Shown piece after piece: positions 1-64,000 of a stretch of DNA of 64,000 bases. Below the pieces are notes generated by a model. It was given only the letters and a program-made list of their open reading frames with translations. It was not told the DNA's origin and ran no database searches. Source of the stretch: Owenia fusiformis (lineage: Eukaryota > Annelida > Polychaeta > Sabellida > Oweniidae); assembly GCA_903813345.2 (NCBI GenBank), contig CAIIXF020000011.1:19701754-19765753 (forward strand), written 5' to 3'. The position numbers and the translations under genes are program-made. The stretch's first letter is position 1. Each line of letters starts with the position of its first letter.

Positions 1-798
1 GATAGAGATTGTCCGAAACATATACACTGACTGCAAAGCATGGTAAATGGCAGAAGAAAGGACTTCATTAAAGCCTTTTTGAGCTGATTATCAAGAAATC
101 AGATCCAGAATGGGTGTTTCTGAGGACTCGACGTCTAGAATTTTGTTAAAATTGTCCAAAACATGCATTTACTGCCTGTAGGCATGGCATATAGGGCACT
201 GGTAGAGGAAGGGAGAAATTGCACACATTTCTGTCCTATTGTCTATTTTCACTATATGGTATGTAAAAGCCTTAAGAAACATTTTCCAGAATGGCTATGC
301 TATACTTTTTGAGTGTGTGATAGAGAATTTTGTTAAATATTGCCTAAATCAGGCATTGGCTGGGCTGTAGGAAGGGTATATGATAGAAAAATGGACTCTC
401 AGTTGCTCACATTTCTTTCCAATGGTCTAACTAACTGAACTGTCATTTACATAGGATGACAACCAACCAAATCCTAGCCAGAATGGCTAATTTTGAGATT
501 TTTTAGGTGGAGGCATGACTTATGGTAAGCCTAGGTACTTAATTGCTCATGTTTCTATCCAGTTATCCAAATTAACTGTAAGAATATAGCCTTATTTGAT
601 CATGAGCTGATAATCGAGATATAGGACATGTAGAACTTTGTTAAATATTGTATAAAGCATGCATTGTGCTGGCTGTCTGTACTGGTACACCATAGGAATT
701 AGTCTATGTGAGTCGACAGTCAGCAATTCATATACAGAACATGTAGGCTAGATCTAAGTGACTTGATGTGCAGAATTGTGAAAAGATCATTGACAAGA
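1..798. repeat. Spacer satellite, unit 1 tail
   Basis: Right-hand part of the same satellite block, cut by the window start. Confidence 0.8.
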
Positions 799-890
799 AA
801 CAATTCAGACAGCAAATGGTCAATTTGAAAGACGCGACAAACCAACAATTATTCATAAGTATCAAAATTTCTCTTTTGTAAGAAAATGGT

Positions 891-906
891 GGTCCTGAGA
901 AGGACC
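891..906 (-). terminator. Histone mRNA 3' stem-loop, H2A unit 1
   Basis: Reads GGTCCTTCTCAGGACC on the minus strand: 6-bp stem, UCUC loop. A purine-rich CAAAAGAGA at 870-878 is the likely U7 snRNA-binding downstream element. Confidence 0.95.
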
Positions 907-936
907 TTGTGGTTGTTGTTTTGAAGTTGTCGCCGC

Positions 937-1314
937 TTATGCTTTGCTGGCCTTGCTCTTCTTGGGGAGAAGTACAGCCTGGATGTTGGGGAGGACACCT
1001 CCTTGGGCGATGGTGACACCTCCGAGAAGTTTGTTCAATTCCTCGTCGTTGCGGACAGCCAATTGAAGATGACGGGGGATGATTCTGCTTTTCTTGTTGT
1101 CACGGGCAGCATTACCGGCCAATTCCAAGATCTCAGCAGCTAAGTACTCGAGAACGGCAGCCAAGTAGACTGGGGCACCAGCTCCCACTCGCTTGGCGTA
1201 GTTTCCTTTGCGAAGAAGACGGTGGATTCTTCCTACTGGGAACTGAAGCCCAGCTCTGGTGGATCGGCTCTTTGCCTTTCCCTTTGCTTTTCCTCCTTTA
1301 CCGCGTCCAGACAT
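937..1314 (-). CDS. H2A: Histone H2A, unit 1
   Basis: Core nucleosomal histone of 125 residues that dimerises with H2B. The N-terminus is [14 protein letters not shown], the fold begins at [14 protein letters not shown], and the acidic-patch residues lie in [19 protein letters not shown] and [10 protein letters not shown]. The tail ends KKSKASKA and lacks the SQ(E/D) motif of H2A.X; it does not look like H2A.Z either, so this is canonical replication-dependent H2A. The gene is intronless and divergent from H2B. A TATA box lies at 1373-1380 on the minus strand. The mRNA 3' stem-loop is 31-46 bp past the stop, and no polyadenylation signal is needed for this class. Confidence 0.98.
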
Positions 1315-1372
1315 GATAGATTGTGATTGCTTCGAAAATTCAAAGTAAAATGATCGAAAAAATCCAAATTTC

Positions 1373-1380
1373 CTTTTATA
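1373..1380 (-). promoter_or_regulatory. H2A TATA box
   Basis: TATAAAAG read on the minus strand, 59 bp upstream of the H2A ATG. Confidence 0.85.
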
Positions 1381-1387
1381 CCCTCAG

Positions 1388-1406
1388 AGTGGATTCAGAC
1401 TGCAGA
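1388..1406 (-). promoter_or_regulatory. Shared histone promoter motif, H2A copy
   Basis: Plus-strand AGTGGATTCAGACTGCAGA; relative to H2A it reads TCTGCAGTCTGAATCCACT just upstream of the TATA box. Related copies sit in the H2B, H4 and H3 promoters. Function is inferred from recurrence only. Confidence 0.7.
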
Positions 1407-1511
1407 AAAACTGGCCGCTTAGCGAAGCTAGTGTCTCGCTATTGGTCGACTTTAAGAGCGCTTAAAAATCGACCAATCAGCGATGAGCAGTCTCGTTGAA
1501 AGTCGAGTTTC

Positions 1512-1530
1512 TCTGCAGCCAGAATCCACT
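1512..1530 (+). promoter_or_regulatory. Shared histone promoter motif, H2B copy
   Basis: TCTGCAGCCAGAATCCACT, same gene-relative orientation as at H2A, with two differences. It lies directly before the octamer. Confidence 0.7.
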
Positions 1531-1531
1531 A

Positions 1532-1539
1532 ATTTGCAT
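1532..1539 (+). promoter_or_regulatory. H2B octamer element
   Basis: ATTTGCAT, the octamer known from animal H2B promoters as an Oct-1-type POU factor site, placed 11 bp upstream of the TATA box. It is absent from the other three promoters, matching its known H2B specificity. Confidence 0.8.
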
Positions 1540-1549
1540 ACGGTTCTCA

Positions 1550-1556
1550 TATAAAT
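1550..1556 (+). promoter_or_regulatory. H2B TATA box
   Basis: TATAAAT, 60 bp before the chosen H2B ATG. It rules out the longer in-frame start at 1496. Confidence 0.85.
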
Positions 1557-1609
1557 ACATTTCGCTTCGACCTGGCCATTTATTACTCGAGAAATCTCAG
1601 TACGTCAAA

Positions 1610-1978
1610 ATGGCACCCAAAGCAGCAAGCAAAGGAAGCAAGAAGGCGGTCAAGTCAAAAAGACCAGCCGGAGGAGACAAGAAACGCAGAAGGAAGAGGA
1701 GGGAATCCTACAGCATCTACGTGTACAAAGTCATGAAGCAAGTGCACCCCGACACTGGAATTTCCAGCAAGGCCATGAGCATCATGAACAGCTTCGTCAA
1801 CGACATCTTCGAGCGTATCGCCGGGGAAGCATCCCGTCTCGCACACTACAACAAGCGATCCACCATCACCAGCAGAGAGGTACAGACCGCCGTACGTCTC
1901 CTTCTGCCCGGTGAGTTGGCTAAGCACGCAGTCAGCGAGGGCACCAAGGCCGTCACCAAGTACACCAGCTCCAAATAA
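1610..1978 (+). CDS. H2B: Histone H2B, unit 1
   Basis: Core histone of 122 residues, partner of H2A. The start is set at the ATG at 1610, giving [12 protein letters not shown]. An in-frame ATG at 1496 would add 38 non-histone residues and lies upstream of the TATA box (1550-1556), so it cannot be in the transcript. The basic tail runs into [16 protein letters not shown], followed by the histone fold and the C-terminal AVTKYTSSK, whose lysine (residue 117) corresponds to the ubiquitinated K120 of vertebrates. The stem-loop at 2008-2023 ends the mRNA. Confidence 0.98.
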
Positions 1979-2007
1979 ACTGTCTCAGTTTATACCTACA
2001 AACACAA

Positions 2008-2023
2008 GGTCCTTCTCAGGACC
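2008..2023 (+). terminator. Histone mRNA 3' stem-loop, H2B unit 1
   Basis: GGTCCTTCTCAGGACC followed by ACCACC and the downstream element CAAAAGAGA at 2036-2044. Confidence 0.95.
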
Positions 2024-2132
2024 ACCTTTTACTTGCAAAAGAGATATTACGTTTATGAATTAATTTATTATCTTGATATCTATTTGCAATTTTTGTCGCA
2101 TCAATCTGGAATGACGTAAGCCTACGGGTTTA

Positions 2133-2148
2133 GTGTGTGTGTGTGTGT
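2133..2148. repeat. (GT)8 microsatellite in the H2B-H4 spacer
   Basis: Eight GT repeats, seven in unit 3; followed by AT-rich sequence. The bases between 2046 and 2267 hold no other feature I recognise. Confidence 0.9.
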
Positions 2149-2266
2149 AAGCTAATATATATACTAATATATAATACTTCACTTAGCCCCTGTAGCCTGT
2201 TCCCCGACTCAGAAATTCACGAAATAAGTTCCGTCTGGTGCATGTGTATGTTTCTTGCGTGGCCCG

Positions 2267-2940
2267 TTTCACCCCTTTTCCCGTCATATGATCACTACAA
2301 ATGTGGTATCATCTGAAAGCTATCGTTCCCAGCTGGACAATGATACCATCAAATCAGAAATCCGTCCAGAAACAACCGAGCTAGGGGCGGAAAACCTGTG
2401 CCATTTCTAAAAAGTCAGTTTAGAGTCGAAAAAGTGGATTGGCGCTGCAGGAAAATCGACCAATCAGAATGCTCGATTTCTCAGTATTTCTTATGGTGAA
2501 TTTTACCGTTCTCAGAAACGCCGGATCGCTTCGAAAGTGATACCGTCGGAAAGCTGGCATCATCAGCTTCACTATGACACTATTCTTTTAGAAATCGATG
2601 GAGAAACGGCGGAGAAAAAGACAGATAAGTGTCGTCATTTCTGAAACGTCGAGTTTGGAGGCTAAAAGTAGATTGGGACTGCAAGAAAGCCGACCAATCA
2701 GAACGCAGCATTTCTTATGTGAAACTTGGAATTCGAGAAATCGTCTTTACCCTAGATTTCACCCATTTTCTCGCGATTCGATCACTGCCAAAGTGATACC
2801 ATCGGAAAGCTATCGTAACGAGCTAAACGATGGTCTGATTTATTTAGAAATCCGTCCACAGACGGCGGAGTTATAGACCGATAAGTGCCATTTCTTAAAC
2901 AGCCAGTTTAGATCAGAAAAGTGGATTCAGACTGCAACAA
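2267..2940 (+). repeat. Three tandem promoter-like modules between H2B and H4
   Basis: Three diverged copies (about 2267-2500, 2501-2756, 2757-2940) share landmarks in the same order: TTTCACCC-like start, GTGATACCATCGGAAAGCT (2303, 2537, 2793), TAGAAATCCGTCCA, then the shared promoter motif (2433, 2667, 2920). Copies 1 and 2 continue into CGACCAATCAGAA with a CCAAT box (2460-2464, 2694-2698). Only the third adjoins a TATA box and a gene. The run is present in every unit. Confidence 0.85.
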
Positions 2941-3039
2941 CTTTATGCTAATTAGATAGTTGGCCTATCTAGGTTAGTAGGTCACAAATCTAGGTTAGTA
3001 GGTTTGTTCTGTCAAGGCCGCGCGTGTTTCGTATATAAT
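2920..3039 (+). promoter_or_regulatory. H4 promoter
   Basis: The shared motif AGTGGATTCAGACTGCA at 2920 is followed by ATGCTAAT-like sequence. A 16-bp direct repeat ATCTAGGTTAGTAGGT lies at 2967-2982 and 2988-3003 (21-bp step), and TATATAAT at 3032-3039. No CCAAT box is present here, unlike the two upstream motif copies. Confidence 0.75.
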
Positions 3040-3087
3040 CAGATCTCCGTCATTCCGACTTCATTATTTCGACTGAAAAGCTCGTAA

Positions 3088-3417
<330 letters not shown>

Positions 3418-3444
3418 ACAACCCAGCGACAACAACAATCACAA

Positions 3445-3460
3445 GGTCCTTCTCAGGACC
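3445..3460 (+). terminator. Histone mRNA 3' stem-loop, H4 unit 1
   Basis: GGTCCTTCTCAGGACC with downstream element CAAGAGAGA at 3472-3480. Confidence 0.95.
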
Positions 3461-3480
3461 ACCTTTTCTTACAAGAGAGA

Positions 3481-4038
3481 AATTAATAGGTTTATGAATA
3501 ATTACTCGTAACTTACATAACGTGTGATAGATCTAATGCATGTGTTTTCTTCGTTTAAAGCTTAGTCTATGAAATGAATTTGACCTGAATAATAGCTCGA
3601 CTTTCCCTGTTTGTGTGTGTGATTCTATGACTTGCTGGCGTGAGTTGCCTTTTAGTTAGGCCCAGGTCCAATCGTTTCTAGGGGTTTGTGTTAGATTTTC
3701 ATAGTTTAATAGCCCCCATTGTCTTGCCCGCCGGACTAGATAACTAGCCCCATCGAATACTTGAAATCGCGCCGATGTCTCCGATTGAAAATTACCCCCT
3801 ACATGCATTTTCTCGAAAACCCACGGTCACTTTGAACGCTGTTTTTCTTCTAGTTTTCGACATCCAATCTCCGCAAAATACCTATCGAGAGACGGGGCTT
3901 TCCATTATCTTCAAGATGAGTACACACATAGCGACGTTAGTCTTTAGGTAATGAGAGAAATCGACGATTTTCTAAGAGGGGTAGGGCAAAAAATCATTTT
4001 CGTTTCAGCATCATGTTTTGCGACACTTTCGCCTAAAA
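3481..4038. other. H4-H3 spacer
   Basis: 558 bp with no reading frame, satellite or RNA gene that I recognise; it ends at the shared motif of the H3 promoter. The equivalent spacer occurs in all six units. Confidence 0.6.
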
Positions 4039-4189
4039 AGTGGATTCAGGCTGCAGAGAAATCACGAATGCTAGTCGCCTGTGATTGGTCCATTAACGCG
4101 CCTTCTCCCGATGAACCAATCGCGCGATAGCCCGCCTAGAAAGTAACCAATCAGCGAAGACCAGCCAAGTCGGACCCTAGCCCATATAC
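4039..4189 (+). promoter_or_regulatory. H3 promoter
   Basis: Shared motif AGTGGATTCAGGCTGCAGA at 4039-4057; inverted CCAAT at 4084-4088; CCAAT at 4116-4120 and 4147-4151; weak TATA-like ATATAC at 4184-4189. Unit 6 keeps this promoter only up to the last CCAAT box. Confidence 0.75.
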
Positions 4190-4216
4190 TGGTGGCGATT
4201 TTTACAGCGGAATTAA

Positions 4217-4663
<447 letters not shown>

Positions 4664-4691
4664 GAAGCCAACTCCTCCCAACACAACACAA

Positions 4692-4707
4692 GGTCCTTCT
4701 CAGGACC
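4692..4707 (+). terminator. Histone mRNA 3' stem-loop, H3 unit 1
   Basis: GGTCCTTCTCAGGACC with downstream element CAAAAGAGA at 4720-4728. Confidence 0.95.
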
Positions 4708-4747
4708 ACCTATTACTTTCAAAAGAGACATTGATGTTTTATGAATT

Positions 4748-5516
4748 GTTAGCTTAATGTGTGTGATTGTGTTCCGTGAGAGTGTGTGTCGATTGAAGAC
4801 TATAGTCTAAAGCTATATAGACTATCTAGGCTACTTACTAATTAATTTATCAGAATGATAATCAAATACACGTATCTGTCTAGCACTTCTATCAATCAAT
4901 CTGTGAAATAATGCTTCATAAATTGATGAGCTGGTCTAGCCTAGAGGAACAGTGGTTGTACTTACTAGGCTAGGATTGTGACAGTCCGAGGTGCTTCTGC
5001 GTCCATGTGATTTCTGGGATGTTATGATATATAGGCGTTTGCGCTGATAGATCTGGATGTGCATACGTATTATAAACGGCCCAGCGATGCCGACGTAGGG
5101 GGAGGGGGGCCAGGGGGCGGGGGTTCTAGTGAGGGATGGCTGGCTTGGTGTTATTACTCTGATGTTGATGTTATGGCTGCCTCGGTATTTTAAAGTACAT
5201 TTTCGATTTATCTGCCATCTTTCTTTAAAGCGTGAAGCTCCCTTGCTCATTACAAAAATCCACAAGGCTGGCAGATACATGGGTGGAGGAATTGTTTTGT
5301 CAGGAGTTTGTTTCTACCTACCTGTTTTGTGATCGAACAGCATGTATGTGCCATAACAACAGGATAAGTAAACAGGATGGGTATTGTATTTAGAGCCAAA
5401 CAAAAGGCAAACAATGCAACTTTATATTATGTAGTTAATCCAACAGTGACAAATCAGTTTAATTTGTGTGGAATCTTACATCTCATGACATTATGAATTA
5501 ATATTTCTATTTATTT
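4748..5516. other. H3 downstream spacer, non-satellite part
   Basis: Apart from the G-rich tract, no gene or repeat was recognised. Overlapping frames of 114 codons (minus) and 67 codons (plus) have no recognisable domain and are probably chance. Confidence 0.5.
5098..5123 (+). other. G-quadruplex-type tract downstream of H3 (unit 1)
   Basis: Four G-runs of 5, 6, 5 and 5 separated by A, CCA and C, about 435 bp past the H3 stop. Repeated at 11860-11885, 18620-18645, 25382-25407 and 32144-32169. Confidence 0.8.
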
Positions 5517-7560
5517 GTCTGTTTTGACTTCCAGCACTAGCCTTTGCCAATTGATGATCAAGAAATCTGTTCCGAATGAAAACGGCTGCATGGTTTTTGA
5601 GGTCTGGATGTTTTAGAGAATTGTGTTAAAACTTAATTGTCCAAAGCATGTCCATAGCCTAGTCTCGACAGGCTGGTGGCATGATGTAAGGTAGAAGGAG
5701 GGACCTAATTGCTCATATTTCTGTTTTTTGCCTATTTTTAATTTACTACTAGGAATGGCCTTTGTGAGTTGATAATCAAGAAGTCTTATTGGAAATGTGT
5801 AGAGATTGAGGATTTCAAATGTAGAATTGTATTAGAAATAGTCTTAAGCATGCATGTATCTGCTACCTGTAGGCATGGTGTATATAGTAGAAGAAGGGAC
5901 CCAACTGCTCATATTTCTGTCCAATTGTCTATTTTCACTACCAGAAATAGCATTTGTGAGTTGATAATCAAGAAATATTATCCAGAAGTGTAGTATTTGA
6001 GGATTTCATGTGTAGAATTTTGTTAGAAATAGTCCAAAGCACATGCATGAGCTGCCAGTAGGCATGTCACATGGTAGATGAAGGGGACCTTATTAACTCA
6101 TATTAACATTTGATTTTCTGTTTTTACTATCAGAAATAGCATTCACGAGTTGATAATCCAGAATAAGAAGTTCTTGAGAATTTCATGTGTAGATTTTTGT
6201 TAGAAATAGTCTAAAGCACATGCATGAGCTGCCAGTAGGCATGTCACATGGTAGATGAAGGGGACCTTATTAACTCATATTAACATTTGATTGTCTGTTT
6301 TTACTATCAGAAATAGCATTCACGAGTTGATAATCCAGAATAAGAAGTTCTTGAGAATTTCATGTGTAGATTTTTGTTAGAAATACTAGTAGTCTAAAGC
6401 ATACATGATCATGAGCTGCCAGTAGGCATGTCATATGGTACATGAGGGGGACTTAATTACTCATATTAACATTTGATTGTCTGTTTTCAGTTTTCACTAT
6501 CAGAAATAGCATTTGTGAGTTGATAATCAAGAAATCTTTTCCAGAATAAGAAGTTCTTAAGAATTTCATGTGTAAAAATAGTCTAAAGCATGTATCAGCT
6601 ATAGCTGTAGGCATGATGTATAATATAGTAGAAAATGGAACTAATGGCTCATATTTCTGTTAAATTGTCTACGTTCACTATTAGGAAAAGCCTTTGTGAG
6701 TTTATGATGAAGAAAAATTATCAAAAAGAGGTAGTCTTTCTGGATTTGATGTACAGAGTTGTGATAGAGATTGTCCGAAACATATACACTGACTGCAAAG
6801 CATGGTAAATGGCAGAAGAAAGGACTTCATTAAAGCCTTTTTGAGCTGATTATCAAGAAATCAGATCCAGAATGGGTGTTTCTGAGGACTCGACGTCTAG
6901 AATTTTGTTAAAATTGTCCAAAACATGCATTTACTGCCTGTAGGCATGGCATATAGGGCACTGGTAGAGGAAGGGAGAAATTGCACACATTTCTGTCCTA
7001 TTGTCTATTTTCACTATATGGTATGTAAAAGCCTTAAGAAACATTTTCCAGAATGGCTATGCTATACTTTTTGAGTGTGTGATAGAGAATTTTGTTAAAT
7101 ATTGCCTAAATCAGGCATTGGCTGGGCTGTAGGAAGGGTATATGATAGAAAAATGGACTCTCAGTTGCTCACATTTCTTTCCAATGGTCTAACTAACTGA
7201 ACTGTCATTTACATAGGATGACAACCAACCAAATCCTAGCCAGAATGGCTAATTTTGAGATTTTTTAGGTGGAGGCATGACTTATGGTAAGCCTAGGTAC
7301 TTAATTGCTCATGTTTCTATCCAGTTATCCAAATTAACTGTAAGAATATAGCCTTATTTGATCATGAGCTGATAATCGAGATATAGGACATGTAGAACTT
7401 TGTTAAATATTGTATAAAGCATGCATTGTGCTGGCTGTCTGTACTGGTACACCATAGGAATTAGTCTATGTGAGTCGACAGTCAGCAATTCATATACAGA
7501 ACATGTAGGCTAGATCTAAGTGACTTGATGTGCAGAATTGTGAAAAGATCATTGACAAGA
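5517..7560. repeat. Degenerate ~180-bp spacer satellite, unit 1/2
   Basis: About eleven diverged copies of an AT-rich element with the landmarks TTTGTGAGTTGATAATCAAGAA, TTCATGTGTAGA, TTTTGTTAGAAATAGTC and GTAGGCATG in that order. GGCATG anchors at 5678, 5872, 6061, 6238, 6425, 6610, 6943 and 7273 give steps of mostly 177-194 bp; the 6061-6424 pair is nearly identical and the ends are more diverged. It fills the spacer up to about 140 bp before H2A. Confidence 0.8.
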
Positions 7561-7652
7561 AACAATTCAGACAGCAAATGGTCAATTTGAAAGACGCGAC
7601 AAACCAACAATTATTCATAAGTATCAAAATTTCTCTTTTGTAAGAAAATGGT

Positions 7653-7668
7653 GGTCCTGAGAAGGACC
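7653..7668 (-). terminator. 3' stem-loop, H2A unit 2
   Basis: Same 16-nt hairpin, minus strand. Confidence 0.95.
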
Positions 7669-7698
7669 TTGTGGTTGTTGTTTTGAAGTTGTCGCCGC

Positions 7699-8076
7699 TT
7701 ATGCTTTGCTGGCCTTGCTCTTCTTGGGGAGAAGTACAGCCTGGATGTTGGGGAGGACACCTCCTTGGGCGATGGTGACACCTCCGAGAAGTTTGTTCAA
7801 TTCCTCGTCGTTGCGGACAGCCAATTGAAGATGACGGGGGATGATTCTGCTTTTCTTGTTGTCACGGGCAGCATTACCGGCCAATTCCAAGATCTCAGCA
7901 GCTAAGTACTCGAGAACGGCAGCCAAGTAGACTGGGGCACCAGCTCCCACTCGCTTGGCGTAGTTTCCTTTGCGAAGAAGACGGTGGATTCTTCCTACTG
8001 GGAACTGAAGCCCAGCTCTGGTGGATCGGCTCTTTGCCTTTCCCTTTGCTTTTCCTCCTTTACCGCGTCCAGACAT
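7699..8076 (-). CDS. H2A: Histone H2A, unit 2
   Basis: Protein identical to unit 1 H2A. TATA box at 8135-8142 (minus) and stem-loop at 7653-7668. Divergent from the H2B at 8372. Confidence 0.98.
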
Positions 8077-8371
8077 GATAGATTGTGATTGCTTCGAAAA
8101 TTCAAAGTAAAATGATCGAAAAAATCCAAATTTCCTTTTATACCCTCAGAGTGGATTCAGACTGCAGAAAAACTGGCCGCTTAGCGAAGCTAGTGTCTCG
8201 CTATTGGTCGACTTTAAGAGCGCTTAAAAATCGACCAATCAGCGATGAGCAGTCTCGTTGAAAGTCGAGTTTCTCTGCAGCCAGAATCCACTAATTTGCA
8301 TACGGTTCTCATATAAATACATTTCGCTTCGACCTGGCCATTTATTACTCGAGAAATCTCAGTACGTCAAA

Positions 8372-8740
8372 ATGGCACCCAAAGCAGCAAGCAAAGGAAG
8401 CAAGAAGGCGGTCAAGTCAAAAAGACCAGCCGGAGGAGACAAGAAACGCAGAAGGAAGAGGAGGGAATCCTACAGCATCTACGTGTACAAAGTCATGAAG
8501 CAAGTGCACCCCGACACTGGAATTTCCAGCAAGGCCATGAGCATCATGAACAGCTTCGTCAACGACATCTTCGAGCGTATCGCCGGGGAAGCATCCCGTC
8601 TCGCACACTACAACAAGCGATCCACCATCACCAGCAGAGAGGTACAGACCGCCGTACGTCTCCTTCTGCCCGGTGAGTTGGCTAAGCACGCAGTCAGCGA
8701 GGGCACCAAGGCCGTCACCAAGTACACCAGCTCCAAATAA
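8372..8740 (+). CDS. H2B: Histone H2B, unit 2
   Basis: 122 residues, identical to the unit 1 copy. Start placed at 8372 downstream of the TATA box (8312-8318) and the octamer (8294-8301). Stem-loop at 8770-8785. Confidence 0.98.
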
Positions 8741-8769
8741 ACTGTCTCAGTTTATACCTACAAACACAA

Positions 8770-8785
8770 GGTCCTTCTCAGGACC
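8770..8785 (+). terminator. 3' stem-loop, H2B unit 2
   Basis: Same 16-nt hairpin. Confidence 0.95.
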
Positions 8786-9849
8786 ACCTTTTACTTGCAA
8801 AAGAGATATTACGTTTATGAATTAATTTATTATCTTGATATCTATTTGCAATTTTTGTCGCATCAATCTGGAATGACGTAAGCCTACGGGTTTAGTGTGT
8901 GTGTGTGTGTAAGCTAATATATATACTAATATATAATACTTCACTTAGCCCCTGTAGCCTGTTCCCCGACTCAGAAATTCACGAAATAAGTTCCGTCTGG
9001 TGCATGTGTATGTTTCTTGCGTGGCCCGTTTCACCCCTTTTCCCGTCATATGATCACTACAAATGTGGTATCATCTGAAAGCTATCGTTCCCAGCTGGAC
9101 AATGATACCATCAAATCAGAAATCCGTCCAGAAACAACCGAGCTAGGGGCGGAAAACCTGTGCCATTTCTAAAAAGTCAGTTTAGAGTCGAAAAAGTGGA
9201 TTGGCGCTGCAGGAAAATCGACCAATCAGAATGCTCGATTTCTCAGTATTTCTTATGGTGAATTTTACCGTTCTCAGAAACGCCGGATCGCTTCGAAAGT
9301 GATACCGTCGGAAAGCTGGCATCATCAGCTTCACTATGACACTATTCTTTTAGAAATCGATGGAGAAACGGCGGAGAAAAAGACAGATAAGTGTCGTCAT
9401 TTCTGAAACGTCGAGTTTGGAGGCTAAAAGTAGATTGGGACTGCAAGAAAGCCGACCAATCAGAACGCAGCATTTCTTATGTGAAACTTGGAATTCGAGA
9501 AATCGTCTTTACCCTAGATTTCACCCATTTTCTCGCGATTCGATCACTGCCAAAGTGATACCATCGGAAAGCTATCGTAACGAGCTAAACGATGGTCTGA
9601 TTTATTTAGAAATCCGTCCACAGACGGCGGAGTTATAGACCGATAAGTGCCATTTCTTAAACAGCCAGTTTAGATCAGAAAAGTGGATTCAGACTGCAAC
9701 AACTTTATGCTAATTAGATAGTTGGCCTATCTAGGTTAGTAGGTCACAAATCTAGGTTAGTAGGTTTGTTCTGTCAAGGCCGCGCGTGTTTCGTATATAA
9801 TCAGATCTCCGTCATTCCGACTTCATTATTTCGACTGAAAAGCTCGTAA

Positions 9850-10179
<330 letters not shown>

Positions 10180-10206
10180 ACAACCCAGCGACAACAACAA
10201 TCACAA

Positions 10207-10222
10207 GGTCCTTCTCAGGACC
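10207..10222 (+). terminator. 3' stem-loop, H4 unit 2
   Basis: Same 16-nt hairpin. Confidence 0.95.
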
Positions 10223-10978
10223 ACCTTTTCTTACAAGAGAGAAATTAATAGGTTTATGAATAATTACTCGTAACTTACATAACGTGTGATAGATCTAATG
10301 CATGTGTTTTCTTCGTTTAAAGCTTAGTCTATGAAATGAATTTGACCTGAATAATAGCTCGACTTTCCCTGTTTGTGTGTGTGATTCTATGACTTGCTGG
10401 CGTGAGTTGCCTTTTAGTTAGGCCCAGGTCCAATCGTTTCTAGGGGTTTGTGTTAGATTTTCATAGTTTAATAGCCCCCATTGTCTTGCCCGCCGGACTA
10501 GATAACTAGCCCCATCGAATACTTGAAATCGCGCCGATGTCTCCGATTGAAAATTACCCCCTACATGCATTTTCTCGAAAACCCACGGTCACTTTGAACG
10601 CTGTTTTTCTTCTAGTTTTCGACATCCAATCTCCGCAAAATACCTATCGAGAGACGGGGCTTTCCATTATCTTCAAGATGAGTACACACATAGCGACGTT
10701 AGTCTTTAGGTAATGAGAGAAATCGACGATTTTCTAAGAGGGGTAGGGCAAAAAATCATTTTCGTTTCAGCATCATGTTTTGCGACACTTTCGCCTAAAA
10801 AGTGGATTCAGGCTGCAGAGAAATCACGAATGCTAGTCGCCTGTGATTGGTCCATTAACGCGCCTTCTCCCGATGAACCAATCGCGCGATAGCCCGCCTA
10901 GAAAGTAACCAATCAGCGAAGACCAGCCAAGTCGGACCCTAGCCCATATACTGGTGGCGATTTTTACAGCGGAATTAA

Positions 10979-11425
<447 letters not shown>

Positions 11426-11453
11426 GAAGCCAACTCCTCCCAACACAACACAA

Positions 11454-11469
11454 GGTCCTTCTCAGGACC
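11454..11469 (+). terminator. 3' stem-loop, H3 unit 2
   Basis: Same 16-nt hairpin. Confidence 0.95.
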
Positions 11470-12278
11470 ACCTATTACTTTCAAAAGAGACATTGATGTT
11501 TTATGAATTGTTAGCTTAATGTGTGTGATTGTGTTCCGTGAGAGTGTGTGTCGATTGAAGACTATAGTCTAAAGCTATATAGACTATCTAGGCTACTTAC
11601 TAATTAATTTATCAGAATGATAATCAAATACACGTATCTGTCTAGCACTTCTATCAATCAATCTGTGAAATAATGCTTCATAAATTGATGAGCTGGTCTA
11701 GCCTAGAGGAACAGTGGTTGTACTTACTAGGCTAGGATTGTGACAGTCCGAGGTGCTTCTGCGTCCATGTGATTTCTGGGATGTTATGATATATAGGCGT
11801 TTGCGCTGATAGATCTGGATGTGCATACGTATTATAAACGGCCCAGCGATGCCGACGTAGGGGGAGGGGGGCCAGGGGGCGGGGGTTCTAGTGAGGGATG
11901 GCTGGCTTGGTGTTATTACTCTGATGTTGATGTTATGGCTGCCTCGGTATTTTAAAGTACATTTTCGATTTATCTGCCATCTTTCTTTAAAGCGTGAAGC
12001 TCCCTTGCTCATTACAAAAATCCACAAGGCTGGCAGATACATGGGTGGAGGAATTGTTTTGTCAGGAGTTTGTTTCTACCTACCTGTTTTGTGATCGAAC
12101 AGCATGTATGTGCCATAACAACAGGATAAGTAAACAGGATGGGTATTGTATTTAGAGCCAAACAAAAGGCAAACAATGCAACTTTATATTATGTAGTTAA
12201 TCCAACAGTGACAAATCAGTTTAATTTGTGTGGAATCTTACATCTCATGACATTATGAATTAATATTTCTATTTATTT

Positions 12279-14322
12279 GTCTGTTTTGACTTCCAGCACT
12301 AGCCTTTGCCAATTGATGATCAAGAAATCTGTTCCGAATGAAAACGGCTGCATGGTTTTTGAGGTCTGGATGTTTTAGAGAATTGTGTTAAAACTTAATT
12401 GTCCAAAGCATGTCCATAGCCTAGTCTCGACAGGCTGGTGGCATGATGTAAGGTAGAAGGAGGGACCTAATTGCTCATATTTCTGTTTTTTGCCTATTTT
12501 TAATTTACTACTAGGAATGGCCTTTGTGAGTTGATAATCAAGAAGTCTTATTGGAAATGTGTAGAGATTGAGGATTTCAAATGTAGAATTGTATTAGAAA
12601 TAGTCTTAAGCATGCATGTATCTGCTACCTGTAGGCATGGTGTATATAGTAGAAGAAGGGACCCAACTGCTCATATTTCTGTCCAATTGTCTATTTTCAC
12701 TACCAGAAATAGCATTTGTGAGTTGATAATCAAGAAATATTATCCAGAAGTGTAGTATTTGAGGATTTCATGTGTAGAATTTTGTTAGAAATAGTCCAAA
12801 GCACATGCATGAGCTGCCAGTAGGCATGTCACATGGTAGATGAAGGGGACCTTATTAACTCATATTAACATTTGATTTTCTGTTTTTACTATCAGAAATA
12901 GCATTCACGAGTTGATAATCCAGAATAAGAAGTTCTTGAGAATTTCATGTGTAGATTTTTGTTAGAAATAGTCTAAAGCACATGCATGAGCTGCCAGTAG
13001 GCATGTCACATGGTAGATGAAGGGGACCTTATTAACTCATATTAACATTTGATTGTCTGTTTTTACTATCAGAAATAGCATTCACGAGTTGATAATCCAG
13101 AATAAGAAGTTCTTGAGAATTTCATGTGTAGATTTTTGTTAGAAATACTAGTAGTCTAAAGCATACATGATCATGAGCTGCCAGTAGGCATGTCATATGG
13201 TACATGAGGGGGACTTAATTACTCATATTAACATTTGATTGTCTGTTTTCAGTTTTCACTATCAGAAATAGCATTTGTGAGTTGATAATCAAGAAATCTT
13301 TTCCAGAATAAGAAGTTCTTAAGAATTTCATGTGTAAAAATAGTCTAAAGCATGTATCAGCTATAGCTGTAGGCATGATGTATAATATAGTAGAAAATGG
13401 AACTAATGGCTCATATTTCTGTTAAATTGTCTACGTTCACTATTAGGAAAAGCCTTTGTGAGTTTATGATGAAGAAAAATTATCAAAAAGAGGTAGTCTT
13501 TCTGGATTTGATGTACAGAGTTGTGATAGAGATTGTCCGAAACATATACACTGACTGCAAAGCATGGTAAATGGCAGAAGAAAGGACTTCATTAAAGCCT
13601 TTTTGAGCTGATTATCAAGAAATCAGATCCAGAATGGGTGTTTCTGAGGACTCGACGTCTAGAATTTTGTTAAAATTGTCCAAAACATGCATTTACTGCC
13701 TGTAGGCATGGCATATAGGGCACTGGTAGAGGAAGGGAGAAATTGCACACATTTCTGTCCTATTGTCTATTTTCACTATATGGTATGTAAAAGCCTTAAG
13801 AAACATTTTCCAGAATGGCTATGCTATACTTTTTGAGTGTGTGATAGAGAATTTTGTTAAATATTGCCTAAATCAGGCATTGGCTGGGCTGTAGGAAGGG
13901 TATATGATAGAAAAATGGACTCTCAGTTGCTCACATTTCTTTCCAATGGTCTAACTAACTGAACTGTCATTTACATAGGATGACAACCAACCAAATCCTA
14001 GCCAGAATGGCTAATTTTGAGATTTTTTAGGTGGAGGCATGACTTATGGTAAGCCTAGGTACTTAATTGCTCATGTTTCTATCCAGTTATCCAAATTAAC
14101 TGTAAGAATATAGCCTTATTTGATCATGAGCTGATAATCGAGATATAGGACATGTAGAACTTTGTTAAATATTGTATAAAGCATGCATTGTGCTGGCTGT
14201 CTGTACTGGTACACCATAGGAATTAGTCTATGTGAGTCGACAGTCAGCAATTCATATACAGAACATGTAGGCTAGATCTAAGTGACTTGATGTGCAGAAT
14301 TGTGAAAAGATCATTGACAAGA
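12279..14322. repeat. Spacer satellite, unit 2/3
   Basis: Same block as at 5517-7560. Confidence 0.8.
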
Positions 14323-14414
14323 AACAATTCAGACAGCAAATGGTCAATTTGAAAGACGCGACAAACCAACAATTATTCATAAGTATCAAAATTTCTCTTT
14401 TGTAAGAAAATGGT

Positions 14415-14430
14415 GGTCCTGAGAAGGACC
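14415..14430 (-). terminator. 3' stem-loop, H2A unit 3
   Basis: Same 16-nt hairpin, minus strand. Confidence 0.95.
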
Positions 14431-14460
14431 TTGTGGTTGTTGTTTTGAAGTTGTCGCCGC

Positions 14461-14838
14461 TTATGCTTTGCTGGCCTTGCTCTTCTTGGGGAGAAGTACA
14501 GCCTGGATGTTGGGGAGGACACCTCCTTGGGCGATGGTGACACCTCCGAGAAGTTTGTTCAATTCCTCGTCGTTGCGGACAGCCAATTGAAGATGACGGG
14601 GGATGATTCTGCTTTTCTTGTTGTCACGGGCAGCATTACCGGCCAATTCCAAGATCTCAGCAGCTAAGTACTCGAGAACGGCAGCCAAGTAGACTGGGGC
14701 ACCAGCTCCCACTCGCTTGGCGTAGTTTCCTTTGCGAAGAAGACGGTGGATTCTTCCTACTGGGAACTGAAGCCCAGCTCTGGTGGATCGGCTCTTTGCC
14801 TTTCCCTTTGCTTTTCCTCCTTTACCGCGTCCAGACAT
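14461..14838 (-). CDS. H2A: Histone H2A, unit 3
   Basis: 125 residues, same protein as the other units. TATA box at 14897-14904 (minus), stem-loop at 14415-14430. Confidence 0.98.
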
Positions 14839-15133
14839 GATAGATTGTGATTGCTTCGAAAATTCAAAGTAAAATGATCGAAAAAATCCAAATTTCCTTT
14901 TATACCCTCAGAGTGGATTCAGACTGCAGAAAAACTGGCCGCTTAGCGAAGCTAGTGTCTCGCTATTGGTCGACTTTAAGAGCGCTTAAAAATCGACCAA
15001 TCAGCGATGAGCAGTCTCGTTGAAAGTCGAGTTTCTCTGCAGCCAGAATCCACTAATTTGCATACGGTTCTCATATAAATACATTTCGCTTCGACCTGGC
15101 CATTTATTACTCGAGAAATCTCAGTACGTCAAA

Positions 15134-15502
15134 ATGGCACCCAAAGCAGCAAGCAAAGGAAGCAAGAAGGCGGTCAAGTCAAAAAGACCAGCCGGAGGAG
15201 ACAAGAAACGCAGAAGGAAGAGGAGGGAATCCTACAGCATCTACGTGTACAAAGTCATGAAGCAAGTGCACCCCGACACTGGAATTTCCAGCAAGGCCAT
15301 GAGCATCATGAACAGCTTCGTCAACGACATCTTCGAGCGTATCGCCGGGGAAGCATCCCGTCTCGCACACTACAACAAGCGATCCACCATCACCAGCAGA
15401 GAGGTACAGACCGCCGTACGTCTCCTTCTGCCCGGTGAGTTGGCTAAGCACGCAGTCAGCGAGGGCACCAAGGCCGTCACCAAGTACACCAGCTCCAAAT
15501 AA
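15134..15502 (+). CDS. H2B: Histone H2B, unit 3
   Basis: 122 residues, same protein. TATA box at 15074-15080 and stem-loop at 15532-15547. The shortened GT run of this unit lies about 155 bp past the stop. Confidence 0.98.
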
Positions 15503-15531
15503 ACTGTCTCAGTTTATACCTACAAACACAA

Positions 15532-15547
15532 GGTCCTTCTCAGGACC
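15532..15547 (+). terminator. 3' stem-loop, H2B unit 3
   Basis: Same 16-nt hairpin. Confidence 0.95.
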
Positions 15548-16609
15548 ACCTTTTACTTGCAAAAGAGATATTACGTTTATGAATTAATTTATTATCTTGA
15601 TATCTATTTGCAATTTTTGTCGCATCAATCTGGAATGACGTAAGCCTACGGGTTTAGTGTGTGTGTGTGTAAGCTAATATATATACTAATATATAATACT
15701 TCACTTAGCCCCTGTAGCCTGTTCCCCGACTCAGAAATTCACGAAATAAGTTCCGTCTGGTGCATGTGTATGTTTCTTGCGTGGCCCGTTTCACCCCTTT
15801 TCCCGTCATATGATCACTACAAATGTGGTATCATCTGAAAGCTATCGTTCCCAGCTGGACAATGATACCATCAAATCAGAAATCCGTCCAGAAACAACCG
15901 AGCTAGGGGCGGAAAACCTGTGCCATTTCTAAAAAGTCAGTTTAGAGTCGAAAAAGTGGATTGGCGCTGCAGGAAAATCGACCAATCAGAATGCTCGATT
16001 TCTCAGTATTTCTTATGGTGAATTTTACCGTTCTCAGAAACGCCGGATCGCTTCGAAAGTGATACCGTCGGAAAGCTGGCATCATCAGCTTCACTATGAC
16101 ACTATTCTTTTAGAAATCGATGGAGAAACGGCGGAGAAAAAGACAGATAAGTGTCGTCATTTCTGAAACGTCGAGTTTGGAGGCTAAAAGTAGATTGGGA
16201 CTGCAAGAAAGCCGACCAATCAGAACGCAGCATTTCTTATGTGAAACTTGGAATTCGAGAAATCGTCTTTACCCTAGATTTCACCCATTTTCTCGCGATT
16301 CGATCACTGCCAAAGTGATACCATCGGAAAGCTATCGTAACGAGCTAAACGATGGTCTGATTTATTTAGAAATCCGTCCACAGACGGCGGAGTTATAGAC
16401 CGATAAGTGCCATTTCTTAAACAGCCAGTTTAGATCAGAAAAGTGGATTCAGACTGCAACAACTTTATGCTAATTAGATAGTTGGCCTATCTAGGTTAGT
16501 AGGTCACAAATCTAGGTTAGTAGGTTTGTTCTGTCAAGGCCGCGCGTGTTTCGTATATAATCAGATCTCCGTCATTCCGACTTCATTATTTCGACTGAAA
16601 AGCTCGTAA

Positions 16610-16939
<330 letters not shown>

Positions 16940-16966
16940 ACAACCCAGCGACAACAACAATCACAA

Positions 16967-16982
16967 GGTCCTTCTCAGGACC
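16967..16982 (+). terminator. 3' stem-loop, H4 unit 3
   Basis: Same 16-nt hairpin. Confidence 0.95.
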
Positions 16983-17738
16983 ACCTTTTCTTACAAGAGA
17001 GAAATTAATAGGTTTATGAATAATTACTCGTAACTTACATAACGTGTGATAGATCTAATGCATGTGTTTTCTTCGTTTAAAGCTTAGTCTATGAAATGAA
17101 TTTGACCTGAATAATAGCTCGACTTTCCCTGTTTGTGTGTGTGATTCTATGACTTGCTGGCGTGAGTTGCCTTTTAGTTAGGCCCAGGTCCAATCGTTTC
17201 TAGGGGTTTGTGTTAGATTTTCATAGTTTAATAGCCCCCATTGTCTTGCCCGCCGGACTAGATAACTAGCCCCATCGAATACTTGAAATCGCGCCGATGT
17301 CTCCGATTGAAAATTACCCCCTACATGCATTTTCTCGAAAACCCACGGTCACTTTGAACGCTGTTTTTCTTCTAGTTTTCGACATCCAATCTCCGCAAAA
17401 TACCTATCGAGAGACGGGGCTTTCCATTATCTTCAAGATGAGTACACACATAGCGACGTTAGTCTTTAGGTAATGAGAGAAATCGACGATTTTCTAAGAG
17501 GGGTAGGGCAAAAAATCATTTTCGTTTCAGCATCATGTTTTGCGACACTTTCGCCTAAAAAGTGGATTCAGGCTGCAGAGAAATCACGAATGCTAGTCGC
17601 CTGTGATTGGTCCATTAACGCGCCTTCTCCCGATGAACCAATCGCGCGATAGCCCGCCTAGAAAGTAACCAATCAGCGAAGACCAGCCAAGTCGGACCCT
17701 AGCCCATATACTGGTGGCGATTTTTACAGCGGAATTAA

Positions 17739-18185
<447 letters not shown>

Positions 18186-18213
18186 GAAGCCAACTCCTCC
18201 CAACACAACACAA

Positions 18214-18229
18214 GGTCCTTCTCAGGACC
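18214..18229 (+). terminator. 3' stem-loop, H3 unit 3
   Basis: Same 16-nt hairpin. Confidence 0.95.
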
Positions 18230-19038
18230 ACCTATTACTTTCAAAAGAGACATTGATGTTTTATGAATTGTTAGCTTAATGTGTGTGATTGTGTTCCGTG
18301 AGAGTGTGTGTCGATTGAAGACTATAGTCTAAAGCTATATAGACTATCTAGGCTACTTACTAATTAATTTATCAGAATGATAATCAAATACACGTATCTG
18401 TCTAGCACTTCTATCAATCAATCTGTGAAATAATGCTTCATAAATTGATGAGCTGGTCTAGCCTAGAGGAACAGTGGTTGTACTTACTAGGCTAGGATTG
18501 TGACAGTCCGAGGTGCTTCTGCGTCCATGTGATTTCTGGGATGTTATGATATATAGGCGTTTGCGCTGATAGATCTGGATGTGCATACGTATTATAAACG
18601 GCCCAGCGATGCCGACGTAGGGGGAGGGGGGCCAGGGGGCGGGGGTTCTAGTGAGGGATGGCTGGCTTGGTGTTATTACTCTGATGTTGATGTTATGGCT
18701 GCCTCGGTATTTTAAAGTACATTTTCGATTTATCTGCCATCTTTCTTTAAAGCGTGAAGCTCCCTTGCTCATTACAAAAATCCACAAGGCTGGCAGATAC
18801 ATGGGTGGAGGAATTGTTTTGTCAGGAGTTTGTTTCTACCTACCTGTTTTGTGATCGAACAGCATGTATGTGCCATAACAACAGGATAAGTAAACAGGAT
18901 GGGTATTGTATTTAGAGCCAAACAAAAGGCAAACAATGCAACTTTATATTATGTAGTTAATCCAACAGTGACAAATCAGTTTAATTTGTGTGGAATCTTA
19001 CATCTCATGACATTATGAATTAATATTTCTATTTATTT

Positions 19039-21082
19039 GTCTGTTTTGACTTCCAGCACTAGCCTTTGCCAATTGATGATCAAGAAATCTGTTCCGAATG
19101 AAAACGGCTGCATGGTTTTTGAGGTCTGGATGTTTTAGAGAATTGTGTTAAAACTTAATTGTCCAAAGCATGTCCATAGCCTAGTCTCGACAGGCTGGTG
19201 GCATGATGTAAGGTAGAAGGAGGGACCTAATTGCTCATATTTCTGTTTTTTGCCTATTTTTAATTTACTACTAGGAATGGCCTTTGTGAGTTGATAATCA
19301 AGAAGTCTTATTGGAAATGTGTAGAGATTGAGGATTTCAAATGTAGAATTGTATTAGAAATAGTCTTAAGCATGCATGTATCTGCTACCTGTAGGCATGG
19401 TGTATATAGTAGAAGAAGGGACCCAACTGCTCATATTTCTGTCCAATTGTCTATTTTCACTACCAGAAATAGCATTTGTGAGTTGATAATCAAGAAATAT
19501 TATCCAGAAGTGTAGTATTTGAGGATTTCATGTGTAGAATTTTGTTAGAAATAGTCCAAAGCACATGCATGAGCTGCCAGTAGGCATGTCACATGGTAGA
19601 TGAAGGGGACCTTATTAACTCATATTAACATTTGATTTTCTGTTTTTACTATCAGAAATAGCATTCACGAGTTGATAATCCAGAATAAGAAGTTCTTGAG
19701 AATTTCATGTGTAGATTTTTGTTAGAAATAGTCTAAAGCACATGCATGAGCTGCCAGTAGGCATGTCACATGGTAGATGAAGGGGACCTTATTAACTCAT
19801 ATTAACATTTGATTGTCTGTTTTTACTATCAGAAATAGCATTCACGAGTTGATAATCCAGAATAAGAAGTTCTTGAGAATTTCATGTGTAGATTTTTGTT
19901 AGAAATACTAGTAGTCTAAAGCATACATGATCATGAGCTGCCAGTAGGCATGTCATATGGTACATGAGGGGGACTTAATTACTCATATTAACATTTGATT
20001 GTCTGTTTTCAGTTTTCACTATCAGAAATAGCATTTGTGAGTTGATAATCAAGAAATCTTTTCCAGAATAAGAAGTTCTTAAGAATTTCATGTGTAAAAA
20101 TAGTCTAAAGCATGTATCAGCTATAGCTGTAGGCATGATGTATAATATAGTAGAAAATGGAACTAATGGCTCATATTTCTGTTAAATTGTCTACGTTCAC
20201 TATTAGGAAAAGCCTTTGTGAGTTTATGATGAAGAAAAATTATCAAAAAGAGGTAGTCTTTCTGGATTTGATGTACAGAGTTGTGATAGAGATTGTCCGA
20301 AACATATACACTGACTGCAAAGCATGGTAAATGGCAGAAGAAAGGACTTCATTAAAGCCTTTTTGAGCTGATTATCAAGAAATCAGATCCAGAATGGGTG
20401 TTTCTGAGGACTCGACGTCTAGAATTTTGTTAAAATTGTCCAAAACATGCATTTACTGCCTGTAGGCATGGCATATAGGGCACTGGTAGAGGAAGGGAGA
20501 AATTGCACACATTTCTGTCCTATTGTCTATTTTCACTATATGGTATGTAAAAGCCTTAAGAAACATTTTCCAGAATGGCTATGCTATACTTTTTGAGTGT
20601 GTGATAGAGAATTTTGTTAAATATTGCCTAAATCAGGCATTGGCTGGGCTGTAGGAAGGGTATATGATAGAAAAATGGACTCTCAGTTGCTCACATTTCT
20701 TTCCAATGGTCTAACTAACTGAACTGTCATTTACATAGGATGACAACCAACCAAATCCTAGCCAGAATGGCTAATTTTGAGATTTTTTAGGTGGAGGCAT
20801 GACTTATGGTAAGCCTAGGTACTTAATTGCTCATGTTTCTATCCAGTTATCCAAATTAACTGTAAGAATATAGCCTTATTTGATCATGAGCTGATAATCG
20901 AGATATAGGACATGTAGAACTTTGTTAAATATTGTATAAAGCATGCATTGTGCTGGCTGTCTGTACTGGTACACCATAGGAATTAGTCTATGTGAGTCGA
21001 CAGTCAGCAATTCATATACAGAACATGTAGGCTAGATCTAAGTGACTTGATGTGCAGAATTGTGAAAAGATCATTGACAAGA
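19039..21082. repeat. Spacer satellite, unit 3/4
   Basis: Same block. Confidence 0.8.
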
Positions 21083-21174
21083 AACAATTCAGACAGCAAA
21101 TGGTCAATTTGAAAGACGCGACAAACCAACAATTATTCATAAGTATCAAAATTTCTCTTTTGTAAGAAAATGGT

Positions 21175-21190
21175 GGTCCTGAGAAGGACC
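21175..21190 (-). terminator. 3' stem-loop, H2A unit 4
   Basis: Same 16-nt hairpin, minus strand. Confidence 0.95.
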
Positions 21191-21220
21191 TTGTGGTTGT
21201 TGTTTTGAAGTTGTCGCCGC

Positions 21221-21598
21221 TTATGCTTTGCTGGCCTTGCTCTTCTTGGGGAGAAGTACAGCCTGGATGTTGGGGAGGACACCTCCTTGGGCGATGGTGA
21301 CACCTCCGAGAAGTTTGTTCAATTCCTCGTCGTTGCGGACAGCCAATTGAAGATGACGGGGGATGATTCTGCTTTTCTTGTTGTCACGGGCAGCATTACC
21401 GGCCAATTCCAAGATCTCAGCAGCTAAGTACTCGAGAACGGCAGCCAAGTAGACTGGGGCACCAGCTCCCACTCGCTTGGCGTAGTTTCCTTTGCGAAGA
21501 AGACGGTGGATTCTTCCTACTGGGAACTGAAGCCCAGCTCTGGTGGATCGGCTCTTTGCCTTTCCCTTTGCTTTTCCTCCTTTACCGCGTCCAGACAT
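21221..21598 (-). CDS. H2A: Histone H2A, unit 4
   Basis: 125 residues, same protein. TATA box at 21657-21664 (minus), stem-loop at 21175-21190. Confidence 0.98.
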
Positions 21599-21893
21599 GA
21601 TAGATTGTGATTGCTTCGAAAATTCAAAGTAAAATGATCGAAAAAATCCAAATTTCCTTTTATACCCTCAGAGTGGATTCAGACTGCAGAAAAACTGGCC
21701 GCTTAGCGAAGCTAGTGTCTCGCTATTGGTCGACTTTAAGAGCGCTTAAAAATCGACCAATCAGCGATGAGCAGTCTCGTTGAAAGTCGAGTTTCTCTGC
21801 AGCCAGAATCCACTAATTTGCATACGGTTCTCATATAAATACATTTCGCTTCGACCTGGCCATTTATTACTCGAGAAATCTCAGTACGTCAAA

Positions 21894-22262
21894 ATGGCAC
21901 CCAAAGCAGCAAGCAAAGGAAGCAAGAAGGCGGTCAAGTCAAAAAGACCAGCCGGAGGAGACAAGAAACGCAGAAGGAAGAGGAGGGAATCCTACAGCAT
22001 CTACGTGTACAAAGTCATGAAGCAAGTGCACCCCGACACTGGAATTTCCAGCAAGGCCATGAGCATCATGAACAGCTTCGTCAACGACATCTTCGAGCGT
22101 ATCGCCGGGGAAGCATCCCGTCTCGCACACTACAACAAGCGATCCACCATCACCAGCAGAGAGGTACAGACCGCCGTACGTCTCCTTCTGCCCGGTGAGT
22201 TGGCTAAGCACGCAGTCAGCGAGGGCACCAAGGCCGTCACCAAGTACACCAGCTCCAAATAA
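21894..22262 (+). CDS. H2B: Histone H2B, unit 4
   Basis: 122 residues, same protein. TATA box at 21834-21840, stem-loop at 22292-22307. Confidence 0.98.
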
Positions 22263-22291
22263 ACTGTCTCAGTTTATACCTACAAACACAA

Positions 22292-22307
22292 GGTCCTTCT
22301 CAGGACC
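22292..22307 (+). terminator. 3' stem-loop, H2B unit 4
   Basis: Same 16-nt hairpin. Confidence 0.95.
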
Positions 22308-23371
22308 ACCTTTTACTTGCAAAAGAGATATTACGTTTATGAATTAATTTATTATCTTGATATCTATTTGCAATTTTTGTCGCATCAATCTGGAATGACG
22401 TAAGCCTACGGGTTTAGTGTGTGTGTGTGTGTAAGCTAATATATATACTAATATATAATACTTCACTTAGCCCCTGTAGCCTGTTCCCCGACTCAGAAAT
22501 TCACGAAATAAGTTCCGTCTGGTGCATGTGTATGTTTCTTGCGTGGCCCGTTTCACCCCTTTTCCCGTCATATGATCACTACAAATGTGGTATCATCTGA
22601 AAGCTATCGTTCCCAGCTGGACAATGATACCATCAAATCAGAAATCCGTCCAGAAACAACCGAGCTAGGGGCGGAAAACCTGTGCCATTTCTAAAAAGTC
22701 AGTTTAGAGTCGAAAAAGTGGATTGGCGCTGCAGGAAAATCGACCAATCAGAATGCTCGATTTCTCAGTATTTCTTATGGTGAATTTTACCGTTCTCAGA
22801 AACGCCGGATCGCTTCGAAAGTGATACCGTCGGAAAGCTGGCATCATCAGCTTCACTATGACACTATTCTTTTAGAAATCGATGGAGAAACGGCGGAGAA
22901 AAAGACAGATAAGTGTCGTCATTTCTGAAACGTCGAGTTTGGAGGCTAAAAGTAGATTGGGACTGCAAGAAAGCCGACCAATCAGAACGCAGCATTTCTT
23001 ATGTGAAACTTGGAATTCGAGAAATCGTCTTTACCCTAGATTTCACCCATTTTCTCGCGATTCGATCACTGCCAAAGTGATACCATCGGAAAGCTATCGT
23101 AACGAGCTAAACGATGGTCTGATTTATTTAGAAATCCGTCCACAGACGGCGGAGTTATAGACCGATAAGTGCCATTTCTTAAACAGCCAGTTTAGATCAG
23201 AAAAGTGGATTCAGACTGCAACAACTTTATGCTAATTAGATAGTTGGCCTATCTAGGTTAGTAGGTCACAAATCTAGGTTAGTAGGTTTGTTCTGTCAAG
23301 GCCGCGCGTGTTTCGTATATAATCAGATCTCCGTCATTCCGACTTCATTATTTCGACTGAAAAGCTCGTAA

Positions 23372-23701
<330 letters not shown>

Positions 23702-23728
23702 ACAACCCAGCGACAACAACAATCACAA

Positions 23729-23744
23729 GGTCCTTCTCAGGACC
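23729..23744 (+). terminator. 3' stem-loop, H4 unit 4
   Basis: Same 16-nt hairpin. Confidence 0.95.
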
Positions 23745-24500
23745 ACCTTTTCTTACAAGAGAGAAATTAATAGGTTTATGAATAATTACTCGTAACTTAC
23801 ATAACGTGTGATAGATCTAATGCATGTGTTTTCTTCGTTTAAAGCTTAGTCTATGAAATGAATTTGACCTGAATAATAGCTCGACTTTCCCTGTTTGTGT
23901 GTGTGATTCTATGACTTGCTGGCGTGAGTTGCCTTTTAGTTAGGCCCAGGTCCAATCGTTTCTAGGGGTTTGTGTTAGATTTTCATAGTTTAATAGCCCC
24001 CATTGTCTTGCCCGCCGGACTAGATAACTAGCCCCATCGAATACTTGAAATCGCGCCGATGTCTCCGATTGAAAATTACCCCCTACATGCATTTTCTCGA
24101 AAACCCACGGTCACTTTGAACGCTGTTTTTCTTCTAGTTTTCGACATCCAATCTCCGCAAAATACCTATCGAGAGACGGGGCTTTCCATTATCTTCAAGA
24201 TGAGTACACACATAGCGACGTTAGTCTTTAGGTAATGAGAGAAATCGACGATTTTCTAAGAGGGGTAGGGCAAAAAATCATTTTCGTTTCAGCATCATGT
24301 TTTGCGACACTTTCGCCTAAAAAGTGGATTCAGGCTGCAGAGAAATCACGAATGCTAGTCGCCTGTGATTGGTCCATTAACGCGCCTTCTCCCGATGAAC
24401 CAATCGCGCGATAGCCCGCCTAGAAAGTAACCAATCAGCGAAGACCAGCCAAGTCGGACCCTAGCCCATATACTGGTGGCGATTTTTACAGCGGAATTAA

Positions 24501-24947
<447 letters not shown>

Positions 24948-24975
24948 GAAGCCAACTCCTCCCAACACAACACAA

Positions 24976-24991
24976 GGTCCTTCTCAGGACC
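24976..24991 (+). terminator. 3' stem-loop, H3 unit 4
   Basis: Same 16-nt hairpin. Confidence 0.95.
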
Positions 24992-25800
24992 ACCTATTAC
25001 TTTCAAAAGAGACATTGATGTTTTATGAATTGTTAGCTTAATGTGTGTGATTGTGTTCCGTGAGAGTGTGTGTCGATTGAAGACTATAGTCTAAAGCTAT
25101 ATAGACTATCTAGGCTACTTACTAATTAATTTATCAGAATGATAATCAAATACACGTATCTGTCTAGCACTTCTATCAATCAATCTGTGAAATAATGCTT
25201 CATAAATTGATGAGCTGGTCTAGCCTAGAGGAACAGTGGTTGTACTTACTAGGCTAGGATTGTGACAGTCCGAGGTGCTTCTGCGTCCATGTGATTTCTG
25301 GGATGTTATGATATATAGGCGTTTGCGCTGATAGATCTGGATGTGCATACGTATTATAAACGGCCCAGCGATGCCGACGTAGGGGGAGGGGGGCCAGGGG
25401 GCGGGGGTTCTAGTGAGGGATGGCTGGCTTGGTGTTATTACTCTGATGTTGATGTTATGGCTGCCTCGGTATTTTAAAGTACATTTTCGATTTATCTGCC
25501 ATCTTTCTTTAAAGCGTGAAGCTCCCTTGCTCATTACAAAAATCCACAAGGCTGGCAGATACATGGGTGGAGGAATTGTTTTGTCAGGAGTTTGTTTCTA
25601 CCTACCTGTTTTGTGATCGAACAGCATGTATGTGCCATAACAACAGGATAAGTAAACAGGATGGGTATTGTATTTAGAGCCAAACAAAAGGCAAACAATG
25701 CAACTTTATATTATGTAGTTAATCCAACAGTGACAAATCAGTTTAATTTGTGTGGAATCTTACATCTCATGACATTATGAATTAATATTTCTATTTATTT

Positions 25801-27844
25801 GTCTGTTTTGACTTCCAGCACTAGCCTTTGCCAATTGATGATCAAGAAATCTGTTCCGAATGAAAACGGCTGCATGGTTTTTGAGGTCTGGATGTTTTAG
25901 AGAATTGTGTTAAAACTTAATTGTCCAAAGCATGTCCATAGCCTAGTCTCGACAGGCTGGTGGCATGATGTAAGGTAGAAGGAGGGACCTAATTGCTCAT
26001 ATTTCTGTTTTTTGCCTATTTTTAATTTACTACTAGGAATGGCCTTTGTGAGTTGATAATCAAGAAGTCTTATTGGAAATGTGTAGAGATTGAGGATTTC
26101 AAATGTAGAATTGTATTAGAAATAGTCTTAAGCATGCATGTATCTGCTACCTGTAGGCATGGTGTATATAGTAGAAGAAGGGACCCAACTGCTCATATTT
26201 CTGTCCAATTGTCTATTTTCACTACCAGAAATAGCATTTGTGAGTTGATAATCAAGAAATATTATCCAGAAGTGTAGTATTTGAGGATTTCATGTGTAGA
26301 ATTTTGTTAGAAATAGTCCAAAGCACATGCATGAGCTGCCAGTAGGCATGTCACATGGTAGATGAAGGGGACCTTATTAACTCATATTAACATTTGATTT
26401 TCTGTTTTTACTATCAGAAATAGCATTCACGAGTTGATAATCCAGAATAAGAAGTTCTTGAGAATTTCATGTGTAGATTTTTGTTAGAAATAGTCTAAAG
26501 CACATGCATGAGCTGCCAGTAGGCATGTCACATGGTAGATGAAGGGGACCTTATTAACTCATATTAACATTTGATTGTCTGTTTTTACTATCAGAAATAG
26601 CATTCACGAGTTGATAATCCAGAATAAGAAGTTCTTGAGAATTTCATGTGTAGATTTTTGTTAGAAATACTAGTAGTCTAAAGCATACATGATCATGAGC
26701 TGCCAGTAGGCATGTCATATGGTACATGAGGGGGACTTAATTACTCATATTAACATTTGATTGTCTGTTTTCAGTTTTCACTATCAGAAATAGCATTTGT
26801 GAGTTGATAATCAAGAAATCTTTTCCAGAATAAGAAGTTCTTAAGAATTTCATGTGTAAAAATAGTCTAAAGCATGTATCAGCTATAGCTGTAGGCATGA
26901 TGTATAATATAGTAGAAAATGGAACTAATGGCTCATATTTCTGTTAAATTGTCTACGTTCACTATTAGGAAAAGCCTTTGTGAGTTTATGATGAAGAAAA
27001 ATTATCAAAAAGAGGTAGTCTTTCTGGATTTGATGTACAGAGTTGTGATAGAGATTGTCCGAAACATATACACTGACTGCAAAGCATGGTAAATGGCAGA
27101 AGAAAGGACTTCATTAAAGCCTTTTTGAGCTGATTATCAAGAAATCAGATCCAGAATGGGTGTTTCTGAGGACTCGACGTCTAGAATTTTGTTAAAATTG
27201 TCCAAAACATGCATTTACTGCCTGTAGGCATGGCATATAGGGCACTGGTAGAGGAAGGGAGAAATTGCACACATTTCTGTCCTATTGTCTATTTTCACTA
27301 TATGGTATGTAAAAGCCTTAAGAAACATTTTCCAGAATGGCTATGCTATACTTTTTGAGTGTGTGATAGAGAATTTTGTTAAATATTGCCTAAATCAGGC
27401 ATTGGCTGGGCTGTAGGAAGGGTATATGATAGAAAAATGGACTCTCAGTTGCTCACATTTCTTTCCAATGGTCTAACTAACTGAACTGTCATTTACATAG
27501 GATGACAACCAACCAAATCCTAGCCAGAATGGCTAATTTTGAGATTTTTTAGGTGGAGGCATGACTTATGGTAAGCCTAGGTACTTAATTGCTCATGTTT
27601 CTATCCAGTTATCCAAATTAACTGTAAGAATATAGCCTTATTTGATCATGAGCTGATAATCGAGATATAGGACATGTAGAACTTTGTTAAATATTGTATA
27701 AAGCATGCATTGTGCTGGCTGTCTGTACTGGTACACCATAGGAATTAGTCTATGTGAGTCGACAGTCAGCAATTCATATACAGAACATGTAGGCTAGATC
27801 TAAGTGACTTGATGTGCAGAATTGTGAAAAGATCATTGACAAGA
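25801..27844. repeat. Spacer satellite, unit 4/5
   Basis: Same block. Confidence 0.8.
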
Positions 27845-27936
27845 AACAATTCAGACAGCAAATGGTCAATTTGAAAGACGCGACAAACCAACAATTATTC
27901 ATAAGTATCAAAATTTCTCTTTTGTAAGAAAATGGT

Positions 27937-27952
27937 GGTCCTGAGAAGGACC
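27937..27952 (-). terminator. 3' stem-loop, H2A unit 5
   Basis: Same 16-nt hairpin, minus strand. Confidence 0.95.
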
Positions 27953-27982
27953 TTGTGGTTGTTGTTTTGAAGTTGTCGCCGC

Positions 27983-28360
27983 TTATGCTTTGCTGGCCTT
28001 GCTCTTCTTGGGGAGAAGTACAGCCTGGATGTTGGGGAGGACACCTCCTTGGGCGATGGTGACACCTCCGAGAAGTTTGTTCAATTCCTCGTCGTTGCGG
28101 ACAGCCAATTGAAGATGACGGGGGATGATTCTGCTTTTCTTGTTGTCACGGGCAGCATTACCGGCCAATTCCAAGATCTCAGCAGCTAAGTACTCGAGAA
28201 CGGCAGCCAAGTAGACTGGGGCACCAGCTCCCACTCGCTTGGCGTAGTTTCCTTTGCGAAGAAGACGGTGGATTCTTCCTACTGGGAACTGAAGCCCAGC
28301 TCTGGTGGATCGGCTCTTTGCCTTTCCCTTTGCTTTTCCTCCTTTACCGCGTCCAGACAT
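27983..28360 (-). CDS. H2A: Histone H2A, unit 5
   Basis: 125 residues, same protein. TATA box at 28419-28426 (minus), stem-loop at 27937-27952. Confidence 0.98.
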
Positions 28361-28655
28361 GATAGATTGTGATTGCTTCGAAAATTCAAAGTAAAATGAT
28401 CGAAAAAATCCAAATTTCCTTTTATACCCTCAGAGTGGATTCAGACTGCAGAAAAACTGGCCGCTTAGCGAAGCTAGTGTCTCGCTATTGGTCGACTTTA
28501 AGAGCGCTTAAAAATCGACCAATCAGCGATGAGCAGTCTCGTTGAAAGTCGAGTTTCTCTGCAGCCAGAATCCACTAATTTGCATACGGTTCTCATATAA
28601 ATACATTTCGCTTCGACCTGGCCATTTATTACTCGAGAAATCTCAGTACGTCAAA

Positions 28656-29024
28656 ATGGCACCCAAAGCAGCAAGCAAAGGAAGCAAGAAGGCGGTCAAG
28701 TCAAAAAGACCAGCCGGAGGAGACAAGAAACGCAGAAGGAAGAGGAGGGAATCCTACAGCATCTACGTGTACAAAGTCATGAAGCAAGTGCACCCCGACA
28801 CTGGAATTTCCAGCAAGGCCATGAGCATCATGAACAGCTTCGTCAACGACATCTTCGAGCGTATCGCCGGGGAAGCATCCCGTCTCGCACACTACAACAA
28901 GCGATCCACCATCACCAGCAGAGAGGTACAGACCGCCGTACGTCTCCTTCTGCCCGGTGAGTTGGCTAAGCACGCAGTCAGCGAGGGCACCAAGGCCGTC
29001 ACCAAGTACACCAGCTCCAAATAA
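28656..29024 (+). CDS. H2B: Histone H2B, unit 5
   Basis: 122 residues, same protein. TATA box at 28596-28602, stem-loop at 29054-29069. Confidence 0.98.
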
Positions 29025-29053
29025 ACTGTCTCAGTTTATACCTACAAACACAA

Positions 29054-29069
29054 GGTCCTTCTCAGGACC
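29054..29069 (+). terminator. 3' stem-loop, H2B unit 5
   Basis: Same 16-nt hairpin. Confidence 0.95.
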
Positions 29070-30133
29070 ACCTTTTACTTGCAAAAGAGATATTACGTTT
29101 ATGAATTAATTTATTATCTTGATATCTATTTGCAATTTTTGTCGCATCAATCTGGAATGACGTAAGCCTACGGGTTTAGTGTGTGTGTGTGTGTAAGCTA
29201 ATATATATACTAATATATAATACTTCACTTAGCCCCTGTAGCCTGTTCCCCGACTCAGAAATTCACGAAATAAGTTCCGTCTGGTGCATGTGTATGTTTC
29301 TTGCGTGGCCCGTTTCACCCCTTTTCCCGTCATATGATCACTACAAATGTGGTATCATCTGAAAGCTATCGTTCCCAGCTGGACAATGATACCATCAAAT
29401 CAGAAATCCGTCCAGAAACAACCGAGCTAGGGGCGGAAAACCTGTGCCATTTCTAAAAAGTCAGTTTAGAGTCGAAAAAGTGGATTGGCGCTGCAGGAAA
29501 ATCGACCAATCAGAATGCTCGATTTCTCAGTATTTCTTATGGTGAATTTTACCGTTCTCAGAAACGCCGGATCGCTTCGAAAGTGATACCGTCGGAAAGC
29601 TGGCATCATCAGCTTCACTATGACACTATTCTTTTAGAAATCGATGGAGAAACGGCGGAGAAAAAGACAGATAAGTGTCGTCATTTCTGAAACGTCGAGT
29701 TTGGAGGCTAAAAGTAGATTGGGACTGCAAGAAAGCCGACCAATCAGAACGCAGCATTTCTTATGTGAAACTTGGAATTCGAGAAATCGTCTTTACCCTA
29801 GATTTCACCCATTTTCTCGCGATTCGATCACTGCCAAAGTGATACCATCGGAAAGCTATCGTAACGAGCTAAACGATGGTCTGATTTATTTAGAAATCCG
29901 TCCACAGACGGCGGAGTTATAGACCGATAAGTGCCATTTCTTAAACAGCCAGTTTAGATCAGAAAAGTGGATTCAGACTGCAACAACTTTATGCTAATTA
30001 GATAGTTGGCCTATCTAGGTTAGTAGGTCACAAATCTAGGTTAGTAGGTTTGTTCTGTCAAGGCCGCGCGTGTTTCGTATATAATCAGATCTCCGTCATT
30101 CCGACTTCATTATTTCGACTGAAAAGCTCGTAA

Positions 30134-30463
<330 letters not shown>

Positions 30464-30490
30464 ACAACCCAGCGACAACAACAATCACAA

Positions 30491-30506
30491 GGTCCTTCTC
30501 AGGACC
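30491..30506 (+). terminator. 3' stem-loop, H4 unit 5
   Basis: Same 16-nt hairpin. Confidence 0.95.
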
Positions 30507-31262
30507 ACCTTTTCTTACAAGAGAGAAATTAATAGGTTTATGAATAATTACTCGTAACTTACATAACGTGTGATAGATCTAATGCATGTGTTTTCTTCGT
30601 TTAAAGCTTAGTCTATGAAATGAATTTGACCTGAATAATAGCTCGACTTTCCCTGTTTGTGTGTGTGATTCTATGACTTGCTGGCGTGAGTTGCCTTTTA
30701 GTTAGGCCCAGGTCCAATCGTTTCTAGGGGTTTGTGTTAGATTTTCATAGTTTAATAGCCCCCATTGTCTTGCCCGCCGGACTAGATAACTAGCCCCATC
30801 GAATACTTGAAATCGCGCCGATGTCTCCGATTGAAAATTACCCCCTACATGCATTTTCTCGAAAACCCACGGTCACTTTGAACGCTGTTTTTCTTCTAGT
30901 TTTCGACATCCAATCTCCGCAAAATACCTATCGAGAGACGGGGCTTTCCATTATCTTCAAGATGAGTACACACATAGCGACGTTAGTCTTTAGGTAATGA
31001 GAGAAATCGACGATTTTCTAAGAGGGGTAGGGCAAAAAATCATTTTCGTTTCAGCATCATGTTTTGCGACACTTTCGCCTAAAAAGTGGATTCAGGCTGC
31101 AGAGAAATCACGAATGCTAGTCGCCTGTGATTGGTCCATTAACGCGCCTTCTCCCGATGAACCAATCGCGCGATAGCCCGCCTAGAAAGTAACCAATCAG
31201 CGAAGACCAGCCAAGTCGGACCCTAGCCCATATACTGGTGGCGATTTTTACAGCGGAATTAA

Positions 31263-31709
<447 letters not shown>

Positions 31710-31737
31710 GAAGCCAACTCCTCCCAACACAACACAA

Positions 31738-31753
31738 GGTCCTTCTCAGGACC
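31738..31753 (+). terminator. 3' stem-loop, H3 unit 5
   Basis: Same 16-nt hairpin. Confidence 0.95.
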
Positions 31754-32562
31754 ACCTATTACTTTCAAAAGAGACATTGATGTTTTATGAATTGTTAGCT
31801 TAATGTGTGTGATTGTGTTCCGTGAGAGTGTGTGTCGATTGAAGACTATAGTCTAAAGCTATATAGACTATCTAGGCTACTTACTAATTAATTTATCAGA
31901 ATGATAATCAAATACACGTATCTGTCTAGCACTTCTATCAATCAATCTGTGAAATAATGCTTCATAAATTGATGAGCTGGTCTAGCCTAGAGGAACAGTG
32001 GTTGTACTTACTAGGCTAGGATTGTGACAGTCCGAGGTGCTTCTGCGTCCATGTGATTTCTGGGATGTTATGATATATAGGCGTTTGCGCTGATAGATCT
32101 GGATGTGCATACGTATTATAAACGGCCCAGCGATGCCGACGTAGGGGGAGGGGGGCCAGGGGGCGGGGGTTCTAGTGAGGGATGGCTGGCTTGGTGTTAT
32201 TACTCTGATGTTGATGTTATGGCTGCCTCGGTATTTTAAAGTACATTTTCGATTTATCTGCCATCTTTCTTTAAAGCGTGAAGCTCCCTTGCTCATTACA
32301 AAAATCCACAAGGCTGGCAGATACATGGGTGGAGGAATTGTTTTGTCAGGAGTTTGTTTCTACCTACCTGTTTTGTGATCGAACAGCATGTATGTGCCAT
32401 AACAACAGGATAAGTAAACAGGATGGGTATTGTATTTAGAGCCAAACAAAAGGCAAACAATGCAACTTTATATTATGTAGTTAATCCAACAGTGACAAAT
32501 CAGTTTAATTTGTGTGGAATCTTACATCTCATGACATTATGAATTAATATTTCTATTTATTT

Positions 32563-34606
32563 GTCTGTTTTGACTTCCAGCACTAGCCTTTGCCAATTGA
32601 TGATCAAGAAATCTGTTCCGAATGAAAACGGCTGCATGGTTTTTGAGGTCTGGATGTTTTAGAGAATTGTGTTAAAACTTAATTGTCCAAAGCATGTCCA
32701 TAGCCTAGTCTCGACAGGCTGGTGGCATGATGTAAGGTAGAAGGAGGGACCTAATTGCTCATATTTCTGTTTTTTGCCTATTTTTAATTTACTACTAGGA
32801 ATGGCCTTTGTGAGTTGATAATCAAGAAGTCTTATTGGAAATGTGTAGAGATTGAGGATTTCAAATGTAGAATTGTATTAGAAATAGTCTTAAGCATGCA
32901 TGTATCTGCTACCTGTAGGCATGGTGTATATAGTAGAAGAAGGGACCCAACTGCTCATATTTCTGTCCAATTGTCTATTTTCACTACCAGAAATAGCATT
33001 TGTGAGTTGATAATCAAGAAATATTATCCAGAAGTGTAGTATTTGAGGATTTCATGTGTAGAATTTTGTTAGAAATAGTCCAAAGCACATGCATGAGCTG
33101 CCAGTAGGCATGTCACATGGTAGATGAAGGGGACCTTATTAACTCATATTAACATTTGATTTTCTGTTTTTACTATCAGAAATAGCATTCACGAGTTGAT
33201 AATCCAGAATAAGAAGTTCTTGAGAATTTCATGTGTAGATTTTTGTTAGAAATAGTCTAAAGCACATGCATGAGCTGCCAGTAGGCATGTCACATGGTAG
33301 ATGAAGGGGACCTTATTAACTCATATTAACATTTGATTGTCTGTTTTTACTATCAGAAATAGCATTCACGAGTTGATAATCCAGAATAAGAAGTTCTTGA
33401 GAATTTCATGTGTAGATTTTTGTTAGAAATACTAGTAGTCTAAAGCATACATGATCATGAGCTGCCAGTAGGCATGTCATATGGTACATGAGGGGGACTT
33501 AATTACTCATATTAACATTTGATTGTCTGTTTTCAGTTTTCACTATCAGAAATAGCATTTGTGAGTTGATAATCAAGAAATCTTTTCCAGAATAAGAAGT
33601 TCTTAAGAATTTCATGTGTAAAAATAGTCTAAAGCATGTATCAGCTATAGCTGTAGGCATGATGTATAATATAGTAGAAAATGGAACTAATGGCTCATAT
33701 TTCTGTTAAATTGTCTACGTTCACTATTAGGAAAAGCCTTTGTGAGTTTATGATGAAGAAAAATTATCAAAAAGAGGTAGTCTTTCTGGATTTGATGTAC
33801 AGAGTTGTGATAGAGATTGTCCGAAACATATACACTGACTGCAAAGCATGGTAAATGGCAGAAGAAAGGACTTCATTAAAGCCTTTTTGAGCTGATTATC
33901 AAGAAATCAGATCCAGAATGGGTGTTTCTGAGGACTCGACGTCTAGAATTTTGTTAAAATTGTCCAAAACATGCATTTACTGCCTGTAGGCATGGCATAT
34001 AGGGCACTGGTAGAGGAAGGGAGAAATTGCACACATTTCTGTCCTATTGTCTATTTTCACTATATGGTATGTAAAAGCCTTAAGAAACATTTTCCAGAAT
34101 GGCTATGCTATACTTTTTGAGTGTGTGATAGAGAATTTTGTTAAATATTGCCTAAATCAGGCATTGGCTGGGCTGTAGGAAGGGTATATGATAGAAAAAT
34201 GGACTCTCAGTTGCTCACATTTCTTTCCAATGGTCTAACTAACTGAACTGTCATTTACATAGGATGACAACCAACCAAATCCTAGCCAGAATGGCTAATT
34301 TTGAGATTTTTTAGGTGGAGGCATGACTTATGGTAAGCCTAGGTACTTAATTGCTCATGTTTCTATCCAGTTATCCAAATTAACTGTAAGAATATAGCCT
34401 TATTTGATCATGAGCTGATAATCGAGATATAGGACATGTAGAACTTTGTTAAATATTGTATAAAGCATGCATTGTGCTGGCTGTCTGTACTGGTACACCA
34501 TAGGAATTAGTCTATGTGAGTCGACAGTCAGCAATTCATATACAGAACATGTAGGCTAGATCTAAGTGACTTGATGTGCAGAATTGTGAAAAGATCATTG
34601 ACAAGA
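32563..34606. repeat. Spacer satellite, unit 5/6
   Basis: Same block; the last one, since unit 6 is cut before its own H3 and spacer. Confidence 0.8.
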
Positions 34607-34698
34607 AACAATTCAGACAGCAAATGGTCAATTTGAAAGACGCGACAAACCAACAATTATTCATAAGTATCAAAATTTCTCTTTTGTAAGAAAATGGT

Positions 34699-34714
34699 GG
34701 TCCTGAGAAGGACC
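34699..34714 (-). terminator. 3' stem-loop, H2A unit 6
   Basis: Same 16-nt hairpin, minus strand. Confidence 0.95.
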
Positions 34715-34744
34715 TTGTGGTTGTTGTTTTGAAGTTGTCGCCGC

Positions 34745-35122
34745 TTATGCTTTGCTGGCCTTGCTCTTCTTGGGGAGAAGTACAGCCTGGATGTTGGGGA
34801 GGACACCTCCTTGGGCGATGGTGACACCTCCGAGAAGTTTGTTCAATTCCTCGTCGTTGCGGACAGCCAATTGAAGATGACGGGGGATGATTCTGCTTTT
34901 CTTGTTGTCACGGGCAGCATTACCGGCCAATTCCAAGATCTCAGCAGCTAAGTACTCGAGAACGGCAGCCAAGTAGACTGGGGCACCAGCTCCCACTCGC
35001 TTGGCGTAGTTTCCTTTGCGAAGAAGACGGTGGATTCTTCCTACTGGGAACTGAAGCCCAGCTCTGGTGGATCGGCTCTTTGCCTTTCCCTTTGCTTTTC
35101 CTCCTTTACCGCGTCCAGACAT
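34745..35122 (-). CDS. H2A: Histone H2A, unit 6
   Basis: 125 residues, same protein even though the unit is truncated downstream. TATA box at 35181-35188 (minus), stem-loop at 34699-34714. Confidence 0.98.
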
Positions 35123-35417
35123 GATAGATTGTGATTGCTTCGAAAATTCAAAGTAAAATGATCGAAAAAATCCAAATTTCCTTTTATACCCTCAGAGTGG
35201 ATTCAGACTGCAGAAAAACTGGCCGCTTAGCGAAGCTAGTGTCTCGCTATTGGTCGACTTTAAGAGCGCTTAAAAATCGACCAATCAGCGATGAGCAGTC
35301 TCGTTGAAAGTCGAGTTTCTCTGCAGCCAGAATCCACTAATTTGCATACGGTTCTCATATAAATACATTTCGCTTCGACCTGGCCATTTATTACTCGAGA
35401 AATCTCAGTACGTCAAA

Positions 35418-35786
35418 ATGGCACCCAAAGCAGCAAGCAAAGGAAGCAAGAAGGCGGTCAAGTCAAAAAGACCAGCCGGAGGAGACAAGAAACGCAGAAG
35501 GAAGAGGAGGGAATCCTACAGCATCTACGTGTACAAAGTCATGAAGCAAGTGCACCCCGACACTGGAATTTCCAGCAAGGCCATGAGCATCATGAACAGC
35601 TTCGTCAACGACATCTTCGAGCGTATCGCCGGGGAAGCATCCCGTCTCGCACACTACAACAAGCGATCCACCATCACCAGCAGAGAGGTACAGACCGCCG
35701 TACGTCTCCTTCTGCCCGGTGAGTTGGCTAAGCACGCAGTCAGCGAGGGCACCAAGGCCGTCACCAAGTACACCAGCTCCAAATAA
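35418..35786 (+). CDS. H2B: Histone H2B, unit 6
   Basis: 122 residues, same protein. TATA box at 35358-35364, stem-loop at 35816-35831. Confidence 0.98.
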
Positions 35787-35815
35787 ACTGTCTCAGTTTA
35801 TACCTACAAACACAA

Positions 35816-35831
35816 GGTCCTTCTCAGGACC
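35816..35831 (+). terminator. 3' stem-loop, H2B unit 6
   Basis: Same 16-nt hairpin. Confidence 0.95.
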
Positions 35832-36895
35832 ACCTTTTACTTGCAAAAGAGATATTACGTTTATGAATTAATTTATTATCTTGATATCTATTTGCAATTT
35901 TTGTCGCATCAATCTGGAATGACGTAAGCCTACGGGTTTAGTGTGTGTGTGTGTGTAAGCTAATATATATACTAATATATAATACTTCACTTAGCCCCTG
36001 TAGCCTGTTCCCCGACTCAGAAATTCACGAAATAAGTTCCGTCTGGTGCATGTGTATGTTTCTTGCGTGGCCCGTTTCACCCCTTTTCCCGTCATATGAT
36101 CACTACAAATGTGGTATCATCTGAAAGCTATCGTTCCCAGCTGGACAATGATACCATCAAATCAGAAATCCGTCCAGAAACAACCGAGCTAGGGGCGGAA
36201 AACCTGTGCCATTTCTAAAAAGTCAGTTTAGAGTCGAAAAAGTGGATTGGCGCTGCAGGAAAATCGACCAATCAGAATGCTCGATTTCTCAGTATTTCTT
36301 ATGGTGAATTTTACCGTTCTCAGAAACGCCGGATCGCTTCGAAAGTGATACCGTCGGAAAGCTGGCATCATCAGCTTCACTATGACACTATTCTTTTAGA
36401 AATCGATGGAGAAACGGCGGAGAAAAAGACAGATAAGTGTCGTCATTTCTGAAACGTCGAGTTTGGAGGCTAAAAGTAGATTGGGACTGCAAGAAAGCCG
36501 ACCAATCAGAACGCAGCATTTCTTATGTGAAACTTGGAATTCGAGAAATCGTCTTTACCCTAGATTTCACCCATTTTCTCGCGATTCGATCACTGCCAAA
36601 GTGATACCATCGGAAAGCTATCGTAACGAGCTAAACGATGGTCTGATTTATTTAGAAATCCGTCCACAGACGGCGGAGTTATAGACCGATAAGTGCCATT
36701 TCTTAAACAGCCAGTTTAGATCAGAAAAGTGGATTCAGACTGCAACAACTTTATGCTAATTAGATAGTTGGCCTATCTAGGTTAGTAGGTCACAAATCTA
36801 GGTTAGTAGGTTTGTTCTGTCAAGGCCGCGCGTGTTTCGTATATAATCAGATCTCCGTCATTCCGACTTCATTATTTCGACTGAAAAGCTCGTAA

Positions 36896-37225
<330 letters not shown>

Positions 37226-37252
37226 ACAACCCAGCGACAACAACAATCACAA

Positions 37253-37268
37253 GGTCCTTCTCAGGACC
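37253..37268 (+). terminator. 3' stem-loop, H4 unit 6
   Basis: Same 16-nt hairpin; the last one in the array. Confidence 0.95.
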
Positions 37269-37846
37269 ACCTTTTCTTACAAGAGAGAAATTAATAGGTT
37301 TATGAATAATTACTCGTAACTTACATAACGTGTGATAGATCTAATGCATGTGTTTTCTTCGTTTAAAGCTTAGTCTATGAAATGAATTTGACCTGAATAA
37401 TAGCTCGACTTTCCCTGTTTGTGTGTGTGATTCTATGACTTGCTGGCGTGAGTTGCCTTTTAGTTAGGCCCAGGTCCAATCGTTTCTAGGGGTTTGTGTT
37501 AGATTTTCATAGTTTAATAGCCCCCATTGTCTTGCCCGCCGGACTAGATAACTAGCCCCATCGAATACTTGAAATCGCGCCGATGTCTCCGATTGAAAAT
37601 TACCCCCTACATGCATTTTCTCGAAAACCCACGGTCACTTTGAACGCTGTTTTTCTTCTAGTTTTCGACATCCAATCTCCGCAAAATACCTATCGAGAGA
37701 CGGGGCTTTCCATTATCTTCAAGATGAGTACACACATAGCGACGTTAGTCTTTAGGTAATGAGAGAAATCGACGATTTTCTAAGAGGGGTAGGGCAAAAA
37801 ATCATTTTCGTTTCAGCATCATGTTTTGCGACACTTTCGCCTAAAA

Positions 37847-37966
37847 AGTGGATTCAGGCTGCAGAGAAATCACGAATGCTAGTCGCCTGTGATTGGTCCA
37901 TTAACGCGCCTTCTCCCGATGAACCAATCGCGCGATAGCCCGCCTAGAAAGTAACCAATCAGCGAA
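37847..37966 (+). pseudogene. Orphan H3 promoter at the array end
   Basis: Shared motif and all three CCAAT boxes of the H3 promoter are intact, but from 37967 the sequence is unrelated: the TATA-like element, leader and H3 coding region are missing. It is 95 bp short of where an H3 ATG should be. Confidence 0.9.
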
Positions 37967-38778
37967 CCATCTAAATAACTGGACTATATTTTTGATTGTA
38001 AAGTGCCATCTATTCGTATTCCCAGCGGCGGAAGGAGAGCTTTGTTGATTGGTAAAATCTAGCGGACTGACTGATTAATTAATTGTGTGAACCATTTCTG
38101 AAAATGGAAACGTTTATTTGCGCAAAAACTGAATCACTTACTCAGTGTCCCCGAAATATGCCTTTGGCAAACGAAAAACCAATTGCGGAAAGTAGAATGA
38201 GCGAAACGGAACTCAGATCTATGCCAAAATCTCTACTAACGACGCTAACCATGCATTTTTCTTTGGGACTATTTTTTGACCTCGACGGCAGGCTCTCAAC
38301 GCACGTCTTTAGGCTAGGAGTCCTCTCTGTAAGATGTTACCTTGGATCTTTCATTATTTCATTAGCATTGATTTTATCTATGTAGCGCTGGTTCATACGA
38401 ATTTTAAACTGTTGATCGTTTTACCGAACACTGAACAAAATATACATGTATGTAATATATATAAAAATTAATTCCATTATTTATTGGATTGGATGAAGGA
38501 GAAAATTGTGGCTTTTACATTTTTCATTTGTTAATGTGCAGTGACTTCTAGTTATGCCATCACCAAGAGGTTCTTTAAATTAATAGCATCCATTGGTTGC
38601 ATAAACGGAGACTTTTTTGCGAGGACTTTTTTGCAAGATCTAGTGCATATATTCTCGAAAAAAGCATAAAATGACTACTCACTGACTATTAATGCACAAT
38701 AAGATACATGTACCTGAAGTGTATGTAACTTGCCACTTTTACACTCCCCTCCATAAGCTTGGCAACGCTAACTCCCTA
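37967..38778. other. Unassigned sequence between histone array and foldback element
   Basis: AT-rich, no recognised gene. A 100-codon open frame at 38083-38385 has no domain I recognise and no sign of splice sites or promoter; I do not call it a gene. Confidence 0.5.
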
Positions 38779-39400
38779 TACTCTAAGAGCGAGGAGGAAA
38801 ATTCTTAATAAATGGAGTATAGTTGGTTTGGCAGCATTTTCAGTTAGAGGGAAGTCTTGGATGAAAATTCTACCTAGGTGATAGCTTCACAGAGTGGTAC
38901 ATAATTCTTTTTTTTCAGGGGTTAGTCCCCACCCCCCAAAAACACCCCACCCCCGGAAAATAATTTTTTCATTCTCAATTATTTTAGATATCTTGATGTT
39001 TATAAGTTACATACATAGACATTATATATATGAATCATTTGCAAAATAAATAATGCCAATCACTCCTACAGAATTTGGAAAATACTACAAAGTATGTACC
39101 CCAGGGGGCAAATTCGTGACCCATTTTCTTACTATTTAGAGACACACTTTTCAATCAGACACTGGAAGACATTGAAAAATTTCATGTGAAGTGCCCAGTA
39201 GCAAGGTTCAAACTAATTGAATTAGTAGGAGCCGAGAAAAAAATTGTTGATTTTTTGAAAATGTTGACATTTTTGAGAGGGTTGATTTTGTGTATGACTA
39301 TAGGTGATGCCTAAGGTTTCCAGATCTATCCCTCTTTGATGATAAATATGGTTTTGAAGTATGGAACTAAGATGTAAAAAATAATTAAAGTGGGTTTTAA
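38779..39400 (+). repeat. Left unique terminal inverted repeat
   Basis: Pairs with 43780-44400. Includes a C-rich stretch near 38930 matching the G-rich stretch near 44230, and the segment ending GAGAAAAAAATTGTTGATTTT. Confidence 0.85.
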
Positions 39401-42150
39401 GGAAGTTTCATGTTTTAAACAAGTTCAAAATTCCAAGAATTGTACAATATCAGGTCTGAATTTACAAATTTTACGTAAGACCTTGGACGAGCCTTAGTTT
39501 TTTTTACATCTGTCCCCCTTTGATGATATTTATGGCTTTGTAGTATGGAACTAAGATGTACAAAATAATTTAGATGGGTTTAAAGAAGGTTTAAGAATTT
39601 TAACAAGTTCAAAATTTGAAGAATTGTACAATATCAGGTCTGAATTTAAGAATTTCAGGTAAGACCTTGGATGAGCCTTATATTTTTTACATTCGTCCCT
39701 CTTTGATGATATGTATGGTTTTGTAGTGTGAAACTAATTAGTAAAAAATAATTAAGATGGATTTGAAGAAAGTTTAAGGATTTTAAATGAGTCCAAAATT
39801 TGAAGAATTGTACAATATCAGGTCTGAATTTATGAATTTCAGGTATGACCTTGGATGACCCTTATGTCTTTTAAATCCTTCCCTCTTTGATGGTATTTAT
39901 GGTTTTATAGTGTGGAACTAAGATGTAAAATATAATTTAGATGAATTCTAAGAAGGTTTAAGGATTTTTAACAAGTTCAAAATTTGAAGAATTGTACAAT
40001 ATCAGGTCTGAATTTACGAATTTCAGGTAAGACCTTGGATGGCTTTTATGTTTTTACATCTGTCACTCTTTGATGATATGTATTGTTTTGTAGTGTGGAA
40101 CTAAGATGTAAAAAATGGTTTAGATGGTTTTGAAGAGTGTTTAGGGATTGCAATGAGTCCAAAATTTGAAGAATTGTACAATATCAGGTCTGAATTCTCG
40201 AATTTCAGGTATGACCTTGGACGACTCTTTTGTTTTTTACATCTGTTCCTCTTTGATGATATTTATGGTTTTATAGTGTGAAACTAAGATGTAAAATATA
40301 ATTTAGATGAATTTTAAGAGATTTAAGGATTTTAACAACTTCCAAATTTGAAAAATTGTACAATATCAGGTCTGAATTTACGAATTTCAGGTAAGACCTT
40401 GGATGGCTCTTATGTTTTACATCTGTCACTCTTTGATGATATGTATTGTTTTGTAATGTGGAACTAAGATTTTAAAAATGATTAAGATAGTTTTGAAGAG
40501 TGTTAAGGGATTTTAATGAGTCCAAAATTTAAAGAATTGTACAATATCAGGTCTGAATTTTCGAATTATAGGTATGACCTTGGACGACTCTTTTATTTTT
40601 TACATCTGTCCCTCTTTAATGAGTTATAGTTTTATGGTATGGAACTAAGATGTAAAATATAGTTTAGATGAATTTTAAGAAGGTTTAAGGATTCTCACAA
40701 GTTCAAAATTTGAAGAATTGTACAATATCAGGTCTGAATTTGCAAATTTTAGGTTTTATATTTTTTTTACACCTATCACTCTTTGATGATATGTATGGTT
40801 TTGTAATGTGGAACTAAGATGTAGAAAATAATTTAGATGCATTTTAAGAAGGTTTAAGGATTTTAATTTGAAGAATTGTTCAATATCAGGTCTGCAATAA
40901 ATGAATTTCAGGTATACCCTTGTTTAGCCCATATGATTTTAACACCTATCCCCTTTCCATGATTTGGTTTAGTTGTGTGGAAATATGTATAATTTACATC
41001 GATTTTAAAGAAGCTTGACATTTTAAACAAGTTCAAAATCTTGGCGTATTGTATAATATCAGATCTGAAATTAAAGAATTTCAAGTATAATCTTGGTTAG
41101 CCCATATGATTTTAACACCTATCCCCTTTTCATGATATATTTGGTTTAGTTGTGGAAATATGTATAACATAATTTACATCGATTTTAAAGAAGCTTAAAA
41201 TTTCAAACAAGTTCAAAATCTTAGCGTATTGTACAATATCAGATCTAAAATTAATGAATTTAACCTCTTGAATCCCAGGCTCTAAAATTGGCATGAAACC
41301 AGAGAATTTTTCATTTTTTGCCACCTTTTGACATTTTATTACATACCTATACAGCTTTAGATGCTCAGCTTAGTAAAACTGGACGGCAGAGATCATTTCT
41401 TCACGTTTTAAAACAATTTTTGTGTAAATTGGATGAAAATTGTTCAAATGATCGAGAGCAATTTTTGTGAAAAATTTTGTGACGGAGTTTCTCGTCCCTC
41501 TGGGCACCAGTCTTATTTCATTTGTGACGGATATATCCGTCACTCTGGGTATTCAAGAGGTTAAAGTATAACCTTGCTTCGCCCTTATATTTTTAACATC
41601 TATCCTTTTTTGATGATATATATGATTTAGTAGTGTGGAGCTAATATATAAAACATAATCAAGATGGGTTTTAAAGAAGTTTAAGGTTTTAAATAAGTTC
41701 AAATTTTCACAAATTGTACAATATCAGAGCTGATATTAATGAATATTGGGTATTTAGGTGAGCCTTATGTTTTTTACATCTATCCCTTTTTGATGACATA
41801 TATGCTTTAGTAGTGTTGAACTAAGATGTTAAACAAAATTTAGACAGGTTTTAAAGAAGCTTAAGGTTTAAACAATATAAAAAATTGAAGAATTGTATAA
41901 TAACAGGTCTGGAATTTATATATTTTAGGTATAACTGTGAATGGCCCTTATTCTTTTTTTTACATATATCTCTCTATGATAACATATATGGTTTTGTAGT
42001 ATGAAACTAAGATGTAAAACATAATTTAGATGGGTTTTAAGGAGGGTTTAAGGTTTTAACCTGTTCAAAACTTGACAAATTGTACAATATCATATCTTCT
42101 GACATTAACGAATTTCAGGTATGTATCTCTCTATGATGATATATATGGTT
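39400..42150 (+). repeat. ~182-bp satellite, left array
   Basis: Anchor TTGTACAATATCAGGTCTGA or variants at 39441, 39625, 39809, 39993, 40175, 40357, 40538, 40719, 40877, 41050, 41230, 41715, 41894 and 42081. Steps are 181-187 bp in most intervals; the long 41230-41715 interval holds a MITE. Confidence 0.9.
41264..41560. mobile_element. 297-bp MITE with TTAA target duplication
   Basis: Terminal inverted repeats CCTCTTGAATCCCAG and CTGGGTATTCAAGAGG, flanked on both sides by TTAA (41260-41263, 41561-41564). TTAA duplication and CCT-type ends are typical of piggyBac-related non-autonomous elements. Close to the right end is the palindrome TGACGGATATATCCGTCA (41525-41542). Removing the element and one TTAA restores a 184-bp satellite step. 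Confidence 0.85.
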
Positions 42151-42174
42151 TAGTAGTATGGAAGTTTTAAGGAA

Positions 42175-42400
42175 GTTTAAAGGCAGAATCAGATCTATGG
42201 GTGTGACAAAATTACAAGCAACATGTACAGTTCATGTACCAATCTTTTCCTTACAATCTCAAATACAATATCTCCAAAAAGATTCACGATGTGTTAAGTT
42301 TAAAGGCAGAATCAGATCCAACATGTACAATTCATGTACCAATCTATTCCTTACAATCTCAAATACAATATCTCCAAAAAGATTCACAATGTGTTAAAAA
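42175..42400. repeat. Local direct duplication in the foldback centre
   Basis: Two copies beginning TTTAAAGGCAGAATCAGATC (about 42175 and 42299), the first with a 20-odd bp insert. An open frame across it is a product of the duplication, not a gene. Confidence 0.7.
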
Positions 42401-42466
42401 TTGATGAAGTAATAATGGATTCAAAAAGCAAAAATGGGTGAAAAATGTTTAAATTCTCCCAAAATA

Positions 42467-42489
42467 ATAAGAATGGTAACCATTCTTAT
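42467..42489. repeat. Perfect 10-bp hairpin in the foldback centre
   Basis: ATAAGAATGG, loop TAA, CCATTCTTAT. Lies between the two arms. Confidence 0.6.
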
Positions 42490-42719
42490 GGAAAAAATAC
42501 ATTATTGTAGAAATCTTTAGTTTTCCTGAAATAAAGGGTGCACTTTGGGGATTATTAGCAAATAGACATGAAAAGGAATTACATAAGCCAGAAATATTCA
42601 AAAAGGTCCATGTGCAGTATGGCAAGTGATTTTAGACGGTCATATATTTCACCATGAGTACTTTCTGGGCATAAATACAGTGGTTTAAATACATGTCAAC
42701 ATTTTTTTCTAAATGTTTA

Positions 42720-43780
42720 GAGCCAACCAAGGTTATACTTGAAATGTAGTGTTAATTGCCGAATTAATATTGTACAATGCTCCAAGATTTTGAACATGTG
42801 AAAATCCTTAAACCTTCTTAAAATCCATCTTAATTGTTTTTTACATCTTTTTTACATCTTAGTTCTATCCTACAAAACCATACATATCTTCAAAGAGGGA
42901 CAAATGTAAACAATACATGTATATGGCTCACCAAAGGTCTTACCTGAAATTCGTAAATTCAGACCGGATATTATACAATTTTTCAAATTTTGAACATGTG
43001 AAAATCCTTAAACCTTTTTAAAATCCATCTTAATTGTTTTTTTACATCTTAGTTCCACACTACAATACCATACATATCTTCAAAGAGGGACAAATGTAAA
43101 CAATATATGGCTCACCAAAGGTCTTACCTGAAATTCGTAAATTCAGACCGGATATTATACAATTTTTCAAATTTTGAACTTGTTAAAATCCTTAAAATCC
43201 TTAAACATTCTTAAAATTCATCTAAATTATATTTTACATTTTAGTTCGTTACTATAAAAGCATAAATATCATTAAAGAGGGACAGATATTAAAAACATAA
43301 GAGTCATCCAAGGTCATACCTTAAATTCGTAAATTCAGACCTGATATTGTACAATTCTTCAAATTTTGGACTCATTAAATTCATTAAACCTTCTTCAACA
43401 CCATCTAGGTTATTTCTTACATATTAGTTTCACACTACAAAACCATAAATAGCATCAAAGAGGGACAGATGTGAAAAATATATGGCTCACCAAAGGTCTT
43501 ACCTGAAATTCGTAAATTCAGACCTGATATTGTACAATTCTTCAAATTTTGAACTTGTTAAAATCCTCAAACCTTCTTAAAAACTATCTAAATTATTTTG
43601 TACATTTTAGTTCCACACTACAAAGCCATAAATATCATCAAAGGGGGACAGATGTAAAAAATTTAAGGCTCATCCAAGGTCTTACGTAAAATTTGTAAAT
43701 TCAGACCTGATATTGTACAATTCTTGGAATTTTGAACTTGTTTAAAACATGAAACTTCCTTAAAACCCATTTTAATTATT
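42720..43780 (-). repeat. ~182-bp satellite, right array (inverted)
   Basis: Six reverse-oriented copies, anchors near 42771, 42971, 43154, 43347, 43531 and 43713; most similar to the outer copies of the left array. Confidence 0.85.
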
Positions 43781-44400
43781 TTTTTACATCTTAGTTCCAT
43801 ACTTCAAAACCATATTTATCATCAAAGATTGATAGATCTGGAAACCATAGGCATCAGCTATAGTCATACACAAAATCACCCCTCTCAAAAATGTCAAATT
43901 TTTCAAAAAATCAACAATTTTTTTCTCGGCTCCTACTAATTCAATTAGTTTGAACCTTTCAGGGCTTATAGCCCTGCTACTGGGCACTTCACATGAAATT
44001 TTTCAATGTCTTCCAGTGTCTGATTGAAAAGTGAGTCTCTAAATAGTAAGAAAATGGGTCACGAATTTGCCCCCTGGGGTACATACGTTGTAGTATTTTC
44101 CAAATTCTGTAGGAGTGATTGGCATTATTTATTTTGCAAATGATTCATATATATAATGTCTATGTATGTAACTTACATACATCAAGATATCTAAAATTAT
44201 TGAGAATGAAAAAATTATTTTCCGGGGGTGGGGTGTTTTTGGGGGGTGGGGGGCTAACCCCTGAAAAAAAAGAATTATGTACCACTCTGTGAAGCTATCA
44301 CCTAGGTAGAATTTTCATCCAAGACTTCCCTCTAACTGAAAATGCTGCCAAACCAACTATACTCCATTTATTAAGAATTTTCCTCCTCGCTCTTAGAGTA

Positions 44401-44640
44401 CTAATTGGACTACGAGTTCTGACGTGTTAAAGCCTCTTTATTTTTTGAATTTTTATTTACATAACCAGCAATGAAAATACTTATGATAAGGGTGACAATA
44501 ATGTAACTTGAGTTTTTGAAAATTGTAATTCCCATGTAAACCAATGGGAAATGCTGAGTTAGGGGGAAATCAGATTTCTGAATATATATTCAGTAAATTC
44601 TCCACCAAAAATATTTATGTAGAAAAAATTGAATTGTCTA
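44401..44640. other. No feature recognised
   Basis: AT-rich sequence between the foldback element and the retrotransposon fragment. Confidence 0.4.
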
Positions 44641-44657
44641 ACTTTTTTGGACTCTAA

Positions 44658-45390
44658 GTGTCAAGTTTACTTCCTGAACATTTAAGTTACAGAGCTTCAA
44701 AGTCATTTTTGAAATCATTTCACCTCCTGTGTTATTTCAATGGGAGAGGTTTCTTGAAAAATAATTTTGACTTTGGAGACCTCAAATCACTCAAATCCTA
44801 CTTGAATGACGAATCCTCAAAACTTTCTGATACTTACTTAATCAACCTTGGTGTCCACAAGGGGCCGATGGTATTTATCCTGTATATTAATGATGTTCCT
44901 TACAATCTGGATGGCCAGTGCTTCATTTATGCTGATGATGTCTCTGTACATTTTAAACTTGATCAAAAATACCCTACTAATGTTGATGATTCTGTCAAGC
45001 TTAGAAAGTCAAGCTTAGAACATATTATTGAACAATGGTCAACTACTTGGAAACTACACTTTAAACCACAGAAAAACCGTGAACTGATATTCCATAATCC
45101 TAGAACATGTAGAACACGTATTAATAATATCAGTCCAATAATATGGGAAAAGTAAGAGCTACTTCTCACAAACACCTCGGTTTCACTTTCGATCCCTGCT
45201 TTACACACAGACAGCATATAAGTAACATCTATGATAAGGTAATAAAAATGTTGAATTAATTTTAAAAAAATAAAAAAATAAGATAGGTTCTAGTTATTTA
45301 GAGACAATCTTCAACTCTTGCCCCATTTTGATTATCCTAACAGACCAGCTACCTAGAACCAACCAAGACAAACTTGAACTTTATATTTTT
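44658..45390 (+). pseudogene. Degraded non-LTR retrotransposon reverse transcriptase
   Basis: A 165-codon frame (44658-45155) contains GVHKGPMVFILYINDVP (residues 65-81) and FIYADDVSVHF (89-99). These match reverse transcriptase motifs of LINEs: the Gly-Val-Pro-Gln-Gly block, here altered and shortened, and the catalytic (Y/F)ADD box at residues 91-94. After a frame change the text KHLGFTFDPCFTHRQHISNI appears (about 45168-45227), the usual thumb region of such enzymes, and then LETIFNSCPIL and NQDKLE near 45300-45380 after another interruption. With no endonuclease, a shortened motif and at least two frame breaks this is a dead 5'-truncated copy, probably of a CR1/Jockey-like family. Confidence 0.8.
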
Positions 45391-45654
45391 GGTAATGATT
45401 TAAGTATCGAAGAAGACACATTTCTCTACAATTTATCCTTTCTTTAAATAACTGATTTTGTAACCATTTACTCTTAAAATATCCTCCTATCAGCGAGCAT
45501 GTGGAGAGTGTATAGTCACATGATCATGCTGAATTGACTTATACCACTTTATTTTAAATTGGTTAAAAGTAAAAGCTAGCCTATAATGCTTTTTAGCGAC
45601 TGGCAGCTTTATCGGGAATTGTAACTATTATACGAATTATGATAACATGAGAAA

Positions 45655-45715
45655 ACGCGTTGTCAGTGGCACTCCGGAAAAGTCTGACAACGGTTAAGTC
45701 AGATACCGTTGTCAC
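45655..45715. repeat. Nested hairpin repeats
   Basis: GTTGTCAG and CTGACAAC pair across 17 bp, and TGACAACGG (45685-45693) pairs with CCGTTGTCA (45706-45714). Likely part of a small MITE; ends not found. Confidence 0.5.
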
Positions 45716-46029
45716 AAATGGCGGACATAACCGTCGCTTCAATTAGATTTTCATGAACTGTATGTTTAATAGACTAAATTCTTTTGGGACAACAATCAAT
45801 CCAAGTGTCTTAGTACTCATTGTACAGTTAATGATGTTCTACCATCGAAATAAAGTCTTTAATTTAACCGATAAAAATGAGACACGGGATACGGGACACT
45901 GTAATTACCATATGCGGTTGTCTTTCTAAATTACTCAAATTCAGATTTCGTTGTCATTAACGATATCGAAGACGCTATATTTTGGCGATTCACGACCCAG
46001 TTTGATCGAAATTGGGATTTCATAATGAA

Positions 46030-46270
46030 ACATCACCACAAGAGCTTCTGTTACGCGGAATATGGAATATATTCATGGTTGCGCGGTATTTGTGATACGG
46101 GTGAATATGCCATACTCACCTGCGGTATATGGCATATTCCACAGTGAATATGTGATACATTGATTTCAGTGAATACCCGATACTCACCTGCGGAATATGT
46201 CATACTCATTTGCGGAATTTGCCATATACCGCAGGTGAGTATGACGTATACCGCAGGTAAAAACGTGATA
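46030..46270. repeat. Cluster of ATACTCACCTGCGG modules with a 30-bp inverted repeat
   Basis: 46111-46140 and 46214-46243 are reverse complements with one mismatch, 73 bp apart. Five partial copies of the module lie within 160 bp in both orientations. Confidence 0.7.
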
Positions 46271-46895
46271 CAGAGCGCCTTGATTTGATTGGTTGCGAAA
46301 ATCGACTCTAAATGTAAAACTATGCTGGATTACCAATATTGTTAGAGTACTAATATATGAATCTATGCTTTATTTAATAAGTCTATTACGTGATATTGCC
46401 GAGTGATACTGATATATTCAATGCAGTTGTACTTTTGATTCAGTAATCATTATGATATTTTATAAACTTTTACCCGTTTGTTCATTCAATGCAATTGACA
46501 ATTGCGTACTTCCGTATCACGTTCTCATTGGTTAGTGAGTATGCCATATAAATCAGGATCAAGTCAAGGTCATCAGATTGACAATGTGTAGTCTATTTTT
46601 CTGTGAGAAAAATGTCTTGAAAACACAAAATAATAAACATAAGAACATAAACAAAGTTACTGAAAGAACTATGAATATATGGGGAACAGAAACATGAAGA
46701 CATTTAGAGAAAAAATATGAAGAAAATTTTGGATACATAATTGATAGAAAAATATGAGTAACAAAAACAAATCTACAGTGGCTGTTTTACTTTATTCTTT
46801 ATTAGTTTATTTTAGTTTATTTCTACAATCATGGACTCATGGTTATTATTTTTCTCGGTGATATTGGCTCTCGATTAGAGGGGGTATAGGGGGGA

Positions 46896-46911
46896 GGGGG
46901 GGGGGGGGGGG
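46896..46911 (+). repeat. G16 homopolymer
   Basis: Preceded by further G-rich sequence; low-complexity and prone to length error. The rest of 46560-47550 has no recognised gene; 60-105-codon frames on both strands at 47051-47375 overlap and show no domain. Confidence 0.6.
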
Positions 46912-47554
46912 TGCTAGACATTGTTTCCTTTCACGTTAGATCATGGTTTTGTATACAGTGTGGGCCAAACAAATACCCAAGTTTAAGGATGAATATCATA
47001 TGATATAACGTTCTTCTTGCTAGGTTTCTTAACAGTTTTTTCGTTCACTCTCATGCCTTGGTAGATCGCTGTAGTAAGGGTAAATATAGCTGCTTAGATG
47101 TTGACTTGTTTGCAGTTTCGTTCCTTGTGACTTCAGTCATTTCCAAAGCATGTTGTTCTACGTGTCCCTCCCTCAAGATTTCTTCATTCCTTTCTCTGGA
47201 ATGGAGAGAAAACAAACTAGACGTATCTATAGATAACACTATCACGCGTAATATGAATAGCAGTAGGCTACATTGCCTTCAATCTTGGTTTTACTGTTTT
47301 ACTCACTCACTATTCCCTATTCCCTACCCTTTCTATAGTTTTTTTGGTAATACTATTCTGCAAACTGCTCGATGAATCTATACAATCAATGTATAGTAAG
47401 TATAGCACCCGAGGTAGAATACTAGGAATCGAAATTCACTTGACTAATTAGTTTTTGTGTGGCTTGTCTTTTATATGTTAATGACTATAGAACAAAACAA
47501 ATAACGAATATCTGGCTAGTCCTGCACTTAAGAGTAAGAAGGGGTAAGTTGCAT

Positions 47555-47560
47555 TTTATT
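47555..47560 (-). promoter_or_regulatory. Poly(A) signal of the SLC22 gene
   Basis: AATAAA on the minus strand, 46 bp past the stop codon at 47607. Confidence 0.65.
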
Positions 47561-47606
47561 TACCAACATAAAAAATTACCCCATGACTAACAATGTCGAG
47601 AAAAAC

Positions 47607-47747
47607 TTACATTCCAAATAGTTCACCTTCTTTTAGAGTCTCTGGTAAAGTCTTGCCCATTGTTTCTGGTAGGAGGACGGCCATGATGCCAGTAAGGATT
47701 GGTATAATTCCCATTACGAGATATGGTAATCCATACCATGATTTAGC
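47607..47747 (-). CDS. SLC22 gene, exon 9
   Basis: 46 codons and TAA: TM12 and LPETMGKTLPETLKEGELFG, then Met and stop. The stop overlaps a donor-like GTAAGT, so a longer tail by splicing to an unseen exon is possible. Confidence 0.85.
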   Translation of the reverse strand, partial: AKSWYGLPYLVMGIIPILTGIMAVLLPETMGKTLPETLKEGELFGM

Positions 47748-50700
47748 CTGGTAAGATTGAAAAATACATGCATTTGATTTATATCTCCCAAACCACTCCC
47801 TCATTATCAAATCAAACGAGCTTCGAGGGGTATAGAGAATGGGTTCATCTGTGCGTCCGTACATCCGTCCGTCCGAGCAATAACTCAAATACCATTATCG
47901 TTTATATTTCGTACGTATATGCCCAATTTCAGTACAAGTTCTGCACGGGACCCAATTCTAAAAATGGCTACTGGTTTCAAAATGGCGGCCATTTAAATGT
48001 CAATTTTACGATGTCAGCATACAAAAGTGTAATCATAATATGTTTTAAATGCATGTAGAGTATGAATTGAGTTGAAAATCCTACATCTTTGATGATTGGT
48101 GGTTGTTACACAAGATTTTACGATTTTTTCTGAAAAAGTAGTTGAGCGATTTTGTTTATATTTGACATGTGAATAATCTAAGAAGAATATTACAATATGA
48201 CAATATCAGCCACGGTCGTTCGATTGAATATACTCAAGTAGAATTCACATTTATTGACTAAATATTAATTAAAAAAACAGTTTCTTTATTCTTCACTTTT
48301 GATAGTGAATCATACTTACCAGAAGTGGGATTTGTGGTGCAATGAGTCCACCTATTCTACCAACGCTAGATCCTCCCCCCAACCCTGCAGCTCTGACTGG
48401 CGTGGGGAAGATCTCTCCACTGTATAGATATACTGCATTAAAAGCTGTAGCTGCAAATGCTAGTCCAATTAATGAAGCAATGGTAGCTAAAGCTGGTATG
48501 CCTAGAAAGATGAAAAGATGGAGATTTAAGAAATTATTTTGTTATATGGATCCTTGTTTTGCCTTGTCTTATAAAAGTTCAGATCTATAATTAAGTTTTC
48601 GAAATATGGGTAAATTGAATATTTTAACCTGTACCTCTCTCGCGAAAAGGCAATCGTGGGTTGTTCCGAGGTAACCAGTGCTAGTGATATTTTGAGCTAT
48701 GCGAGAATACACAATGATGAACAAATAGGGCATATATCGTGTTGTCGCGTTGGTAGAAGGAGGGAATGCACGCATCCAACGCTAATGGACGTAATTCGAA
48801 TTCTATCTAGTCCTATTTTAAACATATGGTTGTGCTTTAATCTTGCTAGTTGTATGAACATGAAAAAATTATATATGTCAACATATTATATTTATTGTAT
48901 TTAATGAAGGTCAGCCTAACGAGCCATCCAATTTGTGACTATATAATATACACAGTTACATTCGTGCTCATTTCTTTAATTCGCATTGAACTCTATTCTC
49001 ATAAACATGGGTTTTAATCACTTACTTGTCAGCCTGACAAAGCCAATCATGCTGAATGAAAATAATCCTGAGATGATTAGAGCAAGCATCAATCCCTTAA
49101 CTCGTCCAATTTTGTAGTAAACTACATATTTGATTGGTAATACCATAATTTGCCCGAGCCCTAAGACTATGTACATATTCAGGTACACATTTCCAGGAAT
49201 AAGTGTTCCGATGTTCAACTGTACTGCATAGTTAGCAAATACACAAGCAAACCTAGGTTTGGAAAATCATAAAAGACTCAATGATAATTGTGCATAATTT
49301 TTACTTCAACATAATTTTTACTTCAAAATTGATTTAGTTAATACTTCTTTCGTTGATCATTATATTAATTCAGTACATGGTGAGCCAAAGAAGGTAACAC
49401 AAATAAATGCTAATGACTCAGTCATTCAGCATGTGTTTATAAACTCATATTTAGGCACAATTGAGGTTTTTCCATATAGCTTTGAAATCTCGTTAAAGTC
49501 TCGTTTTTAAGAGACTTTATGAGATCTGCATTTCTTACCACTAAAGACCAACATTTTCTTCTTTTAAATGGCATATTTAAATTCTATGTTACTTTGTATT
49601 CAAACAGCTTTGATTACACAGTTATTTATTCAGATTTCCAGGATTTTTAAGTTTTCTGAAAAGGGTCGGGCTAAATCCCCATTGACACATTGTTGAAAAT
49701 ACTGTAAATATCCATTAACTCTTTCGAGGGTCACAATTTTAATATTAAATCACAATTCACATGTCAAAAAGATTACAAAGTCACATGCCAATGGAGTTTC
49801 ACATGGAAACATTTGAAAAATCAAACAAATTAATAAGTGATTTTCTGGTAGTTCTCTGTATACTTGTAATGGTATTTTAGCCCTACCAACTCTCACACTG
49901 CCATCTACAGGGCGTCCACAAAAAAGTATACCCAACTTCATATCCGAATTACTGGAATCCTAAGCAGTTTTTTAAAATACAAAGGTAGAAGTAAAAAGGT
50001 CATGTATGACTGAGTAATCTTGACCATTATGAGAGGTGGTAAACTTAGCACTATGTCATGTTACCTTCCTGTGTGGCCTTTTTCCATATAATGGAAAAAT
50101 AGATGGCATCAAGAGTACTGGTAGGGCTATGGTAGGGCTAGAATACATGTAAATGTATTGCCAGAGTCACTTACTTTCTTGATTTAAGAAGTAATTGCAT
50201 TTGGAACAACTTAAAACACCATTGGAATGTAACTATATGATCTTATTGACATGTGAATTGTAATTTCACATTATACTTATGATCTTTGTTCGACTATTTG
50301 AACTTTTAAAGATTTTTCAGCATTGTGTCAATGGGGATTTAGCCCGACCTTTTTTAGACAACCAGAAAATCATTAGAATTTGAATTAAGGTAAATAACGG
50401 TACAAATCAAAAAGTTGTTTTAATAGAAAATTACACACAGAATTCAAATATGCCATCAAATAAAAGAAAATGTTAGTTTTTAATGGTTAAAAATGCAGAT
50501 CTCCAAAAATCTCATTAAAAACGAGACTTAACGAGATTTCAGAGCTATATGGAAAAAGGACCATTGATGTGTATTGGCTTAGTTTTCTTTTTCTGTTACA
50601 CTAAGTTAGAGGACATGCCTTCCACACTGAACTGGAATTGGAACTACTTTCTTATGAAAAAAGGTTTGGCAAAAGCTTAACTTACTCCAAAGGCATGCAA

Positions 50701-53700
50701 ACATGGTTCAACTGACAACTGAGCAGTAGAGCCAACAAAAAGTTCTAAAACGCAAGTCCAATGTACTGTTTATAGAACCCCTATTCTTAATATTGAAATG
50801 GTTTCCAGCAATACTGTCCCACAAGAATCTACTTGTTTAGACTCAATAAACTCAAGTTCTTGAGGATGAGGATTTCAGCAAAGGTTATTGACGCTACATG
50901 GGGATATCGGACTTCAAAGCTGCATATCGATCGCTGTTCAAGAGACTCTTTGGATCCAATTTCTCGAGAGGGAGGTACCAACTAAAAGTTATGGAAAATT
51001 ATGCAAAAGTGTGAAGAACATAAAACAATTATCAATTTGAACATAAATAATGTTTTGAACACAAAAAAACATTCACTGTGTCATTCCTACGTGAATGCTA
51101 ACTTTGCACAGTGCTGATTTTCTTTCATAAAAGTCATGATTGCTCAGTCATCCATGACAGTTACATAATGATCTTGGTACCATTGAATGGAGGACAAACT
51201 AGGCCTTTTACTGCTACCTTTGTACTTTTAAATAATTGCTCAGAACTCTAGTAACCTGGCATTGAAGTTGGGTATACTTTTTTGTGGACGCCCTGTATTA
51301 ATTCTTCTCTATACATCTATATAGAAAATGGTCACCGTGTTCAATGTACCTTCGTTTCAAGTTTAATTAGTCTCTTTCCAATGGTTTCGAATAATGACAT
51401 TTTACAAAACGTCTTGACGCTATCTCAAATATAATGTCTATGTACATTAACAACCCTAGATTAATCAGAGGGTTCAAACAAGGGGTGTGAAGGAAGATGA
51501 GAGCATTCAAGCGTGTAGTGAACATTTGCCTCTTCAGAGAAGACTAGGCCAGTATGTGATATGGCCATAAAATCGTGACCATTTTGAAGTAGACCAATGG
51601 TATTCGGTAGGAAAGAACATAGCTACGGTTTGTATCATGTTTGTGTTAAATATGACTTAAATGCTGAATGATTGGGTTATCAACATTTGTATGGCATAGG
51701 CGTAGCCGGGGGGGGGGGGGGGGGCTAATCAACATAAATACAAGCAGAAGATAGAAGAAGAGCTTTAAAATGCTTTTTATTTGAAGTTCCTATCTCAATT
51801 TTGAAGAAAGTTGCATCAATTTTCGTATAACTCAAAACAAATCTTAGAATAATTATTTTTTGGGGTTGCTTATGTCACGATCGTACCACATGGCTGAAAA
51901 CCGATTGTTTGGTGATCGCACCTCCCTGACCGAATCCTGTGTGTTTTAATTGTTCCATGCATATGTGCATGTATGACGATAATGTCCTTACCATATTGCA
52001 AAGACAATGAATGTAATGCGTCTCATCCTTGGCGTCCTGAACAAGTCGAAAATGATTGCTTTCTTTCCTCCTTCTTTCTTCCGTTCTTCCTAATAACATT
52101 TAAAAGAAGTGAAAATGAATTATATATTTATTTTACTTGTGATATTATAAAGGAATTCCCGTAACCTTGTTAGTAGATAATTGCAAATTTTGAATGTGGT
52201 GGAGAACAAAGTATGTTGTAACATTATGGGAAGATGACATGCACAGAGACGAGTAATTAATTGCCTAATATTGCTCATTGATCAAGATATCAAACATTGA
52301 CTAATTATTACATATTTTATGATCTGTACACGTGTAGTAGTCTTGCATCTACTACATTAAGTTATCTCATATTTTTTTTATTTCATTGAATAATATTGCA
52401 CGTTTGTCTTTTCTATGTGTAGAAAGGTATAGTTTGCAAAACGTCTAGGTAGCTTTACATTGCATATGTCCATTGTTGTTTGTCATGAACTTGGTCACCT
52501 TTGTAACATTTCACGATTATGCACATGAACATGTATTCTATTATCACCTCTGCAATTCCTTCCATTAACTGTTCATGATTCTCTGGAACTTCTTTTCCAT
52601 TAACTCTTGCCATGATTCTGGTCACTTTCGTGGCAGCTTTAACTTGCCCTATGGACAAATGCCATCTGGCAGACTCTGGCGTTATGCTATAAATGGTAGA
52701 GGAACAATAGTACTAGATCTGGTAGTTGAAATAAAGGTTTTATAATAGTTTTTAAAAGATCCGGATCTGAGAGAAAGTAAAATATATATAATAGAATCTT
52801 TGAATGTATGTTGGAACATGAAATGAGACTAAGAAACCTATAATATTGTTAAATTGTTATAATGATCGTATGATTGATGATTGATATTGATTTACGATAT
52901 ATATATTATGTAATATGAATATGTAATGATGAAATAAAAAAAAAAAAAAAAAAATAATAATAGAATCTTTCATTTGCATCCAGGTGGGAAGATATGCTTT
53001 GTATGCTTTATATGGTTGTAATATTCTGTTTCAAAAGTGTTTCCCTGTGTGAATTTCATATGACACTTCTGTCTGTTTATCAGAATTTAAAAAGGTATAT
53101 GAAAGATGTGTGATACATGTCCCATGCATGCTACCCCAATGTTCCATACACTAACATGATCAATGGCTTTTGGCAATGTTTACCATTCAGATCTTGGATT
53201 TTCAAAATGCAACAAAATACTATTGCAAGATTATTTTCAAAAATTCAATGTTCATTATTATTATGAATTATTATTAATATATGAATTGAATTTCAATTCG
53301 TTAACTATATACCATCGCACAACAGCATTACAAATGATGAGTCCTCCTGTTACAAGTTGTAGAGTAATATGATTCCTCACATAGAAAGCAGTCAGTGGTA
53401 ATGTGCCAAGTCTGATGATGCTTGTTGCAGTATCAACTATTTCAAATGCATTCCGACCATTGGATGTTAAAACCTCCAAGCCTGCATATTTATAAATGGC
53501 ATTAATTCTAATTTTACAAATATATTATTTCAATTTCTTAATTCATCTAAATGTAATCATATTCGTAAATCCTGTATACGTATTTCGATTGGCGGGTGCA
53601 ATATTTCGCGCCCTGTACAGGGTAAGCTTTTCGCGTGTTTTTATTTAATGTTTTGGAGGATATACTGTTCATTTGTAGTAACCAGAATCCCAGAAAATCC

Positions 53701-56700
53701 AGAAATATATCCTGCTGAAAATTATAAATTTCATTACTTGGAATCTTTAGTATTGTTTCCTTTCTTTTGAGCAAAATTTAATCCCTTGGAGTTTTTGAAG
53801 TTATGGAGGATTTCAACAAGGGGTGAGAAGTTATGGAGGATTTCAACACGGGGTGAATTGGAAGAATTAAAATATTTCAAAAATAAATCTCTACAAATGA
53901 ATTAATCGAGGAAAAGGTGGACTTTCGTGGAGATTGGATGATTATTTATTTCTGATAAAATTATTGCAAAGAATGTGCTCTGGGGTCAAAACGCACCTCA
54001 AAAACAATTTGAAGGTTAATGAAACGCCAAGGGATTTTGCTAAATTTGTAAAACAAAAGACTCTTCAAAGTATTGAAAACAGGAGTTGTGTATCAGGACA
54101 GGACATAAAACCTCATAATCAACGAAGCGTCTATTTTTATCACTAATTTAATTTCTAATAAGCAGTGTGTGTAACTCACAAGTTGTAAAATGCGTTGTAT
54201 ACCCTGCCATTGAAGCCATGCATGATAGTGCCATCAGAATTAGATACAAAATGTAATTTGGTGAAAATGGTGTACTTATTGCAAAAGCGATTTCTAGAAT
54301 CGTCCACACTAGTGATGTTCTCATTCGTCCCCATCTATATGAAAAATAAAAATAATATTATTTATCCTATGTTTATATCATAAATCTTATTCTTCAAATG
54401 TCTGTGGTAGACAATTATTTGGAATATAAGTGAAAGTAAAATAGAAGCTAAATGTGAACCACAGGTTGATGAATGGTCGACAAAAACTTTAGAAAGATTA
54501 TAATGGAATAAGCAGGTTACTTCTGGTCGGGCTTGATTATGAGTTTACCCTCAGACAATTTGATATTGACCTTGGATAGTATCTTATCCATAAAGCATAT
54601 CCCCTTTCAGTTAATATCCCTTTGGTCAATATCAAAATACCCCTCAGTCAATATCCCTCTACCCCCAATTCAATGTCCTAATAGTCTTTTGGTCAATATC
54701 ATAATACCCTTTGGTTAATATCCTATTTCCCTTCAGTCAATATAATACTACCCTCCAGTCAATATCATACTGCCCTTGGTCAATATTATACTACTCTTTC
54801 GTCAATATCATACTACCCTTCGGTCAATATCATACTACCCTTCCGTCAATATCATACTACTCTTCTTTCAATATCATACTACCCTTCGGTCAATATCATA
54901 CTACCCTTCCGTCAATATCATACTACTCTTCTGTCAATATCATACTACCATTGGGTCAATATCATACTACCCTTGGTTAATATCATACTATCCTTCAGTT
55001 AATATCATACTATTACTTCTATTCGGTCAATATCATGCTGCCCGTCAGTCAATATCCTACTACCTTTCAGCCAATGTCATACTATCCTAAGTCAATATCA
55101 TAAAACCCTTCAGTCAATAAAATACTACCCCTGGTCAATATCATACTACTCTTCAGTCAATATCCTAATACCCCTTTGGTCAATATCCTCACCACCCTTC
55201 AGTCAATATCCTACCAACCTTAAGTCAATATCGTACTACACTTCGGTCAATATCATACTATCCCTACTAAATTTATATTATACTACCCTTTGATCAATAT
55301 TATACTACCATTCCATCAATATCCTACTACCCCTCAGTCAATATTATGCAACCCTTGGTTGTTATCATAGTACCCTTCAATTTTATACTGCCCTTCAGTC
55401 AATGGCACCCTTTGGTCGATATCATATTGCCCTTCAGTCAATATACTACACTTCAGTCAACATCCTACTACACTTCGGTCAACATCCTACTACCATTCAG
55501 TTTATATCTTATTATCCTACACTTAGTGTACTAAATGTATAATAACATTAAAAAATAAATTTGATATTTATTGGCAAAATGAATAACCGGAGGATATCGT
55601 AACGATATACTCCGGGCGGAGGATATCGTGACGATATACTCCGGAAAACCCAATATGCGGAGGATATTGTGACGATATACTCCGCTTGTTGATTTCCCGC
55701 CAAATTGACTCTATTTGGCATGAAATTAATTTTGCAATGATATTATACATTTAGGACACTCCCTGTAAGTGTAGGATAATAAGAAAATCCTATGACTTTT
55801 TCAGAATATCATTTTAATCTACTCGGTGAAATTGATATATACACTTGTTCGCTTTGCTCTCTCGTGCAGATATCAATATCACCTCGTAGATAAAAATGAT
55901 ATTCCTCAAAATCATAGGATATCCTATAACTATCTTACCTTCAGTCAATAGTCGATATCATATTGCCCTTCAGTCAACATCCTACTACACTTCGGTCAAT
56001 ATCTTACTACCATTTAGTTTATATCTTACTACCCTTTGGTTAATATTATAGTACCCATTAGTCAATATCCTATTACCCTTCTGTCAATATCCTACAACCC
56101 GTCAGTCAATATCATGCTACCCTTGGTTGATATCATAGTACCATTTAGTCAATATAATACTAACCCTCAGTCAATGGCACCCTTTGGCCAATATCATACG
56201 ACTCTTCAGTCAATATCCTACTACCCTTTAGTTTATATCTTACAGTACTACCCTTTGGTCAATATCATAGTCAATAGCCTACTACCCTTCAGTCAATATC
56301 ATACTACCCTTTGGTCAATGTCATACTGCCTTTCAGTCAACAAGTTATACCACTTGAGATGCTGAAGGATGTAGGAATTATTTAAGACATTGGCGCTGAA
56401 CTCAGAATTTTTTCACTTGGCACCTTTTGAGGTGGATCCCGGCTATGGCATTAATGGTTGAGAAATAGGGATCGAAACCAGCCATAGTTTTCTCCTGATG
56501 ACCATTGTGTATTATTGTGTTTTATGGATTATGACGACGGCTTTTGTGAATAGATGTTGACCCTTTGAAACGCCTATGGACTTGGAGACTGGATTTTATC
56601 CATCCCACATCATTTGAGACTGAATGCTCTATCTTGTATGAGTACTTGCATCTTCAACTATTTTTGATGTTATGAGTATTGGCTATCGATTTTTTCTTCA

Positions 56701-58688
56701 ACATGTATTGTGATGACTTCGTTAGATCATAGTTTTGGGATATATGGAGTTTGTTTTTCTTGACTGGTATGCACTTAGAGTTTGCTTTTCTTGCTAAGTT
56801 CCATTACAACTTTTGGTCCTCTCCCCTTGGCACATTCACATGTGCAACCCTATGGTTGACATCATAGTACCCTTCAGTCAATATCATACTAAATACTGTA
56901 CTGTAGTATACTGTAGTATACCCTTAAGTCACTATCATAGTACCCTTCGGTCAATACCATACTACCCTTCAGTTAACGGCACCCTTAAGTCAATATCATA
57001 CTACACTTCAGTTAATATCCTACTACCCTTCAGTCAATATCACACTACCCTTCAGTCAATATCCTACTACCCTTCAGTCAATATCATGCTACCATTTGGT
57101 TGATATCATAGTACCATTCAGTCAATAGACCATACTGCCTTTCAGTCAATGGCACCCTTTAGTCAATATCATACTTCTCTTTGATCAATATCATTCTACC
57201 CTTCGGTCAATATCATACTACCCTTCGGTCAATATCATACTACCTTTCCAATGGTCAATATTATATTAAACTGTAAGTATATTATAGTTTATGTAAGTGG
57301 AAAAAGTTTCTAGATCTTTTCAAATGGTAAGAGATATTATGTCACACCTATCTGCCACTTGACCAGAGATTAAAGCACCAAACAAGAATCCCAGCACCGC
57401 TGCAGATGCAGCAAATGTAGTCAAGTATTCATTTCCACATACAAGGTTATACTGAAAAAAGCATTTTATTAAGTTCTTGATATGAAGTAAGTTTGGAAAT
57501 TGAGTTGGAAGTTACAGTGGTTGGAGATTACCGAAGACATCAATCACATCAAAATATGTGAACGACGTCAAGTAAATTAACAATTCACTTTCGTGCATCT
57601 CAAACAAGTTAAGGTTCTGAGATCTAGCAGTATGCATTTCGTAAGAAAAAAATCACACATATCAACACTTTTCATTCGGTTGGATATTACATTCGAAATA
57701 AAAACTTTCAAAATATTTCCTTCAACCCAACGTTTTGTTAGTTCTTCAAACCGCATATCCTCATTCACGTGCTTTGAAAGGAAGAATTTATTTAAAGGAT
57801 TTTTTTGATTTTTCTTTAAAGAACTACACTTAGTCTTGTGATGTAATATATAAGCGTGTTAGAGATTTTTGTAAAACTGACACGCTTGTGTTTACTTCAT
57901 ATAGTAAAAAATAAACCGAGTATCATCCGGCAATAAATAGTAAGTTCATTTTAAATGTAATCAAGAAAAAATACATTTTGTGGTTGGTTCATGACAAAAT
58001 GACAAATAACATACATCAGTTAAAGTAGAGGCATACAGGCACACGCGGAAATTCAGAAACACCATAAATTATTTTTCGCAATTTTACCCATGATGTCACC
58101 ACCATCGCGAGTTACGCGAAAATCTATAGCATGCGAAAATACCGGGAGTACAATACGAGAGTTGTCCCATGTCCATTCCTCCAACTTTCTTCATTATTCT
58201 TCGAATATAGCTAGCATATGTACTGAAGAACTTTGAGAAATAGTTAAAATGCTATATACCTGACTCATTAATGTAGACTCATACTGTGAAGTGTCAAAAT
58301 TCCAACCAGCATCACACACTGTTGTTGTAGCATTGATTTTGTGGGCTCCTTTGAGTAATTCTTGATCTGTGTAAGCAGAGAAGTTAACTGCATACATGTG
58401 ACATTTACTAAACCCACCATCACCAGATTCATCTGTTGTGAAAGGAATACTTAAACTCTTGGAAAATGTCTCATTGAATCTGCCTTGAAGTCCAGGAACC
58501 TTACACCAGTGGTTCATGTATGCAGCAGTAAAGTTGGTTAGCTGGGGTTGCCAATAAGCGAAGGTACTTCCAACGATAAATGCTCCGCAATGCAAAATTT
58601 GGTACCAACTCTGCCCTACTATATCTGTTAAAAAGGCATCGTACGTCTTTGGAACTGGTTTTGGCTCTTCCTCGGGTGCTGTATCCAT
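47607..58688 (-). CDS. SLC22-family organic cation/anion/carnitine-type transporter, 9 exons
   Basis: Plasma-membrane major-facilitator transporter of small organic ions. The exons, 58688-58260, 57451-57348, 54334-54180, 53481-53313, 52686-52548, 52089-51992, 49252-49026, 48501-48320 and 47747-47607, all have GT/AG junctions with matching phases and join into 547 residues, the usual length. Features in order: TM1 about 30-46; large extracellular loop with N-glycosylation sites N52, N72, N102, N119 and several Cys; STLMSQYNLVC (138-148), the family loop signature; GQVADRWGRMR (173-183), the MFS motif A; PESARW (289-294); cytosolic loop about 295-355 ending FDLFRTPRMRR; YSGEIFPTPVRAAG in exon 8; LPETMGKTLPET (528-538). 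Substrate cannot be read from sequence; the invertebrate expansion of SLC22 makes orthology uncertain. Confidence 0.92.
48320..48501 (-). CDS. SLC22 gene, exon 8
   Basis: TM10-TM11 with YSGEIFPTPVRAAGLGGG and SSVGRIGGLIAPQ, the strongly conserved C-terminal half of the family. Donor CTG|GTAAGT. Confidence 0.92.
49026..49252 (-). CDS. SLC22 gene, exon 7
   Basis: FACVFANYAVQLNIG, then VYLNMYIVLGLGQIMVLP and KIGRVKGLMLA: TM7 to TM9, residues 366-440. Confidence 0.9.
49466..50557. mobile_element. 1.1-kb foldback element A, SLC22 intron 6
   Basis: Arms of about 425 bp, 49466-49890 and 50131-50557, are diverged reverse complements from TTTTTCCATATAGCTTTGAA outward-in, including GGGCTAAATCCCCATTGACA and AATTCACATGTCA. 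No coding capacity. A related end, TTTTTCATATAGCTTTGGAA, lies at 60092. Confidence 0.8.
49906..51297. mobile_element. 1.39-kb element B with perfect 35-bp terminal repeats, SLC22 intron 6
   Basis: 49906-49940 and 51263-51297 are exact reverse complements starting TACAGGGCGTCCAC; TA at each outer end fits the TA duplication of mariner/Tc1-type elements. Diverged pairing continues inward for about 100 bp on each side. No transposase frame was seen. Its left end lies inside the loop of element A and its interior contains A's right arm. Confidence 0.75.
51708..51724 (+). repeat. G17 homopolymer
   Basis: Follows GGCGTAGCC; SLC22 intron 6. Confidence 0.6.
51992..52089 (-). CDS. SLC22 gene, exon 6
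   Basis: Short exon, EERKKEGGKKAIIFDLF then RTPRMRRITFIVFAI: end of the central cytosolic loop and start of TM7. The Trp365 codon is split. Confidence 0.88.
52548..52686 (-). CDS. SLC22 gene, exon 5
   Basis: ITPESARWHLSIGQ followed by a charged cytosolic stretch, residues 287-332. Donor GAG|GTGATA. Confidence 0.88.
52802..52956 (+). mobile_element. Retroposed fragment with poly-A tail, SLC22 intron 4
   Basis: About 155 bp ending in A19 (52936-52954) after an AATAA context, flanked by 14-bp direct repeats ATAATAGAATCTTT at 52788-52801 and 52957-52970. Poly-A plus target duplication indicates insertion by LINE-type retrotransposition. Source RNA not recognised. Confidence 0.75.
53313..53481 (-). 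CDS. SLC22 gene, exon 4
   Basis: Encodes LEVLTSNGRNAFEIVD and the TM5-TM6 region (residues 231-285). The donor G|GTATAT was chosen because it is the site that keeps frame with PESARW in exon 5. Confidence 0.8.
54180..54334 (-). CDS. SLC22 gene, exon 3
   Basis: Begins WGRMRTSLVWT, completing MFS motif A; TM3 and part of TM4 (LYLILMALSCMASM). Donor GTGAGT. Confidence 0.88.
54575..55520. repeat. 22-bp minisatellite, block 1, SLC22 intron 2
   Basis: About 40 imperfect copies of CTTCGGTCAATATCATACTA plus CC. Step is exactly 22 bp in the cleanest part (about 54790-54960). Its open frames on the plus strand are repeat artefacts. Confidence 0.9.
55588..55684. repeat. Three copies of a 27-bp near-palindrome
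   Basis: Copies at 55588-55614, 55617-55643 and 55658-55684, each starting CGGAGGATAT and ending CGATATACTCCG; each is close to its own reverse complement. Confidence 0.85.
55787..55920. mobile_element. 134-bp hairpin MITE
   Basis: 55787-55838 and 55869-55920 pair with about 80-85% identity around a 30-bp loop. No clear target duplication. Confidence 0.7.
55935..56345. repeat. 22-bp minisatellite, block 2
   Basis: Same motif as block 1, more diverged. 56346-56845 between blocks 2 and 3 has no recognised feature. Confidence 0.85.
56850..57265. repeat. 22-bp minisatellite, block 3
   Basis: Same motif; ends about 80 bp before the donor of exon 2. Confidence 0.85.
57348..57451 (-). CDS. SLC22 gene, exon 2
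   Basis: Acceptor CTTTTTTCAG, donor GATAG|GTGTGA. Encodes YNLVCGNEYL, TM2 and GQVAD, splitting the Arg178 codon. Confidence 0.9.
58260..58688 (-). CDS. SLC22 gene, exon 1
   Basis: 143 codons from the ATG at 58688 to CAG|GTATAT. Covers the cytosolic N-terminus, TM1 (about ILHCGAFIVG) and the glycosylated extracellular loop. The start is chosen as the first ATG, with an acidic-proline N-terminus (DTAPEEEPKPVPKTYD) as is usual in the family. Confidence 0.9.
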
Positions 58689-58800
58689 TCTGATTTTCTT
58701 GCATTTATCAATTTATTGCTACATAAGTTTGATGATTATATGTTATAGTTTCAACTAAATTAATGAATAAAAGTTGTAAATCACATGTCGATTGATATAC

Positions 58801-61157
58801 CACGGTGCCCATGTCAATCTGCGCGCCTACTTAGGCACGCCGTTTGTTTCGATCACAAACTGTGTGCCTAACAACATACGCATTTATCATGTATAATTCA
58901 AAATATTTGACAAACAGTTCTTATGTAAGGTATACAGGTGGGCAAAGAAATTGTTCTTTATATGCATGCTAAGTTTCAAGCTAAAATATCCACCTATTCT
59001 TACATGATAAGCAAATATGTTCCTGAGCTGGGAATCTTTGAAATTGCGGAGACAGCGCGAAATGGTATCAAATGACATCATATTTCTATTTGTGGTGTGA
59101 GTACCGTAATCCAACACCAAATTCGAAAATTCAGAACAATACTTTGCACATATGGCATTCGTGATCAACTATAAAACGCTTAACCCCCATAGTGCTATAT
59201 AGCAAAATGTACGTGTTCATATAGGGGTTCGATTGATAGACTTACGAAAGTGTTCTGTTAATGGCCAACTTTACGGATTCGTAAGTCATTCGTAACTTTT
59301 TAAATATTTACGAATTTCATAAATTTACTCGTAACTTTGCGAAAGTTCTGTTAATGACTACCAGGAGATTAAAAAGAAATAAAGCACACACTGCGCACCT
59401 ATTTTAGCCAGAAATTACAAACTGAGCGCATACACTATCAAAACTACATATTATTTACTCACTTCGAGAGCCATGTTAGATTTTGAAACTTATGGCTCTC
59501 AAACGGGGAAGTGGACAGCTGATTAATAGTGACCTTTGAAATCGAATTAAGTCGATCCGCGGCTTACTTTTGGTCTCTAACTGTGTCTTACATCAGTATC
59601 ACCAATCCGTGTAAGTATTGGAGCGCTGAAGTACTTCCTTTTCGATCAAGACTTGTAATTGTTAGTCGAGTGAATGTTTTTACTGCCAAATTCGAATATG
59701 GCGTTTTCTGCTCGGACATTTTCGTAAATCTCCAGAGGTTGTCCGAACCCAACTAATTCTCAAAATTCATTTCGTTCGTTGCGTATCTCGCTCCTAGCAA
59801 ACCGCCATATTGGAAATAGGTCTAAAAAACATTCACTCGATGAACAATTTACAAGTCTTGTTCGAAAAAGAAATATTTCAGCGCTCTAATACTTACACGG
59901 ATTGATGATACTGATGTAAGACACAGTTAGAGACCAAAAGTAAGCCGCGGATCGACTTAATTCGATTTCAAAGGTCACAATCATTCAGCTGTCCAAATGC
60001 TCCGTGGGAAAGCTATTATATCAAAATCCAAATAGCTTTCGCAGAAAGTAACATATTATCATTGGAATTTCTACAGAGGCACGTGTAGGTGTTTTTCATA
60101 TAGCTTTGGAAATTTTGCTTTATCGTCAGATTTTATGAGATTTTCATATTGAAAGTCAAAATGTCTTATAATACAAAACAAGCTTGGATAGGCAAGCAGT
60201 TTGGAAATATTAGGCACGCAGTTTGGGAAATACATGTGAATATACAGGCGTGCAATTTGACAAGAAAAATGTTTAAATCACGTTTATGGCGTATTATCCT
60301 TTTGAACACAAAATATGCTGCTTTTATCAGATGGAGTGATCCTATATATTCTAGCATACACAGAGACAATGGCTGAATGAACGGTAAATGACGATAAAAG
60401 ACATAGATATAACTTTACACTGTAAATTTTGAACACAGAAGTTACTTAAAGGGACAAAGTGCGTAAATAAAGTCTCACTTTTGATCTTCATAGTGTTTCC
60501 AATGGATTAATAAGTACCTTAAGTACCTGAACTTTCATTTGACACCAAAAACAGCTCAAACAGACCACATCAGAGTTGACACTAGATCATGAAAAAATAT
60601 TTTTGATCTATCAATTTATATATGTCAAGTTTTTAGCAATGCCATAGAAAGATGCCATTGTTGTTTGCATTAATTATCCATTCTTTTTGATAGGATTTTC
60701 AACCATGCGCCATCTTTTAATCCAAGAGTTATTTAAAAACATACACTTTGTGAAAAGTGGTAATTCACTTCTTTTGATCTCTGAACTTCAAATGCTGTTT
60801 TCTATGCGAGTATTTTTTTCACTTCAGTATTGACCCAAATTAAAGTTTTTATCATATTTGATTGACTGTGTGAGTGACATGTCTCAAATGATATTTTGTC
60901 GACTTTCCTTCAAAAATAGGCGCATTGCCTGTTTAAGACCCTTATATTGAGATAATTAGGTATACATCGGGAACAACATTGAGTACTATGAGTAAATTAA
61001 GTTCATCTTCACAGAATGGTACTATCTTTAGAACGAGACTAACCTTGTATTTTTCGTATTTTGGCTCTTTTTGGGAGTCGTGTCCTCACCGTCTTCCCTT
61101 TTGTCAGAGTTTCAAACTGCGTGCCTAGTAGGCGCGCAGATTGACATGGGCACCGTG
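58801..61157. mobile_element. 2.36-kb terminal-inverted-repeat element
   Basis: 58801 CACGGTGCCCATGTCAATCT is the reverse complement of the sequence ending at 61157, and the pairing continues through GCGCGCCTACT and AGGCACG for about 45 bp. TAGGCACGCAGTTTG-like subterminal repeats occur at 58831, 58857 (inverted), 60189, 60211, 60244 and 61113 (inverted). Repeated subterminal motifs are usual transposase binding sites in cut-and-paste elements. No transposase was recognised, so it is non-autonomous or decayed. It begins 112 bp upstream of the SLC22 ATG. Confidence 0.75.
59513..59994. mobile_element. 482-bp foldback MITE nested in the 2.36-kb element
   Basis: Arms of about 200 bp (59513-59712, 59790-59994). 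The outer 100 bp are almost perfectly complementary, including GTCGATCCGCGGCTTACTTT. A 75-codon frame over the left arm is not a gene. Confidence 0.85.
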
Positions 61158-61470
61158 TATTAATATAATTGAAGATTTATGTAACTACTGATAAGGGCAC
61201 ATTCAAGAGTAAAACACATTTTTATTATAACTATGCCACTATGTTCTATATCTTCAAGAGATACTCTTCACATCGATGAAATTGGTAACATTGTTGCTTG
61301 ACACAATTAAACTATATTACAAATGTATTGGAAGACTTGATTGACCAGGAGAAAATACTAGTACTATATATCAAAGATGCATTACTATTTTTAAAATCAA
61401 CCACTGTATTATCCACAACTCTAATAATAATTGTCCTAGACAACGCCTGTATTTAAGCAGCTAGAATATT
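61158..61470. other. No feature recognised
   Basis: AT-rich sequence between two transposons. Confidence 0.4.
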
Positions 61471-62083
61471 TACAGGGTGGGCCCAAAAAGTGCCACTTTT
61501 TTCAAAATGCTATATTTTTAATTTTTGATACAAAATCATAATTTGCATACCAAATGAAATTTGAGGATGCTATCTAGCCATGGATTATGAATTGTACACA
61601 CCTGAATAAAATATGTCACCAGTGTCCCACTTAAACACATGGTGTGCCATGAGAAATAAACATAATTTGCAAAATGTTCCTGAACTGATACGGCCTGATG
61701 ACCACCAAGCTAATAGTCCTGATGCAAACCCCAGTGAGTATAGAATATGGGAAGGTCTCCAAGAGATGGTATGAAGGCAACCATTCTCAAAAATTGCCCA
61801 ACTAAAGCTGTCAATTAAGACAGGTTGAAAGAAACTTAGCCAACATTTCACTGATACTGCTATATCAGCAAGGCAACTAAGACTAAAAGCTATCATCAAA
61901 GAGGGTGGCGGACCAATTGAACTCCTCTTTTAGATCAAATATAATCCAAGTTGAAGGACTTGTTACATTATATTATTACTAAAATACCCTGGCACCATAT
62001 AACTGCAAACTTCGGGGTATGTAGGTTGGAAATAAAAAAGCTATAGTGTCTTGAAAAAGTGGCGTTTTTTAGCCCACCCTGTA
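61471..62083 (+). mobile_element. Internally deleted mariner-like element
   Basis: 613 bp with terminal repeats TACAGGGTGGGCCCAAAAAG (left) and the complement of TACAGGGTGGGCTAAAAAAC (right), and TA at both ends. Plus-strand remnants of a mariner transposase C-terminus are readable: NSPDANPSEYRIWEGLQEMV near 61710-61768, around the second catalytic Asp (family pattern SPDLNPxDYxxW), and RLKAIIKEGGGPIELLF near 61880-61930, the usual end of the protein. In-frame stops and the loss of the N-terminal half make it inactive. Confidence 0.85.
61700..61934 (+). pseudogene. Mariner transposase C-terminal remnant
   Basis: See the enclosing element. The stop after QEMV and a second one about 20 codons on break the frame; the terminal GGGPIELLF and TAG remain. 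Confidence 0.75.
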
Positions 62084-64000
62084 TATAACTGACGCAAATG
62101 TAACGAGGAGTTGCACCAAGAGAGATCAGGCTCTACCAGCATTTGATACAGTTTTCATTTCTACGGTCAGGTATATAGCATTTTAACTATTTCTCATTTT
62201 CGAAAACGTATCGATTGAAACGTTTGAAATGCTCGAAATGACATAAGCATTGAAGCGTAGGAAATGATACATGCATTTTAAAACGGTTGAACTGATCTAG
62301 AATTACTTCTACACCGGGTACGATTACAGAAGTACCAGGTTCCCCCACTGACAGTTTTGTCTTCGGTATGATTTTTAAGTTTCCAGGAAAGGATAAGCTT
62401 AAAAAGAAAACATTAAAAACTCTCTTCTAAAGATCACAATAAATGTTAATCATCACATGTTAACAAGATCAACTAGGTGCGTGCCTTTTGAAATTGCTAT
62501 ATTGCGAGTTATACATTGTCGTATTCAACACCATTCGGACAGTGACTTCCGTTACGTTACACTTAGTTTGTCATTAAGTCGGTGAACGCAAAAGGCAAAA
62601 TGAATTATTTCTTCCTTTTTATCTAGTTCACGTCGATACTGGATCCTGAGAAATATAGAATTGCATTTAGACGGTTGATATTGCTGAAGTAATTGCAACT
62701 CTGGAGTCTCAACACAATTAAGCGAATGACTTGAACATTTCAATCAATGCGTATAGTTCGGGATTCAGTAAAAAATAATTACTTTGGTCAGGGAGCTGAA
62801 TTAGCGGACTTAGAACATATTTTCCAAGGTCGTCTGGTCCTTAGGGGCCAATAGGCTACGGAAATTAATGGAATTGGTATCCAGAGATTAGCCGAATCCT
62901 AAGGTCATAGATTAAAGTGGGGACATAACGTCAGTATTCAAGCCATGTCTCAGTGAAGACATTGGTAACAGTGACATTGGAGACAGTTTTGGACAGACGA
63001 CGGGCCAAATAAGAGTGAACATACGTGTATGAACTAAACAAATGCAAGGTAAGTTATTTCCCAATTTCAATTAAAACGAGGTGATCATCTCAGAGAAATT
63101 GGTTCAGACTTTATAACATTTTAGAACTAATCAGTTTGTAGCATGGTACGATTATTACGCATACAAAATTATGAAAATGTCTATATATTTGTTTGTACAA
63201 TGTTGAATTCTTTCAAGTTTGGATTGGTATTGAACATTGTTTTGTATTCTATACAGTAGCGAACGTTTTTGGTGATGAAAATGGGTTGAACATTTTCTCG
63301 CTTCTTTTTATTAATTATTTTATAATGTTATTTTACTTCAACGTTAAGGCTGAATTTTTGTATGCCCGCGGAGCTAGTGAATTGCGTAATATTCTAATGA
63401 GTTTTCGCCCCAGGTATCACTTAAAAGAACAATAAACCACGCAGTGCAAATTACATGCTCATGTGTTTTCAACAAAAATAATTGCACTGCTGGTAGTTCA
63501 AAAATGCAGCCTATTTCATATAATATACGTAACATGTAGGGGGCCTACGCTCAGAGCATCACAGGGATTCTTCTAATAATTGTACCTATAGATGTCAAAA
63601 AGACAATTAGAGAAGTGAGTCAAGTCTAAATTAACAATCAGTGCCGATCGATCGGCCATTCTTTCAGGTGTCGAAGGAAAAATATTGACGCCATTGTAAC
63701 GACATGTCTCACGCAACCAACAGTATAGTGTTAACCTTACCTCATACACCCATTCGTTTCTATTTTTCGGTTATAATTTAAATCTAGTATGCACTTTTTA
63801 CCACAAATCCACTGCAAATTAATTATAAGAAGGCTAATTTGTTATTAATTAATTATAATAGGAGTATCATCGGAACGTTTTAAACCAACGATCAATTGTG
63901 ATATTAATCAAATCTTTCTGTTTTAAACTTTTTAGAAAAACACTAAAATTAGAAGGCCATGATTTCTCATGATGCCAACGATCCAACAGGATATCACAAG
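62084..64000. other. Unassigned sequence
   Basis: No gene recognised. 62167-62196 is an exact inverted copy of the SLC22 exon 1 splice junction region (58234-58263). ATGCAAGGTAAGTT at 63042-63055 is a good donor-like sequence that could end a first exon of a plus-strand gene lying beyond the window, but nothing supports it further. Frames of 63 and 80 codons near 62600 and 63300 have no domain. Confidence 0.4.

Follow-up and report, generated by a model that had tools for sequence, protein, structure and literature searches.

A family of foldback elements with opposed tandem arrays and 3-bp target duplications in Owenia fusiformis

Tandem repeats inside long inverted arms have been described in the transposons of flies, and Tetris and Galileo of Drosophila appear to be the closest known systems to the element reported here. 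Tetris of Drosophila virilis is described as a non-autonomous foldback element composed of a unique flank, ~220-bp tandem repeats and a non-coding middle (PMC4079207), while subfamily F of Galileo, a member of the P superfamily in Drosophila mojavensis, is reported to have terminal inverted repeats (TIRs) with up to three ~210-bp tandem repeats (PMC3573991). In Meloidogyne, the two TIRs of a copy of the Mutator/Foldback element Tm1 are, according to its description, on average 93% identical (PMC3169594).

In the window, which is the whole 64,000-nucleotide stretch of Owenia fusiformis DNA that was analysed, an inverted-repeat element spanning 38779-44400 was found to consist of unique ends, opposed tandem arrays and a 552-bp centre. 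Its features are the following:

38776..38778, no strand: left target-site duplication (CTA), 3 bp, identical to 44401-44403
38779..39323, plus strand: left unique terminal inverted repeat, 545 bp, starting TACTCTAAGAGCGAGG (alignment with the right end)
39324..42165, plus strand: left tandem array of 14 nearly full ~182-bp monomers and one partial, broken by a nested insert (nhmmer, TRF)
41260..41564, no strand: nested short inverted-repeat insert with TTAA on each side (inverted termini, TTAA positions)
42166..42717, no strand: centre of class I, 552 bp, in which a ~100-123-bp direct repeat occurs twice (centre comparison)
42718..43837, minus strand: right tandem array of 6 monomers, in opposite orientation to the left (nhmmer, TRF)
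43838..44400, minus strand: right unique terminal inverted repeat, 563 bp, ending CCTCGCTCTTAGAGTA (alignment with the left end)
44401..44403, no strand: right target-site duplication (CTA), identical to 38776-38778

The edges of the left array are profile envelopes with a precision of a few bases. The arms align as one inverted repeat (38779-40410 against 44400-42719, 88.4% over 1684 columns, blastn), and the two unique ends, correctly described in the first-pass annotation as 0.6-kb inverted ends, are 98.0% identical across 545 aligned columns, with 11 mismatches, 18 gap columns and an identical outermost 122 bp. Seventeen bp of the right end (43960-43976) are shared with the family consensus but lacking in the left arm. 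Both nhmmer and TRF bear out the opposed arrays of about 14 and 6 units of ~182 bp that had been proposed, the tandem period given by TRF being 183-184. Within the window TACTCTAAGAGCGAGG was matched, with up to 3 mismatches, at the two ends alone (chance expectation 0.27). A shared origin of the unique end and the satellite was considered and rejected, as the best local match between end and monomer (33 bp at 78.8%) reaches only a non-significant E of 0.063.

The class I centre is common to 22 of the 40 centres compared, with a varying number of direct repeats. The nested insert of ~0.3 kb in the left array, absent from the earlier description, is bounded by TTAA at 41260-41263 and 41561-41564, and the array is uninterrupted at this position in L043, L037, L051 and other copies; the insert is younger than the foldback element. 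No second copy of it was found among the element loci compared.

The 16-bp end of the element has 80 exact matches in each orientation in the 498-Mb genome and its reversed control none, so that the end is not unique. The matches form 71 facing pairs, against 0.25 expected under random placement of ends. The pairs have a median span of 5428 bp and fixed termini TACTC...GAGTA, and every one of the 12 contigs C1-C12 bears paired copies. Full reading covered 43 of the 71 pairs (41 copies and two long copies), and 42 of these 43 have the opposed repeat in both arms (40 of the 41 plus both long copies), L022 being without a left array. The arms are usually unequal, one long and one short, with medians of 12 and 6 monomers in 40 copies and up to 16 units per arm; this supplies the count of satellite copies per element that had been called for. 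The family is scattered over the chromosomes, carrying the repeat along. A search with 522 bp of the left end gave no match in plasmids, and searches of viral and prokaryote contigs gave none either. Three matches of the 16-mer in viral contigs were taken as chance. Longer strings of the end and monomer were not found printed in the literature, and a short end string occurred in five papers, all with unrelated titles.

Of the 43 copies read, 42 are flanked by an exact target duplication of 3 bp whose sequence varies from copy to copy (chance 0.023 per copy), L025 being the one copy read without it. Among 40 copies 23 different triplets were counted, many of them without TA and nine of them TTA or TAA, and no duplication longer than 3 bp was found in 41 copies scanned up to 11 bp. 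We considered a TA duplication, with the element starting at CTCTAAGAG, and rejected it, since TAC..GTA is common to all copies and sits inside 3-bp repeats that vary. As for the comparison of empty and filled sites suggested at the outset, a search with 41 joined flanks recovered three related empty sites, in which the 3-bp target is present once. The 42 target sites show a weak palindromic preference, T.C.WWW.G.A, with C at -2 in 33 of 84 half-sites against a background of 16% (p 2.6e-7).

No transposase was found in the element copies read (43 of 71 pairs). Two long copies were examined as possible autonomous elements and rejected, since inspection by eye shows a nested LTR-type retroelement in the 11.6-kb copy, and the 10.5-kb copy contains a LINE (RVT_1, E 2.3e-41) that is likewise nested. 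The other 41 copies contain 12 frames of at least 110 aa, spread over 11 copies, none with a Pfam match above the cut-off; the 149-aa frame of L050, a mariner-like candidate, likewise lacks a Pfam match. In a profile search with PF13359 (DDE_Tnp_4) 150 of 269 candidate matches were scored, and the smallest distance between one of these and any of the 160 ends was 68.6 kb. The PF07592 (ISAzo13-like, Zator) search gave no match here and none in 14 controls either, and was thus uninformative.

The position of a monomer in its array tends to be conserved from copy to copy, the nearest monomer from another copy sitting at the same position in 408 of 717 cases against ~36 with shuffled positions, and therefore the arrays are, on average, copied as blocks with the element. 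The unique ends have a median identity of 96.6% within a copy (40 copies) and 94.5% between copies; within-copy identity exceeds the copy's median to the others in 38 of 40 copies and ranks first among the three comparisons for 643 of 780 copy pairs, same-arm identity exceeding it in 117. The sequence most similar to a given end is nevertheless the corresponding arm of a different copy in 42 of 80 cases, and the opposite arm of its own copy in just 19. In monomer 1 the long arm between copies (94.8%) and the two arms within a copy (94.2%) are equally alike, and the within-copy mirror excess, only 1.7 points at positions 1 and 2, falls to 0.4, -0.2, 0.3 and 0.6 points at positions 3, 4, 5 and 6. 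Averaged over copies, a greater similarity within a copy than between copies is confined to the outer ~0.9 kb of the arms. A conserved box in the monomer was rejected, as the best 20-column mean (0.946) was no stronger than that of shuffled columns (mean 0.929, maximum 0.960), and therefore monomer conservation gives no support for a binding site.

All this makes it very probable that the family is a non-autonomous cut-and-paste DNA transposon of foldback type, in line with the transposon-like boundary and satellite arms first proposed. Against this reading stand the lack of a transposase in the 43 pairs read, the missing duplication of L025 and the missing left array of L022. A transposase encoded elsewhere would bind the ends and make 3-bp staggered cuts at AT-rich sites, and the outer arms might be homogenised by arm-to-arm conversion, either via a hairpin or during gap repair. 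This conversion step is weakened by the fact that the nearest relative of an end is more often the same arm elsewhere than its own opposite arm and that the mirror excess is small. Additional binding sites for the transposase may lie in the monomers, as has been published for Galileo. More speculatively, the family could be a foldback lineage, within a superfamily that duplicates 3 bp, whose arms use the tandem array as a functional component, such as a transposase-binding ladder with unequal unit numbers (~12 and ~6) that mark the two ends; only the outer ~0.9 kb would be kept palindromic by conversion, while the inner arrays drift as positional fossils. We hold this to be unlikely.

A lone copy could look like a one-off, immobile inverted duplication of a satellite array and its flank, the edges of the copy in the window showing only a 3-bp repeat, and such an event had been named as the outcome if the end were unique. 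The 71 pairs on all 12 contigs, the duplications at 42 of 43 copies and the three empty sites leave that reading with hardly any probability at all. An independent satellite that has invaded free arrays or is now seeding them from the element as a launch pad would agree with the clear satellite-like period of the arm arrays and their length of up to 16 units, and Tetris offers a precedent for satellite launch in its published account (PMC4079207). We find this very improbable, as an exact satellite 23-mer has 492 genome matches where 456 (71 pairs) to 514 (80 elements) are predicted at 6.4 per element, and among the 100 of these matches that were listed 97 fall inside the listed pairs and 3 lie 7.4 kb inward of a single end. 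No free array was seen in the assembly with this exact 23-mer, a kind of search that diverged or unassembled arrays escape. The repeat thus rides inside the element, judging from the positions of the monomers and the 23-mer; of the suggestion that the element is a source from which the satellite spreads, the carriage inside the element stands and the free arrays were not seen.

It is also possible, if somewhat unlikely, that the family arose by deletion from an autonomous transposon still in the genome under the same ends, which might lie among the 28 unread pairs or among single ends whose similarity to the family stops after 43-176 bp. Of the 17 single ends, eight were read over ~1.4 kb, and in five of these just 43, 78, 80, 146 or 176 bp match the family, which speaks for such a relative; the frames in these five stretches, however, reach 107 aa at most, and L063 resembles an interrupted copy because satellite lies 7.4 kb inward of its end. 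Relaxing two bases of the end pattern yields only 2 further genome matches, which argues against an autonomous relative, and all 150 PIF/Harbinger DDE matches scored are more than 68 kb away from each of the 160 ends.

The very probable foldback transposon described here has the long inverted arms, unique ends, internal tandem repeats and target duplication that define this structural class. Its 3-bp duplication differs from the 8-10 bp of Mutator-type foldbacks, and the 23 triplets in 40 copies from the TA of Tc1/mariner. PIF/Harbinger elements duplicate 3 bp, TTA or TAA; the length agrees, whereas the triplet does so in only 9 of 40 copies, and none of the 150 DDE_Tnp_4 matches scored lay under the same ends. 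CACTA elements have CACTA termini, unlike the TACTC seen here. Zator agrees in its 3-bp duplication length, its profile search being silent here as in the controls, and AcademX, described with duplications of 3-4 bp (PMC10045372), agrees in length. The TA..TA termini reported for IS3EU / GingerRoot are matched by TACTC...GAGTA (PMC10045372), whereas the usual 6-bp duplication of IS3EU is not. As described, Tm1 differs in its ~14-bp repeat units and duplications of 8-10 (mostly 9) bp (PMC3169594). The Cg_HINE Helentrons of Crassostrea gigas are, by their description, likewise non-autonomous carriers of satellite-like arrays (PMC7492417), but their arrays are central and lie between Helentron flanks, where the Owenia element has a target duplication and, within its TIRs, a pair of opposed arrays.

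Galileo, in its published account, shares the long inverted arms, the tandem repeats inside the TIR and chimeric copies without matching duplications (PMC3573991); it differs in its 7-bp duplications and TIRs of up to ~1.26 kb, against 3 bp and up to 16 monomers per arm in Owenia. Tetris is described with the same succession of a unique flank, tandem repeats of variable number per arm and a non-coding middle, but with duplications of 8-10 bp (PMC4079207). Moreover its flank and repeat are reported to share 37 bp, where no significant match exists in the Owenia element, and it is credited with only three structurally complete copies, against 71 pairs here, and with free satellite arrays, of which none were seen here. 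The 3-bp duplication excludes membership of Tetris and Galileo. This kind of element is already known from flies; here a Tetris-like design of tandem repeats in foldback arms is joined to a different insertion signature in an animal with an un-fly-like genome, and some 70-80 copies with largely position-inherited arrays would make repeat change inside a transposon traceable before any free satellite exists.

The element at window 38779-44400, with termini TACTC...GAGTA, belongs to a dispersed foldback family. Its 16-bp end gave 80 forward and 80 reverse matches in the 498-Mb genome, where the reversed control pattern gave none, so the end is not unique in the genome, as it would be under the one-off inverted duplication that the first-pass annotation named as the refuting case. 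All 160 end positions were located genome-wide and resolved into 71 facing pairs (0.25 expected with randomly placed ends), one with an additional end inside, leaving 17 single ends. Pair length had a median of 5428 bp (range 933-11588). Full sequences were examined for 43 of the 71 pairs, namely the window copy, 40 retrieved as one piece and two long ones retrieved as two pieces each. The closest of these to the window copy is L043, with ends 99.4% identical by arm.

The window copy is composed as follows.

38779-44400: foldback element (inverted repeat)
Left unique end, 545 bp: outermost part of the left arm
Left array: 14 nearly full ~182-bp monomers and one partial, inward of the left unique end
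41260-41564, ~0.3 kb: short inverted-repeat insert (TTAACCTCTTGAATCCC...), TTAA on either side, interrupting the left array
Centre, 552 bp: separates the arms; a direct repeat of ~100-123 bp is present twice
Right array: 6 monomers of ~182 bp, opposite in orientation to the left array
Right unique end, 563 bp: outermost part of the right arm

These measurements agree with the unique inverted ends of ~0.6 kb and the opposed arrays of about 14 and 6 satellite copies read earlier by inspection. The two unique ends are 98.0% identical across 545 columns, the outermost 122 bp being identical, and mirror monomers are most alike on the outside (97%, 94% and 89% at positions 1, 2 and 3). No stop-to-stop frame of at least 100 aa overlaps the element. 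The insert at 41260-41564 is presumably piggyBac-like, and no further copies of it occurred among the loci fetched up to the empty-site comparison. The right arm contains a near-perfect palindrome of 17 bp (CAGGGCTTATAGCCCTG, 43960-43976), which the family consensus shares and the left arm of this copy lacks.

Exact 3-bp direct repeats border 42 of the 43 copies read, that is 40 of the 41 in the main scan and both long copies (ACT and ATA), with a chance of 0.023 per copy; L025 has none. Scanning 41 copies up to 11 bp revealed no match of greater length. Among the 40 triplets there are 23 different sequences (TTA six times, TAA and ATA three times each, others once or twice), and the flanks display a weak palindromic preference, T.C.WWW.G.A. 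Joined flanks of 41 copies were compared with the window and the loci fetched by then (L004-L055), which yielded three related empty sites, each within another repeat copy. The joined flanks of L040 match window 44513-44740 at 78%, with 12 bp gapped just left of the site; those of L020 match L010 at 82%, the left side covering only about 20 bp; and those of L033 match L018 at 71%, with gaps. The triplet is single in each; comparing empty and filled sites was the check on the target duplication that the annotation had proposed.

Monomers run forward then reverse in 40 of 41 copies and in both long ones. The exception, L022 (933 bp), keeps its ends and duplication and has a large internal deletion. 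Counted per element in the other 40, monomers number 8-16 in the long arm (median 12) and 3-11 in the short arm (median 6); the long arm lies left in 17 and right in 23. Their centres fall mainly into two sequence types, class I (22, including the window copy) and class II (14; 153-312 bp). Three centres of 42 bp are, by eye, class II with a deletion, and that of L030 stands alone at the length cut used, yet has an 87-bp match to class I. Class I centres differ in their number of ~123-bp repeats, L021 having at least five. A second inverted-repeat sequence lies at 285-1017 from the end in locus L062, and since its arms recur in class I centres (e.g. window 42601-42686), these centres may have taken up part of another element.

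For 408 of 717 monomers the nearest relative in another copy stood at the matching position, against about 36 with positions shuffled; the arrays are therefore inherited largely as blocks. Unique ends have a median identity of 96.6% within a copy versus 94.5% between copies, same and opposite arms alike, and in 38 of 40 copies the two ends are more alike than the copy's median identity to other copies. Among 780 copy pairs the highest of the three end comparisons was within-copy in 643, same-arm in 117 and opposite-arm in 20. When each of 80 ends was assigned its one closest relative, this was the same arm of another copy in 42 cases and the opposite arm of the end's own copy in 19, a split which counts against within-copy likeness and is expected if close sister copies exist. 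For monomers, positions 1 and 2 show a mirror excess within a copy of 1.7 points, and positions 3 to 6 of 0.4, -0.2, 0.3 and 0.6. From these averages we infer conversion between arms, confined to the outer ~0.9 kb.

An exact monomer 23-mer gave 492 genome matches (231 + 261; control 0). Forty elements hold 257, or 6.4 each; at this rate 71 pairs would account for 456 and 80 elements for 514. Among 100 matches listed, 97 fall within listed pairs and the other three 7.4 kb inward of the single end C1:33890373. As far as an exact word and the assembly can show, the ~182-bp repeat appears confined to the family. Of the earlier idea that the satellite spreads from the element, what stands is that the repeat is carried inside a dispersed family; no array outside was seen by these counts.

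No transposase was found in the following searches of copies, single ends and genome. The longest frame in 41 copies is 149 aa, and their 12 frames of at least 110 aa gave no Pfam match over cut-off, a scan that intron-bearing or decayed genes would escape. Nested elements account for the extra length of the two long copies: a LINE (RVT_1) in one and, by eye, an LTR-type retroelement in the other. In the nested LTR-type retroelement (L052 and L053) integrase-like motifs precede reverse-transcriptase-like motifs in frame, by eye, an unusual order for Gypsy-type elements. Relaxing the end pattern at two bases added two matches. Of eight single ends followed over ~1.4 kb, three go on as element sequence and in the other five similarity ends after 43-176 bp. 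One of the five, L063, looks like an interrupted copy because satellite lies 7.4 kb further in; the other four are a good place to seek a partner transposase. The single ends L057 and L060 both leave family sequence at about base 78-80 for unrelated DNA, L057 having a ~146-bp tandem repeat further on. The nearest Harbinger-type DDE hit, among the 150 scored of 269 candidates, lies 68.6 kb from the closest of the 160 ends. A Zator-related Pfam model had no match in the genome, nor in its 14 controls, so its silence carries no weight.

The window copy begins 0.8 kb past a tandem array (window 1-37966) of about 5.6 copies of a 6.76-kb unit, at least 99.98% identical. The unit has four core-histone-like frames, which we take to be H2A on one strand and H2B, H4 and H3 on the other; no H1 was found among M-starting frames of at least 80 aa in the unit read (27047-33808). 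Rfam gave 11 matches to histone 3' stem-loops in the array, and a 177-bp repeat is present about four times per unit. A reverse-transcriptase fragment lies at 44658-45155 (RVT_1, E 3.1e-5, under the Pfam cut-off), and 44513-44740, just before and into it, recurs at the L040 flanks. Scattered minus-strand frames at 47607-58712 resemble, by eye, SLC22-type transporter exons, the one scanned (58194-58712) having no Pfam match; 22-bp repeat arrays lie among them (54618-57248). Another small foldback-like sequence, at 59448-60059, is 612 bp long and forms its own inverted repeat (78%).

The family combines TA..TA termini with 3-bp duplications. In PMC10045372, IS3EU is given TA..TA termini with a duplication of usually 6 bp; for Zator the duplication is 3 bp and for AcademX 3 or 4 bp. 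In the open-access literature on foldbacks with tandem arms (titles and opening lines of abstracts) no description of this family was found, and longer end and monomer strings were absent from open-access print. Tm1 (PMC3169594) is built on repeat units of ~14 bp and its duplications are mostly of 9 bp, in contrast to the ~182-bp monomers and 3 bp found here. The nearest in design is Tetris (PMC4079207), followed by Galileo subfamily F (PMC3573991). Since both differ from this family in duplication length, the element is not a Tetris-type foldback, although it works in the manner of one.
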